Assembly: GCF_900110225.1 (NCBI RefSeq)
Contig: NZ_FOCW01000001.1
Span: forward strand, 372,001-436,000
DNA length: 64,000 nt
Source of the DNA: Allobrachymonas denitrificans DSM 15123
GTDB taxonomy: Bacteria > Pseudomonadota > Gammaproteobacteria > Burkholderiales > Burkholderiaceae_C
Direction: 5' to 3'
The notes below the pieces were generated by a model. That model saw nothing but the letters and a program-made list of their open reading frames with translations. It did not search any database and was not told where the DNA came from. Below are positions 1-64,000 of this stretch, in pieces. A program made the position numbers and the translations under genes. Numbering within the stretch: position 1 is the first letter of the stretch; every line of letters starts with the position of its first letter.

Positions 1-1
1 C

Positions 2-1012
2 CACTCCAACGCCACTGCCCAGCTGGTTCTGGACAAGGCCCGTGGCACCCTGATCGGCCAGCCGAACAAGGGCCTGCAGGCCATGTTCGTGATGATGAAC
101 GCGGCACGCCTGGGCGTGGGCAACCAGTCCCTGGGCCTGACCGAAGTAGCGTTCCAGAACGCACTGGCCTATGCCAAGGACCGCATCCAGATGCGCAGCC
201 TGTCTGGCGTGAAGGCCAAGGACAAGCCGGCCGATCCGATCATCGTGCACCCCGACGTTCGCCGCATGCTGCTGACGGCCAAGGCCTACGCCGAAGGCGG
301 CCGTGCGCTGAGCGTGTACGCCGGCATGCTGCTGGACAAGGAACACCATCACCCCGACGAGAAGGTGCGCAAGGACTCCGGCGAGATCCTGGCCCTGCTG
401 ACCCCGATCGTGAAGGCCTTCCTGACCGAGAACGGCTTCAAGGCCACGGTGGAATGCCAGCAGGTGTTCGGCGGCCACGGTTACATCAAGGAATGGGGCA
501 TGGAGCAGTTCGTGCGCGATGCCCGCATCAACATGATCTACGAAGGCACCAACACCGTGCAGGCGCTCGACCTGCTGGGCCGCAAGGTGCTGGGCAACCA
601 GGGCGCCACGCTGAAGAAATTCGGCAAGGAAATCGCCGTGTTCATCGAGGCCGAAGGCGTGAACGAGAAGATGGCCGAGTTCATCAACCCGCTCGCCATG
701 CTGGCCGACCAGATGACCAAGTTCACCACCGAGATCGGCTTCCGCGGCTTCCAGAACGCCGATGAAGTGGGCGCCGCCGCCTTCGACTACATGAAGGTCG
801 CCGGCCATCTGGTGTTTGCCTACATGTTCGCCCGCATGGCCCAGGTGGCCCTGCAGAAGATTGCCGAAGGCAACACCGATCCGTTCTACCAGGGCAAGCT
901 GCAGACGGCACGTTTCTACTTCGCCAAGCTGTTCCCCGAAACGCTGACGCTGATGAAGACGGCGCGCAACGGCGTGAAGGTGCTGCTGGATACCGACGCG
1001 GCCCTGGCCTGA
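2..1012 (+). CDS. acyl-CoA dehydrogenase, C-terminal part (5' end outside window)
   Basis: Flavin-dependent acyl-CoA dehydrogenase that makes trans-2-enoyl-CoA in the first step of beta-oxidation. The reading frame is open from base 2, so the gene begins outside the window; about 336 codons are present of a family length near 600. The segment QVFGGHGYIKEWGMEQ followed by RDARINMIYEGTN is the typical flavin/substrate-binding end of the catalytic domain, and the Glu of YEGTN is the expected catalytic base. About 140 further residues form the extra C-terminal domain seen in long bacterial enzymes of this type. It heads a co-directional fad cluster. Chain-length specificity cannot be read from sequence. 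Confidence 0.9.
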   Translation, partial: HSNATAQLVLDKARGTLIGQPNKGLQAMFVMMNAARLGVGNQSLGLTEVAFQNALAYAKDRIQMRSLSGVKAKDKPADPIIVHPDVRRMLLTAKAYAEGGRALSVYAGMLLDKEHHHPDEKVRKDSGEILALLTPIVKAFLTENGFKATVECQQVFGGHGYIKEWGMEQFVRDARINMIYEGTNTVQALDLLGRKVLGNQGATLKKFGKEIAVFIEAEGVNEKMAEFINPLAMLADQMTKFTTEIGFRGFQNADEVGAAAFDYMKVAGHLVFAYMFARMAQVALQKIAEGNTDPFYQGKLQTARFYFAKLFPETLTLMKTARNGVKVLLDTDAALA

Positions 1013-1108
1013 TCGATGACTGCCGCAGGCGGGACATGCCTGCCTGCGGAACTTTCCCTTTCCTTTCCATCCCCCTACATACGCATTACATATTTCCAGG
1101 AGACAAGG

Positions 1109-1546
1109 ATGAAAAAGATCACCACTTTCGCTCTGGGCCTGCTGCTGGCAGGCGTTTCCTTCGCTTCCGACATGACGCCCGTGGGCACCTGGCGCAGCAT
1201 CGATGACAAGACCGGCGCTGCCAAGGCACAGATCGTCATCAGCGACAAGGGCGGCGTGCTGAGCGGCCGCATCGAGAAGCTGCTGCGCAAGGAAGCCGAC
1301 CAGAACGCCGTGTGCGAGAAATGCACTGACGACCGCAAGGGCAAGCCCATGGTGGGCCTGGAAATCATCCGTGGTGCCAAGAAGGCCGACGGCAAGGATG
1401 TGTGGGAAGACGGCAAGATTCTTGACCCGGAAAGCGGCAAGAACTACACGCTGCGCCTGACCCCGAAGGACGGCGGCAGCAAGCTGGATGTGCGTGGCTC
1501 GGTGCTGGGCATCGGCCGTACGCAGACCTGGGTGCGTGTGAAGTAA
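1109..1546 (+). CDS. DUF2147 family exported protein
   Basis: A 145-residue protein with a Sec signal peptide at residues 1-20 (MKK start, hydrophobic core, predicted cut after SFAS) and a mature part of the DUF2147 type, marked by PVGTWRSIDDKTG near the start and the AQIVISDKGGVLSGRIEKL stretch. Two cysteines in the CEKC arrangement could form a disulfide. The start is chosen because AGGAGACAAGG stands directly before the ATG; an upstream in-frame ATG at 1016 would put 31 residues before the signal peptide. The family is envelope-located with no settled biochemical role. It sits between beta-oxidation genes and may share their transcript. Confidence 0.8.
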   Translation: MKKITTFALGLLLAGVSFASDMTPVGTWRSIDDKTGAAKAQIVISDKGGVLSGRIEKLLRKEADQNAVCEKCTDDRKGKPMVGLEIIRGAKKADGKDVWEDGKILDPESGKNYTLRLTPKDGGSKLDVRGSVLGIGRTQTWVRVK

Positions 1547-1635
1547 GCCGCGCGCCTGACCAACCGACAACCGACTGCCGGAGCCGGCGCTGCAGCATGG
1601 GCTGACAGCCCGCCCGGCGGATCAGAAAGAGAGCC

Positions 1636-4035
1636 ATGTCCCGATTCCAAGTGAAGAAAGTCGCCGTGCTGGGCGCCGGCGTGATGGGTGCGCAGATTGC
1701 CGCCCACCTCGTCAACGTGAAGGTGCCGGTGGTGCTGTTCGACCTGCCCGCCAAGGAAGGCCCGAAGAACGGCATCGCGCTCAAGGCCATCGAGAACCTG
1801 AAGAAGCTCAAGCCCTCGCCGCTGGGCGTGGCCGATGATGCCGGGCTGATCCAGCCCGCCAACTACGAAGAGCACATGGGCCTGCTCAACGAGTGCGACC
1901 TGGTGATCGAGGCGATTGCCGAGCGCATGGACTGGAAGACGGACCTGTACCACAAGATTGCGCCGCACGTGGCCCCGCACGCCATCCTGGCGTCCAACAC
2001 CTCCGGCCTGAGCATCACGCAACTGAGCGAGGCGCTGCCCGAGAGCATCCGCCCGCGCTTCTGCGGCATCCACTTCTTCAACCCGCCGCGCTACATGTAC
2101 CTGGTGGAGCTGATTGCCACCCCGAGCACGCAGCCGCAGATCCTGGACGATCTGGAAACCTTTGCCGTCAGCGTGCTGGGCAAGGGCGTGGTGCGCGCCA
2201 AGGACACCCCCAACTTCATCGCCAACCGCGTCGGCATCTTCGGCATGCTGAGCACCATGATCGAGGCCGAGAAGTACGGCCTGACCTACGACGTGGTGGA
2301 TGACCTGACCGGCAAGAAGCTGGGCCGTGCCAGCTCCGGCACCTTCCGCACCGCGGACGTGGTGGGCATCGACACCATGGCGCATGTGATCAAGACCATG
2401 CAGACCAACCTGACGGAGGAGAGCGATTCGTTCTACCGTCACTTCGGCACGCCGGGTGTGGTGGCCAAGCTGATCGAGAAGGGCAATCTGGGCCAGAAGA
2501 CCAAGGCCGGTTTCTTCAAGAAGGTCGGCCGCGACATCCTGCGCTACGACTTCGAGAGCGACGAATACGTGCCTTCCGGCGAGAAGAGCGACGAGGTGTA
2601 TGGCCGCATGCTGAAGAAGCCCGCTGCCGAACGCCTGAAGCTGCTGCGCAATGCCGAAGGCAATCAGGGCAAGTTCGTCTGGGCCGTGCTGCGCGACCAG
2701 ATGCACTACGCCGCCGTGCACCTGCAGGACATCGCCCACAACGCCCGCGACGTGGACTTTGCCATGCGCTGGGGCTACGGCAGCAAGCAGGGCCCGTTCG
2801 AGCTGTGGCAGGAAGCCGGCTGGCTTGACGTGGCGAAGATGATCCAGGAAGACATCGACAAGGGCGAAACCCTGAGCAGCCAGCCGCTGCCCGAATGGGT
2901 GTTCAAGGGCCCGGTGGCGGACGCTGGCGGCGTGCACACGGCGCAGGGCTCGTTCAACCCGACGACCGGCCAGTTCGAGCCGCGCTCCGGCCTGCCGGTG
3001 TACCAGCACCAGCACTTCCCCGAGAACGTGCTGGGCAGCGAAGCACCCGATCCGGCCACCGCCGGCAAGACGATCCACGAAGACGGCGCCGTGCGCCTGT
3101 GGACGCTGGATGACGAGGTGCTGATCGCCACCATCAAGACCAAGATGCACACCATCAGCCCCGACGTGGGTGAGGGTCTGGCACAGGCGGTGGAACTGGC
3201 CGAGAAGGACTACCAGGGTCTGGTGATCTGGTCCAACGACGAGTGGTTCAGTGCCGGTGCCGACCTGCAGACCGTGCTGCCCGCCTTCATGGCCGGTGGT
3301 GCCATCACCGTGAACGGCATGGAGCAGGAACTGCAGGAACTGATGCTGCGCCTGCGCTATGCCCAGGTGCCCACCATCTCCGCCGTGCGCGGTCTGGCGC
3401 TGGGCGGCGGCTGCGAAATGGCCGTCTACAGCAGTGCCCGTGTGGTCGCCATGGAAAGCTACATCGGCTTGGTGGAAGTGGGCGTGGGCCTGATTCCGGG
3501 TGCCGGCGGCCTGACCTACATCGCCCGCCGCGCGGCCGAGAACGCCGAAAAGAGCACCGGCAAGGACCTGCTGCCCTTCCTGACCGAGGGCTTCACCAGC
3601 GCCGCCATGGCCAAGGTGGGCACCAGCGCGCTGGAAAGCCGCAAGCTCGGCTACGTGCTGGACAGCGACGTGATCGTGGCCAACAAGGACGAGCTGCTCT
3701 ATGTGGCGATCCAGCAGGCCAAGGCCATGTTCCAGATGGGCTACCGCCCGCCGCACAAGCGCCTGTTCAAGGTGGCCGGCCGCGACGGCATCTCCACCAT
3801 CAAGGGCTCGCTGGTCAACATGCGCGACGGCGGCTTCATCAGCCAGCACGACTATGACATCGCCGGCATGATCGCCCACATCGTCTGCGGTGGCGACGTC
3901 GATCCCGGCACGCTGGTGAACGAGGAATACCTGATGCAGCTCGAGCGCGAGGCCTTCACCACGCTGCTGGGCCACCCCAAGACGCAGGATCGCATCATGT
4001 ACATGATGAACACCAACAAGCCGCTGCGCAACTGA
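1636..4035 (+). CDS. 3-hydroxyacyl-CoA dehydrogenase / enoyl-CoA hydratase two-domain protein
   Basis: Multifunctional beta-oxidation enzyme of 799 residues: hydration of enoyl-CoA and NAD-dependent oxidation of 3-hydroxyacyl-CoA. The domain order is dehydrogenase first, hydratase last. The Rossmann motif VLGAGVMGAQIAAHL lies at residues 10-24, the dehydrogenase C-terminal domain follows, and the crotonase fold occupies about residues 480-690 with LALGGGCEMA near 585 and GLVEVGVGLIPGAGG just after, giving the oxyanion hole and catalytic glutamates. This order matches FadN-type proteins rather than E. coli FadB, where the hydratase comes first. A thiolase gene starts 19 bp downstream, so the two probably act as one beta-oxidation unit. 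Confidence 0.93.
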   Translation: MSRFQVKKVAVLGAGVMGAQIAAHLVNVKVPVVLFDLPAKEGPKNGIALKAIENLKKLKPSPLGVADDAGLIQPANYEEHMGLLNECDLVIEAIAERMDWKTDLYHKIAPHVAPHAILASNTSGLSITQLSEALPESIRPRFCGIHFFNPPRYMYLVELIATPSTQPQILDDLETFAVSVLGKGVVRAKDTPNFIANRVGIFGMLSTMIEAEKYGLTYDVVDDLTGKKLGRASSGTFRTADVVGIDTMAHVIKTMQTNLTEESDSFYRHFGTPGVVAKLIEKGNLGQKTKAGFFKKVGRDILRYDFESDEYVPSGEKSDEVYGRMLKKPAAERLKLLRNAEGNQGKFVWAVLRDQMHYAAVHLQDIAHNARDVDFAMRWGYGSKQGPFELWQEAGWLDVAKMIQEDIDKGETLSSQPLPEWVFKGPVADAGGVHTAQGSFNPTTGQFEPRSGLPVYQHQHFPENVLGSEAPDPATAGKTIHEDGAVRLWTLDDEVLIATIKTKMHTISPDVGEGLAQAVELAEKDYQGLVIWSNDEWFSAGADLQTVLPAFMAGGAITVNGMEQELQELMLRLRYAQVPTISAVRGLALGGGCEMAVYSSARVVAMESYIGLVEVGVGLIPGAGGLTYIARRAAENAEKSTGKDLLPFLTEGFTSAAMAKVGTSALESRKLGYVLDSDVIVANKDELLYVAIQQAKAMFQMGYRPPHKRLFKVAGRDGISTIKGSLVNMRDGGFISQHDYDIAGMIAHIVCGGDVDPGTLVNEEYLMQLEREAFTTLLGHPKTQDRIMYMMNTNKPLRN

Positions 4036-4054
4036 GCGAGGACAGAGAATCACC

Positions 4055-5251
4055 ATGAGCAAGCAAATGCAAGACGCTTACATCGTTGCGGCCACCCGTA
4101 CCCCCATCGGCCGCTCGCACAAGGGCTTTTTCCGCAACACCCGTCCCGAAACCCTGCTGGTCAAGGCGATCCAGTCGGCCATGGCGCAGGCGCCGGGGCT
4201 GGATCCGAACAGCATCGAGGACGTGATTTGCGGCTGTGCCATTCCCGAGGCACAGCAGGGTCTGAATGTGGCGCGCATCGGCGCCGTGCTGGCCGGCCTG
4301 CCCACCAGCGTGGGCGGCATCACCGTGAACCGCTTCTGCGCTTCCGGCCTGAGCGCCGTGGCCATGGCGGCCGACCGCATCCGCGTGGGCGAAGCCGACG
4401 TGATGATCGCCGCCGGTGTGGAAAGCATGAGCATGGTGCCCATGATGGGCAATGCGCCCTCGCTGCACCCCGACATCTTCAAGAGCGATGACGTGGGCAT
4501 TGCCTACGGCATGGGCCTGACCGCCGAGAAGGTGGCACAGCAGTGGAAGGTCAGCCGCGAGGCGCAGGACGCCTTCGCCGTCGAATCGCACCGCCGCGCC
4601 ATCGCCGCCATGCAGTCCGGCCAGTTCAAGGACGAGATCACGCCGGTCGAGATCGAGGAGCGCAGCCTGGACCTGGCCAGCGGCAAGGTCAACATCAGCA
4701 CGCGCATCGTCGATCTGGACGAAGGCGCCCGGCCGGACACCACCATGGAAGGCCTGGCCAAGCTGCGCACCGTGTTTGCGGCGCGTGGCACCGTCACCGC
4801 CGGCAACAGCTCGCAAACCTCGGACGGCGCCGGTGCGCTGATCCTGGCCAGCGAAGCCGCGGTGAAGAAGTACAACCTGCAGCCGCTGGCGCGCTTCGTC
4901 AGCTTCGCCAGCAAGGGCGTGCCGCCGGCCATCATGGGCATCGGCCCGATCGAGGCGATTCCTGCCGCGCTGCGCTATGCCGGCCTGAAGCAGGACGATA
5001 TCGACTGGTTCGAACTGAACGAGGCGTTTGCCGCCCAGTCGCTGGCCGTGGTCAACACGCTGGGCCTGGATACCGCCAAGGTCAACCCCATGGGCGGTGC
5101 CATTGCGCTGGGCCACCCGCTGGGCGCCACCGGTGCCATCCGTTCCGCCACCGTGGTGCACGCGCTGCGCCGCAACAACCTGAAGTACGGCATGGTCACC
5201 ATGTGTGTCGGCATGGGGCAGGGCGCTGCCGGCATTTTCGAGCGCGTCTGA
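4055..5251 (+). CDS. fadA: acetyl-CoA C-acyltransferase (beta-oxidation thiolase)
   Basis: Thiolase of 398 residues that cleaves 3-ketoacyl-CoA to acetyl-CoA and a shortened acyl-CoA. The three catalytic residues are visible: the nucleophilic Cys95 in NRFCASGLS, His354 in GHPLGATGA, and Cys384 in MCVGMGQGAAG. Length is normal for the family. It directly follows the dehydrogenase/hydratase gene and is followed by an intrinsic terminator, so it ends that transcription unit. Degradative thiolase is favoured over the biosynthetic type by the operon context. The gene symbol follows function; some annotations would use fadI or a generic thiolase name. Confidence 0.92.
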   Translation: MSKQMQDAYIVAATRTPIGRSHKGFFRNTRPETLLVKAIQSAMAQAPGLDPNSIEDVICGCAIPEAQQGLNVARIGAVLAGLPTSVGGITVNRFCASGLSAVAMAADRIRVGEADVMIAAGVESMSMVPMMGNAPSLHPDIFKSDDVGIAYGMGLTAEKVAQQWKVSREAQDAFAVESHRRAIAAMQSGQFKDEITPVEIEERSLDLASGKVNISTRIVDLDEGARPDTTMEGLAKLRTVFAARGTVTAGNSSQTSDGAGALILASEAAVKKYNLQPLARFVSFASKGVPPAIMGIGPIEAIPAALRYAGLKQDDIDWFELNEAFAAQSLAVVNTLGLDTAKVNPMGGAIALGHPLGATGAIRSATVVHALRRNNLKYGMVTMCVGMGQGAAGIFERV

Positions 5252-5274
5252 TCGTCCTCGGCAATGCGCAGAGA

Positions 5275-5297
5275 GGCCGCCGCGTGCGGCCTTTTTT
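5275..5297 (+). terminator. intrinsic terminator after fadA
   Basis: Perfect 6-bp GC stem (GGCCGC / GCGGCC) with a 5-base loop followed by six T residues, 23 bases after the thiolase stop codon. It separates the fad operon from the enoyl-CoA hydratase gene, which therefore needs its own promoter between about 5300 and 5440. Confidence 0.85.
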
Positions 5298-5452
5298 CCG
5301 GGCAGGGATCTGCCACTGATCACACTGTGCGGTTGCGGGTGCTGCCGGGCCCCGCAAGCAGTTGTCGAGGGCTGCCGTATCATCCCTCCATCCACATTCA
5401 TGGTCTGGGCCGTTCCGGGGTCCGCCAGAGTCCTTTTACAGAGAAGCAACGC

Positions 5453-6217
5453 ATGTCCGACATCCTGTTCCATACCGAAAACGGCGTAGCCACCATCACC
5501 TTCGACCGCGTCGAGAAGAAGAACTCCTTCACCGCTGCCATGTATGCGGCGATGGCGCAGTTCCTGAAAGAGGCAGCGCAGGACGATGCCGTGCGCGTCG
5601 TCGTATTCCAGGGCCATCCCACGGTGTTTTCTGCCGGCAACGACATTGCCGATTTCCTGCACAATCCGCCGTCCACACCCGAGGCGCCGGTGTTCCAGTT
5701 CCTGCAGCAGATCAGCGGTTTCCCCAAGCCGGTGGTGGCAGCGGTAGCCGGCCCGGCGGTGGGCATCGGCACCACGCTGCTGTTCCATTGCGACCTGGTC
5801 TATGCTGGCGACAACGCGGCCTTTGCCATGCCCTTCGTGAACCTGGGCCTGTGCCCCGAGGCTGGCTCCAGCCTGCTGGCACCGCGCCTGATGGGCCATG
5901 CCCGCGCGGCCGAGGCGTTGCTGCTGGGCGAGCCTTTCCAGGCCGAAGCGGCGCTGGAAATGGGCCTGGTGAACCGCATCGTGCCGCCGACCGAGGTGAA
6001 CGCGCTGGCCCAGCGCCAGGCCGCCAAGCTGGCGAGCAAGCCCATGTCTTCGCTGCTGGAAACCAAGCGTCTGCTCACGCAGACACTGGCCAATGACATT
6101 CAGGTGCGCATGGCAGAAGAAGCCACCAGCTTCGGCCGCATGCTGCAGGAGCCGGCAGCGAAGGAGGCGTTTACAGCATTCATGGAGAAGCGGGTTCCCG
6201 ATTTCAGCAAGTGCTGA
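5453..6217 (+). CDS. enoyl-CoA hydratase/isomerase family protein
   Basis: Crotonase-fold protein of 254 residues, likely another enoyl-CoA hydratase or isomerase of fatty-acid or related CoA-ester breakdown. The oxyanion-hole segment SAGNDIADF and the GPAVGIGTTLLFHCDLVYA helix, with FVNLGLCPEAGSS after it, place it in the family; the Glu in LCPEAGSS could be catalytic. Only one clear acidic catalytic residue is obvious, which is more usual in isomerase-like members. The start is the ATG at 5453, which begins the family-typical N terminus and lies beyond the terminator; the frame stays open upstream to 5264 but that stretch shows no homology. Confidence 0.85.
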   Translation: MSDILFHTENGVATITFDRVEKKNSFTAAMYAAMAQFLKEAAQDDAVRVVVFQGHPTVFSAGNDIADFLHNPPSTPEAPVFQFLQQISGFPKPVVAAVAGPAVGIGTTLLFHCDLVYAGDNAAFAMPFVNLGLCPEAGSSLLAPRLMGHARAAEALLLGEPFQAEAALEMGLVNRIVPPTEVNALAQRQAAKLASKPMSSLLETKRLLTQTLANDIQVRMAEEATSFGRMLQEPAAKEAFTAFMEKRVPDFSKC

Positions 6218-6300
6218 AATCTGTGTGCCTCGCAAGAGGCACATCCGTGCAGCGGGGCGGGACTTTCGTCAAAACGGTGCCGGATTCAGCAAAATGCTGA
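6201..6300. repeat. three small inverted repeats between convergent genes
   Basis: Three hairpins lie between the hydratase and hemG ends. The first (6201-6220, ATTTCAGCA-AG-TGCTGAAAT) includes the hydratase stop codon. The second (6224-6243, TGTGCCTC-GCAA-GAGGCACA) has a GCAA tetraloop. The third (about 6286-6300, TCAGCA-AAA-TGCTGA) reuses the arm sequence of the first. None has a strong T tract. They could terminate transcription from both sides or protect mRNA 3' ends. Confidence 0.5.
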
Positions 6301-6302
6301 GC

Positions 6303-6830
6303 TTACTGTTCCGCCAGCTTGCGCCCGAACGCTTCCACCTGCGCCCAGTCGGTAAAGTCCGTCACCGAGCGCGGATCGGTCGGGCCCTTGGTCATCCACA
6401 TGATGAAGCGGATCACATTGCGGTCCAGCGGACCGAGCTGCGGGTAGTTGATCTTGCCGCCGAACACGCCGACCAGCGCGGGCTTCCACGGCACCTTGGC
6501 CAGAAACTTGCGCGTGTAGGGGTTGGTTTCGGCGGTCTGCTTGGCCGGCTTGCGCGCCACGGCATTGACGGCATAGAAGGCGCTCGGCTTGCTTGCCAGC
6601 AGGGCAGCGTTGCGCTCGACGAACTGGTACAGCGCCGGCCGGAAATGCCCGTAGCGGATGCTGGCGCCGATCACGATCTGGTCGTAGTCGGCCAGCGGCA
6701 GCGAGGGAGTCTGCTCCAGCTGCACCAGTTCGGGCGTGTGGCCAAGGGCAGCCAGCTGTTCTTGCAGGCGGCGGCCGATCTCCACGGTGTGGCCATCGAC
6801 GGTGGAGCAGGCAATCAAAATTCGTTTCAT
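6303..6830 (-). CDS. hemG: menaquinone-type protoporphyrinogen IX dehydrogenase HemG
   Basis: Flavodoxin-like enzyme of 175 residues that oxidises protoporphyrinogen IX to protoporphyrin IX, passing electrons to the quinone pool; it acts at the inner face of the membrane. The N terminus MKRILIACSTVDGHT is the FMN phosphate-binding loop. IVIGASIRYGHF, SAFYAVNAVARKP, TNPYTRKFL and the late TDWAQVEAFGRKLA closely follow E. coli HemG as I remember it, including the long insertion that separates HemG from ordinary flavodoxins. It is convergent with the enoyl-CoA hydratase and not in a heme operon; hemE is 41 kb away in this window. Confidence 0.9.
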   Translation of the reverse strand: MKRILIACSTVDGHTVEIGRRLQEQLAALGHTPELVQLEQTPSLPLADYDQIVIGASIRYGHFRPALYQFVERNAALLASKPSAFYAVNAVARKPAKQTAETNPYTRKFLAKVPWKPALVGVFGGKINYPQLGPLDRNVIRFIMWMTKGPTDPRSVTDFTDWAQVEAFGRKLAEQ

Positions 6831-6925
6831 GGAGCGGGCCGCTTGGGCGGCAATCAGGAAAGACAGCGCCGACGCTGCCTACAATTCGACACAATAGCGA
6901 TCATACCCACGCAGGACATTCCATC

Positions 6926-7429
6926 ATGACAACAGCCCCCCGTTCCCTTCCCTTCGACCAGCTGTCCCAGGTCATTCTGGAGGAGGAGTTCCTGCGTGCT
7001 TCGGTCGAGATCTTCGAAGAAAAGATCACCTTCAACAAGCTGCTCGGCCTGCGCGCCACCCGCTGCACCCCGCTGGTCAGCGAAGCCATGCTGGAGATGC
7101 GCCCCGAGCTGATCGGCCATTATGGCCACAATCGCATCCACGGCGGCGTGATCAGCGCCTCGCTGGATACCGTGGGTGGCCTGGCGGTGATGAACGCCAT
7201 CGGCGCGCGTTATGCGCATGAACCTGTCGAGCAGCGTCTGCAGCACTTCTCGCGCCTGGGCACCATCGACCTGCGTGTGGACTACCTGCATCCCGGCATT
7301 GGCACACGCTTCCGCATGCGCGCCGAGGTGCTGCGACTGGGCGCGCGGCTGGCCAGCACGCGCATGGAATTCATGTCGGAAGAGGGCAAGGTGCTGTCGT
7401 TGGGGACGGCGTCCTATATCGTCTCCTGA
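6926..7429 (+). CDS. hotdog-fold thioesterase family protein (YigI-like)
   Basis: A 167-residue hotdog-fold protein resembling the PaaI/YigI thioesterases that hydrolyse acyl-CoA. The family core HNRIHGGVISASLDTVGGLAVM carries the usual His-Gly-Gly loop before the long central helix, and TIDLRVDYLHPGIGTRFRMRAEVLRLG forms the central beta strands. The ATG at 6926 is chosen because the family-like sequence begins there; the longer open frame upstream overlaps hemG. A probable -10 box TACAAT lies near 6881. Substrate unknown. An unusual octamer array begins 79 bp after its stop codon. Confidence 0.8.
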   Translation: MTTAPRSLPFDQLSQVILEEEFLRASVEIFEEKITFNKLLGLRATRCTPLVSEAMLEMRPELIGHYGHNRIHGGVISASLDTVGGLAVMNAIGARYAHEPVEQRLQHFSRLGTIDLRVDYLHPGIGTRFRMRAEVLRLGARLASTRMEFMSEEGKVLSLGTASYIVS

Positions 7430-7508
7430 CGGGGGGCAGGGCGGGGATCGGGAAGCTCTGCGGGGCGTAGTCTCAGGTGGGCGCTGGCTGCCGGTCTGGA
7501 AAATTCGG

Positions 7509-7672
7509 CTCCCAAGCTCCCAAGCTCCCAAGCTCCCAAGCTCCCAAGCTCCCAAGCTCCCAAGCTCCCAAGCTCCCAAGCTCCCAAGCTCCCAAGCTCC
7601 CAAGCTCCCAAGCTCCCAAGCTCCCGAGCTCCCGAGCTCCAGGCACTCAGGCACTCAGGCACTCAGGCACTC
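7509..7672. repeat. compound octamer tandem array
   Basis: Fourteen perfect copies of the 8-mer CTCCCAAG (7509-7620), two variant copies CTCCCGAG (7621-7636), CTCC, then four copies of a second 8-mer AGGCACTC (7641-7672). The array fills the space between the convergent thioesterase and comF genes, and the end of the last AGGCACTC copy provides bases of the comF stop codon. Because 8 is not a multiple of 3, slippage by one unit would shift any frame reading through it. No stop codon occurs in several frames, so spurious open frames run through the array. Confidence 0.97.
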
Positions 7673-8609
7673 AGGCCGCCGTCTCGCGATCGAAGCTCGG
7701 TTTCTCGGTGGGCGCCAGCACCACGCCGACCACGGTGGAACAGCCAGCGCGCTGCAGCGCACGCGCAGCTTCCTGCAACGTCGTGCCGCTGGTCATCACG
7801 TCATCCACCAGCACTGCTCGGGCGCCATACAGTCGCGGGGCGTGCAGCGCCTTGGCCGCAAATGCATCCTGCAGGTTGCGCAGGCGCTCCTCCAGCGGCA
7901 GCGTGCTTTGTGCCGCGGTGTGCCGGGTACGCACCAGCCAGTCATGACGCAGACGCGCCTGTTGCGGTGCCAGTCCATGGTCGCGGGCAACCTGCCGGCG
8001 CAAGGCACGGGCGAGCAGCAGGGTCTGGCTGAAGCCGCGTTCAGCCAGGCGTTCGCGGTGCAAGGGCAGGGGCACCAGCACATCACATTGCTGCACCGCC
8101 TGCACGATGGCCGGCTGTGCTGCCATGCGCTCGGCCAGGGCAGCAGCCCAGCCCGGCTGTCGGCCAAACTTGAAGGCGTCGATACAGCCCTGCCATGGCC
8201 ATTGGTAGGAGAGGGCAGCGTGCACGGCATCCAGACCATCGAGTGGCTCTGTCTCACAGTCGCTGCAGAGTGGCGGTGCATTTTCGGTTGCATCAGGCAC
8301 ATCAAGTGCGAGGGCGGCTCCGCCATGCATCGGCGTTTCGGATGGAGCCAGGGAACTCTGCTTGCCGGGGAACTGGCTTTCCAGCCTGTCCTCCGGCAGC
8401 CGGATCGCACAACCCGGGCAGCGCAGCACCGGGCGTGCCTGCGCCGCAATGCATTCTGAGCAGATCAGCTCACGCGGCCAGCCGTGGCACACGGCGCAGC
8501 GTGCCGGCAGATGCAGGCCGCTGGTGAGACGTTGCAGCCAGCCCTGGCGATGCGCGGGGCGCAGGCGGGCGTGACGTGATGGCTTGTCCTTTTCCGAAGC
8601 AATGTTCAT
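7671..8609 (-). CDS. comF: ComF family phosphoribosyltransferase-like protein
   Basis: 312-residue ComF family protein. An N-terminal zinc-finger segment (CAVCHGWPRELICSEC, then CPGC) is followed by a type I phosphoribosyltransferase fold with the PRPP-loop motif AVLVDDVMTSGTTLQEAARAL near the C terminus. In naturally competent bacteria ComF acts in DNA uptake, working with PriA and DprA; elsewhere its role is unclear. The ATG at 8609 is chosen because it lies 6 bases after a TATAGT -10 box and starts the family-like sequence; the open frame continues upstream into the divergent bioC gene. The stop codon lies inside the octamer array. priA is also in this window, at 43-45 kb. Confidence 0.87.
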   Translation of the reverse strand: MNIASEKDKPSRHARLRPAHRQGWLQRLTSGLHLPARCAVCHGWPRELICSECIAAQARPVLRCPGCAIRLPEDRLESQFPGKQSSLAPSETPMHGGAALALDVPDATENAPPLCSDCETEPLDGLDAVHAALSYQWPWQGCIDAFKFGRQPGWAAALAERMAAQPAIVQAVQQCDVLVPLPLHRERLAERGFSQTLLLARALRRQVARDHGLAPQQARLRHDWLVRTRHTAAQSTLPLEERLRNLQDAFAAKALHAPRLYGARAVLVDDVMTSGTTLQEAARALQRAGCSTVVGVVLAPTEKPSFDRETAA

Positions 8610-8615
8610 GCCGGA

Positions 8616-8634
8616 ACTATATACTCCGTGACCT
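8616..8634. promoter_or_regulatory. overlapping back-to-back -10 boxes for comF and bioC
   Basis: Only 25 bp separate the comF and bioC start codons. The sequence ACTATATACT there reads TATACT on the plus strand (8620-8625, 9 bases before the bioC GTG) and TATAGT on the minus strand (8616-8621, 6 bases before the comF ATG). The two -10 boxes overlap by two bases, so the two polymerases would compete. -35 elements are poor and would lie within the opposing gene. Confidence 0.55.
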
Positions 8635-9555
8635 GTGAAACCGAGCACCACGCCCCCTTCGATCGACCCTGTTGCCGCCCGCCGCTGGCAGCAGCTTTCC
8701 CTGCCCCACAGCCCCTGGCTGCACGAGGAGGTCGCGCGCCGCATGGAAGAGCGCCTGCAGTGGATCACGCTGCAACCGAAGAGCTGGCTGCACTGGCAGC
8801 CGCTCAAGGGCGGCACGCAGGCCCACGGGCTGCTGCAGCAGCGCTATCCGCAGGCCACGGCCTGGGCGCTGGAGCCGGATGCCGCCCCCGCAGTGCAGGC
8901 GCAACTGTTGCAGCGGCTGGAATCGCCAACGGGGCAGAGCGGCTGGCTGGAACGGACGCTGTCGCGCCTGCGGGGACAGCGCCTGGGCACCCGCACCGAT
9001 GCCGTGGAACCGGGCAGCGTGGACATGCTCTGGGCCAACATGGCGCTGCATGGCGCGGCCGATCCGCAGGCCTTGCTGGCGCAGTGGCGCAGCCTGCTGG
9101 CGGTGAACGGTTTCGTCATGTTCTCGGCGCTGGGCCCGGATACGCTGCGCGAAATCCGCGATCTGTACCAGCGCCTGGGCTGGCCCGCACCCACGCATCA
9201 GTTCACCGACATGCACGACTGGGGCGACATGCTGATGCAGGCCGGCTTTGCCGAGCCGGTGATGGACATGGAGCGCATCACGCTCACCTTCAACTCGCCC
9301 GAGCGCGTGCTGCAGGAGCTGCGCGAACTGGGGCGCAACCTGTCCGTGGAGCGCGACGCCACCACGCGCGGACGCCACTGGCTGGGGCAGCTGCACCATG
9401 CTTTGCGCACGCTGGAGCGTGACGGCAGCATCCCGCTGACCTTCGAGGTGATCTACGGCCACGCCCTGCAACCCGAGCCGCGTCACAAGGTGGAAGGCAC
9501 CACAGCCATCACACTGGACCAGATGCAGCAGATGCTGCGCAAGCCGCGCAACTGA
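8635..9555 (+). CDS. bioC: BioC-like SAM-dependent methyltransferase
   Basis: 306-residue protein of the malonyl-ACP O-methyltransferase type, the enzyme that masks malonyl-ACP to start pimelate synthesis for biotin. The C-terminal half carries the family hallmark FVMFSALGPDTLREIRDLY, then FTDMHDWGDMLMQAGFAEPVMDMERIT, both typical of BioC. The N-terminal SAM-binding part is weak: the glycine-rich loop expected near residues 60-75 is not obvious, so activity is uncertain. The GTG at 8635 is used because the nearest promoter leaves no room for a longer N terminus. bioA lies at 21-23 kb, so biotin genes are scattered here. Confidence 0.75.
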   Translation: MKPSTTPPSIDPVAARRWQQLSLPHSPWLHEEVARRMEERLQWITLQPKSWLHWQPLKGGTQAHGLLQQRYPQATAWALEPDAAPAVQAQLLQRLESPTGQSGWLERTLSRLRGQRLGTRTDAVEPGSVDMLWANMALHGAADPQALLAQWRSLLAVNGFVMFSALGPDTLREIRDLYQRLGWPAPTHQFTDMHDWGDMLMQAGFAEPVMDMERITLTFNSPERVLQELRELGRNLSVERDATTRGRHWLGQLHHALRTLERDGSIPLTFEVIYGHALQPEPRHKVEGTTAITLDQMQQMLRKPRN

Positions 9556-9590
9556 CCACGGCGGTCGCTTCCGTGGCTGTGTCATCATGG

Positions 9591-9620
9591 CCGCAAGCCG
9601 CAAGCCGCAAGCCGCAAGCC
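9591..9620. repeat. heptamer tandem array (CCGCAAG)
   Basis: Four perfect copies of CCGCAAG (9591-9618) plus a partial copy, between the convergent bioC and UbiE-like genes and about 10 bases from the latter's stop codon. The same heptamer recurs five times at 38145-38179. Confidence 0.9.
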
Positions 9621-9630
9621 GGTGGCGGAA

Positions 9631-10407
9631 TCAGCCGGCCTTGACGGCCTGGTATTCCGAGAAAATGCCCAGCTCCACATGCCGCTGTGCGCTTGCAAAG
9701 CCGCAGCTCTGCAGCGTAGCCAGAATCTGCGCCGGCGGCGCGCAGGCCTCGATGCTGTCCCAGTAGTAGCGCCACATGCGCGGCGTGTGTGCCTGGGCGC
9801 GGCTCAGCCATGCCAGCGTTGGCACCCAGCCGCGCATATAGCCCTTGAGCAGCGCGGTGCCGAGGGCACTCTCCGGCTTGGTGATTTCCAGGATGCAGAC
9901 GCGTCCACCCGGCCGCAGCACACGGTGGAACTCGCTGAACGCCGCTTCCACATCGGACACATGGCGCAGCGCATAGCCCATGCTGACGAAATCCACGCTG
10001 GCATCGGGCACCGGCAGCTTTTCGGCCTTGCCCTCGAGCAGGCGCACCTGGTTCAGCAGCGGGCTGGCCTGCATCATGGCCGGGCTAGGATCCACGCCGG
10101 TCACCAGCGCCGGATCGCCCACGATGCGGATCGCCTGGGCCGACACCAGCCCGGTGCCGAAGCCCACATCCAGCACCTGCATGCCGCGCTTCAGCCCGGC
10201 GCGCTCCAGCGCCTTGCCGCGGTAGCCGGGGCCGGTGCCGAAAGCCAGCATGCGTTCCACCCGGTCGTAGTCCGCGGCTGTGCTGTCGAAAATGCCGCGC
10301 AGGAAACCGGCGCGCTCCTGCTCGCTGCGATAGTACTCGGTCAGCGGGGCATGCGGCTGATGCACGGGTTCGGTGGCGGCGGGCGATGTGTCGTTGGACT
10401 GGGGCAT
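9631..10407 (-). CDS. class I SAM-dependent methyltransferase, UbiE/MenG-like
   Basis: 258-residue methyltransferase resembling the ubiquinone/menaquinone C-methyltransferases. Motif I VLDVGFGTGLVSAQAIR, the acidic loop GVDPSPAMMQ, and the post-I segment FVSMGYALRHVSDVEAAFSEFHRVLRPGG are well kept, and VCILEITKPESALGTALLKGYMRGWVPTLA resembles the substrate-side helices of UbiE. Sequence around YYWDSIEACAPPAQILATL also fits UbiE-type enzymes. The true ubiE may be elsewhere, so the substrate is left open. The ATG at 10407 is preferred over one 14 codons upstream because the extra residues look non-conserved; neither has a strong ribosome site. It starts divergently from the SCO1 gene. Confidence 0.8.
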   Translation of the reverse strand: MPQSNDTSPAATEPVHQPHAPLTEYYRSEQERAGFLRGIFDSTAADYDRVERMLAFGTGPGYRGKALERAGLKRGMQVLDVGFGTGLVSAQAIRIVGDPALVTGVDPSPAMMQASPLLNQVRLLEGKAEKLPVPDASVDFVSMGYALRHVSDVEAAFSEFHRVLRPGGRVCILEITKPESALGTALLKGYMRGWVPTLAWLSRAQAHTPRMWRYYWDSIEACAPPAQILATLQSCGFASAQRHVELGIFSEYQAVKAG

Positions 10408-10490
10408 GGCAAAGGCAATCGTGGTCAAGGAAACGGCACACCTTACCATGGATGAAGTATGACCCGGACACCGGTTTTACCCCCCGCCCG

Positions 10491-10502
10491 TACAATGCCC
10501 GC
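10491..10502 (+). promoter_or_regulatory. -10 box of the SCO1 gene, leaderless arrangement
   Basis: TACAAT at 10491-10496 is followed by GCCCGC and then the ATG at 10503. A transcript started at the usual distance would begin at or within a base or two of the start codon, and no ribosome-binding site precedes it. Confidence 0.5.
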
Positions 10503-11177
10503 ATGCAAAGCCTTCAATTTCCAAGCATTTCTGCAGCGCAGCCGGAACGGCGTATCGCACTGCGCTGGCTCGGCGCCGGTGCAGGCAGCCTGCTGCTGGC
10601 CGGTTGCGATGTCGGCAGCCTGAGTGATCTGGGCAAGGCAGGCGGCCTGCCCAGCGCCAAGTTCAACAGCCTGGACATCAGCGGCGGCAAATACGCCAAG
10701 GACTTTTCGCTGCTGGACATGAACGGCCAGCGCCGCACCGTGGCCGACTTCCGCGGCAAGGTGGTGGGCATGTTCTTCGGCTACACACAATGCCCCGACG
10801 TGTGCCCGACCACGCTGACAGAAATGGTGCAGGTCAAGCAGCTGCTGGGGGCCGATGCCGATCGTTTCCAGGTGATCTTCGTGACTGTCGATCCCGAGCG
10901 TGACACCCCGGCACTGCTCAAGGAATACATGGCCAACTTCGGCCCGGACTTCCTGGCACTGGTGCCGACACAGGAAGAGCTGCGCAAGACGATTGCACCG
11001 GGCTTTCGTGTGTACTACAAGAAAGTGCCCGGCAGCCAGCCCGAGCACTACACCATGGACCACACTGCCGGCACCCTGCTGATCGACAAGCAGGGCCGCA
11101 TGCGACTGCACAGCAACTATGGTGCCAAGCCCGAGCTGGTGGCCGCCGACGTGAAGGCGTTGCTCGCCGAGGAGTGA
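10503..11177 (+). CDS. SCO1/SenC family copper chaperone lipoprotein
   Basis: 224-residue SCO1/SenC protein, a thioredoxin-fold copper carrier that helps assemble the CuA centre of cytochrome c oxidase. The N terminus has a membrane segment (about residues 18-34) ending in a lipobox LLAGC, so Cys35 is probably lipidated and the protein faces the periplasm. Copper ligands are present: Cys97 and Cys101 in CPDVC, and His187 in MDHTAGT. The redox/metal motif and the VTVDPERDTP strand are intact, so it should be functional. The start is the ATG just after a TACAAT box. It is divergent from the UbiE-like gene. Confidence 0.93.
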   Translation: MQSLQFPSISAAQPERRIALRWLGAGAGSLLLAGCDVGSLSDLGKAGGLPSAKFNSLDISGGKYAKDFSLLDMNGQRRTVADFRGKVVGMFFGYTQCPDVCPTTLTEMVQVKQLLGADADRFQVIFVTVDPERDTPALLKEYMANFGPDFLALVPTQEELRKTIAPGFRVYYKKVPGSQPEHYTMDHTAGTLLIDKQGRMRLHSNYGAKPELVAADVKALLAEE

Positions 11178-11300
11178 CCGGCGCAGCGGCTTGGCGCACG
11201 CTCCGGCACCACGTCGAAGCGCCCGCGCAGTGCGGCGCGCCTGCTTCAGATCCCGGCTCCCGTCAAATCTGCGTAGGCACTGTGTCCCGGCCCGCGCCGC

Positions 11301-12281
11301 TTACTGCGGCCGGATATTGTTGCGGCGGATGATGTCGCCCAGCGCGCGCGTTTCGCCCTGAATGCGGCTGGCCAGTCCTTCCGCCGAGCTGCCCACCGGC
11401 TGCCAGCCCTGCTGCATCAGCTTCTCGCGGATGGCCGGCTGGCGCATCACGTCGGCCAGCGCGCGGGCAAAAGTCTGCACGGCCTGCGGCGATGTCTTCT
11501 TCGACGTGGCAACCGCGTTCCAGATTTCCAGTTCGAAGTTCGGCAGGCCCAGCGGCGGCACGCCCGGAGCCAGGCTGCTGCGTCCCCTGGACGTTACGCC
11601 GATCGCCTTGAGCTTGCCGGCTTTCACCTGCGCCAGCGCCAGCGCAGGCGGCAGCATGCTCATGTGCAGGTCGCCTGCCAGCATGGCCTGGGCTACCTGC
11701 GCATAGCCGGGGTAGGGCACATGCAGGGCGCGGATACCGGTCTGGCTCTTGAGCAGTTCCATGCCCAGATGGCCGATGGTGCCGACGCCGGGTGAGCCGT
11801 AGTTCCACTTGTCGCCACCCGCGCGGGCCTGCTGCAGGAAGGCGGCGGGCGTGGTTGCGGTCGTGCTGGCCGGTGCGGCCAGCAGCAACGGGGCGGTGCC
11901 GATCAGGCTGACCGGCTGCAGGTCCTTGAGCGGATCGTAGGGTGCACGCGGGTTGAGGATCCTGGCAATCGTCAGGTTGCCGTTGATCATCAGGCCGAAG
12001 GTGTGGTCATCGTTGGCGTTGACCACGGCGGCAGCACCGACGTTGCCGCCGGCACCGGGACGGTTTTCCACCACCACCGGCTTGCCCAACGCCTTGGCCA
12101 GGGGTTCGGCCAGCAGGCGTGCGGTCAGGTCGGGCGAACTGCCGCCAGGAAAGCCCACCACCAGACGCACCGGGCGCGAAGGCCAGGCATTGGCGGCCTG
12201 CGCAGACAGCGGCAGCAGGGTGGCAGCAGCGAGGGCCGAGCAGGCCAGGGCGAGGGTACGACGGCGGGAATCACAAGGCAT
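11301..12281 (-). CDS. Bug family tripartite tricarboxylate transporter substrate-binding protein
   Basis: 326-residue periplasmic solute-binding protein of the Bug (TctC) family, widely expanded in Burkholderiales. A signal peptide (MPCDSRRRTLALACSALAAA onward, cut near AQA-AN) precedes WPSRPVRLVVGFPGGSSPDLTARLLAEPL and VVENRPGAGGNVGAAAV, the two hallmark motifs around the ligand carboxylate. The ATG at 12281 is preferred to one eight codons upstream because AAAGGA lies eight bases before it. No membrane components are adjacent; tctBA lies 17 kb away, so it is an orphan or shares that transporter. Ligand unknown. Confidence 0.92.
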   Translation of the reverse strand: MPCDSRRRTLALACSALAAATLLPLSAQAANAWPSRPVRLVVGFPGGSSPDLTARLLAEPLAKALGKPVVVENRPGAGGNVGAAAVVNANDDHTFGLMINGNLTIARILNPRAPYDPLKDLQPVSLIGTAPLLLAAPASTTATTPAAFLQQARAGGDKWNYGSPGVGTIGHLGMELLKSQTGIRALHVPYPGYAQVAQAMLAGDLHMSMLPPALALAQVKAGKLKAIGVTSRGRSSLAPGVPPLGLPNFELEIWNAVATSKKTSPQAVQTFARALADVMRQPAIREKLMQQGWQPVGSSAEGLASRIQGETRALGDIIRRNNIRPQ

Positions 12282-12319
12282 GAACGATTTCCTTTGCGAA
12301 AACAACAGTGCCAGGACAT

Positions 12320-13057
12320 TCAGCCCTGGCCGAACAACTGGATGGCCCAGAACACCAGAAAGCCTGCAAACAGCACCAGGGTGAAGAAAGGCTTTTCTTC
12401 CACCTCATGCGCTTCCATCAGCAACTCTTCGGTGACCAGATAGAGCAGGGCAGCCGCACTGAAGGCCAGCACCGTGCCAATGGTATCGTGCGAGGCCTGC
12501 GCCAGCAGCATGCTGCCCAGTATCGCGCATCCCAGCACTGTCAGGCCGAGCGCGCCCGAGACGGCAACGATCTTCCAGCCGCGGATGCTGTCGGACGCCA
12601 GCGCCAGCCCGAGAAACAGCAGTTCCACCGACAGGCCGATCGCGAGGATGGTTCCTGTTTCGCCACCGGCCGCAAAACCCGCGCCGATGATGAAGCCGTC
12701 CACCGCCACGTCGATGAAGGTGGCCAGCAGCAGGCCGGTGGCCATGCCGGCGGCTGCCTGACCGCTTGCCGCTGCACGCTGTTCTGCGGCGTGTTCGAGC
12801 CGGAGTGTCCAGAGCTTGAGCCCTTACATGAACAGGCTGCCTGCTGCAAAGGCGGCCAGCACATGCCAGGGTTCGGGATGCTCGCGGGCGATTTCGGGCA
12901 GCAGCTCCACCGCCAGTGCCGCCAGCACCACGCCCGCGGCAAAGTGCTGGATCATGCTGCGTGTCTGGTGGCTGGGCGCCCAGACAGCGGCCAGCAACCC
13001 TCCGGCCAGTGCCACGAGGGCGGGAATGGCCATCAGCATCAGGGCATGGGAGTTCAT
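12320..13057 (-). pseudogene. ZIP family metal transporter with one in-frame stop
   Basis: A complete ZIP-type zinc/metal permease of about 245 codons, interrupted by a single in-frame TAA (12824-12826, codon 78). The 5' part reads MNSHALMLMAIPALVALAGG to HVLAAFAAGSLFM; after the stop the same frame continues without a shift through GLKLWTLRLEHAAEQR to ATFIDVAVDGFIIGAGFAAGG, the conserved metal-binding helix, and ends LVFWAIQLFGQG. No frameshift is needed. The loop containing the stop is the cytoplasmic loop typical of the family. It could be a recent nonsense mutation, a sequencing error, or two fragments made separately (an ATG at 12745 restarts just before the metal-binding helices). Confidence 0.82.
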
Positions 13058-13133
13058 GGTGAATTCGCTTTCCGCAAAAACGTGCCGTTCATTGTAGAAC
13101 TGCGCGTTTGCGCCCGACATGGCGAATGCAATG

Positions 13134-13171
13134 AAAAACACCCGGCAACCGAAGGGCCGGTTGCCGGGTGT
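13134..13171 (-). terminator. intrinsic terminator of rpoH
   Basis: A 14-bp perfect stem (arms 13138-13151 and 13158-13171) with a six-base loop; on the minus strand the hairpin is followed by a run of five T residues. It lies about 85 bp after the rpoH stop and before the ZIP gene, so it isolates the two. Confidence 0.9.
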
Positions 13172-13254
13172 GATCAAGTTGGCATCCGCTCACGGGCTGC
13201 CGGAAAAGCAGCGTGACCGGATGGCCGGAGCAGGCTCCGGCCGGGTTGTTTCGC

Positions 13255-14211
<957 letters not shown>

Positions 14212-14278
14212 GTGTCTTCACTCCTTTCAGGGTATTGGATTCATCTCTTGCGGAGATGTTCCTCATCGGCGAAAGATA

Positions 14279-14305
14279 TTAGCACTCCATGGACCGGAGT
14301 GCTAA
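14279..14305 (-). promoter_or_regulatory. CIRCE operator (HrcA site) in the rpoH promoter
   Basis: TTAGCACTC, nine bases, GAGTGCTAA: an exact match to the CIRCE consensus, 67 bp upstream of the rpoH ATG. On the minus strand a TAATAT -10-like box starts inside the right arm, so HrcA bound here would block polymerase. The remainder of the rpoH-ftsY gap (14306-14524) shows no open frame or clear motif. Confidence 0.95.
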
Positions 14306-14524
14306 GTTCGCCGGGAAAACCTGTAACAAATCAGGGGCTGTCCTGCGGGATCGAGAGCCAGTGCGGCGGTTTTCCCTACGCCTTGTTGCACATTCTGACG
14401 CCGGGGCAGGAGGGTGCGGCGTAGGACTTGACGCCAGATGCCGGCCGGAACAGGGTGCGGTCTCGAGCATCACAAATGCCGTTGCCGAGTCGGGCGAAGT
14501 TTCCCGCACTGGCCGTAGGCCTTG

Positions 14525-15952
14525 TCAGCCCAGCAGCGCCTGCGCAAACTCGCGCGCATTGAAGGTTTCCAGATCCTCCAGCTTCTCGCCGACGCCGACG
14601 AAGTACACCGGTACCGGCTTCTCGCGGGCAATGGCGCACAACACGCCGCCCTTGGCCGTTCCGTCGAGCTTGGTCACGATCAGGCCGGTCAGCTCCAGCG
14701 CCTCGTCAAAGGCCTTGACCTGTGCCAGCGCATTCTGACCGGTGTTGCCGTCGATCACCAGCAGCACTTCGTGTGGCGCGGTAACGTAGGCCTTGGTGAT
14801 GGTGCGGCGGATCTTCTTCAGCTCGTCCATCAGGTGCAGCTGCGTGGGCAGACGGCCGGCCGTGTCGACCAGCACCACGTTCTTGCCACGCGCGCGGCCG
14901 GCGGCCACGGCATCGAAGCTCAGGGCGGCTGGGTCACCACCGGCATTGCTGACGATCTCGACCGTGTTGCGGTCGGCCCAGATGGCTAGCTGCTCGCGGG
15001 CCGCGGCGCGGAAGGTGTCGGCAGCGGCCAGCAACACGCTTTGCTGATGGTCGCTCAGATGCTTGGTCAGCTTGCCGATGGACGTGGTCTTGCCCGCGCC
15101 GTTGACGCCGGCCACCATGATGACCGTGGGCGTGTGCTCGCCGATCACCAGCTGTTTTTCCAGCGGCTGCAGCAGTTCGGCGATGGCGTCGGTCAGCAGG
15201 GTGCGTACCTGCGCCGGATCGGTGGCCTTGGCGGCCTTGACGCGGCGCTTGAGGTCTTCCAGCAGGTATTCGGTGGCCTGCACGCCGGCATCGGCCATGA
15301 GCAGGGCGGCTTCGAGGTCTTCGTACAGTTCCTCGTCGATCTTGGTGCCGGTAAAGACTGTCGTGATGCTGCTGCCGGTGCGACGCAGGCCGGTCTTGAG
15401 GCGGTTGAACCAGCCGGCACGGGCCGCAGTGGCTGCCGCATCTGTGGCCTCATCCTCGCTGTCACCGGCTTCGGACGGGGAACTTGCAGCGCTGGTGAGA
15501 TCTGCGTCGGCATTGCTGGCTGCCGGGGGGGCTTCCGCCTCGTCCACACCCTTTGCATGGTCCAGTGCATCTTCCGGCACGGCGGCCAGTGCCGCTTCGG
15601 TCAGTGCGGCTTCGTCGATCGGGGTGGGCTCCAGGGCGGCGGAGCTGCTGTCCATCGCGTCATGCTGCAGGGCCTGGATCAGGGCCTGCTCGGCCAGCGG
15701 CAGTTCGCCGGCGGGGGCGGTCTCGGGCGCCGCGCTGTTGCCGGCTGCAGCATCGTCACCACCAAAGCTGCGGCGGAGCCGGTTGAGCCAACCGCCGGAT
15801 GCCGGTGCCACTTCTGCCGCGGCAGGAGCTTCAGGCGCTGCCGGAGCCGCCTGCACTTCCGCTGCTGCAGGCGTCGCTGGCGCTGCCTCGGCAGCGGGAG
15901 TTTCGACGGCAGGATCGGGGGTGGCAGGTTTTTTCTTGAAGAAGCTGAACAT
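14525..15952 (-). CDS. ftsY: signal recognition particle receptor FtsY
   Basis: 475-residue SRP receptor GTPase that delivers ribosome-nascent chains to the Sec translocon. The first residues MFSFFKKKP form a basic membrane-contact end, followed by an acidic, Ala/Pro-rich A domain of about 170 residues. The NG domain follows, with G1 [33 protein letters not shown] and [10 protein letters not shown]. The ATG at 15952 is chosen because it gives the usual FtsY N terminus; upstream in-frame codons add unrelated residues. It starts divergently from rsmD with about 107 bp between them. Confidence 0.96.
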
Positions 15953-16059
15953 GGCGGAGTGGAGTGGGCGCGACGCGGGCAATCCCCTCATTGTACGAAG
16001 TGCGTGGGTCTGCGGCATGACAGCCGGCAAGTTATCGGGCTGCGTCGGCTTTTTCCCCT

Positions 16060-16842
16060 ATGATTCCGGCCATGGGACGTTCCAGCCTGTCTTTGTCAGC
16101 CATCGAAAAACGCCTGCGCAGCCAGGCGGGGTCTTCGCTTTCTGCGCCGGACGCTGCCTCTGGGGCCGAAGAGGGGCGCGTCGGCAAGGCCATCGGGCAG
16201 CGTGCTTCAAGGGCATCCGGAAGGCCGCCAACCACAGGCAAGGGGCAAGCCGGAAGAGGCGCCTCTGTGCATGCTGCGGGGCAGGTCCGCATTGTCGGTG
16301 GCGCATGGCGCCGGCGCTTGCTGCCGGTGGCGTCCGGCCCGGGTGTTCCCGCCGGCCTGCGCCCCACGCCAGACCGTGTGCGCGAAACCCTGTTCAACTG
16401 GCTGGGCCAGGATCTGGGCGGCTGGCACTGCGTCGACCTGTGTGCCGGCACCGGCGCACTGGGGCTGGAGGCAGCGTCGCGCGGTGCTGCCAGCGTGCTG
16501 CTGCTGGAGCAGCATGCGGCGCTGGTGCGCCAGTTGCGCGACCTGAAAACCTTGCTGAATGCCGGCACCGTGCAGGTACGCCAGGGCGATGCACTGGCCG
16601 TGCTGCGCGAACTGGCACGTCGTCCCGCCAGCATCGACCTGCTGCTGCTCGATCCTCCCTTCGATGCCGACTGGTATGCCCCGGCGCTGGAAGCGGCCCG
16701 TCCCGTCGTGCGCGATGGCGGCTATCTGTACCTGGAAGCTGGCCGCGAATGGACGGACGAGGAACTGGCCGGACTGGGCTGGCAGCGCTGGCGCTATCTC
16801 AAGGCCGGACAGGTGCATGCCCATCTGCTGCAGCCCGTCTGA
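16060..16842 (+). CDS. rsmD: 16S rRNA (guanine(966)-N(2))-methyltransferase RsmD
   Basis: RsmD methylates G966 of 16S rRNA late in 30S assembly. The enzymatic core starts near residue 73 with VRIVGGAWRRRLLPV and contains GLRPTPDRVRETLFNWL, the SAM loop VDLCAGTGALGLEAASRGA, and the catalytic LLLLDPPFD. The protein is 260 residues, about 60 more than usual; the excess is a low-complexity N-terminal tail of Ser, Ala, Gly and Arg. If that tail is not translated the start could be a later GTG or ATG, for example ATG 16072, but no clear internal ribosome site was found. coaD starts 41 bp downstream, the usual order in Burkholderiales. Confidence 0.9.
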   Translation: MIPAMGRSSLSLSAIEKRLRSQAGSSLSAPDAASGAEEGRVGKAIGQRASRASGRPPTTGKGQAGRGASVHAAGQVRIVGGAWRRRLLPVASGPGVPAGLRPTPDRVRETLFNWLGQDLGGWHCVDLCAGTGALGLEAASRGAASVLLLEQHAALVRQLRDLKTLLNAGTVQVRQGDALAVLRELARRPASIDLLLLDPPFDADWYAPALEAARPVVRDGGYLYLEAGREWTDEELAGLGWQRWRYLKAGQVHAHLLQPV

Positions 16843-16883
16843 ACGCGCCTTCCCCGAACATTGACCGAATTGCAGGAGACACC

Positions 16884-17372
16884 ATGCCCAACATCACCGC
16901 CATCTACCCCGGCACCTTCGACCCGCTCACCCTCGGCCATGAAGAGCTGGTGCGCCGCGCCTCGCAGCTGTTCGATCACCTGATTGTGGCGGTGGCAGCC
17001 GGCCACCACAAGAAGCCCATGTTCGACCTGCAGGAGCGGCTGGACATGGTGCGCCAGGCAGTGGCCAAGTACGGCAACGTGACGGTGGAAGCCTACGACG
17101 GCCTGCTGCGTGATTTCGTGGTGGCGCGCGGCGGCAAGGCCATGGTGCGCGGCCTGCGCGCCGTGACCGACTTCGATTACGAATTCCAGCTGGCCGGCAT
17201 GAACCGCCACCTGATGCCCGAGGTGGAAACCGTGTTCCTCACCCCCAGCGTGCAGTACCAGTTCGTCAGCAGCACCTATGTGCGCGAGATTGCCACCCTG
17301 GGTGGCGAGGTGGACGTGTTCGTGTCGCCGGGAGTGTTCCGCCGCCTGATGGACAAGGTGGGCCGCGCATGA
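16884..17372 (+). CDS. coaD: phosphopantetheine adenylyltransferase
   Basis: 162-residue enzyme joining 4'-phosphopantetheine and ATP to make dephospho-CoA, the fourth step of CoA synthesis. The nucleotidyltransferase signature YPGTFDPLTLGHEEL (residues 8-22) and the C-terminal SSTYVREIA motif are intact, and length is normal. GCAGGAGA stands before the ATG at 16884. Its stop codon overlaps the next start by four bases (ATGA), showing translational coupling with the DUF1294 gene. Confidence 0.96.
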   Translation: MPNITAIYPGTFDPLTLGHEELVRRASQLFDHLIVAVAAGHHKKPMFDLQERLDMVRQAVAKYGNVTVEAYDGLLRDFVVARGGKAMVRGLRAVTDFDYEFQLAGMNRHLMPEVETVFLTPSVQYQFVSSTYVREIATLGGEVDVFVSPGVFRRLMDKVGRA

Positions 17373-17656
17373 CCCTGGCCCGCTGGCTGGTGGTGGTCTA
17401 TGTGTCCGCCAGCCTGTGCGCCTTCATTGCCTATGCCTGGGACAAGGCCGCGGCGCGCGCCGGCAATCAGCGCATCCCGGAGAGTTTTCTGCATCTGCTG
17501 GCGGTGATCGGCGGCTGGCCGGGTGCCTGGCTGGCACAGCAACTGTTCCGGCACAAGACGGTCAAGCAGCCGTTTCGCAGCATTTTCTGGCTCACCGTGC
17601 TGCTGAATCTGGCAGCAGTGGCCGGTGTTCTGTACTGGCTGGCGCAGGGTGGCTGA
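17369..17656 (+). CDS. DUF1294 family small membrane protein
   Basis: 95-residue protein with about three hydrophobic segments (residues 3-24, 40-58 and 70-92). The motif YAWDKAAARAGNQRIPESFLHLLAVIGGWPGAWLAQQLFRHKTVKQPFRSIFW, here only summarised by its key residues W-DK, R-P and GGWPGA, is the DUF1294 core. The family is widespread and has no proven function; it is sometimes fused to a cold-shock domain, which is absent here. Start and coaD stop overlap in ATGA. Confidence 0.85.
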   Translation: MTLARWLVVVYVSASLCAFIAYAWDKAAARAGNQRIPESFLHLLAVIGGWPGAWLAQQLFRHKTVKQPFRSIFWLTVLLNLAAVAGVLYWLAQGG

Positions 17657-18434
17657 AGTAGTTCAAGACTTCAGGGCGCGTGGAGACGCGTGGAAGTCGG
17701 CACGTCTACAGCGCAATGTGCGCGGGGATTTTTCGGCATGGCATCGCGGGCGGGTGTGGTTTCTGCTCTGGGCGCTGGATGTGGACGTGCCGGCATTGCG
17801 TCCCCTGTTTGCACAGGCCAGACAGCAGCTGGCGCCCTGGCTGCTGCATGGCTATCGGCGCCAGCCGCATGTGACGCTGGGGCTGTGTGGCTTTCCAGGG
17901 CAGACGCGAGCGCAGTCGTCGCTAGGCGATCGCATGCAGGAGCATCACGTGGCGGGGGAGTCCGATAGCCTGCCGGATGCCTGCAGTCTCGCGGGATTGC
18001 GGAGGCAGGTGGAGGGTCTGGAGCGTTCCATTGCCTTGTCGCCCTTCAGGATGGACGTGGGAGGAGCCGGCAGCTTCACTTCTGCGCCATTTCTTGCCGT
18101 GCATCAGGGAGGTGAACTGCAGGCGCTGCGCGCTGCACTCGCTCTGGATCCGGCCTTGCAGCATCTGGAGGACTATGTGCCGCACGTCACGCTGGGGCTG
18201 TACCGGGAGTCCTGGCTGCGCTCTCAGCTGCAGCAAGGGCTGCGAGCCGTCGATGGCTTGCCCACTGTGTCGTTGCAGGTGCGGCAGGTGCAGCTGATGG
18301 CGTATGCGGCGGCCGATGTGGGCGGGCCGCTGGTGACGGTGGCGGCGTTTGATCTGCGCAGCCGCCGCTTGCGCTGGAATCCCCCCGCTTGCCGTGTGCT
18401 GGGCGAGTCCTGGTTGAAAACCTGGGATGGATAG
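17625..18434 (+). CDS. 2H phosphoesterase superfamily protein (2'-5' RNA ligase-like)
   Basis: 269-residue protein with two copies of the signature His-x-Thr motif, PHVTLGLCGF near residue 81 and PHVTLGLYRE near residue 186, spaced as in the two-fold repeat of LigT-type 2H phosphoesterases. Such proteins hydrolyse or join 2'-5' phosphodiester or cyclic phosphate bonds in RNA or nucleotides. The start is uncertain: ATG 17625 overlaps the DUF1294 gene by 32 bp and GTG 17649 by 8 bp; neither has a strong ribosome site. Probably the last gene of the rsmD-coaD run. The 133 bp after it hold no further gene. Confidence 0.75.
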   Translation: MFCTGWRRVAEVVQDFRARGDAWKSARLQRNVRGDFSAWHRGRVWFLLWALDVDVPALRPLFAQARQQLAPWLLHGYRRQPHVTLGLCGFPGQTRAQSSLGDRMQEHHVAGESDSLPDACSLAGLRRQVEGLERSIALSPFRMDVGGAGSFTSAPFLAVHQGGELQALRAALALDPALQHLEDYVPHVTLGLYRESWLRSQLQQGLRAVDGLPTVSLQVRQVQLMAYAAADVGGPLVTVAAFDLRSRRLRWNPPACRVLGESWLKTWDG

Positions 18435-18567
18435 CTGACGAGCCGCAAAGCGAACTCCGCGAGAACTGAAACCGGGCCGCGCGCGAGGCAATGAGCGCTG
18501 TGAGCTGCCACGATTGCCACTTTGACGGAACTGAGCCGAGCGAGAGGCAATGAGCCAGCAGCCGCAG

Positions 18568-20277
18568 TCAGTCCGCCATGCCCTCCACCACAAACTGCAC
18601 GCTCTCGCGCCCCTGCCAGCTGTTGATGTCCAGACGATAGGCCAGATGCGCCCGTGCCGGCAGCGGCTCGCTGCGGCCGAACCAGATGCCGTCCACTGTT
18701 TCGCCCTGATGGCGCAGCTGCAGCTTGAGGTGGCGCTCGCCCACCAGGCGCTGCTGCACCACGTCCAGCTCCTCGCTGAACACCGGTGCGGCAAACCCCT
18801 GGCCCCAGACCGCCTGCTGCAGGCTGGCGGCCACGTCGGTGCGGCGGAACTGGGCGGGCAGGGCCCCATCGGTTTCCAGCGTGCGCTGCAGGGTGGCGGC
18901 GTCCAGCCATTCTTCGGCCACCGTGGCCAACGCCTGCTTGAACACGTCGAGATGCTCACGGGCAATGGTGCAGCCGGCAGCCATGGCATGCCCGCCGAAC
19001 TTCTGCAGCACCTCGGGATGGCGCTTGGCGACCAGATCCAGCGCATCACGCAGGTGAAAGCCGGCGATGGAGCGGCCCGAACCCTTGAGCAGGTGCTCCA
19101 TGCCCGGAGCGGCACTGGCCGCAAACACGAAAGTGGGGCGATGCAGCCGGTCCTTCAGGCGCGAGGCGACAATGCCGACCACGCCTTCATGGAAGCTGTC
19201 GTCGAACACGCTGAGCGCGGCAGGCGGTTCGTGCAGGGCATCGTGCAGGCTTTCGGCCAAGGTGAAGGCCTGGGCGCGCATGCCATCCTCGATGTCGCGG
19301 CGCTCGCGGTTGATGGCTTCCAGCCGCTGCGCCAGTTCCATCGCGCGCAGGGCATCGTCGGTGAGCAGGCATTCGATGCCCAGCGTCATGTCGGACAGGC
19401 GTCCGGCAGCGTTGATGCGCGGGCCGAGGGCAAAGCCGAAATCGAAGGTGGAGGCGGTCTGCCAGGGGCGGCCGGCCACTTGGAACAGGGCACGCATGCC
19501 CGCGGGCATGGAGCCTGCGCGGATGCGGCGCAGGCCTTGCGCCACCATGCGGCGGTTGTTGGCGTCCAGGCGCACCACGTCGGCCACGGTGCCGAGGGCC
19601 ACCAGAGGCAGCAGAGGGTCGAGACGCGGCTGCTCGCCATTGGCAAAGGCGTCACGCGTGCGCAACTCGGCGCGCAGGGCCAGCAGCACGTAGAACATCA
19701 CGCCCACGCCAGCCAGCGCCTTGCTGGGGAAAGTGCACTCCGGATGGCTGGGATTGACGATGACGTCGGCACCGGGCAGTTCGGCACCGGGCAGGTGGTG
19801 GTCGGTGATCAGCACCTGCAGGCCCAGCGCCTGCGCCTGGCGCACGCCATCGACGCTGGCAATGCCGTTGTCCACCGTCACCAGCACATCGGCGCCGGTG
19901 GCGCGCACGCGTTCGGCGATAGAGGCCGTCAGCCCATAGCCATCGACCACGCGATCCGGCACCAGATAGCTGACCTGGCGCGCCCCGAGCAGGCGCAGGC
20001 CGCGCACGGCCACGGCGCAGGCGGTGGCGCCGTCGCAGTCGTAGTCGGCCACGATGCAGATGGACTTGTCGGCCGCCATGGCGTCAGCCAGCAGGCGAGC
20101 GGCTTCTCCCGTGCCGCGCAGTGCAGCAGGTGGCAACAGGTGGGTGAGGGCATCGTCCAGTTCGGACGGTTGGATGACACCGCGGGCAGCGTAGAGCTGG
20201 GCCAGCAGCGGATGCAGGCCACCTTGCTCCAGCGCCCAGCGGGCGCGCGGCGGCACGTCGCGCTCGATCAGGCGCAT
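18568..20277 (-). CDS. recJ: single-stranded-DNA exonuclease RecJ
   Basis: 569-residue 5'-3' single-strand exonuclease used in recombination, mismatch repair and fork repair. DHH-family metal motifs are intact: VADYDCDGATA (DYDCDG at residues 78-83), VDNGI (135-139) and TDHHLPG (158-164), then the GHAMAAGCTI motif of the DHHA1 domain near residue 440. Length is normal. Its ATG lies three bases after the stop codon of the upstream gene, so both should be on one transcript. Confidence 0.96.
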   Translation of the reverse strand: MRLIERDVPPRARWALEQGGLHPLLAQLYAARGVIQPSELDDALTHLLPPAALRGTGEAARLLADAMAADKSICIVADYDCDGATACAVAVRGLRLLGARQVSYLVPDRVVDGYGLTASIAERVRATGADVLVTVDNGIASVDGVRQAQALGLQVLITDHHLPGAELPGADVIVNPSHPECTFPSKALAGVGVMFYVLLALRAELRTRDAFANGEQPRLDPLLPLVALGTVADVVRLDANNRRMVAQGLRRIRAGSMPAGMRALFQVAGRPWQTASTFDFGFALGPRINAAGRLSDMTLGIECLLTDDALRAMELAQRLEAINRERRDIEDGMRAQAFTLAESLHDALHEPPAALSVFDDSFHEGVVGIVASRLKDRLHRPTFVFAASAAPGMEHLLKGSGRSIAGFHLRDALDLVAKRHPEVLQKFGGHAMAAGCTIAREHLDVFKQALATVAEEWLDAATLQRTLETDGALPAQFRRTDVAASLQQAVWGQGFAAPVFSEELDVVQQRLVGERHLKLQLRHQGETVDGIWFGRSEPLPARAHLAYRLDINSWQGRESVQFVVEGMAD

Positions 20278-20280
20278 GGC

Positions 20281-21312
20281 TTACAGGGCCTTGAGGATCG
20301 TGGCGGCACGGCTCGGACGCAGCGCGCGGCCAGCCTTCTGGAACAGGGAGACGGGGGCGGCATTCCAGGTGAGGGCGCGACGTTCGCTGCACAGCGTGAT
20401 GCGCAGGCGCTGCAGCTTGCCTTCCTTGTGGCGCTGCAGCAGCGGGGCAAAAACGGCATCGTCCAGCCAGTTCCAGGCGGTGAGCCAGGCTTGCCAGTCT
20501 TCGCGCTGGGCCGCGGTGGCCAGCTGGCGCAGCAGGTGCGGCTGCAGGGCGTCCTCGGCTTCGGGCAGCACCGGCACTTCGGTCGGCAGGATGCCGGCGC
20601 CGCTGACCCAGAAGGAGTTGACCGGCAACTCGTTGTGCGCCATGCGGCGCTCGTTCACCGGGTGGGTGTAGAGCAGCATCTGCATTTCGCTCTGCAGGCG
20701 CTGCAGCGGAGCCGCGCGGGCCGCCGTGGGGCTGGTGGTGGCACGCGTGGAGGTGGGCATCCAGCTCTCGACGTTGCGGCCGCAGACGCGATCCAGCGAG
20801 GCGGTGCGCAGATTCTCCAGCATGCGGCCATGAGCCAGCCACTGGACGATGCCGGACTTGTCGACCGGTAGTTCCACCAGATGCAGGCCTTCTTCGGCAA
20901 ACCAGGGCTGCATGGATTCGCACAGGCTGTGCGCTTCTTCGGGCTTGAGGGCCAGCTCGGCCGGGTGCGCCATGGTGACGTGGTCGGCGTGGATCTGCCA
21001 GTGGCACAGCGTGACCAAGCCCCAGGCTATGGGCAGCTTGGTGGCTACGCCCAGCAGGCGTGCCGTGTGGGCCGCCCAGGGCATCTGTCCGTCAAGGCGC
21101 AGATCCTGGGGCCAGGCCAGCGCTTCGGCCAGCTTGTGTTCGTGGGGGGTACTGTAGCTATATTCGTCGCATTCCCAGACCGGCTCGGCCTGCAGGCGGT
21201 CGAGCAGCGCCGGCAAATGGATCAGGTTGAGCTGCTGCACAGCCTGCTGGCAGCCGGCGGAACTGGCTGAGGCAAAGGGAACGATCAGATGGTGGGCAAG
21301 GGCAGCGGACAT
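20281..21312 (-). CDS. conserved protein encoded upstream of recJ, function unknown
   Basis: 343-residue cytoplasmic protein with no signal peptide or membrane segment. It resembles a conserved family of betaproteobacteria and gammaproteobacteria once annotated as phosphoglycerate-mutase-related or regulatory protein and commonly found next to recJ. Visible conserved-looking stretches are HLIVPFASASS at the start, EEAHSLCESMQPWF in the middle and HNELPVNSFWVSGAG in the second half, the last resembling a metal- or phosphate-binding strand-loop. I cannot assign a reaction. ATG 21312 is chosen because the N terminus MSAALAHHLIVPFA fits the family. The coupling to recJ (three-base gap) suggests a role in DNA metabolism, but this is inference. 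Confidence 0.75.
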   Translation of the reverse strand: MSAALAHHLIVPFASASSAGCQQAVQQLNLIHLPALLDRLQAEPVWECDEYSYSTPHEHKLAEALAWPQDLRLDGQMPWAAHTARLLGVATKLPIAWGLVTLCHWQIHADHVTMAHPAELALKPEEAHSLCESMQPWFAEEGLHLVELPVDKSGIVQWLAHGRMLENLRTASLDRVCGRNVESWMPTSTRATTSPTAARAAPLQRLQSEMQMLLYTHPVNERRMAHNELPVNSFWVSGAGILPTEVPVLPEAEDALQPHLLRQLATAAQREDWQAWLTAWNWLDDAVFAPLLQRHKEGKLQRLRITLCSERRALTWNAAPVSLFQKAGRALRPSRAATILKAL

Positions 21313-21385
21313 GGAGGCAGGGAACAGACAGCAGAACACAGGCCTGCCGTGCCGGCCGAGTGGCCACGCGACGACAATTGATCCT

Positions 21386-21416
21386 ATTGTAGAAGGCCTT
21401 CGACTTTATGTGTCAC
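21386..21416 (-). promoter_or_regulatory. candidate promoter of the recJ operon
   Basis: On the minus strand GTGACA (complement of 21411-21416) and TACAAT (complement of 21386-21391) are separated by 19 bases. The -10 box is about 74 bases before the first gene. The spacer is slightly long, so this is a candidate only. Confidence 0.45.
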
Positions 21417-21460
21417 TTCGCGGGATTGCAGGCCGCGGTGTTACGTGTCTGTTGCAGTCG

Positions 21461-22825
21461 TCAGGCCGGCTTGAGCACGTCTTCCAGGCTTTCCAGCGCA
21501 CCGTGGGCGAGATGGGTGACTTCGCTGTGGTTCAGGATGTAGGGCGGCATCAGGTAGAGCGTGTGGCCGATGGGGCGCAGCAGCAGGCCGTGGCGGCGCG
21601 CGGCCAGGTGGTAACGCTGGGCAAAACTGCCGCCGGCCATGCCGTTGACGGCGTCATCGGCGGAGATGGCGGGAATGGCCTGCGGCTCCACGTCGAAGGC
21701 CCAGATCAGGCCCTGGCGCCGCGCGTTGCGCACGGCGGCATGGCTGGCCAGGGGCTGCAGCGCGTTTTCCAGCCGCTCGGCCAGCAGTTCGTTCATGCAC
21801 AGCACATCGTCGCTCTCGAAGGTGTCCAGGCAGGCCAGTGCGGCGCGGCAGGCCAGCGGGTTGCCGGTGTAGGAGTGCGAATGCAGAAAGCCCATGCGCA
21901 CGTCGTCATCGTAGAAGGCCTGGTAGATGGCATCGCGCGTGAGCACCAGCGACAGCGGCAGGTAGCCGCCGGTGATGCCCTTGGACAGGCAGAGGAAATC
22001 CGGCCAGATGCCGGCCTGCTCGCAGGCGAAGAAACTGCCGGTGCGGCCACAACCCACGGCGATCTCGTCGGCGATCAGGTGCACCTGGTGGCGGTCGCAC
22101 AGGATGCGCAACTGCTGCAGGTAGGAAGGATCGTGCATGGCCATGCCGGTGGCGCACTGCACCAGCGGCTCGACGATGACGGCTGCGATCTCGCCGGCAT
22201 GTTCTTCCAGCAGGGCATTCATGGCGTGGATGGCGTTGCAGGCCGCCTTGCCGGGCGTGGCTGCCTTGCGCGCGTCGGGGCTGGGCGCCATGAAGGCGTG
22301 CTGCAGCAACGGGTGGTAGGCATGGCGGAACACGTCCACATCGGTCACGCTGAGGGCGCCCAGTGTTTCGCCGTGGTAGCTCTGCTCCAGATAGACGAAG
22401 CGGTGCTTGTCCGGCAAGCCCTTGTTGCGCCAGTAGTGGGCGCTCATCTTGAGGGCAATCTCGACCGCCGAGGCGCCATCGGAGCCGTAGAAGGCGTGGC
22501 CGAGGTTGTGCTCGGTGAGCGTGGCCAGACGCTCCGACAGTTCCACTACCGGCGCATGCGTGCAGCCGGAAATCATGGCGTGTTCGAGCTTGCCGAGCTG
22601 GTCGATCAGTGCACCGTTGATGCGCGGGTTGGCATGGCCGAACAGGTTGACCCACCAGCTGCTGATGCCGTCCAGATAACGATCGCCGTTCTCGTCCTGC
22701 AGCCAGGCGCCTTCGCCACGCACGATGGCCAGCGGGGGCAGCTTCTCGTGCTGTTTCATCTGCGTGCAGGGGTGCCAGACGCTGCGCAGGCTGCGCTGGC
22801 TCAGGGAGTTGGGCGAAAGAATCAT
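21461..22825 (-). CDS. bioA: adenosylmethionine-8-amino-7-oxononanoate aminotransferase
   Basis: 454-residue PLP-dependent aminotransferase that converts KAPA to DAPA in biotin synthesis using S-adenosylmethionine as amino donor. Seen: SVWHPCTQMKQHE (substrate-binding Trp and Tyr-region of BioA), ISSWWVNLFGHANP, the phosphate-binding YGSDGASAVEIALKM, VEPLVQCATGM, ADEIAVGCGRTG with the PLP aspartate, and the Schiff-base lysine in LSKGITGG. ATG 22825 gives the usual N terminus; the upstream in-frame extension overlaps the divergent lolC leader. No other bio gene is adjacent. Confidence 0.94.
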   Translation of the reverse strand: MILSPNSLSQRSLRSVWHPCTQMKQHEKLPPLAIVRGEGAWLQDENGDRYLDGISSWWVNLFGHANPRINGALIDQLGKLEHAMISGCTHAPVVELSERLATLTEHNLGHAFYGSDGASAVEIALKMSAHYWRNKGLPDKHRFVYLEQSYHGETLGALSVTDVDVFRHAYHPLLQHAFMAPSPDARKAATPGKAACNAIHAMNALLEEHAGEIAAVIVEPLVQCATGMAMHDPSYLQQLRILCDRHQVHLIADEIAVGCGRTGSFFACEQAGIWPDFLCLSKGITGGYLPLSLVLTRDAIYQAFYDDDVRMGFLHSHSYTGNPLACRAALACLDTFESDDVLCMNELLAERLENALQPLASHAAVRNARRQGLIWAFDVEPQAIPAISADDAVNGMAGGSFAQRYHLAARRHGLLLRPIGHTLYLMPPYILNHSEVTHLAHGALESLEDVLKPA

Positions 22826-22990
22826 GACGGGGAGAGGGAGTCGCGATGGGGCAAGTGTAGCCTGACGATATGTTGCAACCTTGCAGATCTGCTCACAGGG
22901 GAGGGGAATCGGCCATGCCACAATATCCTCGCTCCGGCAGGCTGCGGCGTGCACGGGCATTACTCAGGCGAGGCATACAACAAACAACAC

Positions 22991-24244
22991 ATGCAGACTC
23001 CGTACGAACTATTGCTGGGCTGGCGCTATACGCGCGCCGGCCGCTCCACCCGCCGCAACGGGTTCATCTCTTTCATTTCGGCCGCGTCCATCGTCGGCAT
23101 TGCGCTGGGCGTTGCGGCGCTGATCATCGTGCTGTCGGTCATGAACGGCTTCCAGAAGGAAGTGCGCGACCGCATGCTGGGCGTGGTGTCGCACATCGAG
23201 GTGATGAGCGTGGACGGCAGCGGCCTGCAGGATGTGCCGGCGCTGCTGCAGCGCGTGAAGGCGCAGCCCGAGGTGGTGGGGGCCGCCCCCTTTGTCAACG
23301 GCCAGTCGCTGATCGCCCATGGCGAAGACATGCGCGGCGTGCTGGTGCGCGGCATCCAGCCGGAACTGGAGCCCGAGGTGGCCAATGTGGCTGCCACCAA
23401 CCAGGAAGTGCTCAAGCAGCTGCAACCGGGCAGCTTTGGCGCCGTGCTGGGTGTGCAACTGGCACGCAGTCTGGGCGTGCATGTGGGCGACAAGGTGACC
23501 CTGGTGGCGCCGAGTGGGCAGGTGACGCCGGCCGGCGTGATGCCGCGCCTGAAACAGGTGACGGTGGTCGGCACGTTTGACTCGGGCCACTACGAATTCG
23601 ACGCCGGCATGGTGATGCTGCATGTGGAAGACGCTGCACGCATCTTCCAGCTGGAAGGCCCGAGCGGCGTGCGCCTGAAAATCCGCGACCTGAACCAGGC
23701 GCCCATCGTGGCCAACCAGATCGGCAATGCGCTGGACGGCCAGTACCGCATCAGCGACTGGACGCAGCAGAACCGCAGCTGGTTTGCCGCCGTGCAGGTG
23801 GAAAAACGCATGATGTTCATCATTCTGACGCTGATCGTGGCAGTGGCCGCGTTCAACCTGGTGAGCACGCTGGTGATGAGCGTGCAGGACAAGCGCGCCG
23901 ACATCGCCATCCTGCGCACGCTGGGCGCCTCGCCGCGCAGCATCATGCGCATCTTCATGGTGCAGGGCGCCACGGCAGGCATCATCGGCACGCTCTCCGG
24001 CCTGGCGCTGGGGCTGCTGATTGCCTACAACATCGACGTGATCGTGCCCTTCATCGAGAACCTGCTGCAGACCTCCTTCCTGCCGCAGGACATCTACCTG
24101 ATCAGCAAGATGCCGAGCGATCCGGAGGCGAGCGATATTGTGCCCATCGTGGTGGTGTCGCTGATTCTGGCCTTCCTGGCCACCTTGTATCCGAGCTGGC
24201 GTGCCAGCCGTGTCAATCCGGCGGAGGCGCTGCGCTATGAGTAA
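22991..24244 (+). CDS. lolC: lipoprotein-releasing ABC transporter permease LolC/LolE
   Basis: 417-residue inner-membrane permease that extracts lipoproteins from the membrane and passes them to LolA. The N-terminal helix after [14 protein letters not shown] and the second half with three helices (about 270-300, 315-350, 375-405) give the four-helix LolC/E layout around a large periplasmic domain. The ending [18 protein letters not shown] is the FtsX-family C terminus. Only one permease gene is present, so the transporter may be of the single-permease type (LolF-like) or a partner lies elsewhere. The lolD start overlaps its end by eight bases. Confidence 0.92.
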
Positions 24245-24959
24245 TGTTGCACATAACGGCCCGGTGCTGCAGGCGAGCGGCCTGACCAAGCGCTTTCATG
24301 AGGGCAGGAATATCGACCTGACCGTGCTGCGCGGCGTGGATCTGGCGGTGCAGGCGGGCGAGACTGTCGCCATTGTTGGCGCTTCCGGCTCCGGCAAGAG
24401 CACACTGCTGCACATGCTGGGCGGGCTGGATGCGCCGACCAGCGGCACGGTGCACATCATGGGCAAGGAGCTGTCGCGCCTGTCGCTGGCGCAGCAGGGG
24501 GACTTGCGCAATGCGCACCTGGGCTTTGTCTACCAGTTCCACCATCTGCTGCCCGAATTTACTGCGGCCGAGAACGTGGCGATGCCGCTGTGGGTGCGCC
24601 GCATGGGCCGGCCCGAAGCGCGCAAGCTGGCGCTGGACATGCTGGCGCAGGTGGGGCTGGGCGAGCGTGCCGAGCACCGTCCGGCCGAGCTGTCGGGCGG
24701 CGAGCGCCAGCGCGTGGCGATTGCGCGTGCGCTGGTGACGCGCCCGGCCTGCGTGCTGGCCGACGAGCCCACCGGCAACCTGGACCGCAATACGGCAGAG
24801 CAGGTGTTCGGCCTGATGCTGCAGCTGGCGCGCGACCACAACACCGCGTTTGTGCTGGTCTCGCACGATGAGCAGCTGGCCGCGCGCTGCGACCGCCAGT
24901 TCCGCATGGACCGTGGGCAGTTGATGCCGATGCAGGAGCAGGCGACCCAGGCCGCCTGA
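24237..24959 (+). CDS. lolD: lipoprotein-releasing ABC transporter ATPase LolD
   Basis: 240-residue ATPase of the lipoprotein-releasing complex. Walker [10 protein letters not shown] at residues 48-56, the LolD-type Q-loop [16 protein letters not shown], signature [15 protein letters not shown], Walker [13 protein letters not shown] and the switch His in LVSHDEQLA are all intact. The ATG overlaps the end of lolC, indicating translational coupling and equimolar synthesis. Confidence 0.96.
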
Positions 24960-25002
24960 GACTTTCTGCGGATCGAGCCGCCCCAGGGGGAAGGAGGATT
25001 GG

Positions 25003-25539
25003 ATGCAAGGAAGTACTTCCCAGCTTGATGACCCTGTCGCCGCAGCGCAGAACTTGCGTGCGCGTCACCGGGGCACCGCCGGCGTGCTGCCTGTCCGATC
25101 CCTGCGCGCCCGGCTGAGGCGATTGGCACTGCTGGGAGCCGCGTTCGGCCTGGTGTCCGGCGCGGGCGCCATGCTGGCGGCCTGCGCCTATCCCGGCGGC
25201 CCGGGTTTCGCCGAGCTGCCGCCCTGGCTGCAGGCACATCTGGCCCGCGTCAATGCGGATGCGCGCCATCCCTCGGTGATCGCGGTATGGGAGTGGCCGT
25301 ATCAGGGGCGCACGGTGTATGAAATCCAGGCCGGCTGTTGCGACCGTTTCAACGAGCTGTACGACGCGCAAGGCACCTACCTCTGTGCGCCTACCGGCGG
25401 CTATACCGGCCGCGGTGACGGCAAGTGTCCGGATGCGGTCGCCGCACGCGCGGCGGCTGGCGAGCAAGTGCGCAAGCTGTGGTACCACGAGGCGCCTGCC
25501 CATCCCGCTGATCGCGCCAGTGCCCCCGACCTGCCATGA
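25003..25539 (+). CDS. putative lipoprotein with a cysteine-rich C-terminal domain
   Basis: 178-residue protein. A basic N terminus and hydrophobic stretch (residues 40-60) end in MLAAC, a fair lipobox, so it is probably a lipoprotein with an unusually long n-region. The mature part holds VYEIQAGCCDRFNELYDAQG and then LCAPTGGYTGRGDGKCPD, a CC-C-C pattern found in small secreted domains of unknown function (I recall a DUF6970-like family but cannot confirm it). Its stop overlaps the tatD start by four bases. A later start would shorten the odd N-terminal arm. Confidence 0.65.
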   Translation: MQGSTSQLDDPVAAAQNLRARHRGTAGVLPVRSLRARLRRLALLGAAFGLVSGAGAMLAACAYPGGPGFAELPPWLQAHLARVNADARHPSVIAVWEWPYQGRTVYEIQAGCCDRFNELYDAQGTYLCAPTGGYTGRGDGKCPDAVAARAAAGEQVRKLWYHEAPAHPADRASAPDLP

Positions 25540-26390
25540 CGCCCTGGATCGACACCCATTGCCATCTGGACGGGTTCGAGTTCGCCCCCGACCGTGATGC
25601 AGTGCGTGCGGGAGCGAGGGAGGCGGGTGTCGGCTTGTGCGTGATTCCCGCCGTGGCCGTGGACAACTTTGCTGCCGTGCAGGCCCTGGCACGGCGCTGG
25701 GGCGATGGCTACGGCCTGGGCATCCATCCCATGTGCGTGCCCGATGCCCATGAGCGCGATCTGCAGCTGCTGGAGCAGGCGCTGGAAGCTGAGCAGGACG
25801 ATCCGCATCTGGTGGCGGTGGGCGAAATCGGGCTGGATTTTTTCGTGCCGGGGCTGGACACGCCGGCCATGCGCGAGAAGCAGGAGTTTTTTCTGCGTGA
25901 ACAGCTCAAGCTGGCGCGGCGCTTTGACTTGCCGGTGCTGCTGCATTCGCGCCGTTCGGTGGATGCGGTGCTGAAGCTGCTGCGGCAGGTGACGCCGCCT
26001 GGCGGCATTGCGCATGCCTTTGTCGGCAGCCGGCAGCAGGCGGATGCCTTCATCGGGCTGGGTTGCAAGCTGGGCTTTGGCGGTGCCATGACCTTCGAGC
26101 GCGCCACGCGGCTGCGGGCGCTGGCTACGGAGTTGCCGCTGGACAGCATCGTGATGGAAACCGACTCGCCGGACATCGCGCCGCACTGGCTGTACGTGAC
26201 GGCGGAGGAGCGTGCGGCAGGCAGGCCGCAGGCGCGCAATACGCCGGCCGAGATTCCACGCATCGGCCAGGTGCTGGCCGATCTGCGCGCAGAAGCAGTG
26301 GATCTGGTGAGGGAGCAGACCAGCCGCAACGCGCTGCAGGTCCTGCCCCGTTTGCAGGCGCTGCTGGCGCCGGCGCTGGGCGGTGCGTAA
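25536..26390 (+). CDS. tatD: TatD family metal-dependent hydrolase (deoxyribonuclease)
   Basis: 284-residue TIM-barrel metallohydrolase of the TatD/YcfH/YjjV family, which shows DNase activity and is linked to DNA repair or quality control. Metal ligands appear in order: IDTHCHLDGFEF at the start, AVGEIGLDFF with the Glu near residue 94, LLHSRRS, GIAHAFVGS, and VMETDSPDIAPHW with the final Asp near residue 209. The start overlaps the lipoprotein gene by four bases (ATGA). Confidence 0.9.
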   Translation: MTPWIDTHCHLDGFEFAPDRDAVRAGAREAGVGLCVIPAVAVDNFAAVQALARRWGDGYGLGIHPMCVPDAHERDLQLLEQALEAEQDDPHLVAVGEIGLDFFVPGLDTPAMREKQEFFLREQLKLARRFDLPVLLHSRRSVDAVLKLLRQVTPPGGIAHAFVGSRQQADAFIGLGCKLGFGGAMTFERATRLRALATELPLDSIVMETDSPDIAPHWLYVTAEERAAGRPQARNTPAEIPRIGQVLADLRAEAVDLVREQTSRNALQVLPRLQALLAPALGGA

Positions 26391-26399
26391 GTAGCCTAG

Positions 26400-26654
26400 T
26401 CAGCGACGCAGGCGCCGCACCAGCCAGGCCAGGGCGCAGCAGAGCAGCGTGGTTTCGATCCACAGCAGCGGGAACATCAGGAATTCGTGCGGCAGCCCGG
26501 TGAGCCTGGCCAACAGGTTGGCAAGGGCTGCGGGCAGGGCCAGCAGGGGATCCAGCCAGCCCAGCACTTCAGAAGCCGCCCCCCATTCAGGCGTCAGCAG
26601 GAACAGCAGCGCTGCCAGAACCAGTCCGACAGCGAGGCACATGCGCCGGATCAT
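26400..26654 (-). CDS. small membrane protein, unknown
   Basis: 84 residues with two strongly hydrophobic segments (about 4-22 and 61-78) and a basic tail VRRLRR. It lies 16 bp after the MscS-type channel gene on the same strand and is convergent with tatD, so it may be the last gene of a two-gene unit. No family recognised; coding status rests on position, hydrophobicity and lack of a competing frame. Confidence 0.5.
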   Translation of the reverse strand: MIRRMCLAVGLVLAALLFLLTPEWGAASEVLGWLDPLLALPAALANLLARLTGLPHEFLMFPLLWIETTLLCCALAWLVRRLRR

Positions 26655-26670
26655 GCGGCTCGCCGGGGCA

Positions 26671-27516
26671 TCAGGCCTGTACCGGGCCGGGTGCCGGCAG
26701 CGGCAGGCCGCGGTAGCTCATCGGCGTTTCGGGCACCGGGTAGCCGGCAGCACCGAAGGTGTCCACGATGGCCTTGTGCGTGTCGAAATAGACCTGCCAG
26801 TAGTGCTCGTTGTTGGTGTAGGGGCGCACGCAGAGCTTGGGGCCTTCGGGCGTGAATTCCAGGATCTCAATGTCCGGCGCAGGCGTTTGCGTCACATTGG
26901 GAATGGCGGCAATCACCGGGCGCAGGCGGGCGATGGCGTCCTGCACATCCACGCCGTTGGCAACCTTGGCCACGCAGTCCACGCGGCGCACCGGCAGCGT
27001 GCTGTAGTTCTGGATGTTGTCCGAGAAGATCTTGTTGTTGCCCACGATGGTGGTCACGTTGTCCGGGGTGACGATGGTGGTGGTGAACAGGCCCAGCTCG
27101 GTCACGGTGCCGGTCACGCCGCCGGCCTGCACGAAATCGCCCACCTTGTAGGGGCGCAGCACCTGCATGAACACGCCGGCCGCAAAGTGCGCCAGCAGTC
27201 CGCCCCAGGCCGTGCCGATGGCCAGGCCGGCGCCGGCCAGCAGGGCGGCGAAGGAAGTCGTCTCCACCCCAAACAGGCCCAGAATGGCCAGGATCAGCAC
27301 CACCGTCAGCAGCACCGACACGATGGATTTCAGGTATTTCACCAGGGTGGGATCGAGCTTGCCGGCGCGGTCCAGCCCCTTGCCCATCAGGCCCACGGCC
27401 AGGTTGATCAGCCAGCGGCCGATGATCCATGCCACAATCGCGCCGATGATTTTCAGGCCGATATCCACGCCCTGTGTGGCGATGAAGGTGGAAACGTTGT
27501 CCAGATTGATGTTCAT
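26671..27516 (-). CDS. small-conductance mechanosensitive channel (MscS family)
   Basis: 281-residue MscS-type channel opening under hypo-osmotic membrane tension. Three hydrophobic segments are followed by the pore helix GAGLAIGTAWGGLLAHFAAGVFMQVLRPYKVGDFV, whose Gly/Ala pattern is that of TM3, and then the cytoplasmic beta domain with VTELGLFTTTIVTPDNVTTIVGNN. Length matches E. coli MscS. The ATG at 27516 is preferred over a GTG two codons earlier because GGGAG stands seven bases before it. Confidence 0.93.
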   Translation of the reverse strand: MNINLDNVSTFIATQGVDIGLKIIGAIVAWIIGRWLINLAVGLMGKGLDRAGKLDPTLVKYLKSIVSVLLTVVLILAILGLFGVETTSFAALLAGAGLAIGTAWGGLLAHFAAGVFMQVLRPYKVGDFVQAGGVTGTVTELGLFTTTIVTPDNVTTIVGNNKIFSDNIQNYSTLPVRRVDCVAKVANGVDVQDAIARLRPVIAAIPNVTQTPAPDIEILEFTPEGPKLCVRPYTNNEHYWQVYFDTHKAIVDTFGAAGYPVPETPMSYRGLPLPAPGPVQA

Positions 27517-27567
27517 GTGCACTCTCCCGGAGTTGGTGGAGGCAGGTGTGCCCCCGCAGATGGCCGC

Positions 27568-28092
27568 ATGGTAAGGAATGCGCAGACGGGTGGCCCCGAT
27601 GCGCTGCTCAAAGGACTGGCTCCCGTGATCGATGTCACGACACGGGTGCTGGTGCTGGGCAGCTTTCCGGGGGTGCGCTCATTGCAACTTCAGCAATATT
27701 ATGGCCACCCGCAGAATCATTTCTGGCGCATCCTGGGCACGCTCTGGAACGAGCCGCTGCTGCAGCTGGACTATGCTGACCGTTGCCAGTCGGCACTGGC
27801 CCATGGACTTGGCATCTGGGATGTGTACGCGCATTGTGAGCGCGAGGGCAGTCTGGACAGCGCCATCCGCAATGCCGTGGTGAACGACTTTGCTGCCTTG
27901 CAGCGGCATTGTCCGCAGCTGGAAGCGATCGTGCACAACGGGGGCGAGAGCTGGCGCCATCACAGGCACACGCAGGCGCTTGGCCTGCCGGTGTACAAGC
28001 TGCCATCGACCAGTCCGGCCAATGCCAGCTGGTCGTTCGAGCGCAAGCTGCAGGCCTGGCGCGAGGTGCTGCAGGCGCATGGGGTGGCCTGA
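27568..28092 (+). CDS. DNA-deoxyinosine glycosylase (uracil-DNA glycosylase fold)
   Basis: 174-residue member of the uracil-DNA-glycosylase superfamily resembling hypoxanthine-DNA glycosylases that remove deaminated adenine. LVLGSFPGVRSLQLQQYYGHPQNHFWRIL, here noted by its GSFPG and YYGHPQNHFW motifs, is the catalytic and base-stacking loop; LPSTSPANASWSFERKL is the DNA-intercalating C-terminal loop. Start ATG 27568 lies after the divergent mscS leader; an alternative start slightly upstream cannot be excluded. Confidence 0.85.
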   Translation: MVRNAQTGGPDALLKGLAPVIDVTTRVLVLGSFPGVRSLQLQQYYGHPQNHFWRILGTLWNEPLLQLDYADRCQSALAHGLGIWDVYAHCEREGSLDSAIRNAVVNDFAALQRHCPQLEAIVHNGGESWRHHRHTQALGLPVYKLPSTSPANASWSFERKLQAWREVLQAHGVA

Positions 28093-28211
28093 GCGGGCCG
28101 TAAGACGCAAGCGTGTGTGCGGCGGCGGATGCAGCTGCACAGCTACTAGTGCGCGGTAGCCAGGCACCAGCGGCACCGGATGAGGACCACTGCCTACCTC
28201 CACCCGCCTCT

Positions 28212-28223
28212 TACAATCCCCGC
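28212..28223 (+). promoter_or_regulatory. -10 box of the spermidine-synthase-like gene, leaderless arrangement
   Basis: TACAAT (28212-28217), six bases CCCCGC, then ATG at 28224. Same spacing as at the SCO1 gene; no ribosome site is present. Confidence 0.5.
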
Positions 28224-29006
28224 ATGGCCAAGAAGCGTTCCCGATCCTCCACTCCGGTTTCCACCGAGCTGCCGCCCGTCAACTTCACCGAGGACGGCGA
28301 GTGCCGTTACCTGCATCTGGGCACGGAATGGATCCAGGGCGCCATGCGGCTGGACGATCCGCTGGTGCTGGAACTGGAATACATCCAGCGCATGATGGCC
28401 TGGCTGCTGTTCATGGACCCGGACAGCGTGCCCGAGCGCCACGCCATGCAGCTCGGCCTGGGCGCAGCCAGCCTCACGCGCTTCACGCACCTGCGCATGC
28501 AGCTGCTCACCTCCTGCATCGAACTGAACCCCATCGTCTATTCGGCTTGCCGCCAGTGGTTCCGCCTGCCGGACAACAACGAAACCCTGAATGTGGTGCT
28601 GGCCGATGCCAGCCGCGAGATCCGCCAGCCCGAATGGCAGGGCGCCATCGACGCGCTGCAGGTGGACCTGTACGACCACGAAGCCGCCGCCCCCGTGCTG
28701 GACGATGCCGACTTCTACCAGGACTGCCGCAACCTGCTCACGCCCGACGGCATCATGACGGTGAACCTGTTCGGCCGCAGCAGCAGTTTCGACCAGAGCG
28801 TGGAGCGCATTGCTGCCGCCTTTGGCGACGAGGCCCTGTGGGCCTTCAAGCCCACGCGCGAGGGCAATACCGTGGTGCTGGCACAGCGCACGGCCAGCCG
28901 GCCCAGCCGCGCGCTGTGGGAGCAGCGCGCCGACATCATCCGCGAACGCTGGGGCCTGCCGGCCAACAAATGGCTCAATGCCTTGCGGCCGCTGGTGCGC
29001 CGCTGA
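28224..29006 (+). CDS. spermidine synthase-like protein
   Basis: 260-residue protein with the methyltransferase-like fold of polyamine aminopropyltransferases. AMQLGLGAASLTRFTHLRM corresponds to the nucleotide-binding glycine-rich loop, CIELNPIVYSACRQWF to the acidic residue plus following helix, and VDLYDHEAAAPVLDDADFYQDCRNLLTPDGIMTVNLFG to the active-site edge. It lacks the N-terminal beta-strand region and the exact catalytic DxxD pattern of true SpeE, so the substrate is doubtful. Such SpeE-like proteins are common in betaproteobacteria without a known role. Confidence 0.75.
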   Translation: MAKKRSRSSTPVSTELPPVNFTEDGECRYLHLGTEWIQGAMRLDDPLVLELEYIQRMMAWLLFMDPDSVPERHAMQLGLGAASLTRFTHLRMQLLTSCIELNPIVYSACRQWFRLPDNNETLNVVLADASREIRQPEWQGAIDALQVDLYDHEAAAPVLDDADFYQDCRNLLTPDGIMTVNLFGRSSSFDQSVERIAAAFGDEALWAFKPTREGNTVVLAQRTASRPSRALWEQRADIIRERWGLPANKWLNALRPLVRR

Positions 29007-29069
29007 GCCATTCTGCTTAGGGGAATGCCTTTAGCGGGCACCCTGAAATCGATCGTTACACTCGATGCA

Positions 29070-29093
29070 TTTGCCGCACGCCCGTGCGGCAAA
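29070..29093 (+). promoter_or_regulatory. leader hairpin upstream of tctB
   Basis: Perfect 10-bp stem (TTTGCCGCAC / GTGCGGCAAA) with a GCCC loop ending 19 bases before the tctB ATG. A TACACT -10-like box lies just upstream at 29057-29062, so the hairpin would sit at the 5' end of the mRNA or act as an operator. Confidence 0.5.
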
Positions 29094-29112
29094 CCCGTCG
29101 GAAAGGATGACG

Positions 29113-29610
29113 ATGCAGATCAAGAGCCAGAAGGACTTTGTTGCGGGCCTGTTGTTTTCCGCGATAGGCGTGGCCTTCGCCGCTGGCGCTGTCACCTACG
29201 AGGTCGGCACCGGCGATCGCATGGGGCCGGGTTACTTCCCGCTGATGCTCGGCCTGATCCTGGCGCTGCTCGGGCTGGCGGTAACGCTGACGGCTTTCGA
29301 CTGGAAAGGCCAGTACCGCGGTGATGGCGATCCGATCGGGCGCATCGCGTGGAAACCGCTGATCTGCATCATCGCGGCCAACCTGGTGTTCGGCGTGCTG
29401 CTGGTGGGGCTGCCCTCTATCGGTGTGCCGTCCATGGGGTTGCTGGTGGCCATCGTCGCGCTGGTGTTCATCGCCCGTCTCGGCGGCGACCAGATGCACT
29501 GGCTCGAAACGGCCGTGCTGGCAGCGGTGCTGGCGGCGGGCTGCTACCTGGTGTTCATCAAGGCGCTGAATCTGCAGATGCCGGTGTGGCCCTGGTTCAT
29601 GGTCGAGTGA
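29113..29610 (+). CDS. tctB: tripartite tricarboxylate transporter TctB family protein
   Basis: 165-residue small subunit of a tripartite tricarboxylate transporter, with four predicted membrane helices (about 8-27, 40-58, 80-110, 130-160). The N terminus KDFVAGLLFSAIGVAFAAGAVTYEVGTGDRMGPGYFPLMLG is typical of TctB (DUF1468). ATG 29113 is preferred over 29107 because GAAAGGA then has good spacing. tctA follows after ten bases. No tctC gene is present in this operon. Confidence 0.9.
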   Translation: MQIKSQKDFVAGLLFSAIGVAFAAGAVTYEVGTGDRMGPGYFPLMLGLILALLGLAVTLTAFDWKGQYRGDGDPIGRIAWKPLICIIAANLVFGVLLVGLPSIGVPSMGLLVAIVALVFIARLGGDQMHWLETAVLAAVLAAGCYLVFIKALNLQMPVWPWFMVE

Positions 29611-29620
29611 GGAGAACGCG

Positions 29621-31138
29621 ATGCTGACGGATATCCTCACCAACCTCGAGATGGGTTTCGGGGTGGCGTTCACCACCACCAACCTGATGTACGCGCTGCT
29701 GGGCTGCCTGCTGGGCACGCTGATCGGCGTGCTGCCGGGCCTGGGGCCGGTGCCCACCATCGCCATGCTGCTGCCCATCACCTACGGGCTGGAGCCGACC
29801 TCGGCGCTGATCATGCTGGCGGGCATCTACTACGGGGCGCAGTATGGCGGCTCCACCACGGCGATTCTGGTGAACCTGCCAGGGGAGTCATCGTCAGTCG
29901 TGACCACGCTCGATGGCTACCAGATGGCGCGCAAGGGCAGGGCGGGGCCGGCGCTGGCGGCTGCGGGGCTGGGTTCCTTCTTTGCCGGCTGTGTGGGCAC
30001 GGTGGTGTTGGCCGGCTTTGCACCCATCCTGAGCGAAGTGGCATTCGAATTCGGCCCGGCCGAATATTTCGCGCTGATGGTGACCGGCCTGATCGGCGCT
30101 GTGGTGCTGGCTTCCGGCTCGCTGCTCAAGGCGCTGGCCATGATCGTGCTCGGGCTGCTTCTGGGGCTGGTCGGCACGGACGTGAACTCTGGCGCGGTGC
30201 GCTTCGGCTTTGACATTCCGGAACTGAGCGACGGCATTGGCTTCGTGGCGATTGCCATGGGCGTGTTCGGCTACGGCGAGATCATCGCCAACCTGGCGCG
30301 GCACGAGGACGAGCGCCAGATCTTTGCCAAGAAGGTGCATGGCCTGATGCCGACGCGCGAGGACTTCAGGCGCATGGTGCCGGCGGTGCTGCGTGGCACC
30401 GGTCTGGGCTCCGTGCTGGGCATCCTGCCGGGAGGTGGTGCGCTGCTGTCCTCGTTTGCAGCCTACACCATCGAGAAGAAGACGCGCCTCAAGCCGGGAG
30501 AGGAGCCCTTCGGCCAAGGCAATATTCGCGGCGTGGCCGCGCCCGAATCGGCCAACAATGCCGGCTCGCAGACTTCCTTCATCCCGCTGCTGACACTGGG
30601 CATCCCGCCCAACGCGGTGATGGCGCTCATGGTGGGCGCCATGACCATCCACAACATCCAGCCCGGCCCGCAGGTGATGACCAGCAACCCCGAGCTGTTC
30701 TGGGGCCTGATCGCCTCCATGTGGATTGGCAACGCCATGCTGGTGGTGCTCAACCTGCCGCTGATCGGCATCTGGATCAAGCTGCTGAGCGTGCCCTATC
30801 GCCTGCTGTACCCGGCCATCGTGCTGTTCTGCGCGATCGGTGTTTACACCACCAACAACAACGTGTTCGACATCTGGATGGTGGCGATCTTCGGTGTGGT
30901 GGGCTATGCCTTCCACAAGCTGGGCACGGAGCCGGCGCCGCTGCTGCTGGGCTTCATCCTGGGGCCGATGATGGAAGAGTACCTGCGCCGTGCGCTGCTG
31001 CTGTCGCGTGGCGACTGGAGCGTGCTGGTGACACGGCCGATCTCGGCTTCCCTGCTTGCCGTCGCCGCCGTGCTGCTGGTGCTGGTGCTGCTGCCGGCGG
31101 TGCGGCGCGGGCGCAAGGAGGCCTTTGTCGAGGATTGA
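29621..31138 (+). CDS. tctA: tripartite tricarboxylate transporter permease TctA
   Basis: 505-residue large permease, about twelve membrane helices, driving secondary uptake of a carboxylate delivered by a periplasmic Bug protein. The signature GTLIGVLPGLGPVPTIAMLLP near residue 26 and GGALLSSFAAYTIEKK near residue 275, with APESANNAGSQTSFIPLLTLGIPPNAVMALMVGAM after it, are hallmark TctA motifs. It pairs with tctB; the binding protein must be encoded elsewhere, possibly at 11.3-12.3 kb. Confidence 0.95.
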   Translation: MLTDILTNLEMGFGVAFTTTNLMYALLGCLLGTLIGVLPGLGPVPTIAMLLPITYGLEPTSALIMLAGIYYGAQYGGSTTAILVNLPGESSSVVTTLDGYQMARKGRAGPALAAAGLGSFFAGCVGTVVLAGFAPILSEVAFEFGPAEYFALMVTGLIGAVVLASGSLLKALAMIVLGLLLGLVGTDVNSGAVRFGFDIPELSDGIGFVAIAMGVFGYGEIIANLARHEDERQIFAKKVHGLMPTREDFRRMVPAVLRGTGLGSVLGILPGGGALLSSFAAYTIEKKTRLKPGEEPFGQGNIRGVAAPESANNAGSQTSFIPLLTLGIPPNAVMALMVGAMTIHNIQPGPQVMTSNPELFWGLIASMWIGNAMLVVLNLPLIGIWIKLLSVPYRLLYPAIVLFCAIGVYTTNNNVFDIWMVAIFGVVGYAFHKLGTEPAPLLLGFILGPMMEEYLRRALLLSRGDWSVLVTRPISASLLAVAAVLLVLVLLPAVRRGRKEAFVED

Positions 31139-31277
31139 TGCGGGCAATGGCATTCCGGGGCGGGACGCTACCTGCCGTTGAGAAGCCAGGGGGCGGTCAG
31201 GCCGAGCATGTGCCATCGCCACCTGGCAGGCCAGGATTCTCGAGACGCTGCGGCAAGCGGCAGGAGGCGCAGGCACA

Positions 31278-32324
31278 ATGGCAAGGCAGCTTTCTTGGCT
31301 GTCTTGCCTGTTTCTGCAGTTCCCCGTGTCGTCATCCTCCTCTTCCGCTCCCGTCCAGTCCATTCCACCTCAGCCCGCGCAACAACCCGTTGCCAGGGAC
31401 CTGCTCGAAGCCAGCGCAGCCGATCAGGCGCGCCACCGCCGTCTGCTGTACTCCGGCATCGGCCTGGCCATGCTGGGGGCGATCGGCTTCAGCGGCAAGG
31501 CCATCATCGTCAAGCTGGCCTACCGCTGGCAGGTGGATGCCATCACGCTGCTGATGTACCGCATGCTGCTGGCGTTGCCGGTGTTTCTGCTGATGGCCTG
31601 GTGGGCCGGGCGCCGGCCGGGTGCGTCACCACTCACGCGGCGCGACTGGGGCGGGGTGCTGCTGCTGGGTTTCAGCGGCTACTACCTGGCCAGCTATCTG
31701 GATTTTGTCGGCCTGCAGTACATCAGCGCCTCGCTGGAGCGGCTGATTCTCTACCTCAACCCCACGCTGGTGCTGCTGCTCGGCTGGCTGCTCACGCGCA
31801 AGCCGGTAGGCAAGGGGCAATGGGCGGCCATGGCGCTGAGCTATGCCGGCGTGCTGCTGGTGTTTGCGCACGAGGTGCGCTGGGATGGCGCACGCACGCT
31901 GCTGGGCGCGGCGCTGGTGTTTGCCAGCGCGCTTAGCTATGCCATCTATCTGGTGGGCAGCGGGCGCATGGTGCAGCGGCTGGGCTCGCTGCGACTGGTG
32001 GGGCTGGCATCGAGTGTGGCGGCGGGCTTCTGCCTGCTGCAATTCCTGGCGATGCGGCCGCTGTCGGCAGCGCTGGTGCCGGAGCCGGTGCTGTGGCTGT
32101 CGCTGCTCAATGCCCTGGCCTGTACGGTGCTGCCGGTGTGGATGGTGATGCGGGCGGTGGAGCGCATCGGCTCGGGGCTGGCATCGCAGGTCGGCATGGT
32201 CGGCCCCATGGCCACCATAGCCATGGGCGCGCTGTTGCTGGATGAACCGTTTACCGGCTGGGTGCTCGCGGGTACAGTGCTGGTACTGGCCGGCGTGTTT
32301 GCAGTCACCTGGCTGAAACGCTGA
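31278..32324 (+). CDS. EamA family (DMT superfamily) transporter
   Basis: 348-residue permease with ten predicted helices in two EamA repeats (about residues 55-185 and 200-345), likely exporting small metabolites. AGGAGG ten bases before the ATG supports the start, although the first 50 residues (Ser- and Pro-rich) look non-conserved. The next gene, an SDR, starts 24 bp downstream and probably shares its transcript. Substrate unknown. Confidence 0.85.
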   Translation: MARQLSWLSCLFLQFPVSSSSSSAPVQSIPPQPAQQPVARDLLEASAADQARHRRLLYSGIGLAMLGAIGFSGKAIIVKLAYRWQVDAITLLMYRMLLALPVFLLMAWWAGRRPGASPLTRRDWGGVLLLGFSGYYLASYLDFVGLQYISASLERLILYLNPTLVLLLGWLLTRKPVGKGQWAAMALSYAGVLLVFAHEVRWDGARTLLGAALVFASALSYAIYLVGSGRMVQRLGSLRLVGLASSVAAGFCLLQFLAMRPLSAALVPEPVLWLSLLNALACTVLPVWMVMRAVERIGSGLASQVGMVGPMATIAMGALLLDEPFTGWVLAGTVLVLAGVFAVTWLKR

Positions 32325-32348
32325 ACAACACGAACGAAGGAGACAAGC

Positions 32349-33152
32349 ATGGATCTGGGCATTGCAGGCAAGTGGGCGCTGGTGTGCGGCGCCAGCCGGG
32401 GGCTGGGTTTTGGCTGCGCGGCAGCGCTGGTGCAGGAGGGCGTGAACGTGCTGGTGGTGGCGCGTCGCCCCGACGTGCTGGCCGAAGCCGCGAAGGAGCT
32501 GCGTGAGCTGGCGCAGGACTACCGCGGCACCACGCCGCAGGTGCTGGCGCTGGCGGCAGACGTCACCAGCGAATATGGTCGCCAGCAGGTGTTCGCCCAG
32601 CACGACAGTTTCGACATTCTGGTGACCAATGCCGGCGGCCCGCCGGTGGGCGACTTCCGCGACTGGGATCGCGACATGTGGATGCAGGCGGTGGACGCCA
32701 ACATGCTGACCCCGATCGCGCTGATCCGCGCCACCATTGACGGCATGGCCGAACGGGGCTTCGGCCGCATCATCAACATCACCAGCAGCGCAGTGAAGGC
32801 GCCGATTGATATCCTGGGCTTGTCCAACGGCGCGCGCAGCGGCCTGACCGGCTTTGTGGCCGGCGTGGCGCGCAACCCCGAACTGGCTTCGCGCAACGTC
32901 ACGCTCAACAACCTGCTGCCGGGCAAATTCGATACGGATCGTCTGGCCAACACGCTGGCCGGCATGGCGAGCAAGAGCGGCAACAGCGAGGACGATGTGC
33001 GCGCTGCCCAGCAGGCGGTGATTCCGGCGCAGCGCTTCGGTTCGCCGGCCGAGTTTGGTGCGGTGTGTGCCTTCCTGTGCAGCCAGCAGGCGGGTTACCT
33101 GACCGGGCAGAACATCCTGCTCGACGGCGGCGCCTATCCGGGCACGTTCTGA
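32349..33152 (+). CDS. SDR family oxidoreductase with altered active site
   Basis: 267-residue short-chain dehydrogenase/reductase. The nucleotide loop GASRGLG (residues 14-20), DVTSEYG, NAGGPP and the C-terminal GQNILLDGGAYPG follow classical SDRs, and the catalytic Ser of INITSSAV is present. At the expected YxxxK site the sequence is SNGAR, so the catalytic Tyr and Lys are replaced by Ser and Arg. I recall an SDR subgroup with the same NGAR pattern, but its chemistry is not established. AAGGAGA precedes the ATG. It follows the EamA gene and is followed by a hairpin terminator. Confidence 0.85.
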   Translation: MDLGIAGKWALVCGASRGLGFGCAAALVQEGVNVLVVARRPDVLAEAAKELRELAQDYRGTTPQVLALAADVTSEYGRQQVFAQHDSFDILVTNAGGPPVGDFRDWDRDMWMQAVDANMLTPIALIRATIDGMAERGFGRIINITSSAVKAPIDILGLSNGARSGLTGFVAGVARNPELASRNVTLNNLLPGKFDTDRLANTLAGMASKSGNSEDDVRAAQQAVIPAQRFGSPAEFGAVCAFLCSQQAGYLTGQNILLDGGAYPGTF

Positions 33153-33193
33153 GGCTGTAGGCAGGCTCCCACAGGCATCCCCTGCCGCTTCCG

Positions 33194-33213
33194 ACAGGGG
33201 AGTGCCCCTGTTT
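33194..33213 (+). terminator. candidate terminator after the SDR gene
   Basis: 7-bp stem ACAGGGG / CCCCTGT with AGTG loop and three T residues, 42 bases after the SDR stop. The T run is short, so termination may be partial. Confidence 0.5.
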
Positions 33214-33320
33214 ACACGAAGATGAAACCCAGCTGCAACACGGCACTTGCCCCAGGCAAGCCGGTTGCAGTACCGGCAGCAAACGCCGGTATGTTCATCC
33301 CGAAAAGACTGGAGCCTCTC

Positions 33321-33641
33321 ATGCAAGCAACCGCCAAACTCCTGACCATTGCCGCCTTCACCGGCGTGATGACCCTGACAGCCGCAGGCTGCTCGGTGGC
33401 ACGCGACCAGCAGACGGTGGGCGCCTATATCGATGACGCCGCCATTTCCACTGCCATCCGTGCGCGCTTTATCGAAGACCGCCTGGTGTCTGCCACGGCC
33501 ATCAAGGTGGAAACGCTGAACGGTGAAGTGCAGCTGACCGGCTTTGCCAAGACCCAAGCCGAGAAGGACCGTGCCGAAGAACTGGCGCGCATGACGAGCG
33601 GCGTGAAATCTGTGCGCAACAGCATCGTGGTGCGTCCGTAA
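33321..33641 (+). CDS. BON domain lipoprotein
   Basis: 106-residue exported protein with one BON domain (about residues 38-105: DDAAISTAIRARFIEDRLVSATAIKVETLNGEVQLTGFAK and the closing VKSVRNSIVVRP region). BON domains bind phospholipid, as in OsmY and DolP. The signal peptide ends in LTAAGC, a lipobox-like site with Cys near residue 24, so it is probably lipidated. ATG 33321 fits the signal peptide; an in-frame ATG at 33222 would add 33 residues before it. Envelope-stress role is likely from the family. Confidence 0.85.
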   Translation: MQATAKLLTIAAFTGVMTLTAAGCSVARDQQTVGAYIDDAAISTAIRARFIEDRLVSATAIKVETLNGEVQLTGFAKTQAEKDRAEELARMTSGVKSVRNSIVVRP

Positions 33642-33666
33642 GCAGCACAGCAGCTGCATTGCAAGC

Positions 33667-33694
33667 ACAAGGGCCGGTTTTTGCCGGCCCTTGT
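33667..33694. terminator. hairpin terminator after the BON gene
   Basis: 11-bp perfect stem ACAAGGGCCGG / CCGGCCCTTGT with a six-base T-rich loop. No long T tract follows on either strand. It lies between convergent genes and could serve both. Confidence 0.6.
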
Positions 33695-33720
33695 CGTGTT
33701 TGTGTGATGTGTTGCATGCC

Positions 33721-33744
33721 AAGCGGCCAAGCGGCCAAGCGGCC
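33721..33744. repeat. octamer tandem array (AAGCGGCC)
   Basis: Three perfect copies of AAGCGGCC, followed by a decayed stretch that still shows AAGCGG. It lies between the convergent BON and EamA genes, like the arrays at 7.5 and 9.6 kb. Confidence 0.85.
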
Positions 33745-33816
33745 ATGTAGCCGAGTGGCGAAGCGGAGCAGGGAATGCCTGCCACTCCACCAAGAGAGGC
33801 CGCCGCAGAAGCCGAC

Positions 33817-34746
33817 TCAGTCCCGCTGCCGCGAAGACACCACAATCCCCGCCACGATCAGCCCAAACGCCACCGCGTGGTACCACGACGGCATGTCGCC
33901 CAGGAACATGGCCGACAGCAGGGCGGCAAACAGCGGAGTCAGGTTGACGAAGAAGCCGGCGACCGTCGGCCCCACCAGCTGCACGCCGCGGCTCCAGAAG
34001 GCATAGGCCAGCACGGCAGGACCGATCGCCACATAAGCCAGCGAGCCGATCAGCAGGGCATTCCATTCGACATGCAGTTCGGGCTGCACCGCCCACTCGA
34101 CGCCGGTGAACAGTCCCGACCAGGCCAGACCGAACACCACCTGCGCCAGCACGAAGGCCTGCCAGTTGGCACGCACGCTGGCTGGCTCACGGGTGTGCAG
34201 CAGCATCCAGCTGTACGCCGACCAGGCAATGGTGGCCGCCACCATGTACAGGTCACCAATCACCAGCCGCAATTGCAGCAGGTTGGCCCACTCGCCACGC
34301 GAGAGCACGAACAGCACACCCGCCAGTGACAGCACGGCACCGCCCAGCTTGTGGCGGGTGACAGGGGCATCGTAGAACAGGCGGCCGATCAGCATCATCC
34401 ACAGCGGCATGCTGCTGGCCACCAGCGTCACGTTCACCGGCGTGGAGGTTTTCAGCGCCATGTACTGGAACATGTTGTAGCAGCCGATGCCGAGCAGGCC
34501 GATGATGGCGTAGCGCTTCCAGTGCGCCCACAGCGGGCTGGAGGGGCGCAGCACCTGCCAGGCCATGGGCAGCAGGATCAGCGCGGCCAGCGTCCAGCGC
34601 ACCAGGTTGAAGGTGACGGGCGGAATCAGGCCGGCGACGGCGCGGCCAACGACTGCATTGCCCGCCCACAGCAGGGGGGGCAGGACAAGCATCAGCACGG
34701 CACGTGGAGTCAGGCCACTGCTGGCCGATGGGGTTACTGCAGACAT
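33817..34746 (-). CDS. EamA family (DMT superfamily) transporter
   Basis: 309-residue permease with ten predicted helices and two EamA repeats; LWAGNAVVGRAVAGLIPPVTFNLVRWTLAALILLP is the typical first repeat, and AFWSRGVQLVGPTVAGFFVNLTPLFAALLS the second. It is distinct from the other EamA gene 1.5 kb away, sharing only the fold. ATG 34746 gives the normal short cytoplasmic N terminus; the upstream frame overlaps the divergent qor leader. Substrate unknown. Confidence 0.87.
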   Translation of the reverse strand: MSAVTPSASSGLTPRAVLMLVLPPLLWAGNAVVGRAVAGLIPPVTFNLVRWTLAALILLPMAWQVLRPSSPLWAHWKRYAIIGLLGIGCYNMFQYMALKTSTPVNVTLVASSMPLWMMLIGRLFYDAPVTRHKLGGAVLSLAGVLFVLSRGEWANLLQLRLVIGDLYMVAATIAWSAYSWMLLHTREPASVRANWQAFVLAQVVFGLAWSGLFTGVEWAVQPELHVEWNALLIGSLAYVAIGPAVLAYAFWSRGVQLVGPTVAGFFVNLTPLFAALLSAMFLGDMPSWYHAVAFGLIVAGIVVSSRQRD

Positions 34747-34784
34747 AGGGATATCACTGTAGCAAGAAATGCGGGATGGCACTG

Positions 34785-34814
34785 TTTCAAGGGCAAGCAG
34801 ATTGCCCTTACGAT
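34785..34814 (+). promoter_or_regulatory. candidate qor promoter with palindromic spacer
   Basis: TTTCAA (34785-34790), 18 bases, TACGAT (34809-34814). The spacer is almost filled by a perfect inverted repeat AAGGGCAA-N5-TTGCCCTT (34789-34809), which would make a good repressor or activator site between divergent genes. Confidence 0.45.
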
Positions 34815-34853
34815 GCAAGGCCGAGACACCTACACAGCACAAGGAGCCAGAAC

Positions 34854-35849
34854 ATGCCCGCACTCACCAGCCGCGCCATCCAGATCGATGCCCCCGGCGG
34901 CCCCGAAGCCATGCAATTGCGCCAGATCGAGGTGCCGGAGCCCGGTCCTGGCGAGGTGCGTGTGGCGCACCGGGCCGTGGGCCTGAACTTCATCGACGTG
35001 TACCACCGCACCGGCCTCTATCCGCTGGGCATGCCCTCCACGCTGGGCATGGAAGCTGCGGGCGTGGTCGATGCCGTCGGCAGTGGCGTGACGCACCTGC
35101 AGCCGGGCGACCGAGTGGCCTATGTGGCGGCCACGCCGGGCAGCTATGCCGATGCCCGCACCCTGCCGGCTGACACCGTATGCCGCCTGCCCGATGCCAT
35201 CAGCTTCGACACCGGCGCCGCCATGATGCTCAAGGGCCTGACCGCGCAATACCTGCTGCGCCGCGTGCGCGGCCAGCACGAGGTGAAGGCGGGGGACTTC
35301 ATCCTGTTCCATGCTGCAGCTGGCGGGGTGGGCCTGATTGCCTGCCAGTGGGCGCGTGCCATGGGCCTGCAACTGATCGCCACCGCGGGCAGCGAGGAAA
35401 AGTGTGCGCTGGCGCTGGTCAATGGGGCCTCTCACGCCATCAACTACCGCACGGAGAATTTTGCCGAGCGCGTGCGTGAAATCACCGGTGGGGCCGGCGT
35501 CAAGGTGGTGTACGACTCGGTCGGCAAGGACACTTTCGAAGGCTCGCTCGACTGCCTGATGCCCTTCGGCCTGATGGTGAGTTTCGGCAACGCCTCCGGC
35601 CCCGTGCCTCCCGTTGCGCCCGCCGTGCTGGCGCAGAAGGGCTGCCTCTACCTCACACGCCAGACCCTGTTCGTGCACATGCGCGGCCGCGAGGCGACCC
35701 AGGCCATGGCTGACGATCTTTTCGCCGCGGTGGAAAGCGGTGATGTGAAGATCCACATCGACCAGCGCTTTGCGCTGACCGACGTGCAGGAAGCGCATCG
35801 CTCGCTGGAGGCTCGCAAGACGACGGGGTGCAGTGTGTTGATGCTCTGA
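34854..35849 (+). CDS. NADPH:quinone oxidoreductase (zeta-crystallin type)
   Basis: 331-residue medium-chain reductase of the QorA type, reducing quinones with NADPH and lacking the structural zinc. The start ITIDAPGGPEAMQLRQIEVPEPGPGEV-like region (here RAIQIDAPGGPEAM), GLNFIDVYHRTGLYP, and the NADPH-binding AAAGGVGLIACQWARAMG near residue 150 match QorA. AAGGAG seven bases before the ATG fixes the start. The palindrome in its promoter suggests regulated expression. Confidence 0.92.
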   Translation: MPALTSRAIQIDAPGGPEAMQLRQIEVPEPGPGEVRVAHRAVGLNFIDVYHRTGLYPLGMPSTLGMEAAGVVDAVGSGVTHLQPGDRVAYVAATPGSYADARTLPADTVCRLPDAISFDTGAAMMLKGLTAQYLLRRVRGQHEVKAGDFILFHAAAGGVGLIACQWARAMGLQLIATAGSEEKCALALVNGASHAINYRTENFAERVREITGGAGVKVVYDSVGKDTFEGSLDCLMPFGLMVSFGNASGPVPPVAPAVLAQKGCLYLTRQTLFVHMRGREATQAMADDLFAAVESGDVKIHIDQRFALTDVQEAHRSLEARKTTGCSVLML

Positions 35850-35879
35850 TGCACTGCCCAGGGCAGCAGTGCTGGCGAG

Positions 35880-37955
35880 TCAGTGCTGCGCTTTGGAGGC
35901 AGCGCTGGCCGCCGCCTTCTTCGCAAACTCTGCCCGCAGCGCCTTCAGCTTCTCGCGCGGGTCTTCCTTGACCGTGGCCTTGTCCAGTGCCATTTCCTTG
36001 ATGAAGCGGCTGGGCGAGGTGGCGACGATGTCGCGGCCCTTCTTGCGCTTCTTGGGCCAGCTCACGGCGAGTGAACGCTGCGCGCGCGTGATGCCCACAT
36101 ACATCAGGCGGCGTTCTTCCTGGATGCGTTGCAGCAGACCTTCGCTATCGCCTTCCGCATCTTCCACGCGGAAGGGCAGCATGCCTTCGGTCACCCCTAC
36201 CAGCATCACGTGCGGCCACTCCAGCCCCTTGGAGGCGTGCAGGGTGGATAGCGTGACCACGTTCTGGTCCTGCTCGCGTTCGCTGATGGTGGAGAGCAGC
36301 GCCACGTTCTGTGCGATTTCCAGCACGCTGCGGATTTCGCTCTGCGTGGTCACGCCCGCGGTGTCGTCGATGGTGCCGCCGCAGCGCTGTGCCATCCAGT
36401 CGCAGAATTCCAGCACGTTGGTCCAGCGGGCCGCGGCGATCTTCTCGCTCTCCTCGCTGTCGTACAGGTATTTCTCGAAATGGATGTCCTTGAGCCAGTT
36501 GGCCAGGAATTCCTTGGCCGCCTCGGCGCCGGTGGTGGACTTGGCGCGGAACTCCAGATCGTTCAGGTAGCGCCCGAATTCGTGCAACCCGTCCACTGCG
36601 CGCTTGGGCAGGGCAGCGGGCAGCGAGGCACTGAACAGCGCCTCGAACATGCTGATCTTGTACTTGCCGGCAAACTCGCCCAGCTGCTGCAGCGTGGTGT
36701 GGCCGATGCCGCGCTTGGGCGAGGTGATGGCGCGCAGAAAGGCCGGATCATCGTCCTGATTGGCCAGCAGGCGGAACCAGGCACACAGGTCCTTGATCTC
36801 GGCGCGGTCGAAAAAGCTGGTGCCGCCCGAGACCTTGTACGGAATCTGCGCCCGGCGCAGTGCGGTTTCCAGCAGCCGGCTCTGGTGGTTGGCGCGATAC
36901 AGCACGGCGAAGTCCTTGAACTCCTTGTGCGCCGAGTTGGCGCGCAGGCTCTGGATGCGCGCCACCACACGCTCGGCTTCGTGCTCCTCGTTGTCGGCAT
37001 CGACCACGCGCACCGGCTCGCCATCGCCCAGCGCGCTCCACAGCTTCTTGGGGAACAGCTTGGGGTTGGGGCCGATCACGTTGTTGGCCGCTTCGAGGAT
37101 GGTGCCGGTGGAGCGGTAGTTCTGCTCCAGCTTGATGACCTTGAGGCTCGGAAAATCCACCGGCAGCTTGCGCAGGTTGTCCAGCGTGGCACCGCGCCAG
37201 CCGTAGATGGACTGGTCGTCGTCGCCCACGGCGGTGAAGCGCGCATCGGGCCTGTCGGGCCAGCCCACCAGCAACTTGAGCAGCTCGTACTGGGTGGCGT
37301 TGGTGTCCTGGTATTCGTCCACCAGCACATGGCCGAGCGCCTTCTGCCATTTCTCGCGCACCTCGGGGTGGTTCTGCAGCAGCTTGAGCGGCAGGCCGAT
37401 CAGGTCGTCGAAGTCCACGCTCTGGTAGGCCGTGAGGCGCTCCTGGTAAAGCTTCATCACCATGGCGGCGCTGCGGTGTTCGTCGTTGCCCACGGTGCAC
37501 TGGGCCAGTGCGGTATCGGCGTTCAGGCCCTGGTTCTTCCACAGGCTGATGGTCCATTGCCACTGGCGCGCCACGGCGGCGTCGGTGGTGCCGCCGCAGT
37601 CCTTGAGCAGGGCCAGCACGTCGTCGCTGTCCAGTATGCTGAACTGCGCCTTCAGGCCCAGCGCGGCGCCATCCTCGCGCAGCATGCGCACGCCCAGCGC
37701 GTGAAAGGTGCAGATGATCACGTCCTTGGCGGCCTTGCCGATCAATCCCTTGGCACGCTCGCGCATCTCTGCGGCGGCCTTGTTGGTGAAGGTGATGGCG
37801 GCAATGCGCTTGGGCTCGCAGCCGGCCTGGATCAGGCGCGCGATCTTGTGCGTGATGACCCGCGTCTTGCCCGAGCCGGCGCCCGCCAGCACCAGGCAGG
37901 GGCCGTGCAGGTAGTTGACTGCTTCTTGCTGGGAGACGTTCAGGCCGGCGGACAT
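35880..37955 (-). CDS. rep: ATP-dependent DNA helicase Rep
   Basis: 691-residue superfamily-1A 3'-5' helicase. Walker A AGAGSGKT (residues 24-31), motif II VDEYQDTN, motif III GDDDQSIYGWRGA, motif IV LEQNYRS, motif V LSTLHASKGLEWPHV and motif VI RRLMYVGITRAQ are all present. Length and the SILDSDDVLALLKD region favour Rep over UvrD or PcrA. The C terminus is Lys/Ala-rich. ATG 37955 is chosen because it gives the normal N terminus. A terminator-like hairpin lies in its leader. Confidence 0.93.
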   Translation of the reverse strand: MSAGLNVSQQEAVNYLHGPCLVLAGAGSGKTRVITHKIARLIQAGCEPKRIAAITFTNKAAAEMRERAKGLIGKAAKDVIICTFHALGVRMLREDGAALGLKAQFSILDSDDVLALLKDCGGTTDAAVARQWQWTISLWKNQGLNADTALAQCTVGNDEHRSAAMVMKLYQERLTAYQSVDFDDLIGLPLKLLQNHPEVREKWQKALGHVLVDEYQDTNATQYELLKLLVGWPDRPDARFTAVGDDDQSIYGWRGATLDNLRKLPVDFPSLKVIKLEQNYRSTGTILEAANNVIGPNPKLFPKKLWSALGDGEPVRVVDADNEEHEAERVVARIQSLRANSAHKEFKDFAVLYRANHQSRLLETALRRAQIPYKVSGGTSFFDRAEIKDLCAWFRLLANQDDDPAFLRAITSPKRGIGHTTLQQLGEFAGKYKISMFEALFSASLPAALPKRAVDGLHEFGRYLNDLEFRAKSTTGAEAAKEFLANWLKDIHFEKYLYDSEESEKIAAARWTNVLEFCDWMAQRCGGTIDDTAGVTTQSEIRSVLEIAQNVALLSTISEREQDQNVVTLSTLHASKGLEWPHVMLVGVTEGMLPFRVEDAEGDSEGLLQRIQEERRLMYVGITRAQRSLAVSWPKKRKKGRDIVATSPSRFIKEMALDKATVKEDPREKLKALRAEFAKKAAASAASKAQH

Positions 37956-37989
37956 GGGCTCAGGAGGGAAACTGCAATGCGGGACAAGC

Positions 37990-38012
37990 AAAAAACCCGC
38001 CGCAGCGGGTTT
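37990..38012 (-). terminator. terminator-like hairpin in the rep leader (possible attenuator)
   Basis: 8-bp stem AAACCCGC / GCGGGTTT with a four-base loop; on the minus strand it runs into six T residues. It ends 35 bases before the rep ATG and about 40 bases after a TACACT -10-like box. No minus-strand gene lies upstream that it could end. The rest of the 365-bp gap holds the heptamer array and nothing else I can name. Confidence 0.6.
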
Positions 38013-38144
38013 GGGAGTGGCGCTGGAACTGGCGCCAGCTTCAGTCTAGTGTAGCCGATCCTTCCAGGCAGGCGGACCTGATTCAAATGGTGGCCCGGCT
38101 CCTCCAAGGATCACCGAATACCGCACAACCATTTGGCCGGCAAG

Positions 38145-38179
38145 CCGCAAGCCGCAAGCCGCAAGCCGCAAGCCGCAAG
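38145..38179. repeat. heptamer tandem array (CCGCAAG)
   Basis: Five perfect copies of CCGCAAG, preceded by a variant CCGGCAAG. Identical unit to the array at 9591. Here it lies between divergent genes (rep and the AEC permease). Confidence 0.9.
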
Positions 38180-38320
38180 CCGGGTGCGGGCAGGGGATGC
38201 GCTCCGGCGCAGACGGCCGCAGGAAAAATCACATCCCGCGCACCCGCAAGGCACCCGCGCCGCGCCCGCCAGACGCTAGGATGTGCAATCAACCGACAAG
38301 AACAACAGGCAGGAGACAGC

Positions 38321-39310
38321 GTGCTGGCCATTCTGGGAGTGACTTTTCCGTTTTTCGCACTGGTGCTGTGCGGCTATCTGGCCGCGCGGCGCGAGATGCT
38401 GCCGCTGGCGGCGATTCCGGGGCTGAACAGCTTCGTGCTCTACTTTGCGCTGCCGGCCATGCTCTATCGCTACAGCGCGCAGACGCCGATTGCGGAGCTG
38501 CTCGACACGGCGCTGCTCAGCGTCTATCTGCTGGTGGCGGCCATCATGATCACGCTGACCATCCTCGTGACCAAGCGTGGCCGCATCGGCTGGAATGACG
38601 CCGCTTTGGGTGCCTTGGTGGCTACCTTTCCCAACGTGGGCTTTATGGGTGTGCCCATGCTGGTAGCCATTCTGGGCGAAGTGGCGGCCGGCCCCATCAT
38701 CGTGATCCTGGCCGCCGACATGGTGGTGACGTCTTCCGTCTGCATTGCGCTGTCGCGGCTGGATGGCGATGCGGAAACGGCCGCACTGCCTGCGTCGGCA
38801 CGTTTGCGGCAGGCCTTGCGCAAGGCGCTGCGCAGTGTGCTGGGCAACCCGATGGCGTGGTCCATGGTGCTGGGTGGCGTTGCGTCTGCCACCGGTTTCC
38901 ATCTGCCGCAGGCGCTGGACAAGACAGTGGCCCTGCTGGGCAATGCCGCCTCGCCCGTGGCGCTGTTCACCATTGGCGCCGTGCTGGCGCGGGCCAACAT
39001 GGTGTCGGGGCAGGGGCGCCATGCGCACGCGGGCTGGGGTAGCGTCTGGCCGGTGGCCGTGTTCAAGCTGGTGCTGCATCCGCTGCTCGCCTTCGGTCTG
39101 GGCAAGGTGGCGCAGGCGGCCGGGCTGCCCTTGAGCGATGCCGTCATCACCGTCATGACCCTGGCCGCTGCGCTGCCCAGTGCCAGCAATGTCTCCCTGC
39201 TGGCCGAACGTTTCGGCGCCGATACGGCGCGCATTGCCCGCATCATCCTGTTCACCACCGTGGCCGCATTCGGCAGCTTTGCCCTGGTGGCCGGATGGAT
39301 GACCGGCTGA
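38321..39310 (+). CDS. AEC family (auxin efflux carrier type) permease
   Basis: 329-residue membrane protein with ten predicted helices in two five-helix halves. PNVGFMGVPMLVAILG near residue 105 is the conserved crossover motif of the family, which exports or imports organic acids. GTG 38321 is chosen as start because AGGAG stands five bases before it and the family-like helix begins at once; the frame is open further upstream through the heptamer array, which looks non-coding. Confidence 0.85.
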   Translation: MLAILGVTFPFFALVLCGYLAARREMLPLAAIPGLNSFVLYFALPAMLYRYSAQTPIAELLDTALLSVYLLVAAIMITLTILVTKRGRIGWNDAALGALVATFPNVGFMGVPMLVAILGEVAAGPIIVILAADMVVTSSVCIALSRLDGDAETAALPASARLRQALRKALRSVLGNPMAWSMVLGGVASATGFHLPQALDKTVALLGNAASPVALFTIGAVLARANMVSGQGRHAHAGWGSVWPVAVFKLVLHPLLAFGLGKVAQAAGLPLSDAVITVMTLAAALPSASNVSLLAERFGADTARIARIILFTTVAAFGSFALVAGWMTG

Positions 39311-39447
39311 CACATTGAAAATGCCTATGGTTGGTATAAATCCTATTGCATTGATGCTTCAATAGATAAAAACTACAGTAACTCCATCGCCGATTCGCAG
39401 TGGCAATGGGGCCGCTGCAGGATTGGCGACACAGACAGGAGACCGTC

Positions 39448-39582
39448 ATGCTCGCCTTTTCCATTCCGTTCCGCCATCATGATGCTGCGTCCATGTCCGC
39501 AGTTGCGCCGCAGGCGACCTGGCAGCAGGACTGGATGCAGCGTCTGGCCGCCATGGGCGAGGCCTATGGCGCCCATCTCTGA
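39448..39582 (+). CDS. short peptide gene upstream of katA
   Basis: 44 codons ([20 protein letters not shown] to GEAYGAHL) with a strong ribosome site AGGAG seven bases before the ATG and only 47 bp before katA. No signal or membrane segment. It may be a small protein made with catalase or a leader peptide affecting it. Upstream, 39311-39400 is strikingly AT-rich for this genome and should hold the promoter. Confidence 0.45.
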
Positions 39583-39629
39583 TCTCCCGCAGTCTGACCC
39601 CGAACCCCAACGTCCAGGAGGAATCCACC

Positions 39630-41150
39630 ATGCAAGGCAAGTGTCCCGTCACCCATCTCACCACCGACTTTGGTGCACCCGTTCCCACCAACCGCGACAG
39701 CCTGACGGCCGGTCCGCGTGGCCCGCTGCTGGCGCAGGACGTGTGGCTGCAGGAAAAGCTGGCCAACTTCGTGCGGGAGGTGGTTCCCGAGCGCCGCATG
39801 CACGCCAAGGGCTCGGGTGCCTTCGGTACCTTCACGGTCACCAACGACATCACCCAGTACACGCGTGCGAAGATCTTCAGCGAAGTCGGCAAGAAGACCG
39901 AGATGTTTGCCCGCTTCACCACCGTGGCCGGCGAACGCGGTGCGGCCGATGCCGAGCGTGATATCCGTGGTTTTGCCCTGAAGTTCTACACCGAAGAGGG
40001 CAACTGGGACATGGTCGGCAACAACACGCCGGTGTTCTTCATCCGTGATCCGCGCCAGTTCCCCGATCTGAACAAGGCCGTCAAGCGCGACCCGCGCACC
40101 AACATGCGCAGCGCCCAGAACAACTGGGACTGGTGGACGCTGGTGCCCGAGGCGCTGCACCAGGTCACCGTGGTGATGAGCGATCGCGGCATCCCGGCCA
40201 GCTACCGCCACATGCACGGCTTCAGCTCGCACACCTACAGCTTCTGGAATGCGGCCGGCGAGCGCTTTTGGGTCAAGATGCACTTCCGCACCCAGCAGGG
40301 CATCAAGAACCTGACCGATGCCGAGGCTGCCGAGCTGGTGGGCAAGGATCGTGAAAGCCACCAGAAGGACCTGTACGAGGCCATCGAGCGCGGCGATTTC
40401 CCCAAGTGGAAGATGTACGTGCAGATCATGCCCGAGGCCGATGCCGAGAAGTACCGCCTGCACCCCTTCGACCTGACCAAGGTCTGGTACAAGGGCGATT
40501 ACCCGCTGATCGAGGTGGGCGAGTTCGAACTGAATCGCAACCCGGAAAACTTCTTTGCCGACGTCGAGCAGAGCGCCTTCGCACCCAGCAACCTGGTGCC
40601 CGGCATTGGTGCCAGCCCGGACCGCATGCTGCAGTCGCGCCTGTTCAACTACGCCGATGCACAGCGCTACCGTCTGGGCACCAACTACCACCAGATCCCG
40701 GTCAACCAGGCGCGCTGCCCGGTGCACAGCAACCACCGCGACGGTATCGGCCGTGTGGATGGCAACTACGGTGGCCTGCCGCATTACGAGCCCAACAGCT
40801 TTGGCCAGTGGCAGGGCCAGCCCGAGTTCAAGGAGCCGCCGCTGAAGCTGACCGGTCAGGCCGACCACTGGAGCTACCACGAGGACGACAGCAACTACTT
40901 CGAGCAGCCGCGCAAGCTGTTCCAGCTGATGACGCCCGAGCAGCAGGAGGCCCTGTTCGGCAACACGGCACGCGCCATGGGCGATGCGCCGGAATTCATC
41001 AAGTTCCGCCACATTCGCAACTGCTACGCCTGCGATCCGGCCTACGGTACCGGCGTGGCCAAGGCACTGGGTCTGGACCTGCAGAAGGCACTGGACTCGA
41101 AGAAGGATGATCCGATGTTCGGCAACCCGCTGGTGGCGCTGCCGGCCTGA
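39630..41150 (+). CDS. katA: monofunctional heme catalase KatA
   Basis: 506-residue small-subunit heme catalase that breaks down hydrogen peroxide. The distal His58 in [12 protein letters not shown], the Asn of [12 protein letters not shown], and the proximal Tyr in [14 protein letters not shown] are all present; [12 protein letters not shown] at the start is typical of the clade. The AGGAGG site before the ATG is close to ideal, suggesting strong translation. Cytoplasmic, no signal peptide. A bidirectional hairpin follows. Confidence 0.97.
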
Positions 41151-41221
41151 CCGGGAAACGACAGGCCATGTCCGGCCTTCCGGTTGGACATGGCTGCTGA
41201 ATCGGCGTGCAGGCGCCATGC

Positions 41222-41268
41222 AAAAAGCCCGTGAACTCAACCGCAGAGCGGTTGGCCTCACGGGCTTT
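41222..41268. terminator. bidirectional terminator between katA and the next gene
   Basis: 11-bp perfect outer stem AAAGCCCGTGA / TCACGGGCTTT enclosing a second small hairpin AACCGC-AGA-GCGGTT. On the minus strand five T residues follow, which suits the gene at 41289; on the plus strand the arm itself ends in TTT. Confidence 0.75.
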
Positions 41269-41288
41269 GCTGTGGTTGCGCGAAGGGG

Positions 41289-41759
41289 TTACTTGCGCAT
41301 GCCCTTCTTGTAGGCCCTGGAAGATTTCTTCACCTTCTTGGGGCCGGCCTTCACGGCGACGGGCTTCTCGGCGGCTGCGATCGCGGCCGGAGAGGCCTGC
41401 GGCGGCAGCGTATTGCCCATGCTGCTCAGCGGAGCCGTAGTTTCGCTGCTGCGCAGGATGCCGCCACCCTGCACGCTGCCCACGCGGTCACCGGCGCCGC
41501 GCACGCGCTCTTCACAGGCTTCCTTGAAGCCGGCAGGCAGCGGGGCGCAACGGGCCAGAGCGTTGGCGGCATATTCGCTCACGGGTTCGGTCGTCAGCTG
41601 ACCGGGAGCGCCGCGGGCGGCAGCCGCTTCGTGGGCACCGGCGGACTGGTAGCCCTTGCGTGCGCCGCTCTCGCTGGGCGGGGCAGTCTGGGCAGAAATG
41701 CCAAGAGAGGCGGCGAGGGCAGCAGCCATCAAGGCAGTGCGGAAGGCAATACGTGTCAT
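41289..41759 (-). CDS. exported protein of unknown function
   Basis: 156-residue protein with a clear signal peptide (MTRIAFRTALMAAALAASLG, cut near ISA-QT). The mature part has a short cysteine pair in ARCAPLPAGFKEACEERVRGAG, a Ser/Ala/Pro-rich linker, and a very basic C-terminal tail (KAGPKKVKKSSRAYKKGMRK). That tail could bind nucleic acid, lipopolysaccharide or peptidoglycan. GAGGAGA before the ATG at 41759 supports the start. No family recognised. Confidence 0.7.
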   Translation of the reverse strand: MTRIAFRTALMAAALAASLGISAQTAPPSESGARKGYQSAGAHEAAAARGAPGQLTTEPVSEYAANALARCAPLPAGFKEACEERVRGAGDRVGSVQGGGILRSSETTAPLSSMGNTLPPQASPAAIAAAEKPVAVKAGPKKVKKSSRAYKKGMRK

Positions 41760-41966
41760 GTCTGATATCTCCTCTGGTTGGTATCGGGTCAGGATGGGCC
41801 TGCAGGTGCAGTCTAAGGTGGGCGCACTGAGGCGCCGTGTAGTCCTGCACAGACAGAGTGTAGTCGCACCTGTCCGGCATATCTGCCGCCCGGGACGGGG
41901 AGTTTCCTGTACGGAGCTGGAAGCTGCAGGGATTGCCCGCAGCATGCCCGGCCGCCTCATCCGGCC

Positions 41967-43004
<1,038 letters not shown>

Positions 43005-43017
43005 TTACAGCACACGC

Positions 43018-45162
43018 TCAAATGCCCAGCGGATCCACGTCAATGGCCCAGCGCAGGATGGTGCGGTTGCGCTGCGCGTGCAGCTGCTGCGCCAGTTGCG
43101 GCAGAAAACGCTGCAGGGCGGCGCGGTTGCCGCTTTCGAGCAGCATCTGCGCGCGCTCGCGGTTGGCCACGCGCTGCGGCGTCATGGGAATGGCGGGGTA
43201 GCAGAACACTTCCGCGGCTTCCGGCACATCGGCAGCCGCGCTGCTGGCAGCATTGAGAAAATCCTGCGCCGCCTGCTGCTCGCGGCTTTCCGCACGCACC
43301 AGTGCCTGGTAGCTGAAGGGCGGCATGCCGGCAGCAGCGCGCTCTTCCAGCTGCTGGGCGGCAAACGCCGGATAGTCGTGGCGCTGCAGGGCGGCAAACA
43401 GCGCATGCGTGGGAAAGCGCGTCTGCACCCACAGCTCGCTGGTGCTGCCGATGGCGGCATCGCGCCCGGCCCGGCCGCCGGCCTGCAGCAACAGGCTGAA
43501 CAGCCGCTCCGGCGCACGGAAATCACTGCTGAACAGGGCAGTATCCGGGTTGAGCGCCGCCACCAGCGTGATGCGGCGGAAATCATGGCCCTTGGCAATC
43601 ATCTGTGTGCCCACCAGCACATCCACATCGCCGCTGTGCACGCGCGCCAGCTGCTGCTCCAGGCTGCCGGCGTGGCGTGTGGTATCGGCATCGACGCGCG
43701 CAATCACCAGCGGCTGGCCATCCGGGCGCGTGAGGGCGCGCAATTCATGAGCCAGGGCTTCTTCCAGTTGCTCGGTGCCCTGGCCCAGCGTCTGCACATC
43801 CAGATTGCCGCAGGACGGGCACGCGCGTGGCACGCGTTCGGTAAAGCCGCAGTGGTGGCAGCGCAGGGTACGGTCGATCTTGTGGAACACGCGGTAGGCG
43901 CTGCAGTGCGGGCATTCGCTTTTCCAGCCGCAATCGGCGCAATGCAGCACGGGAGCGTAGCCGCGCCGGTTCAGCAGCACCATGCTCTGTTCGCCGCGCG
44001 CGGCCCGCTCGGCCATGGCCTCCAGCAACTGGGGGCTGAACACGCAACGGCGGTGCTGGTGGTTCATGTCGACCAGTCGTACGCGCGGCAGTGGCGCAGC
44101 GCCGATGCGGGCCGGCATGGCCAGACGCAGATAGCGGCCGCCGGCATCGCCATCCCCGGCTGGCCGGCTCTGGTGCCAGCTCTCCAGCGAAGGGGTGGCC
44201 GAGCCCAGCAGGATGCGGGCTTGCGCATGGTGCGCGCGGTAGATGGCCAGATCCCTTGCAGAATAGCGGGCGCCTTCCTGCTGCTTGTAGCTGGGGTCGT
44301 GCTCTTCGTCCACCACGATCAGGCGCAGGCCCGGCAGCGACGCCAGCACGGCCATGCGTGTGCCCAGCACGATGCGCGCCTGTCCGGTATGCGCCGCCAG
44401 CCAGCCCTGCAGGCGCTGCGCCGGAGTCAGGCCACTGTGCATGGAGGCGATGCGCTGGTCGGGGAAGCGGTCGGCAAAGCGCTGCTCCAGCTGGGGCGTC
44501 AGGTTGATCTCCGGCACCATCACCAGCACCTGCGCGCCAGGCTCCTGCTCCAGCGTGCGCGCCACGGCCTGCAGATAGACTTCGGTCTTGCCACTGCCCG
44601 TGCTGCCGAACAGCAGGCAGGGGCGGGGCGCCGTGCCTCCATCCGCCGGTGCCAGCAGCGTGTCCAGCGCCTGCTGCTGCTGGGGTGTCAAGGGCAGCGG
44701 GGCGGATGCGGTGCGCGCCTCCAGACCCTTGTCTGCCGCCAGCTTGCGCAGCCGGCGTGCCAGCTGGGTGCCGTCCAGATCCCGCAGCTGTGGCGGCAGG
44801 GCCGACAAGGCCACTTCGCCCATGCTGCGCTGATAGTAGTGCGCGGTGAAGGTCACCAGCCGGCGCCAGCTTGCATCCAGCGGGGGCAGGGCGGTGAAGG
44901 CTTCCAGCAGGGGGCGCAGTTGCAGCCCCTCCTGCTGCGGCAGGGGTACATCGTCCCACACCACGCCCAGAACGGCACGCGCACCCAGCGGCACGCGCAC
45001 CAGCGTGCCAGGCGGCAGGCGCCCGGTGTGCGTGTAGTGCAGGGGGGTGGCAGACAGCGGGCTGTGCGCCGGCAGCGCCACAAGCACCGACAGCACCTGC
45101 GATTCCTGGCCTGGAGCGCCGGATTCGCTGTCTGCAGAGGGGGTGGAATCCATAGCCAGCAC
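43018..45162 (-). CDS. priA: primosomal replication restart helicase PriA
   Basis: 714-residue helicase that reloads the replisome at stalled forks. Walker A GSTGSGKT at residues 186-193, DEEH motif in LIVVDEEHDPSYKQ, and the eight zinc cysteines in CADCGWKSECPHC and CHHCGF...CPSCG are intact, as is the GTQMIAKGHDF motif. Starts at residue 1 or at Met4 are both possible. The first start lies 59 bp from a DnaA-box pair upstream. Confidence 0.95.
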   Translation of the reverse strand: MLAMDSTPSADSESGAPGQESQVLSVLVALPAHSPLSATPLHYTHTGRLPPGTLVRVPLGARAVLGVVWDDVPLPQQEGLQLRPLLEAFTALPPLDASWRRLVTFTAHYYQRSMGEVALSALPPQLRDLDGTQLARRLRKLAADKGLEARTASAPLPLTPQQQQALDTLLAPADGGTAPRPCLLFGSTGSGKTEVYLQAVARTLEQEPGAQVLVMVPEINLTPQLEQRFADRFPDQRIASMHSGLTPAQRLQGWLAAHTGQARIVLGTRMAVLASLPGLRLIVVDEEHDPSYKQQEGARYSARDLAIYRAHHAQARILLGSATPSLESWHQSRPAGDGDAGGRYLRLAMPARIGAAPLPRVRLVDMNHQHRRCVFSPQLLEAMAERAARGEQSMVLLNRRGYAPVLHCADCGWKSECPHCSAYRVFHKIDRTLRCHHCGFTERVPRACPSCGNLDVQTLGQGTEQLEEALAHELRALTRPDGQPLVIARVDADTTRHAGSLEQQLARVHSGDVDVLVGTQMIAKGHDFRRITLVAALNPDTALFSSDFRAPERLFSLLLQAGGRAGRDAAIGSTSELWVQTRFPTHALFAALQRHDYPAFAAQQLEERAAAGMPPFSYQALVRAESREQQAAQDFLNAASSAAADVPEAAEVFCYPAIPMTPQRVANRERAQMLLESGNRAALQRFLPQLAQQLHAQRNRTILRWAIDVDPLGI

Positions 45163-45221
45163 TGTAACCGCTCGGCCTGCAGGTCAGCTGCCCGACGCTG
45201 CACGGAACTACCCACATATCT

Positions 45222-45334
45222 TGTGGACAACTTTGTGGGTGGTCACAGGGATAAGGGCTGGAAGCCGCGCCAGCACTGGCCTGCAAGACACTGCGCGAAA
45301 AAGGGGCACGGCCGAAATCCGGCACTTGTTTGCC
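45222..45334 (+). repeat. module R1 (partial): DnaA-box-like pair upstream of alkB
   Basis: Starts with TGTGGACAA, CTT, TGTGGGTGG (45222-45242). Aligned without gaps to module R2 it keeps patches near +40 to +47 and the GCGAAAAAGGGGCA region near +73, but it lacks the AT-rich end motif at +104. It lies in the 268-bp gap between priA and alkB. Confidence 0.7.
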
Positions 45335-45351
45335 TGAAAAAAATCGAAATA

Positions 45352-45371
45352 TACTGTATATAAAAACAGTA
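45352..45371 (+). promoter_or_regulatory. LexA box (SOS operator) of alkB
   Basis: TACTGTATATAAAAACAGTA: CTGT-N8-ACAG with symmetrical flanks, only one base or two from the ideal LexA site. It overlaps a TATACT -10 box (45350-45355) that pairs with TTGTTT 18 bases upstream, so LexA would block transcription until DNA damage. It is 60 bp before the alkB ATG. Confidence 0.92.
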
Positions 45372-45430
45372 TTTCGACCCTCCAACGTGGATTCCTCGCC
45401 AGAAAGCCACTGCAGTCTCCCCATAACATC

Positions 45431-46060
45431 ATGCAGACCCTCGCCGCTCCCCTGTTCCCTGCCCGCCCGGCGCAGTCGACGCAAGGCAGTCTGTTCGATC
45501 CGCAGCCCCTGAGGCTGATCTCCGATGCCGAAGGCGGTGTGCGCTATTGGCCACCGCGCATGCCGGAGGCGGAGCAGCAGCGCTGCTTCGCGCAGTTGCT
45601 GCAGGCGCTTCCCTGGCAGCAGGAGCGGCGCCAGATGTACGAACGCATGCTCGACGTGCCGAGGCTGCAGGCAAGCCTGCCGCTGGCAGAGGCCTGTGCC
45701 ATTCCTGCCGTGCGTGTGGCCTACCAACTGGTGCAGGAGGTGGCGCCGTCTGCGTTCAGCCATGTGGGCTTCAACCTCTATCGCGACGGGCAGGACAGTG
45801 TGGCCATGCACAACGACCGCCTGCACCGGCTGGCGCCCGGCCAGCCCATCGCGCTGGTGTCCTTCGGCCATGCGCGCGAAATGGTGCTGCGGGCCAAGAA
45901 TGGGGGCCATCGGCCTGTGCGGGTGCTGTTGGAGCCCGGCAGCGTGCTGTCCATGAGCCATGCCTCCCAGTTCACCCATAAACACGGCATCCCCAAGACG
46001 CGCGACAGCGTCGGAGCCCGCATCAGCTGTGCGTTTCGCGTGCGGCCTTCAGGGCTGTAG
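45431..46060 (+). CDS. alkB: AlkB-type 2-oxoglutarate/Fe(II) DNA dealkylase
   Basis: 209-residue dioxygenase that oxidatively removes alkyl groups from DNA bases. The iron ligands are His127 and Asp129 in MHNDRLHRL and a distal His in FTHKHGIPK (His185); Arg197 and Arg203 in ARISCAFR are six residues apart, as are the two 2-oxoglutarate arginines of E. coli AlkB. The N-terminal nucleotide-recognition lid is short. The LexA box makes it part of the SOS regulon rather than the Ada adaptive response. ATG 45431 has only a weak ribosome site. Confidence 0.9.
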   Translation: MQTLAAPLFPARPAQSTQGSLFDPQPLRLISDAEGGVRYWPPRMPEAEQQRCFAQLLQALPWQQERRQMYERMLDVPRLQASLPLAEACAIPAVRVAYQLVQEVAPSAFSHVGFNLYRDGQDSVAMHNDRLHRLAPGQPIALVSFGHAREMVLRAKNGGHRPVRVLLEPGSVLSMSHASQFTHKHGIPKTRDSVGARISCAFRVRPSGL

Positions 46061-46089
46061 CCACTGTGTCGCACTCTGCCCACAGCGTC

Positions 46090-46211
46090 TGTGGACAACT
46101 TTGTGGGTGACTTTGGGACGGACAGGCTAAGTCCGCGTCAGTCAAGGCTTTGTACAGTCTGCCGCAAAAACGGGCATGCGCCATCTTTTCATGTAAATCA
46201 ACAACTTACGA
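46090..46211 (+). repeat. module R2: DnaA-box-like pair plus AT-rich motif
   Basis: TGTGGACAA, CTT, TGTGGGTGA at 46090-46110; CAAGGCTT at offset 53; AAAAACGGGCAT near offset 76; TAAATCAAC ending at offset 112. Offsets of these motifs equal those in R3, and the two align without gaps over 112 bp. Confidence 0.8.
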
Positions 46212-46541
46212 TATGTGTGGAAGGAAACCATGCGCACGGCGCCGGAGACAGGCTTGCAGCGGCCTGACTGGGGACAACTCGATGTCAAATTCATGTCGCA
46301 CTGCACACAAGAGGCAGCAAACCCTGTGGATTTGAACAGCATCGGCGCAAAGCCTTGTGGGACAAGGCTTACAGCGGGGTCTCGGCTGCAGGCCAGAGTC
46401 CATGCGGCATTCCGGGCAGGGGGTGTCGGAAGCCGCATGAAACAAGGCTTTCGGGAGGGGTTGCCGCTGCCCACACGAACTGTGGATAACTTTGTGGATG
46501 GCTTCTGGACGGATGCGCCAAAGCCTTGATGGACAAGGCTT
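46142..46541. repeat. ACAAGGCTT iteron-like repeats and two hairpins
   Basis: Four direct copies of (A/T)CAAGGCTT at 46142, 46362, 46442 and 46533. Two of them form hairpins with inverted partners: AAGCCTTGT-GGG-ACAAGGCTT (46350-46370) and AAGCCTTG-N5-CAAGGCTT (46521-46541). The first hairpin could also end alkB transcription. Confidence 0.7.
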
Positions 46542-46678
46542 CCAGTAGCTTGCCCATAAATAGGGCATTTTTATGAACGTAAATAAAATCAACGGGTTAG
46601 ACGTTGATTTCCGGACTCCAAAGGCGTGCCTGACAATTGCGCATGGAACATGAGGTTCTGCCCGCGAAGTGTGCACAA
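46481..46678 (+). repeat. module R3: DnaA-box pair, AT-rich motif, third box
   Basis: A perfect DnaA box TGTGGATAA, CTT, then TGTGGATGG (46481-46501); the 14-mer TAAATAAAATCAAC at 46580-46593 (offsets 99-112); TGATTTC at offset 124; and TGTGCACAA at 46670 (offset 189). The middle is diverged from R4, but end motifs and spacing are kept. Confidence 0.85.
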
Positions 46679-46840
46679 GTCATGCCGGGTGTGCACGCTT
46701 CCCCCAGCTTTTGGGGGTTTTCCGGCCAAGACAAACGCGGGCTTGTCAAGGTCAAGATCCGGACGATAGCTGAAGCTTCCCGCCACCATCCGGCGCTAAG
46801 CGCTTGTCCCTGCAGGGATTGGCAGGGTTGTGCAGCAATG

Positions 46841-47039
46841 TGTGGATAACTTTGTGCATAGGCCGTGGGCAAGCGGACTTATCGTTGATAAATCAAGCGC
46901 TTGCGTCACTTTCAGAAAAATCCGCAACCTGGAAATTATTAAATAAAATCAACAAGATGCGATGTGATTTCAAGACCATGCAGGGTGCTCGGGAATAGGC
47001 GGGAAATGGCCGGCCCCGCCCGCAAAAAAATGTGCACAA
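46841..47039 (+). repeat. module R4: DnaA-box pair, AT-rich motif, third box
   Basis: A perfect DnaA box TGTGGATAA, CTT, then TGTGCATAG (46841-46861); the identical 14-mer TAAATAAAATCAAC at 46940-46953 (offsets 99-112); TGATTTC at offset 124; TGTGCACAA at 47031 (offset 190). It is 360 bp downstream of R3. No credible coding frame exists anywhere in 46061-47164. Confidence 0.85.
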
Positions 47040-47108
47040 GTCAGCGGAGGAGGGGGTAAAAACCGGTATAAGGCGCGTCAGATCGAACAGGGGGCACCTG
47101 CAAGACAG

Positions 47109-47143
47109 GACAGCCCCGCCCGGCGAGTCCGGACGGGGCTGTC
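47109..47143 (-). terminator. hairpin after hemE
   Basis: 15-bp stem with one mismatch and a five-base loop (arms 47109-47123 and 47129-47143, rich in GACAGCCCCG / CGGGGCTGTC), 22 bases after the hemE stop. The T tract is weak, so it may stabilise the mRNA end as much as terminate. Confidence 0.6.
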
Positions 47144-47164
47144 ATGCAGCAAGGGGAGGCGGAA

Positions 47165-48283
47165 TCAGGCGCCTGTATTGCGCATGGCGCGCGAGTGGCT
47201 GTGCACAGCCTCGACCAGCGCGGCCACATGCTCGGGCGGGGTGAACTGGCTGATGCCGTGGCCCAGGTTGAAGATGTGCGTCGGGCCACGGCCTTCGCCC
47301 TGGTGCGGCGTGCCGAAGCTGTCCAGCACCTTGCGGGCTTCCACCTGCACCGTTTCGGGCGGGGCAAACAGCACGTTGGGGTCCAGGTTGCCCTGCAGGC
47401 CCTTGCCGTTGCCGTCTTTCCACAGCGCTGCGCGTGCGGCACCCAGGTTCACCGTCCAGTCCACGCCGAGCACATCGCAGTCCAGCGCCTGCATCTGCTG
47501 CAGCCACAGGCCGCCGCCCTTGGTGAACACGATGCGCGGCACGTCCTGACCATCCGGGCCGGTGCGCTTGAGCTGGCCCAGCACACGCTGCGTATAAGCC
47601 AGGCTGAAGGCCTGGAAGGCGCCATCCGCCAGCACGCCGCCCCAGCTGTCAAACACCATTACCGCCTGCGCGCCGGCATCGATCTGCGCATTCAGGTAGG
47701 TCGCCACGCTGTCGGCGTTGATGGCCAGGATGCGGTGCATCAGGTCGGGGCGGCTGTACATCAGCGTCTTCACGGCGCGGTAGTCGTCACTGCCGCCGCC
47801 TTCCACCATGTAGCAGGCCAGCGTCCAGGGGCTGCCACTGAAACCGATCAGCGGCACGCGGCCGTTCAGCGCCTTGCGGATGCTGGTGACGGCATCGAAG
47901 ACATAGCGCAGCTTGTCCATGTCCGGCACGGCGAGTGCATCCACGGCGGCTTCGTCACGCACATTGCGCTCGAACTTGGGGCCTTCGCCGATCTGGAAGC
48001 TCAGGCCCAGTCCCATGGCATCGGGCACGGTCAGGATGTCGCTGAACAGGATGGCGGCATCCAGCGGAAAGCGCTCCAGCGGCTGCAGCGTCACTTCGGT
48101 GGCGTAGTCCACATTGGTGGCCAGCCCCATGAAGCTGCCTGCCTTGGCGCGCGTATCGCGGTACTCGGGCAGATACCGTCCGGCCTGGCGCATCAGCCAC
48201 AGCGGCGTGTAGTCGGTCGCAAGGCCGCGGCAGGCGCGCAGAAAGGTGTCGTTGGTCAGCGGGGCAAAGGCGGAAGTATTCAT
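47165..48283 (-). CDS. hemE: uroporphyrinogen decarboxylase
   Basis: 372-residue enzyme removing four carboxyl groups from uroporphyrinogen III to give coproporphyrinogen III. The N-terminal signature [16 protein letters not shown], the substrate-binding [39 protein letters not shown] and the C-terminal [16 protein letters not shown] are all intact. ATG 48283 gives the usual start; the frame is open further upstream without homology. It ends next to the gene-free repeat region. Confidence 0.97.
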
Positions 48284-48502
48284 GGCCGCTATTGTCGCAG
48301 GGATTGCAGCAAGGGCTCCGCGCGGCGCGCCATGGGCTTGCATGCGGTTGCGCGTGATCAATCTGCCGCAAGGAGGGGCGCAGTTGTAACCATTGATAAG
48401 GGGCGGCCTGCCTGCCTTGTAATTGCCATCAAGCGGCGCAAATAATGGGACAGCACGGATCCATCCGATCCAGGCTTCCCTCTATTCAACAAGGAGCACT
48501 CC

Positions 48503-49006
48503 ATGGGCCTTCTCGATACCCTGACCCAGATTGTCAACGCCGCCAGCCAGAACAGCCAGCCGCAACAACAGCAAGTGGAAGAGCTGCAGCAGGCTCCGGC
48601 CGATGTGCTGTCCCAAGGCCTGCGCGAGGCATTCGACTCCAAGGACACTCCCTCCATCGGCAATCTGGTGGGCCAGATGTTCGGCCAGTCCAGCAACCAG
48701 CAGCAGGCTGGCCTGATCAACCAGATCATCCAGGCTCTGGGTCCGGCAGCTGCCACGGCGCTGGCCGGCGGTGTGCTGCAGAAGGTGCTCAAGCCGGGTT
48801 CCGACCAGGTGGAAGCAGCCGATGTGGCCCAGCTGTCTGCAGACGAGGTGACTTCGGTGGTGAACGAGGCCCAGGCCCAGCGCCCCGAACTGAGCCAGCA
48901 GCTGAGCGAGTTCTATTCCCAGCACTCCGGCCTGATCAAGGCCCTCGGTGGCGTGGCGCTGCTGGCGGCCGCCATCAAGATGAAGCAGTACGCGGAACGG
49001 AACTGA
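48503..49006 (+). CDS. conserved hypothetical protein, Gln-rich N terminus
   Basis: 167-residue protein with no signal peptide. Residues 1-35 are Gln-rich (SQNSQPQQQQVEELQQ); a central helix region SIGNLVGQMFGQSSNQQQAGLINQIIQALG resembles DUF937/YidB-like proteins; a predicted hydrophobic helix GLIKALGGVALLAAAIKMKQY ends it. CAAGGAG before the ATG supports the start and a strong terminator follows, so it is a single-gene unit. Function not known. Confidence 0.75.
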   Translation: MGLLDTLTQIVNAASQNSQPQQQQVEELQQAPADVLSQGLREAFDSKDTPSIGNLVGQMFGQSSNQQQAGLINQIIQALGPAAATALAGGVLQKVLKPGSDQVEAADVAQLSADEVTSVVNEAQAQRPELSQQLSEFYSQHSGLIKALGGVALLAAAIKMKQYAERN

Positions 49007-49051
49007 GTTCCGGTGAGGCGACGCCAGCCAGTGCGTCGCCCGCACTCAGAC

Positions 49052-49083
49052 TGCCCGGATGCCGCAAGGCTCCGGGCATTTTT
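49052..49083 (+). terminator. intrinsic terminator
   Basis: 8-bp stem TGCCCGGA / TCCGGGCA with an 11-base loop that itself contains GCC-GCAA-GGC, followed by five T residues, 46 bases after the preceding stop codon. Confidence 0.85.
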
Positions 49084-49474
49084 GTTGGCGACCTGCGAAC
49101 CGCGGGCACGCGTCGGTGATTACCACCAAGGTGCAAGGCAGGTCGGGCGAGATCAAGGGTTTTCCCGTATTCAGGTAAGGGCATCTGCAGTGCCTCTTTC
49201 ACGGCTGTCATCTTGTTGTTATAAATGTAAGTTAGCCGTAATCAATCGGACTGGAGGAAGGCTGGCTGGGGCTGCGCAAGCCGTCGCAAGTGCGCACTGT
49301 GACACGTTTTTTTGCATTTCTCCGACAGAAATGTTGCGCTGCAGCAAAACACTGGATTGCTTCAGGGAAAACCCGTATACTCCGCCCGATGTTTCATGTC
49401 GCGCCCCTGGGCGCAGGCACCTTGTTGGTATCTGCCAACAGGCGGTGCCACCACCATGAAGAGAGGCATTGATC
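49084..49474 (+). other. 391-bp gene-free leader region of the GNAT gene
   Basis: No credible coding frame. It is less GC-rich than its surroundings from about 49200 to 49380. A TATACT -10 box lies near 49376-49381, and a TATAAA box near 49220. The likely mRNA leader (from about 49390) contains a GCGCCCCTGGGCGC palindrome near 49400-49413. Confidence 0.4.
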
Positions 49475-50167
49475 ATGCTGATGACCGAAGAACTCACCAC
49501 CGAAAAATCCGGAGAGAAGCCGGCCCACAAGGCACGGCTGCATCTTGACGCCCCCATCCGCGAAGTGCCCGAGCGCCATCGCGAACGCATTCTGCGCCAC
49601 CTGCTGGCGCTCGACGAACGTGACCGTTACCTGCGCTTTGGCTACATGGCCAACGACAAGCAGATCACCCGCTATGTCGACAGCCTCGACTTCAACCGCG
49701 ACGAGCTGTATGGCGTGTACGACAACAACCTCGAACTGGTGGCGCTGGCGCACCTGGCCTATTCCGAAGACCCGCAGCACCGCGAGTGCGCCGAATTTGG
49801 CGGCTCGGTGAACAAGAGTGAGCGCGGCCGTGGCCTGGGTCAGCAACTGTTCGACCGTGCCATCCTGCACTGCCGCAACCGTGGCGCCCATCTGCTGTTC
49901 ATTCATGCCCTGTCCGAAAACAAGGCCATGCTGAAGATCGCCCGCAACGCCGGTGCCACCGTCGAGCGCAGCGGCTCCGAGTCCGAGGCCCACCTGGTGT
50001 TGCCCGAAGCCACCGTGGCGACCCGCATCGAGGAGCTGCTGGACGACAGCGTGGCCCGTACCGATTACCGCATCAAGCAGCAGGTGCGCCAGTTCTGGGC
50101 CTTCCTGGACTTCCTGCACGATCTGCGCCACGGCGTGGACGCCAGCCGCCAGCAAAGCGGCCGCTGA
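49475..50167 (+). CDS. GNAT family N-acetyltransferase
   Basis: 230-residue protein with a GNAT acetyltransferase domain in the middle: acetyl-CoA binding motif VNKSERGRGLGQQLFDRAILHCRNRGAHLLFI (Q/R-x-x-G-x-G/A as RGRGLG, near residue 115). The RYLRFGYMANDKQITRYVD stretch near the N terminus is characteristic of a proteobacterial subgroup of unknown substrate. ATG 49475 is chosen over TTG 49469 because AGAGAGG then sits eight bases upstream. It has its own terminator. Confidence 0.85.
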   Translation: MLMTEELTTEKSGEKPAHKARLHLDAPIREVPERHRERILRHLLALDERDRYLRFGYMANDKQITRYVDSLDFNRDELYGVYDNNLELVALAHLAYSEDPQHRECAEFGGSVNKSERGRGLGQQLFDRAILHCRNRGAHLLFIHALSENKAMLKIARNAGATVERSGSESEAHLVLPEATVATRIEELLDDSVARTDYRIKQQVRQFWAFLDFLHDLRHGVDASRQQSGR

Positions 50168-50259
50168 CGGCTTCCGGCGCCTGCAGGCGGCGTACCCGCA
50201 CGGCCGATAGTCGCCCACAGAGGCACTCCGAACGTCAGCCGGCATTCGCAGCAACACAC

Positions 50260-50292
50260 AGGCCATCCCGACATCAGGGATGGCCTTTTTTT
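50260..50292 (+). terminator. intrinsic terminator after the GNAT gene
   Basis: 10-bp perfect stem AGGCCATCCC / GGGATGGCCT with a seven-base loop and seven T residues, 93 bases after the stop codon. Confidence 0.93.
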
Positions 50293-50341
50293 GTGTATGC
50301 TTGAACGTATTGCAACTTTCGCACCACAGGTGCACAGCTCA

Positions 50342-51220
50342 GTGAGTGATCCATCGCCTGCGCCCGGCATAGGGCATGAAGACAAACGCGGCCTGCTGCA
50401 GAAAATCGCCGAATTCCTGCACCCGGGCCCGGATTCGCACGAGGAGCTGTACAACACGCTGTCCCAGGCCGAGCACAACCAGGTGATCAGCGCCGAGAGC
50501 CGCATCATGCTCGAGGGCGTGATCCGCATTGCCAATCTCACGGCGGGCGACGTGATGGTTCCCGCCAAGCGCATGGACCTGCTCGACATCAACTGGAGCT
50601 ACCAGGAGTTGCTGCGCACCGTCATCACCACGGCGCACTCCCGTTTTCCCGTCTACGAAGGCGAGCGCGACAACATCATCGGCGTGCTGATGTCCAAGGA
50701 CCTGCTCAAGCTGCAGCGCGCGCCCGAGCTCAACCTGCGCGTGCTGCTGCGCACCCCGCTGTTTATTCCCGAAAGCAAGGGACTGAACGACCTGCTGCGC
50801 GAATTCCGCGCCAAGCGCAGCCACCTCGCCATGGTGATCGACGAATTCGGCCGCCTGGCCGGCCTGCTCACCATCGAGGACATCCTGGAAGAGATCGTCG
50901 GCGAGATCGATGACGAATTCGACGAGCCGGAAGAAGAGGGCAGCATCTTCAAACTGGCCGACGGCAGCTACCGCGTCAGCGGCGATACGCCGATCGAGCG
51001 CATCAACGAACACTTCGAGGTCGAGGTGAAAACCTCCGACCCCGAGGACGCCGACCATTTCGACACCATCGGCGGCGTCATTGCGCACGAGATGGGCCAT
51101 GTGCCCAAGCGCGGTGAATACATCACCCTGGCCGGGCTCAACTTCATCGTGATGCATACGCAGCACGGTGCGGTGCGCTGGTTCAAGGTCACCCCGGCCG
51201 TGGCAACCGATGCAGCCTGA
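50342..51220 (+). CDS. corC: HlyC/CorC family transporter-associated protein
   Basis: 292-residue cytoplasmic protein with two CBS domains (about residues 55-175; DVMVPAKRMDLLDIN, AHSRFPVYEGERDNIIGVLMSKDLL, HLAMVIDEFGRLAGLLTIEDILEEIVGEI) and a C-terminal CorC/HlyC domain (DTIGGVIAHEMGHVPKRGE). E. coli CorC is linked to cobalt/magnesium handling. GTG 50342 gives the same N-terminal length as E. coli CorC; the frame is open back to 50291. lnt overlaps its end by 11 bases, the usual pairing. Confidence 0.92.
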   Translation: MSDPSPAPGIGHEDKRGLLQKIAEFLHPGPDSHEELYNTLSQAEHNQVISAESRIMLEGVIRIANLTAGDVMVPAKRMDLLDINWSYQELLRTVITTAHSRFPVYEGERDNIIGVLMSKDLLKLQRAPELNLRVLLRTPLFIPESKGLNDLLREFRAKRSHLAMVIDEFGRLAGLLTIEDILEEIVGEIDDEFDEPEEEGSIFKLADGSYRVSGDTPIERINEHFEVEVKTSDPEDADHFDTIGGVIAHEMGHVPKRGEYITLAGLNFIVMHTQHGAVRWFKVTPAVATDAA

Positions 51221-52922
51221 AATCCGGGGGGGCGCAGAGCGCGCCGCCAGGGGAACTTCCATTGCGACACCCGCCGTCCTGCCGCGGTGGCTTCTTGCCG
51301 CTGCCTTGGTGCTTGCCGGTGCATTGCATGCCGGCAGCGTGGCTTGGCCCTGGGGCGGACAGGCTTTGTGGTGGCTGCAGTTGCTGGCACTCGCGGCCGG
51401 CGTCTGGCTGATCGGCCAGCCCGTGGCCGGAGGCGATTCGCGCAAGCGCGCGTTCCGCGCCGGCTTTCTGCGCGGCTGGCTGTTTGCGCTGGCTTGGCTC
51501 TGCACCACGTTCTGGTGGCTGTACGTTTCCATGCACACCTATGGCGGCATGCTGCCTTGGCTGGCCGGAGGCGCCGTGGTGCTGCTGGCGGCGGGGCTGT
51601 CGCTGTATTACGCACTGGCGGCGGGCCTCTGGCTGGCATGGCGCAAGGCGCATCCCTTCCGTCCCTGGGGCGGACTGCTGTTTGCCGCCCTGTGGCTGCT
51701 CGCCGAGCTGTGCCGGGGCGTGCTTTTTACCGGGTTTCCCTGGGGGGCTGCGGGGTACGCTCATGTGGACGGGTCGCTGTCCGGCTTTGCGCCCTGGCTG
51801 GGCGTGTACGGCATCGGATTTGTGGCGGCCTGGTTTGCGGCCGGCCTGGGCCAGATGCTTTGGAAACTGCCGCTGGGGCATGGTGCCCACCTGCCCAGCC
51901 CGGCCACGCCGCGCGGCACCATGGTGCTGGCCTTGGGCACCCTCGGCCTGGGGCTGGTGCTGCAGCAGGCCGTCAATCCGGGGCTGACCCGCAGCGCTGG
52001 CGATCGCCCCCTGCGCGTGGAGCTGCTGCAGGGCAATATCCCGCAGAACGAGAAGTTCCAGCCCAACGGCGGGGTGCTGGTGGCACTGGAGTGGTACGGC
52101 GCGCAGCTTGGCGCCTCCAGCTCCGATCTGGTCGTGATTCCCGAAACCGCCATCCCGATGCTGCCGCAGCAGCTGCCCCCGGATTACTGGCAGGCCCTGC
52201 AGCACCGTTTCGCCATGGGCGATCAGGCGGCCTTGCTGGGCATGCCGGCCGGCAATGCCGATACCGGCTACGCCAATGCAGTGGTCGGCATGGCACCCGG
52301 AGGCGTGCGCACCATTGGCGGCACGCGCCAGGCCGAACTGGCCTTGCCGCCGGCCGCATTGCCTGAATACAGCTACGCCAAGCACCATCTGGTGCCTTTC
52401 GGCGAGTTCATTCCCTTCGGTTTCCAGTGGTTCGTCGACATGATGCAGATGCCGCTGGGCAACTTCCAGCGCGGGGCGCTCAGCCAGCCGCGTCTGCTCT
52501 GGCAGAACCAGCGCATCCAGCCGAATATCTGCTACGAGGACTTGTTTGGCGAGGAACTGGCGGCCAGCTTTGGCGAGCCCGGCGTGGCCCCGACCGTGCT
52601 GGTCAACGTTAGCAACATCGCCTGGTTCGGCGACACCGTCGCCATCGACCAGCACCGCCACATCAGCCGCATGCGCGCCATCGAACTGGGCCGCCCCATG
52701 CTGCGCGCGACCAATACCGGCGCCACCGCCATCATCGACCATGCCGGCCGCGTGCAGCAGGAGTTGCCGCGCCTGCAGCGCGCCGTGCTGTTTGGCGAGG
52801 TGGAAGGCCGCGATGGTGTCACACCGTTTGCCTGGTGGGCGGCGCGCATGGGGCTGGCGCCCCTGTGGCTGCTGGGGCTGATCGTGGCCGCAGTGCTGCT
52901 GCTCGGGCTGCGCCGGCGCTGA
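51210..52922 (+). CDS. lnt: apolipoprotein N-acyltransferase
   Basis: 570-residue inner-membrane enzyme that adds the third acyl chain to lipoproteins. About seven membrane helices (first 230 residues, and one at the C terminus) flank a periplasmic nitrilase domain with its catalytic triad: Glu312 in IPETAIP, Lys391 in YAKHHLVPFGEF, Cys441 in NICYEDLFG. It overlaps corC by 11 bases, so the two are translationally linked. It finishes lipoproteins that LolCD would export. Confidence 0.95.
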   Translation: MQPEIRGGAERAARGTSIATPAVLPRWLLAAALVLAGALHAGSVAWPWGGQALWWLQLLALAAGVWLIGQPVAGGDSRKRAFRAGFLRGWLFALAWLCTTFWWLYVSMHTYGGMLPWLAGGAVVLLAAGLSLYYALAAGLWLAWRKAHPFRPWGGLLFAALWLLAELCRGVLFTGFPWGAAGYAHVDGSLSGFAPWLGVYGIGFVAAWFAAGLGQMLWKLPLGHGAHLPSPATPRGTMVLALGTLGLGLVLQQAVNPGLTRSAGDRPLRVELLQGNIPQNEKFQPNGGVLVALEWYGAQLGASSSDLVVIPETAIPMLPQQLPPDYWQALQHRFAMGDQAALLGMPAGNADTGYANAVVGMAPGGVRTIGGTRQAELALPPAALPEYSYAKHHLVPFGEFIPFGFQWFVDMMQMPLGNFQRGALSQPRLLWQNQRIQPNICYEDLFGEELAASFGEPGVAPTVLVNVSNIAWFGDTVAIDQHRHISRMRAIELGRPMLRATNTGATAIIDHAGRVQQELPRLQRAVLFGEVEGRDGVTPFAWWAARMGLAPLWLLGLIVAAVLLLGLRRR

Positions 52923-53013
52923 CTGAGCGCCCACGCAGCGCAATCCCGACCGCACCCTGCATTCGCCCCTTAAAATCAAGAGATCAGCCCGTTCCCGGGC
53001 CCAAGAGAACTCC

Positions 53014-53931
53014 ATGCTGACATTCCAACAAATCATCCTCAAGCTGCAGCAATACTGGGACGCCCAGGGCTGCGCGCTGCTGCAACCCTATGACATGGAA
53101 GTGGGCGCCGGCACCAGCCACACCGCCACTTTCCTGCGCGCCATCGGCCCCGAGCCCTGGAAAGCCGCCTACGTGCAGCCCAGCCGCCGCCCCAAGGACG
53201 GCCGCTACGGCAACAACCCCAACCGCCTGCAGCACTACTACCAGTACCAGGTGGTGCTCAAGCCGGCCCCGTCCAACATCCTCGAGCTCTATCTGGGTAG
53301 TCTCGAAGCACTCGGCTTCGACCTGAAGAAGAACGACATCCGCTTCGTCGAGGACGACTGGGAAAACCCGACACTGGGCGCCTGGGGCCTGGGCTGGGAA
53401 GTCTGGCTGAACGGCATGGAAGTGACCCAGTTCACCTACTTCCAGCAGGTTGGCGGCATCGACTGCAAGCCGGCAACGGGCGAGATCACCTACGGTCTGG
53501 AGCGCCTGGCCATGTACCTGCAGGGCGTGGACAACGTCTACAACCTCAAGTGGACCGACACGCTCAGCTATGGCGACGTCTACCACCAGAACGAGGTGGA
53601 ACAGTCCACCTACAACTTCGAGCACAGCGATGCCGACTTCCTGTTCACCGCCTTTGCCGCGCACGAGAAGCAGGCCAAGTACCTGATGGAGCAGCAACTG
53701 GCACTGCCAGCCTACGAGCAGGTGCTCAAGGCCGCCCACACCTTCAACCTGCTGGATGCCCGCGGTGCCATCAGCGTTACCGAGCGCGCTGCCTACATCG
53801 GCCGCATCCGCAACCTGGCCCGCGCCGTGGCACAGGCCTATTACGAGAGCCGTGAACGCCTCGGCTTCCCGATGGCTCCGCGCGAATGGGTGGCGCAAAT
53901 CGAAAAGACCCTGGACAAGAAGGCCGCCTGA
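53014..53931 (+). CDS. glyQ: glycyl-tRNA synthetase alpha subunit
   Basis: 305-residue catalytic subunit of the bacterial alpha2-beta2 glycyl-tRNA synthetase. The start [36 protein letters not shown] (key: YW-QGC-QPYD-E-GAGT) and [26 protein letters not shown] are near-invariant. Length is normal. glyS follows after 11 bases in the same operon. Confidence 0.98.
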
Positions 53932-53942
53932 GAAAGAACCCC

Positions 53943-56120
53943 ATGACTACCCCCAACCTTCTCGTCGAACTGTTTGTTGAAGAGCTGCCGCCCAAGGCTC
54001 TGAAAAAGCTGGGTCAGGCCTTTGCCGATACTCTGGTCGCTTCGCTGCGCGCCCAGGGCCTGGCCAATGGCGACAGCATCGTCACGCCCTACGCCAGCCC
54101 GCGCCGTCTGGCTGCCCATATCACCCGCGTCGCTGCCAAGGCAGCCGACAAGCCGGTGCAGCTCAAGCTGATGCCGGTCAGTGTCGGCCTGGATGCGGAA
54201 GGCAAGGCCACTCCGGCACTGCTGAAGAAGCTGCAGGCCATCGGTGCCGATGCCAGCGTGGTGCCCCAGCTCAAGCGCCAGCAGGACGGCAAGGCCGAAG
54301 CCCTGTTCTACGACAGCATCGTCGATGGTGCCGTCCTCGATACCGGCCTGCAGAAGGCGCTGGAAGAAGCCATCACCAAGTTGCCGATTCCCAAGGTCAT
54401 GACCTACCAGCTGGAAACCGACTGCGAACTTCCTGGCTGGAGCAGTGTGCAGTTCGTGCGTCCGGCGCATGGCTTGGTGGCCTTGCACGGCAGCACGGTG
54501 GTGCCGGTCAAGGCGCTGGGCCTGCGTGCGGGCAACAGCACGCGCGGCCACCGTTTCGAAGCCCGGGTGGATCCGGTGGTGATCCCTGATGCCGACAGCT
54601 ACGCCGCCACGCTGCGCGAGCAGGGCGCCGTCATCGCCAGCTTCGACGAGCGCAAGGCCGAGATCGTGAGCCAGCTGGGCGCCGCAGCAGCCAGCATCGG
54701 CGGTGGCTGCGCCCCCATCAGCGACGAAGCCCTGCTGGACGAAGTCACCGCTCTGGTCGAGCGCCCGCACGTGCTCACCTGCGCCTTCGAGCAGGAATTC
54801 CTCGACGTGCCTCAGGAATGCCTGATCCTGACCATGAAGGCCAACCAGAAGTACTTCCCGCTGCTGGATGCAGAAGGCAAGCTCACGCACCAGTTCCTGG
54901 TCGTCAGCAACATCCATCCGGATGATGCCAGCGCCGTGATCGGCGGCAACGAGCGCGTGGTGCGCCCGCGTCTGGCTGATGCCAAGTTCTTCTTCGACCA
55001 GGACCGCAAGAAGAAGCTGGAAGACCGCATCCCCGGTCTGGCCAAGGTGGTGTATCACAACAAGCTGGGCACCCAGGGCGAGCGCAGCGAGCGCGTGCGC
55101 GGCATTGCCCACGCCATCGTCAACCAGCTGCGCCTGGCCACGCACCCCTACACGGTCGAAGCCAAGGACGAATACGACGTGCTCGACAGCAAGGTGCAGC
55201 AGGCTGCCCAGCTGGCCAAGACCGACCTGCTGACCGATATGGTGGGCGAGTTCCCCGAACTGCAGGGCACCATGGGCAACTACTACGCCCGCCACGAAGG
55301 CCTGCGCGACGGCGTTGCCATCGCCATCGAGGACCACTACAAGCCGCGCTTTGCCGGCGACGCGCTGCCGCGCAACCATACCGGCACCGTGCTGGCGCTG
55401 GCCGACAAGCTGGAAACCCTGGTCGGCATGTTCGGCATCGGCAACCTGCCCACCGGCGACAAGGATCCTTTCGCGCTGCGCCGCCATGCGCTCGGCGTGA
55501 TCCGCATCCTGATCGAAAAGCAGCTGCCGCTCAATCTGGACGAGCTGCTGGCCGCTGCCGCCGGTACTTTCGGCACGCTGCTGCCCGAGGCGGCCACCAG
55601 CAATCAGCAACTGCAGGCCTTCATCTACGAGCGCATCACCGGCTACCTGCGCGACCTGGGCTTCAGCGCCCAGGAAGCCGATGCCGTGGTTGCCGTGCGT
55701 CCGCCCTGGGGCGAGATCCCGCGTCGCCTCGAAGCCGTTCGCGCCTTCGCTGCTCTGCCCGAAGCACAGGCGCTGGCCGCTGCCAACAAGCGCATCGGCA
55801 ACATCCTGAAGAAGGCAGGTGATGCCGGCCAGGTGGTCGATGCGCACGTGAGCGAGATGCTGCTGCAGGAGCAGGCCGAGAAGGACCTGTTCGCTGCCGT
55901 CAACAGGATCGTGCCCGAGGCCGATGCCCACTTCGACGCCGGCCGCTACACCGAGTCGCTGCAGACACTGGCCGCGCTGCGCGCACCGGTGGATGCCTTC
56001 TTCGACGACGTGATGGTCAATGCCGAAGATGCAGCATTGCGCATGAACCGCCAGGGCCTGCTCAAGCTGCTGCACAACGCCATGAACCGCGTTGCGGATC
56101 TGGCGCGTCTGGCCGTCTGA
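53943..56120 (+). CDS. glyS: glycyl-tRNA synthetase beta subunit
   Basis: 725-residue tRNA-recognition subunit of glycyl-tRNA synthetase. LLVELFVEELPPKALKKLG at the start, an HD-like domain with PYASPRRLAAHI near residue 55, FVRPAHGLVALHG, LTMKANQKYFPLLD and the C-terminal DALR anticodon-binding domain (LFAAVNRIVPEADAHFD to AMNRVADLARLAV) are typical. ATG 53943 gives the family N terminus. Length is slightly above average. Confidence 0.97.
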   Translation: MTTPNLLVELFVEELPPKALKKLGQAFADTLVASLRAQGLANGDSIVTPYASPRRLAAHITRVAAKAADKPVQLKLMPVSVGLDAEGKATPALLKKLQAIGADASVVPQLKRQQDGKAEALFYDSIVDGAVLDTGLQKALEEAITKLPIPKVMTYQLETDCELPGWSSVQFVRPAHGLVALHGSTVVPVKALGLRAGNSTRGHRFEARVDPVVIPDADSYAATLREQGAVIASFDERKAEIVSQLGAAAASIGGGCAPISDEALLDEVTALVERPHVLTCAFEQEFLDVPQECLILTMKANQKYFPLLDAEGKLTHQFLVVSNIHPDDASAVIGGNERVVRPRLADAKFFFDQDRKKKLEDRIPGLAKVVYHNKLGTQGERSERVRGIAHAIVNQLRLATHPYTVEAKDEYDVLDSKVQQAAQLAKTDLLTDMVGEFPELQGTMGNYYARHEGLRDGVAIAIEDHYKPRFAGDALPRNHTGTVLALADKLETLVGMFGIGNLPTGDKDPFALRRHALGVIRILIEKQLPLNLDELLAAAAGTFGTLLPEAATSNQQLQAFIYERITGYLRDLGFSAQEADAVVAVRPPWGEIPRRLEAVRAFAALPEAQALAAANKRIGNILKKAGDAGQVVDAHVSEMLLQEQAEKDLFAAVNRIVPEADAHFDAGRYTESLQTLAALRAPVDAFFDDVMVNAEDAALRMNRQGLLKLLHNAMNRVADLARLAV

Positions 56121-56150
56121 CGCCGTTCCCCTCGCTACCGGAGGCACGCC

Positions 56151-56780
56151 ATGGTTCGCCGAAACAAGAACAACCTCAAGCTGGTCATCATCGACCGTGA
56201 CGGCACCTTGAATGTCTACCGCGAGGGCTACATCAAGGAGCCGGAGGAGTGGGTGCCGGTACCGGGTGCGCTGGAGGCCATTTCGCTGCTCAACCGCAGC
56301 GGCTGGCATGTGGTGGTGGCCAGCAACCAGCCGGCCATCGGGCGCGGGGTGATGGATGCTGCCACGCTGCACGCCATCCACGCCGTCATGCACAAGCAGC
56401 TGGCGGCCGTGGGGGGGCGCATCGATGCCGTGTTCTTCTGTCCGCACACCCCGGACGAGGCCTGCCACTGCCGCAAGCCGGCTCCGGGGCTGTTCGAGGA
56501 AATCGGCGAGCGCTACGGCGTGGAGCTGTCCGAGATCCACGGCGTTGGAGATGCCTTGCGCGACGTGCAGGCTGCGGCCGCGGCTGGCTGCATTCCGCAT
56601 CTGGTCTGCACTGGCGAAAGCGAGCAGTGGCTGGACCGTCCGCTCGATGATTCCTTCCCGCCACACACCATCAAGCATCCGGACCTGCTGGCCTTTGCGC
56701 ACTACCTGATCGCGCAGAAGCCCCAGCCCGACGAGCCCGGTCTGCAGGTACCGCCCGGGCAGGGCGCCCTGGCGGCCTGA
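56151..56780 (+). CDS. gmhB: D-glycero-beta-D-manno-heptose 1,7-bisphosphate 7-phosphatase
   Basis: 209-residue HAD-superfamily phosphatase that dephosphorylates heptose bisphosphate during synthesis of the ADP-heptose of lipopolysaccharide inner core. Motif I IDRDGTLN gives the nucleophile Asp15 and acid/base Asp17; the zinc loop CPHTPDEACHCRKPAPG and motif IV GVGDALRDVQAA are present. It follows glyS after 30 bp. Confidence 0.93.
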   Translation: MVRRNKNNLKLVIIDRDGTLNVYREGYIKEPEEWVPVPGALEAISLLNRSGWHVVVASNQPAIGRGVMDAATLHAIHAVMHKQLAAVGGRIDAVFFCPHTPDEACHCRKPAPGLFEEIGERYGVELSEIHGVGDALRDVQAAAAAGCIPHLVCTGESEQWLDRPLDDSFPPHTIKHPDLLAFAHYLIAQKPQPDEPGLQVPPGQGALAA

Positions 56781-56804
56781 GCCTTTCAGCCCGGGACAGG
56801 CAGC

Positions 56805-57620
56805 ATGCCCCTGTTTTCCTCAGCCCTGTTGCACGCTTCGCCCGAGGCGACGCCGCGGCAACCGCTGCTGCAGCATCCCGAGCCCAACGGCCACCTGCTG
56901 CTGCAGGGCGAAATGGTGCACTACCTGTTGCAGCGCGCCCGTCGCCGCAGTGTCGGCATGCGCATCACCGATCAGGGGCTGGTGGTGACAGCCCCCGGCT
57001 GGCTGGCTCTGCCCCAGGTGGAGGCCATCCTGCAGCGCAAGGGGGCCTGGATCGTCGGCAAGCTGCGCGCCCACCATCCCTCGCATCCGGACCGCCAGCA
57101 GACCGTGCTGCAGTGGCAGGATGGCATGCTGTTGCCGTATCTGGGGGGCCACATTCCGCTGCATCTGACCGCGCCCGATTCCGCGCGCCCGCGCCGCAGT
57201 CCCGCTGCCCGCCTGCTGCCCGGCGAGCCGCCTGTGCTGGCCGTGCCTCTGCCTGTCGGCACTGATCCGGAATTGGTCAGCCGCAGTGTGCAGCGCTGGT
57301 TCCGGGAACAGGCGCTGGAGCACTTCACGCAGCGCATCGCCTGCTTCGCACCCATTCTTGGCGTGCGTTGCCAGTCCTTGCAGCTGAGCAGCGCCCGCAC
57401 GCGCTGGGGCAGTGCCTCGGCGCGCGGCGTCATCCGCCTGCACTGGGGCCTGCTGCATTTCGCGCCGGAACTGGTGGACTACGTGGTCGTGCACGAACTC
57501 TGCCACCTCAGGGAGATGAACCACAGCGTGCGCTTCTGGCAGCTGGTCGAATCCATCCTGCCTGACTATCGCCGCTTGCGTCAGCAGCTCAAGGCGGTGC
57601 GCCTGCCCGTGTGGCAATAG
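56805..57620 (+). CDS. YgjP-like zinc metallopeptidase domain protein
   Basis: 271-residue protein of the YgjP/SprT-like (DUF45) family. VHYLLQRARRRSVGMRITDQGLVVTAP is the typical start of the domain and VVHELCHLREMNHSVRFWQLVESILPDYRRLR holds the zinc motif HELCH with a downstream His, while ARTRWGSASARGVIRLHWGL precedes it. Substrate unknown. In many Burkholderiales plsC stands between gmhB and this gene; here only 24 bp separate them. Confidence 0.87.
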   Translation: MPLFSSALLHASPEATPRQPLLQHPEPNGHLLLQGEMVHYLLQRARRRSVGMRITDQGLVVTAPGWLALPQVEAILQRKGAWIVGKLRAHHPSHPDRQQTVLQWQDGMLLPYLGGHIPLHLTAPDSARPRRSPAARLLPGEPPVLAVPLPVGTDPELVSRSVQRWFREQALEHFTQRIACFAPILGVRCQSLQLSSARTRWGSASARGVIRLHWGLLHFAPELVDYVVVHELCHLREMNHSVRFWQLVESILPDYRRLRQQLKAVRLPVWQ

Positions 57621-57700
57621 GCGCGGAGGCGCCGCAACGCCAGCAGCAATGCGGTCGATCCCTGACGCTGCCGGCCGGCCCCACTTCTGCAACGCCCACG

Positions 57701-57725
57701 AAAAAGCCCTGCATCGGCAGGGCTT
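57701..57725 (-). terminator. intrinsic terminator after rlpA
   Basis: 9-bp stem AAGCCCTGC / GCAGGGCTT with a four-base loop; on the minus strand it ends in five T residues. It lies 26 bases after the rlpA stop codon, between the convergent ygjP-like and rlpA genes. Confidence 0.88.
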
Positions 57726-57750
57726 CATCAGGGGAGGGCGCAGGCGCTGA

Positions 57751-58506
57751 TCAGCTTTCCTTGCCCTGGGCAATCTTCTGCAGCTTGCCGCCCTTGCCGG
57801 CCTTGTACAGCATCACGCGGTACACGCCGTGGTTCTTCACGCCCAGCTGGGTGGCTGCTGCGCGGCTCAGGTCGATGATGCGGCCATGCGCGTAGGGGCC
57901 GCGGTCATTGATGCGCACCATCACCGACTTGCCGGTATCCGGGCTCTTGACCAGCACCATGGTGCCGAAGGGCAGCGTCTTGTGCGCAGCCGTCATGGCA
58001 TTCATGTTGTAGCGTTCGCCGTTGGCGGTAAGGCGGTTGTGGAAGCGGTCGCCATACCAGGAGGCCTTGCCCTGCTGGAAGGAGGCGCCTTCGGCATCGG
58101 CCAGCAGTTCGGTCGGCTTGCCGATGCCCGCGGCGATGTCGGCCACTTCAGGAGCAGCGTAGCTGGAGCGCTTGCTGTTGCGGCGGTTCTTGCGCTTGCT
58201 GTCCTGGGCGACGCGGGCTTCCTTGGCAAAGCTCGGGGCGGCCGGCAGGGTCATGGCGGGCTGCTCGGCGGCATCCGCAAACACATGCGGTTCGGCCTGT
58301 ACGGTGGCAGGAGCAGTCACGGGTGCGAAGGATTCGCCAGCCGGTTGAACGGCCTGTACGGAAGCAGAAATCTGGGGAGAGGAGGGGGCATCGATGGACT
58401 GTGCCCATGCCGTGCCAAGCAGCATGCTGCAGAAACCCAGACCTGCCGTCAGGCAGAGGGCACGCAGCGCATCACTCCTGTGTTTGATAAGGAATGTGTT
58501 CTTCAT
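57751..58506 (-). CDS. rlpA: RlpA family septal ring lytic transglycosylase
   Basis: 251-residue exported protein. A signal peptide (about residues 8-36, cut near AWA-Q) is followed by an Ala/Pro/Val-rich linker, a basic patch [11 protein letters not shown], and a double-psi beta-barrel domain: [35 protein letters not shown], and [24 protein letters not shown] with the catalytic-type Asp. The C-terminal SPOR domain of some RlpA proteins is missing. ATG 58506 is chosen for the signal peptide; earlier in-frame starts would bury it. Confidence 0.87.
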
Positions 58507-58683
58507 GACGGCCGAGAATAACTGCATCTGGACACCATGGCAACAATTTTGTGGTGGATTTGTTGAATCCAGGCGTGATAAGCTGATGAATTCATTGGAT
58601 TTTTCAGCTAACTGAAAGCTTCGGGCCGCATTCGGCATACGGGTTTCCCCCGCTGGCAGCCCGCCAGAAAGCAGCCGTCGCTC

Positions 58684-58694
58684 TACAATATTTG
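58684..58694 (+). promoter_or_regulatory. -10 box in front of liuR
   Basis: TACAAT (58684-58689) lies five bases before ATG 58695. If that ATG is used the mRNA is leaderless; if GTG 58761 is used the mRNA has about 65 bases of leader including the GGGAG site. Confidence 0.5.
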
Positions 58695-59183
58695 ATGCAA
58701 AAACAACAACGGGCCGCTGCCGGCGCAGCCGGCCGTCCGGACCAATCGGGAGACTATGTCGTGGCTACAGGGGTTACCTATTCCATCAGTGATTTGGCCA
58801 AGGAGTTCGACCTGACCACGCGTGCCATTCGCTTCTATGAGGACATGGGGCTGCTGCAGCCCCAGCGTACCGGCGAGGGCCGCCGCGTGCGCGTCTACTC
58901 GCCGCGCGATCGCACCCGCCTCAAGCTCACCCTGCGTGCCAAGCGCCTCGGTTTCAGCCTGAGCGAGGCCAAGCAGATCATCGAGCTCTACGACAGCCCG
59001 CGCGACACGCTGCCGCAGATGCGCCTCTACCTGGATACGCTCGCCACCCACCGCCGCCAGCTCGAGGTGCAGCTCGGTGAGCTCCAGGCCAACCTCGACG
59101 AGGTCAAGGCGCATGAAAAGGAAGCGCGCACGCTGCTCAACCGCATGATGAGCGCCGGCAACGAACGTGCCACCAAAAAGTGA
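58695..59183 (+). CDS. liuR: MerR family regulator LiuR of leucine/isovalerate use
   Basis: MerR-type regulator with a winged helix at [27 protein letters not shown], then [35 protein letters not shown], sequence typical of LiuR, and a long coiled coil (about residues 105-150). No metal-binding cysteines are present, which agrees with an acyl-CoA-type effector. It stands directly upstream of isovaleryl-CoA dehydrogenase. Two starts are possible: ATG 58695 just after a -10 box, or GTG 58761 with GGGAG eight bases before it, which removes 22 poorly conserved residues. Confidence 0.88.
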
Positions 59184-59228
59184 TATACCGTAGGTGCGGA
59201 GTACTGTGCGGCTGTCAGCAAGTTGTCA

Positions 59229-59255
59229 TTGACGTTTACGTCAACGTCATATAAT
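59229..59255 (+). promoter_or_regulatory. LiuR-type operator overlapping the isovaleryl-CoA dehydrogenase promoter
   Basis: Inverted repeat TTGACG-TTTA-CGTCAA (59229-59244). Its left arm is also a good -35 box, and TATAAT follows at 59250-59255 after a 15-base spacer, shorter than optimal. This geometry fits a MerR-family regulator acting between -35 and -10. Confidence 0.75.
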
Positions 59256-59303
59256 CTGCCGGTTAATTTCCATCACCACAGAGAAACCATCAGGAGACTA
59301 CCC

Positions 59304-60485
59304 ATGAGCAATATGCCCGGACTCAACTTCCAGCTTGGCGAAGACATCGATGCACTGCGCGATGCCGTCTACACCTTCGCCCAGGCTGAAATCGCCCCCC
59401 GTGCTGCCGAAGCCGACCGTACCGACCAGTTCCCGATGGACCTGTGGCAGAAGTTCGGCGAGCTGGGCGTGCTGGGCATGACCGTTCCCGAAGAGTACGG
59501 CGGCACCAACATGGGCTACCTGGCGCACATGATCGCGCTGGAAGAAATCAGCCGCGCCAGCGCCTCCATCGGCCTGAGCTACGGCGCGCACTCCAACCTG
59601 TGCGTGAACCAGATCAAGCGCAACGGCAACGAAGCGCAGAAGCAGAAATACCTGCCCAAGCTGTGCAGCGGCGAGAACATCGGTGCGCTGGCCATGTCCG
59701 AGCCGGGCGCTGGTTCAGACGTGGTGAGCATGAAGCTCAAGGCCGAGGACAAGGGCGGCTACTACCTGCTCAACGGCAGCAAGATGTGGATCACCAACGG
59801 CCCTGACGCCGACACCATGGTGGTCTACGCCAAGACCGAGCCCGAGCTGGGCGCGCGCGGCATCACTGCCTTCATCGTCGAGAAGGGCATGAAGGGCTTC
59901 TCCACCGCACAGAAGCTGGACAAGCTGGGCATGCGCGGCAGCCACACCGGCGAAATGGTGTTCCAGGACGTGGAAGTCCCGGCCGAGAACATCCTGGGCG
60001 AACTCAACGGCGGCGTGAAGGTGCTGATGAGCGGTCTGGACTATGAGCGTGCCGTGCTGGCCGCCGGCCCCGTCGGCATCATGCAGGCAGTGATGGACAA
60101 CGTGGTTCCCTACATCCACGACCGCAAGCAGTTCGGCCAGTCCATCGGCGAATTCCAGCTGATCCAGGGCAAGGTGGCTGACATGTACACCGTGCTGCAG
60201 GCCGGCCGTTCCTTCCTGTACACCATCGGCAAGAACCTGGACGCCCTGGGTGGCGGCCACGCCCGCCAGGTGCGCAAGGACTGCGCGTCCGTCATCCTGT
60301 GGACGGCCGAGATGGCTACCAAGATGGCCGGCGACGGCATCCAGATCTTCGGTGGCAACGGCTACATCAACGAGTACCCGCTGGGCCGCCTCTGGCGCGA
60401 TGCCAAGCTGTACGAGATCGGTGCCGGTACCAGCGAAATCCGCCGCATGCTGATCGGTCGCGAGCTGTTCGCCGAGACGATGTAA
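59304..60485 (+). CDS. liuA: isovaleryl-CoA dehydrogenase
   Basis: 393-residue flavoprotein that oxidises isovaleryl-CoA to 3-methylcrotonyl-CoA in leucine breakdown. [16 protein letters not shown] is the flavin-binding segment; Glu248 in [19 protein letters not shown] is at the catalytic position special to isovaleryl-CoA dehydrogenases; [41 protein letters not shown] ends the domain. CAGGAGA precedes ATG 59304. A strong terminator follows, so it may be largely monocistronic under LiuR control. Confidence 0.95.
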
Positions 60486-60496
60486 TCTCCCCCTGG

Positions 60497-60535
60497 ACGG
60501 CCGCGGCAGCCGCATGGCGCCCGCGGCCGTTTTTC
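60497..60535 (+). terminator. strong terminator after isovaleryl-CoA dehydrogenase
   Basis: 10-bp perfect stem ACGGCCGCGG / CCGCGGCCGT with a 14-base loop and five T residues, 12 bases after the stop codon. It should reduce read-through into the carbonic anhydrase gene. Confidence 0.9.
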
Positions 60536-60568
60536 CATCTGTTTTTTCCCTCTGTTTTCAGGACCGCG

Positions 60569-61252
60569 ATGAACGATACCCCCACCACACCCGAGCGCGA
60601 CAGACTGACGAACCTGTTCGAGAAGAACCGCGAATGGGCGGCCGAGATGGAAAAGAAGCGTCCCGGCTTCTTCACCAGCCTGATGGAACAGCAGAATCCC
60701 GAATACATGTGGATTGGCTGCTCCGACAGCCGCGTGCCGGCCAACCAGATCACCGGTCTGGCTCCGGGTGAGGTGTTCGTGCATCGCAACGTGGCCAACG
60801 TGGTGGTACCGACCGACCTGAACTGCCTGTCCACCATCCAGTACGCGGTGGACCAGCTCAAGGTCAAGCACCTGATGGTGGTGGGACACTACGGCTGCGG
60901 TGGCGTCAAGGCGGCCCTGCTCGACCTGCGCGTGGGTCTGGCCGACAACTGGCTGCGCCATGTGCGCGATGTGGCCGACCGGCATTACAAGCGCATGCAG
61001 CGTGTGCCCGAAGCGCGCAAGCTCGATGCCCTGTGCGAACTCAATGCCATCGAACAGGTGGTGAACGTGGCCCAGAGCACGGTGATGCAGGATGCCTGGA
61101 GCCGTGGCCAGGACGTGACCCTGCATGGCTGGGTGTACGGCATCAGCGATGGCCTGGTGAACGACATGCGCATGACCTGTGGCAGCAACGCCGAGTTGCT
61201 GCCCGTCTACAAGCAGGCACTGGAGAACTGGGACAGCCGATACTGCGCATAA
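60569..61252 (+). CDS. can: beta-carbonic anhydrase
   Basis: 227-residue enzyme interconverting CO2 and bicarbonate. Zinc ligands Cys51, His107 and Cys110, with Asp53-Arg55 in CSDSRVP and HYGCGG, are all present. Length equals E. coli Can. In the liu locus it could supply bicarbonate to the biotin-dependent methylcrotonyl-CoA carboxylase step; that link is inference from position. A ribosome site AGGA lies upstream. Confidence 0.95.
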   Translation: MNDTPTTPERDRLTNLFEKNREWAAEMEKKRPGFFTSLMEQQNPEYMWIGCSDSRVPANQITGLAPGEVFVHRNVANVVVPTDLNCLSTIQYAVDQLKVKHLMVVGHYGCGGVKAALLDLRVGLADNWLRHVRDVADRHYKRMQRVPEARKLDALCELNAIEQVVNVAQSTVMQDAWSRGQDVTLHGWVYGISDGLVNDMRMTCGSNAELLPVYKQALENWDSRYCA

Positions 61253-61291
61253 TGGAGGGTTAATACAACCACCATAATGCACGGAGACACG

Positions 61292-63091
61292 ATGTTCCCC
61301 CAACGACTCGACGCCCCTGAAGCGTATGAAATTGCGCGGGCGATGCTGGACGGCTTCGACCGTCACTATCGCCTGTTCCGCTCCGAATCGGGCCGCGCCA
61401 AGCACCGTTTCGAAACGCAGGACTGGCACGCGCAGCAGCGTGCCCAGCGCGACCGTATCGAGTTCTACGATCTGCGGGTGGACGAGTGCATCATGCGGCT
61501 GGAGCGTGAGTTCCGTGCGCATGAGCTGCCCATGACCGTGTGGCAGCAGGTCAAGCTGTTCTACATCGGCCTGCTCGTCAACCACCATCAGCCCGAACTG
61601 GCCGAGACCTTCTTCAACTCGGTCACCACCACCATCCTGCACCACAGCCACTTCAGGAACGACTTCCTGTTCATCCTGCCGGCCATGAGTACCGAGTACA
61701 TCGAGTGCCAGGATGACGTGCTGCATCCCTCCTTCCGCGCCTACTACCCCAAGTTCGAGCAGCTGCACGAGGCGGTGCGCACCATCGTGACGGATTACAA
61801 CCTGCACGTGCCCTATGAAGACCTCGAAGGCGACATTGCGCGCGTGGTCGAGGTCCTCAAGCACCAGATCGGCGACGTCAAGCTGCGCGCCAACTTCCAG
61901 ATCCAGGTGCTGAGCAGCCTGTTCTACCGGAACAAGGGCGCCTATGTGGTGGGCAAGATCGTCAACAGCTACCGCGAAGTGCCGTTCTCGCTGCCCATCC
62001 TGTTCAATGATGACGGCAAGCTCTACATCGATGCGGTGCTGCACGGCGAGAACGACATGCGCGCGCTGTTCAGCTTCTCGCGGGCCTACTTCATGGTCGA
62101 CATGGAGGTGCCCAGCGCCTACGTGCAGTTCCTGCGCAGCCTGATGCCGGGCATGCCGCGCGCCGAGATCTACAATGCGCTGGGCCTGGCCAAGCAGGGC
62201 AAGACGCTGTTCTACCGCGACCTGGTCAGCCACCTGCAGCACAGCACCGACAACTTCCGCATCGCTCCCGGTATCAAGGGCATGGTGATGCTGGTGTTCG
62301 ACATGCCGTCCTTCCCGTACGTGTTCAAGATCATCAAGGACTACTACCCGCCGCAGAAGGACACCACGCGCGAGCTGATCGAATCCAAGTACAAGCTGGT
62401 GAAGCACCACGACCGCGTCGGCCGCATGGCCGACACGCTCGAGTTCCGCAACGTGGCCTTCCCGCGCGACCGTTTCGACGAGGACCTGATCGAGGAAATC
62501 CGCAAGTTCGCCCCGAGCCAGATGGAGATCGCCGATCTGGACGACGACGGCGAAGAGGAAGTGATCTTCAAGCACATCTACATCGAGCGCCGCATGATTC
62601 CGCTCAACATGTATCTGCAGGAAGCCTTTGACGCCGGTCTGGAAAACAGCCGCTCGCATCACCAGATGGAGCATGCTGTGGTTGAATATGGCAATGCCAT
62701 CAAGGATCTGGTGGCGGCCAACATCTTCCCCGGCGACATGCTGTGGAAGAACTTCGGTGTCACCCGTCATGGCAAGGTCGTTTTCTACGATTACGATGAG
62801 ATCGAATACATCACCGACTGCAACTTCCGCAAGGTGCCGGCTCCGCGCAACGAGGAAGATGAAATGTCCGGAGAGATCTGGTACAGCGTCGGCCCCAAGG
62901 ACGTGTTTCCGGAAACCTTCGGTCCCTTCCTGCTCGGCAACGATGCCGTGCGCGAGGTTTTCATGAAGCACCATGGCGACCTGCTGGATTCGCAGTTCTG
63001 GCAGGCCCACAAGGAGCGCATCCAGCGCGGCGAAGTGCTGGATGTGTTCCCGTATGAGCAAGAAAAGCGCTTCGAGCGCAAGACCCGTTAA
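61292..63091 (+). CDS. aceK: isocitrate dehydrogenase kinase/phosphatase
   Basis: 599-residue bifunctional enzyme that phosphorylates and dephosphorylates isocitrate dehydrogenase, steering carbon into the glyoxylate bypass. The kinase ATP-binding segment APGIKGMVMLVFDMPSFPYVFKIIKD, ENSRSHHQMEHAVVEYGNAIKDLVAANIFPGDMLWKNFGVTRHGKVVFYDYDEIEY (catalytic and metal loops) and VFPETFGPFLLG are typical. ATG 61292 with GGAGA before it is preferred over ATG 61277. It lies away from aceA/aceB, between can and a thiolase, consistent with growth on leucine or fatty acids. Confidence 0.96.
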   Translation: MFPQRLDAPEAYEIARAMLDGFDRHYRLFRSESGRAKHRFETQDWHAQQRAQRDRIEFYDLRVDECIMRLEREFRAHELPMTVWQQVKLFYIGLLVNHHQPELAETFFNSVTTTILHHSHFRNDFLFILPAMSTEYIECQDDVLHPSFRAYYPKFEQLHEAVRTIVTDYNLHVPYEDLEGDIARVVEVLKHQIGDVKLRANFQIQVLSSLFYRNKGAYVVGKIVNSYREVPFSLPILFNDDGKLYIDAVLHGENDMRALFSFSRAYFMVDMEVPSAYVQFLRSLMPGMPRAEIYNALGLAKQGKTLFYRDLVSHLQHSTDNFRIAPGIKGMVMLVFDMPSFPYVFKIIKDYYPPQKDTTRELIESKYKLVKHHDRVGRMADTLEFRNVAFPRDRFDEDLIEEIRKFAPSQMEIADLDDDGEEEVIFKHIYIERRMIPLNMYLQEAFDAGLENSRSHHQMEHAVVEYGNAIKDLVAANIFPGDMLWKNFGVTRHGKVVFYDYDEIEYITDCNFRKVPAPRNEEDEMSGEIWYSVGPKDVFPETFGPFLLGNDAVREVFMKHHGDLLDSQFWQAHKERIQRGEVLDVFPYEQEKRFERKTR

Positions 63092-63114
63092 CCTAACCTC
63101 AGGAGAATCTTGAA

Positions 63115-64000
63115 ATGGCTGAATCCATTGTCATCGTTGGCGCCAAGCGCACCCCCATGGGCTCGTTCCAGAGCGACTTTGCCAACCTGGCGGCAAGCGA
63201 TCTGGGCGCCGTGGCCATCAAGGCCGCTGTCGAGCAGGCCGGCATCAAGCCCGAGCAGGTCGACGAAGTGTATTTCGGCAACGTGCTGATGGCTGGCCAG
63301 GGCCAGGCGCCCGCACGCCAGGCCGTGATCAAGGCCGGCCTGCCCAAGTCCACCGGCGCGGTTACCGTGCACAAGGTGTGCGGCTCCGCCATGAAAACCG
63401 TCATGATGGCGGCTGACACCATCGCTGCCGGCAACGCCGACATCATGGTCGCTGGCGGCATGGAAAGCATGACCAACGCTCCCTACCTGCTGAAGAAGGC
63501 CCGTGGCGGCTACCGCATCGGTCACGACAAGGTGTATGACCACATGATGCTGGACGGCCTGGAAGACGCCTACGAAGCCGGCCGCAGCATGGGTACCTTC
63601 GGCGAAGAGTGCGCGGAGAAGTACAACTTCACCCGTGAAGACCAGGACAAGTTCGCCATGGCCAGCGTGCAGCGCGCGCAGGACGCCATCGCCGCTGGTG
63701 CGTTCAAGGACGAGATCGCTGCCGTGACCGTGGCCGACCGCAAGGGCGAGCGCGTGGTCGACACCGACGAAGGCCCGGGCAAGATCAAGATCGACAAGAT
63801 CCCCACGCTGCGTCCTGCCTTCAAGAAGGACGGCACCATCACCGCTGCCGCCAGCTCCAGCATCAACGACGGTGCTGCCGCCATCGTGCTGATGACCGAA
63901 AGCAAGGCCAAGGAAATGGGCCTGCAGCCGCTGGCACGCATCGTCAGCTCTGCCACCTTCGCGCAGGAACCGAACTGGTTCACCACCGCCCCCGTGTACT
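63115..64000 (+). CDS. acetyl-CoA acetyltransferase, cut by window end
   Basis: First 295 residues of a thiolase of about 395 residues. The nucleophile Cys89 in VHKVCGSAMK and the GGMESMTNAPYLL loop are present; the second His and Cys lie beyond the window. In a liu context it would cleave acetoacetyl-CoA, the last step of leucine breakdown. CAGGAG precedes the ATG, and aceK ends only 23 bp upstream, so the two probably share a transcript. Confidence 0.93.
   Translation, partial: MAESIVIVGAKRTPMGSFQSDFANLAASDLGAVAIKAAVEQAGIKPEQVDEVYFGNVLMAGQGQAPARQAVIKAGLPKSTGAVTVHKVCGSAMKTVMMAADTIAAGNADIMVAGGMESMTNAPYLLKKARGGYRIGHDKVYDHMMLDGLEDAYEAGRSMGTFGEECAEKYNFTREDQDKFAMASVQRAQDAIAAGAFKDEIAAVTVADRKGERVVDTDEGPGKIKIDKIPTLRPAFKKDGTITAAASSSINDGAAAIVLMTESKAKEMGLQPLARIVSSATFAQEPNWFTTAPVY

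Follow-up and report, generated by a model that had tools for sequence, protein, structure and literature searches.

Tandem modules of DnaA boxes and IHF sites between priA and hemE of Allobrachymonas denitrificans as probable DnaA-reactivating sequences

Between the convergent genes for an alkB-like 2OG-Fe(II) oxygenase and hemE, the genome of Allobrachymonas denitrificans contains a gap (46061 to 47164) that harbors three modules with paired DnaA boxes. What could such an array be for? A first interpretation made from the DNA alone (here called the sequence-only reading) had offered several answers: a replication origin, an accessory site for DnaA titration or reactivation, or a dispersed element. 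We weighed these answers using the surrounding stretch of 64,000 nucleotides (here called the window), which is part of contig C12 of the 2.71-Mb A. denitrificans genome, together with related genomes and the known DnaA-binding elements of Escherichia coli. The GC content of the gap is 55%, compared to 65% for the window.

Modules in the priA-hemE interval

The modules were named R0, R1, R3, and R4, R0 being an extra copy and the other three those of the sequence-only reading. Positions in the following list refer to the window, and offsets count from the first base of box II.

43018 to 45162, minus strand: priA, diverging from alkB
45208 to 45242, plus strand: R0, DARS-type core only, with box I CTACCCACA at 45208, box II TGTGGACAA at 45222, and box III TGTGGGTGG at 45234
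45431 to 46060, plus strand: alkB-like 2OG-Fe(II) oxygenase gene, convergent with hemE
46076 to 46110, plus strand: R1 core, with box I CTGCCCACA at 46076, 5 nt, box II TGTGGACAA at 46090, 3 nt, and box III TGTGGGTGA at 46102
46196 to 46208, plus strand: R1 IHF site AATCAACAACTTA, exact consensus, offset +106
46467 to 46501, plus strand: R3 core, with box I CTGCCCACA at 46467, 5 nt, box II TGTGGATAA (perfect) at 46481, 3 nt, and box III TGTGGATGG at 46493
46587 to 46599, plus strand: R3 IHF site AATCAACGGGTTA, exact consensus, offset +106
46670 to 46678, plus strand: R3 third site TGTGCACAA, DnaA-like, offset +189
46841 to 46861, plus strand: R4 core, with box II TGTGGATAA (perfect) at 46841, 3 nt, and box III TGTGCATAG at 46853
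46891 to 46903, plus strand: R4 secondary IHF site AATCAAGCGCTTG, exact consensus, offset +50
46947 to 46959, plus strand: R4 IHF-like site AATCAACAAGATG, one mismatch, offset +106
47031 to 47039, plus strand: R4 third site TGTGCACAA, DnaA-like, offset +190
47165 to 48283, minus strand: hemE, with the array on its 3′ side

On the plus strand, box pairs of the form TGTGGAYAA-CTT-TGTG begin at 45222, 46090, 46481, and 46841. The three pairs with a CTT spacer that had been described are present, with a perfect first box in R3 and R4 and one mismatch in R1. Their delimitation held only in part: the fourth pair (45222) lies outside the region originally proposed, and the start has to be placed 14 bases earlier. 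This fourth copy, R0, sits in the divergent priA-alkB gap and has neither an IHF site nor a third site in register. A facing box I was found 14 bases before box II at 46076 (6/9), 46467 (6/9), and 45208 (7/9), scored as matches to TTATNCACA with N counted as a match; the respective position in R4, 46827, is not box-like (2/9).

Beyond the core, the spacing is as the sequence-only reading had it. The motif AAATCAAC ends exactly 112 bases past the first base of the pair in all three modules (46202, 46593, and 46953), TGATTTC occurs at offset 124 in R3 and R4 (46605 and 46965), and the two modules also share TGTGCACAA, at offset 189 in R3 (46670) and 190 in R4 (47031). In R1, a third site was not found in register. 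The AT-rich motif reads as part of an IHF site and not as an unwinding element; its end, AAATCAAC, corresponds to the left half of the consensus WATCAANNNNTTR. Between R3 and R4, identity is 90% in the core and 37% in the middle; the units have diverged between the sites.

The 16-mer of the box pair is clearly overrepresented in the window, with six matches at up to three mismatches compared to 0.40 in shuffles; four of these are exact, one is a shadow of R1, and one lies at 25658. Exact copies of WATCAANNNNTTR number three against 0.25 expected, all in this region (two at +106 and one at +50). The 9-mer alone is not significant in the window (seven matches with at most one mismatch where 3.48 are expected; 10 of 100 shuffles also reach seven), and its five exact occurrences genome-wide correspond to the frequency of a reversed control. 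In the whole 2.71-Mb genome, the 16-mer matches five places at up to two mismatches, four of them at this array, which argues against the dispersed element that had been considered. The fifth match belongs to another complete unit of this type, located upstream of xseA:

537310 to 537440 of contig C12 (locus L008, around 1487 to 1617): xseA unit, with box I TTGTCCACG, perfect box II, and an exact IHF site at +104

Two other candidate explanations for the gap were rejected. A hidden protein gene was not supported by Pfam searches with four ORFs lying within the gap, none of which exceeded a Pfam cut-off (best E value, 0.08). With regard to structured RNA, all Rfam families stayed below their gathering scores, and no tRNA was detected. 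As a separate observation, a palindrome, AAGCCTTG-N5-CAAGGCTT, is located at 46350 to 46370 and at 46521 to 46541, the second copy inside R3. No further copy exists in the 424 kb of A. denitrificans sequence examined; in 0.82 Mb of stretches from a complete genome of the same genus (G003), the corresponding locus has one copy, and a version with a longer loop occurs elsewhere.

Conservation among relatives and in a wider genome scan

The search for relatives covered 60 genomes, including that of A. denitrificans itself, and hemE was found in all of them. Sequences were compared for 54 genomes, 53 of them downstream of hemE (3′ side) and the last, G004, on a contig that the module itself had selected; G001, G005, G007, G008, G016, and G045 were left out of the comparison. 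A module was called if the core had at most three mismatches together with one of three forms of box II. By this definition it is present in 46 of the 54 genomes, and it lies 3′ of hemE in 45 of the 53 (same order). In the remaining eight (G036, G041, G043, G044, G046, G049, G050, and G053) it was not found 3′ of hemE; G050 has a match to the DARS core elsewhere. The number of matches per genome is one in 32, two in nine, three in three, and four in two; among the nine is G054 (spacing of 188), where the second match is the third site, itself core-like.

Sixty-six modules, two of them from G004, had enough flanking sequence for a comparison (here called the hemE set). The IHF consensus is found at +104 to +109 in exact form in 43 of them and with at most one mismatch in 57, while shuffled modules yielded a mean of 0.23 and a maximum of three one-mismatch sites in register. 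A secondary IHF-like site at +50 (at most one mismatch) is shared by 13 of the 66 modules, including R1 with one mismatch and R4 with an exact match. Downstream of the core, 51 of 52 matches to TGTGNANAA fall at +173 to +198, with 33 at +187 to +190. The columns richest in information are those of the core, the IHF site, and the third site in a set of 43 modules, one per genome, that were picked for a core and an IHF match (31 with a third site), so that these columns are partly selected. The facing box at -14 scores at least 6/9 in 26 of the 66 modules (null, 0.027); box I stays below 6/9 in 40 of the 66, as well as in 32 of the 84 modules of the scan loci listed. The sequence-only reading had argued that conserved ends around a drifting middle point to function, and the conservation across the order supports this argument.

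Furthermore, genomes of individual species were scanned with a composite pattern of box II, part of box III, and the IHF site; box I was not demanded. The scan gave at least 120 stretches, and the 80 loci listed contain 84 modules. Since the pattern demanded an IHF site, its presence in these loci is unusable as evidence. A facing box of at least 6/9 lies at -14 in 52 of the 84 modules listed (null, 0.033 per position), while the other offsets between -30 and -9 reach 12 at most. The motif TGTGNANAA occurs at +170 to +199 in 47 of the 84.

With regard to neighboring genes, hemE and/or priA were detected in 44 of the 80 loci listed, xseA in 20, and uvrB in one (Rodentibacter); 15 match none of the six genes queried. 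The loci are at most 8 kb long, with the match often off center, so a missing gene may lie past the end of a locus. HemE of the window is 80 to 84% identical to HemE in several Acidovorax, Comamonas, and Simplicispira scan loci, which suggests a Comamonadaceae-like member of Burkholderiales. In addition, the pattern CACA-N5-TGTGGATAA-N3-TGT was present in 262 of 369 genomes of the class, with zero occurrences of the reversed control among the matches listed; in A. denitrificans it occurs once, in R3.

Comparison with DARS1, DARS2, and datA of E. coli

The closest counterparts of these modules are the DnaA-reactivating sequences (DARS), whose defining paper is Fujimitsu 2009. In E. coli MG1655, a core of the form TTATCCACT-5 nt-TGTGGATAA-3 nt-TGTGTATTA starts at 813107 between bioD and uvrB, and we take it to be DARS1. 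A second core, TTATTCACC-5 nt-TGTGGATAG-3 nt-TGTGAAGAA, starts at 2969135 before mutH (DARS2). DARS1 and DARS2 are described as having the same box spacing, with box I opposite to boxes II and III (PMC5742627). The same arrangement, with box I facing box II and spacers of 5 and 3 nt, is present in R0, R1, and R3 and absent from R4. In E. coli work, the head-to-head box pair is called essential (PMC10380432).

The match to DARS2 goes beyond the core. In E. coli DARS2, IHF-like sites with one mismatch each lie at +79 and +95, 3 bp apart, and TTATCCACA lies at +197. Judging from the sequence, the former are presumably IBS1-2, the core at 2969135 is presumably that of DARS2, and TTATCCACA at +197 probably represents box V. 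A box cluster at 2969465 had also been a candidate for the DARS2 core and was displaced by 2969135 to 2969169 on the grounds of the two IHF-like sites 3 bp apart and the core-IBS-FBS order implied in PMC4245941.

The geometry of box I, 5 nt, box II, 3 nt, and box III is common to DARS2 and the modules; both have an IHF-like site about one hundred bp away on the side of box III (PMC4245941, PMC8682772), and the DnaA-like site that R3 and R4, unlike R0 and R1, have at +189/+190 may be a counterpart of the E. coli box at +197. DARS2 activity reportedly drops when IBS1-2 is shifted by 5 or 10 bp (PMC4245941), which fits the fixed spacing seen here. The two differ in other respects. The main IHF site of the modules lies at +106 and those of E. 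coli at +79 and +95, i.e., 11 bp or about one helical turn beyond +95; the third site of the modules is reversed relative to TTATCCACA of E. coli; and the modules form three to four tandem units at priA-hemE, with a box I that is degenerate and, in R4, missing.

E. coli DARS2 requires Fis. In the hemE set, matches to the Fis consensus were not enriched, either at +21 to about +105 (7 of 66 modules against a shuffle mean of 5.3) or beyond the IHF site at +119 to about +210, the region corresponding to FBS2-3 (6 of 66 against 5.15); both counts use the E. coli consensus, from which the sequence preference of Fis in this order may differ.

As a side observation, the MG1655 interval from 2969080 to 2969660 (locus L330) contains a second DARS-like core, TTATCCCAG-5 nt-TGTGGATAA-3 nt, 316 bp past that of DARS2, with the IHF consensus WATCARNNNNTTR 105 bp beyond it. 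E. coli DARS2 may hence be a degenerate tandem pair.

DARS1 shares the spacing of the three-box core with the modules. Unlike them, it has no IHF consensus WATCARNNNNTTR with at most one mismatch within 450 bp, and it is described as acting without additional factors (PMC5742627). The Rodentibacter scan locus holds uvrB, the gene adjoining the E. coli DARS1 core.

The known element that competes with DARS2 is datA, where IHF loops same-direction boxes on both sides of its site, promoting DnaA-ATP hydrolysis or titration and delaying initiation. The IHF site of the modules likewise lies between the pair and a same-direction TGTGNANAA (+173 to +198) in R3, R4, and at most 51 of the 66 modules. 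In E. coli datA, with the IHF site at -69 and boxes at -162 and 0, the IHF site is also located between same-direction DnaA boxes, one end being a pair with 3-nt spacing, TGTGGATAACTCTGT, that is one mismatch away from the module core. The weakness of box I in many modules favors a datA-like element as well. The order, however, is different, as datA has the single box first, followed by IHF and the pair, and the modules have the pair, IHF, and then the single box. Moreover, no facing box was found in datA at the DARS distance, and the sharp peak at exactly -14 in the scan is a feature of DARS; datA complexes are described as mainly head-to-tail (PMC5742627). We therefore regard a datA-like function as unlikely, and the titration proposed earlier is the weaker rival of the reactivation site, which is the best supported of the initial suggestions.

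Even less probable is a promoter region for priA (or alkB or hemE) controlled by DnaA and IHF. It would agree with the detection of priA in 42 of the 80 loci listed, seven of them without detected hemE (which may lie past the end in some), and with the position of R0 in the divergent priA-alkB gap. R1, R3, and R4, in contrast, sit between the 3′ ends of alkB and hemE, 0.9 to 1.7 kb from the start of priA, and the same architecture recurs at xseA and uvrB and in loci with none of the queried genes.

Position of the origin and significance of the array

The origin that had been proposed was checked by GC skew in two complete relatives. In G003, from which 40 stretches were sampled (with positions 1 to 20000 three quarters masked), the skew is below zero from 1.09 Mb onward, fades to weakly negative or near-zero values between 1.95 and 2.28 Mb, and is positive from 2.31 Mb; the array lies at 1.79 Mb and dnaA at 2.16 Mb. 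In G011, for which 20 stretches covered 2.86 to 4.02 Mb only, the skew is near zero from 3.30 Mb and switches sign at 3.34 to 3.40 Mb, and the array lies at 3.89 Mb. In both, the lasting change is about 0.5 Mb away from the array. For A. denitrificans itself, contig C12 was sampled up to 736 kb, and the cumulative skew of the window peaks, rather than dips, around 46 to 52 kb.

At 2.309 Mb of G003, an opposed pair of TTATCCACA lies 40 bp apart beside gidA, followed by gidB and parB. The homologous region of A. denitrificans is on another contig (C15) and has one exact DnaA box. The oriC of the genus is likely to lie beside gidA and not dnaA (G003, locus L155, 9960 to 10200; A. denitrificans C15, locus L301, 5270 to 5450). 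Close to the array in G003, the stretch from 1.768 to 1.788 Mb (locus L128) shows positive skew amid negative neighbors, which does not last; its mirror image appears to the right of hemE in the window, and local gene orientation is perhaps the cause. That isolated stretch, the combination of DnaA boxes, IHF sites, and AT-richer DNA, and the lack of a DnaA box (at most one mismatch) within 1.5 kb of dnaA in A. denitrificans would speak for an origin or second origin at the array, a reading we dismiss almost entirely given the distant skew changes, the peak in the window, and the gidA-side region on a different contig.

We regard the array as genuine and old, as an element of a known kind, and not as a replication origin. 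From its likeness to the E. coli element, we consider it probable that it consists of tandem DARS2-type DnaA-reactivating sequences that depend on IHF. Among proteins encoded in the A. denitrificans genome, IHF-alpha and IHF-beta scored above the NCBIfam cut-offs and one HU-like protein below, as judged from the matched stretches. Furthermore, the genome encodes a DnaA, a 237-amino-acid frame with two weak matches that is presumably Hda, and a 94-amino-acid frame with a Fis-type helix-turn-helix that is presumably Fis.

If the behavior of E. coli DARS2 in binding proteins, releasing ADP, and affecting the timing of initiation can be carried over, ADP-DnaA would bind the core, strongly at box II, beside it at box III, and, where present, at box I facing box II. 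IHF, bound about 106 bp away, would bend the DNA, and DnaA at the third site (+189/+190) might thereby be brought to the core. The resulting complex would loosen ADP, so that DnaA could leave and reload ATP, and ATP-DnaA would be raised before the next initiation at an oriC located elsewhere (beside gidA in the same-genus relative).

Conservation of the DARS2 core-IBS-FBS sequences and spaces has been ascribed to E. coli-proximal beta- or gammaproteobacteria (PMC5742627), to gammaproteobacteria (PMC4245941), and to many proteobacterial species (PMC10380432). No description of an element at priA-hemE was found in the titles and abstract openings of the open-licence literature on DARS and DnaA boxes. 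Because DARS2-like spacing in beta- or gammaproteobacteria is in print and no priA-hemE description was found, we classify the array as a variant of DARS and not as a new kind of system; it differs by its array form, its locus, and its missing Fis sites.

Tentatively, and with more doubt than confidence, we suggest that Burkholderiales may use a DARS that is driven by IHF, does without Fis, and owes its strength to copy number (one to four tandem units at priA-hemE) and to the quality of box I. Together with the second site at xseA, it might be the order's main source of ATP-DnaA, and DARS might characteristically lie beside replication-restart and repair genes (priA, xseA, uvrB, and mutH) across beta- and gammaproteobacteria.

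In the parts of the cited papers considered here, the experimental work on DnaA reactivation concerns E. coli. An order-wide element placed with precision next to priA-hemE, in one to four copies, would make DARS function testable beyond the near relatives of E. coli. It could then be asked if DARS can do without Fis, if box I is required, and if the timing of initiation is tuned by copy number.
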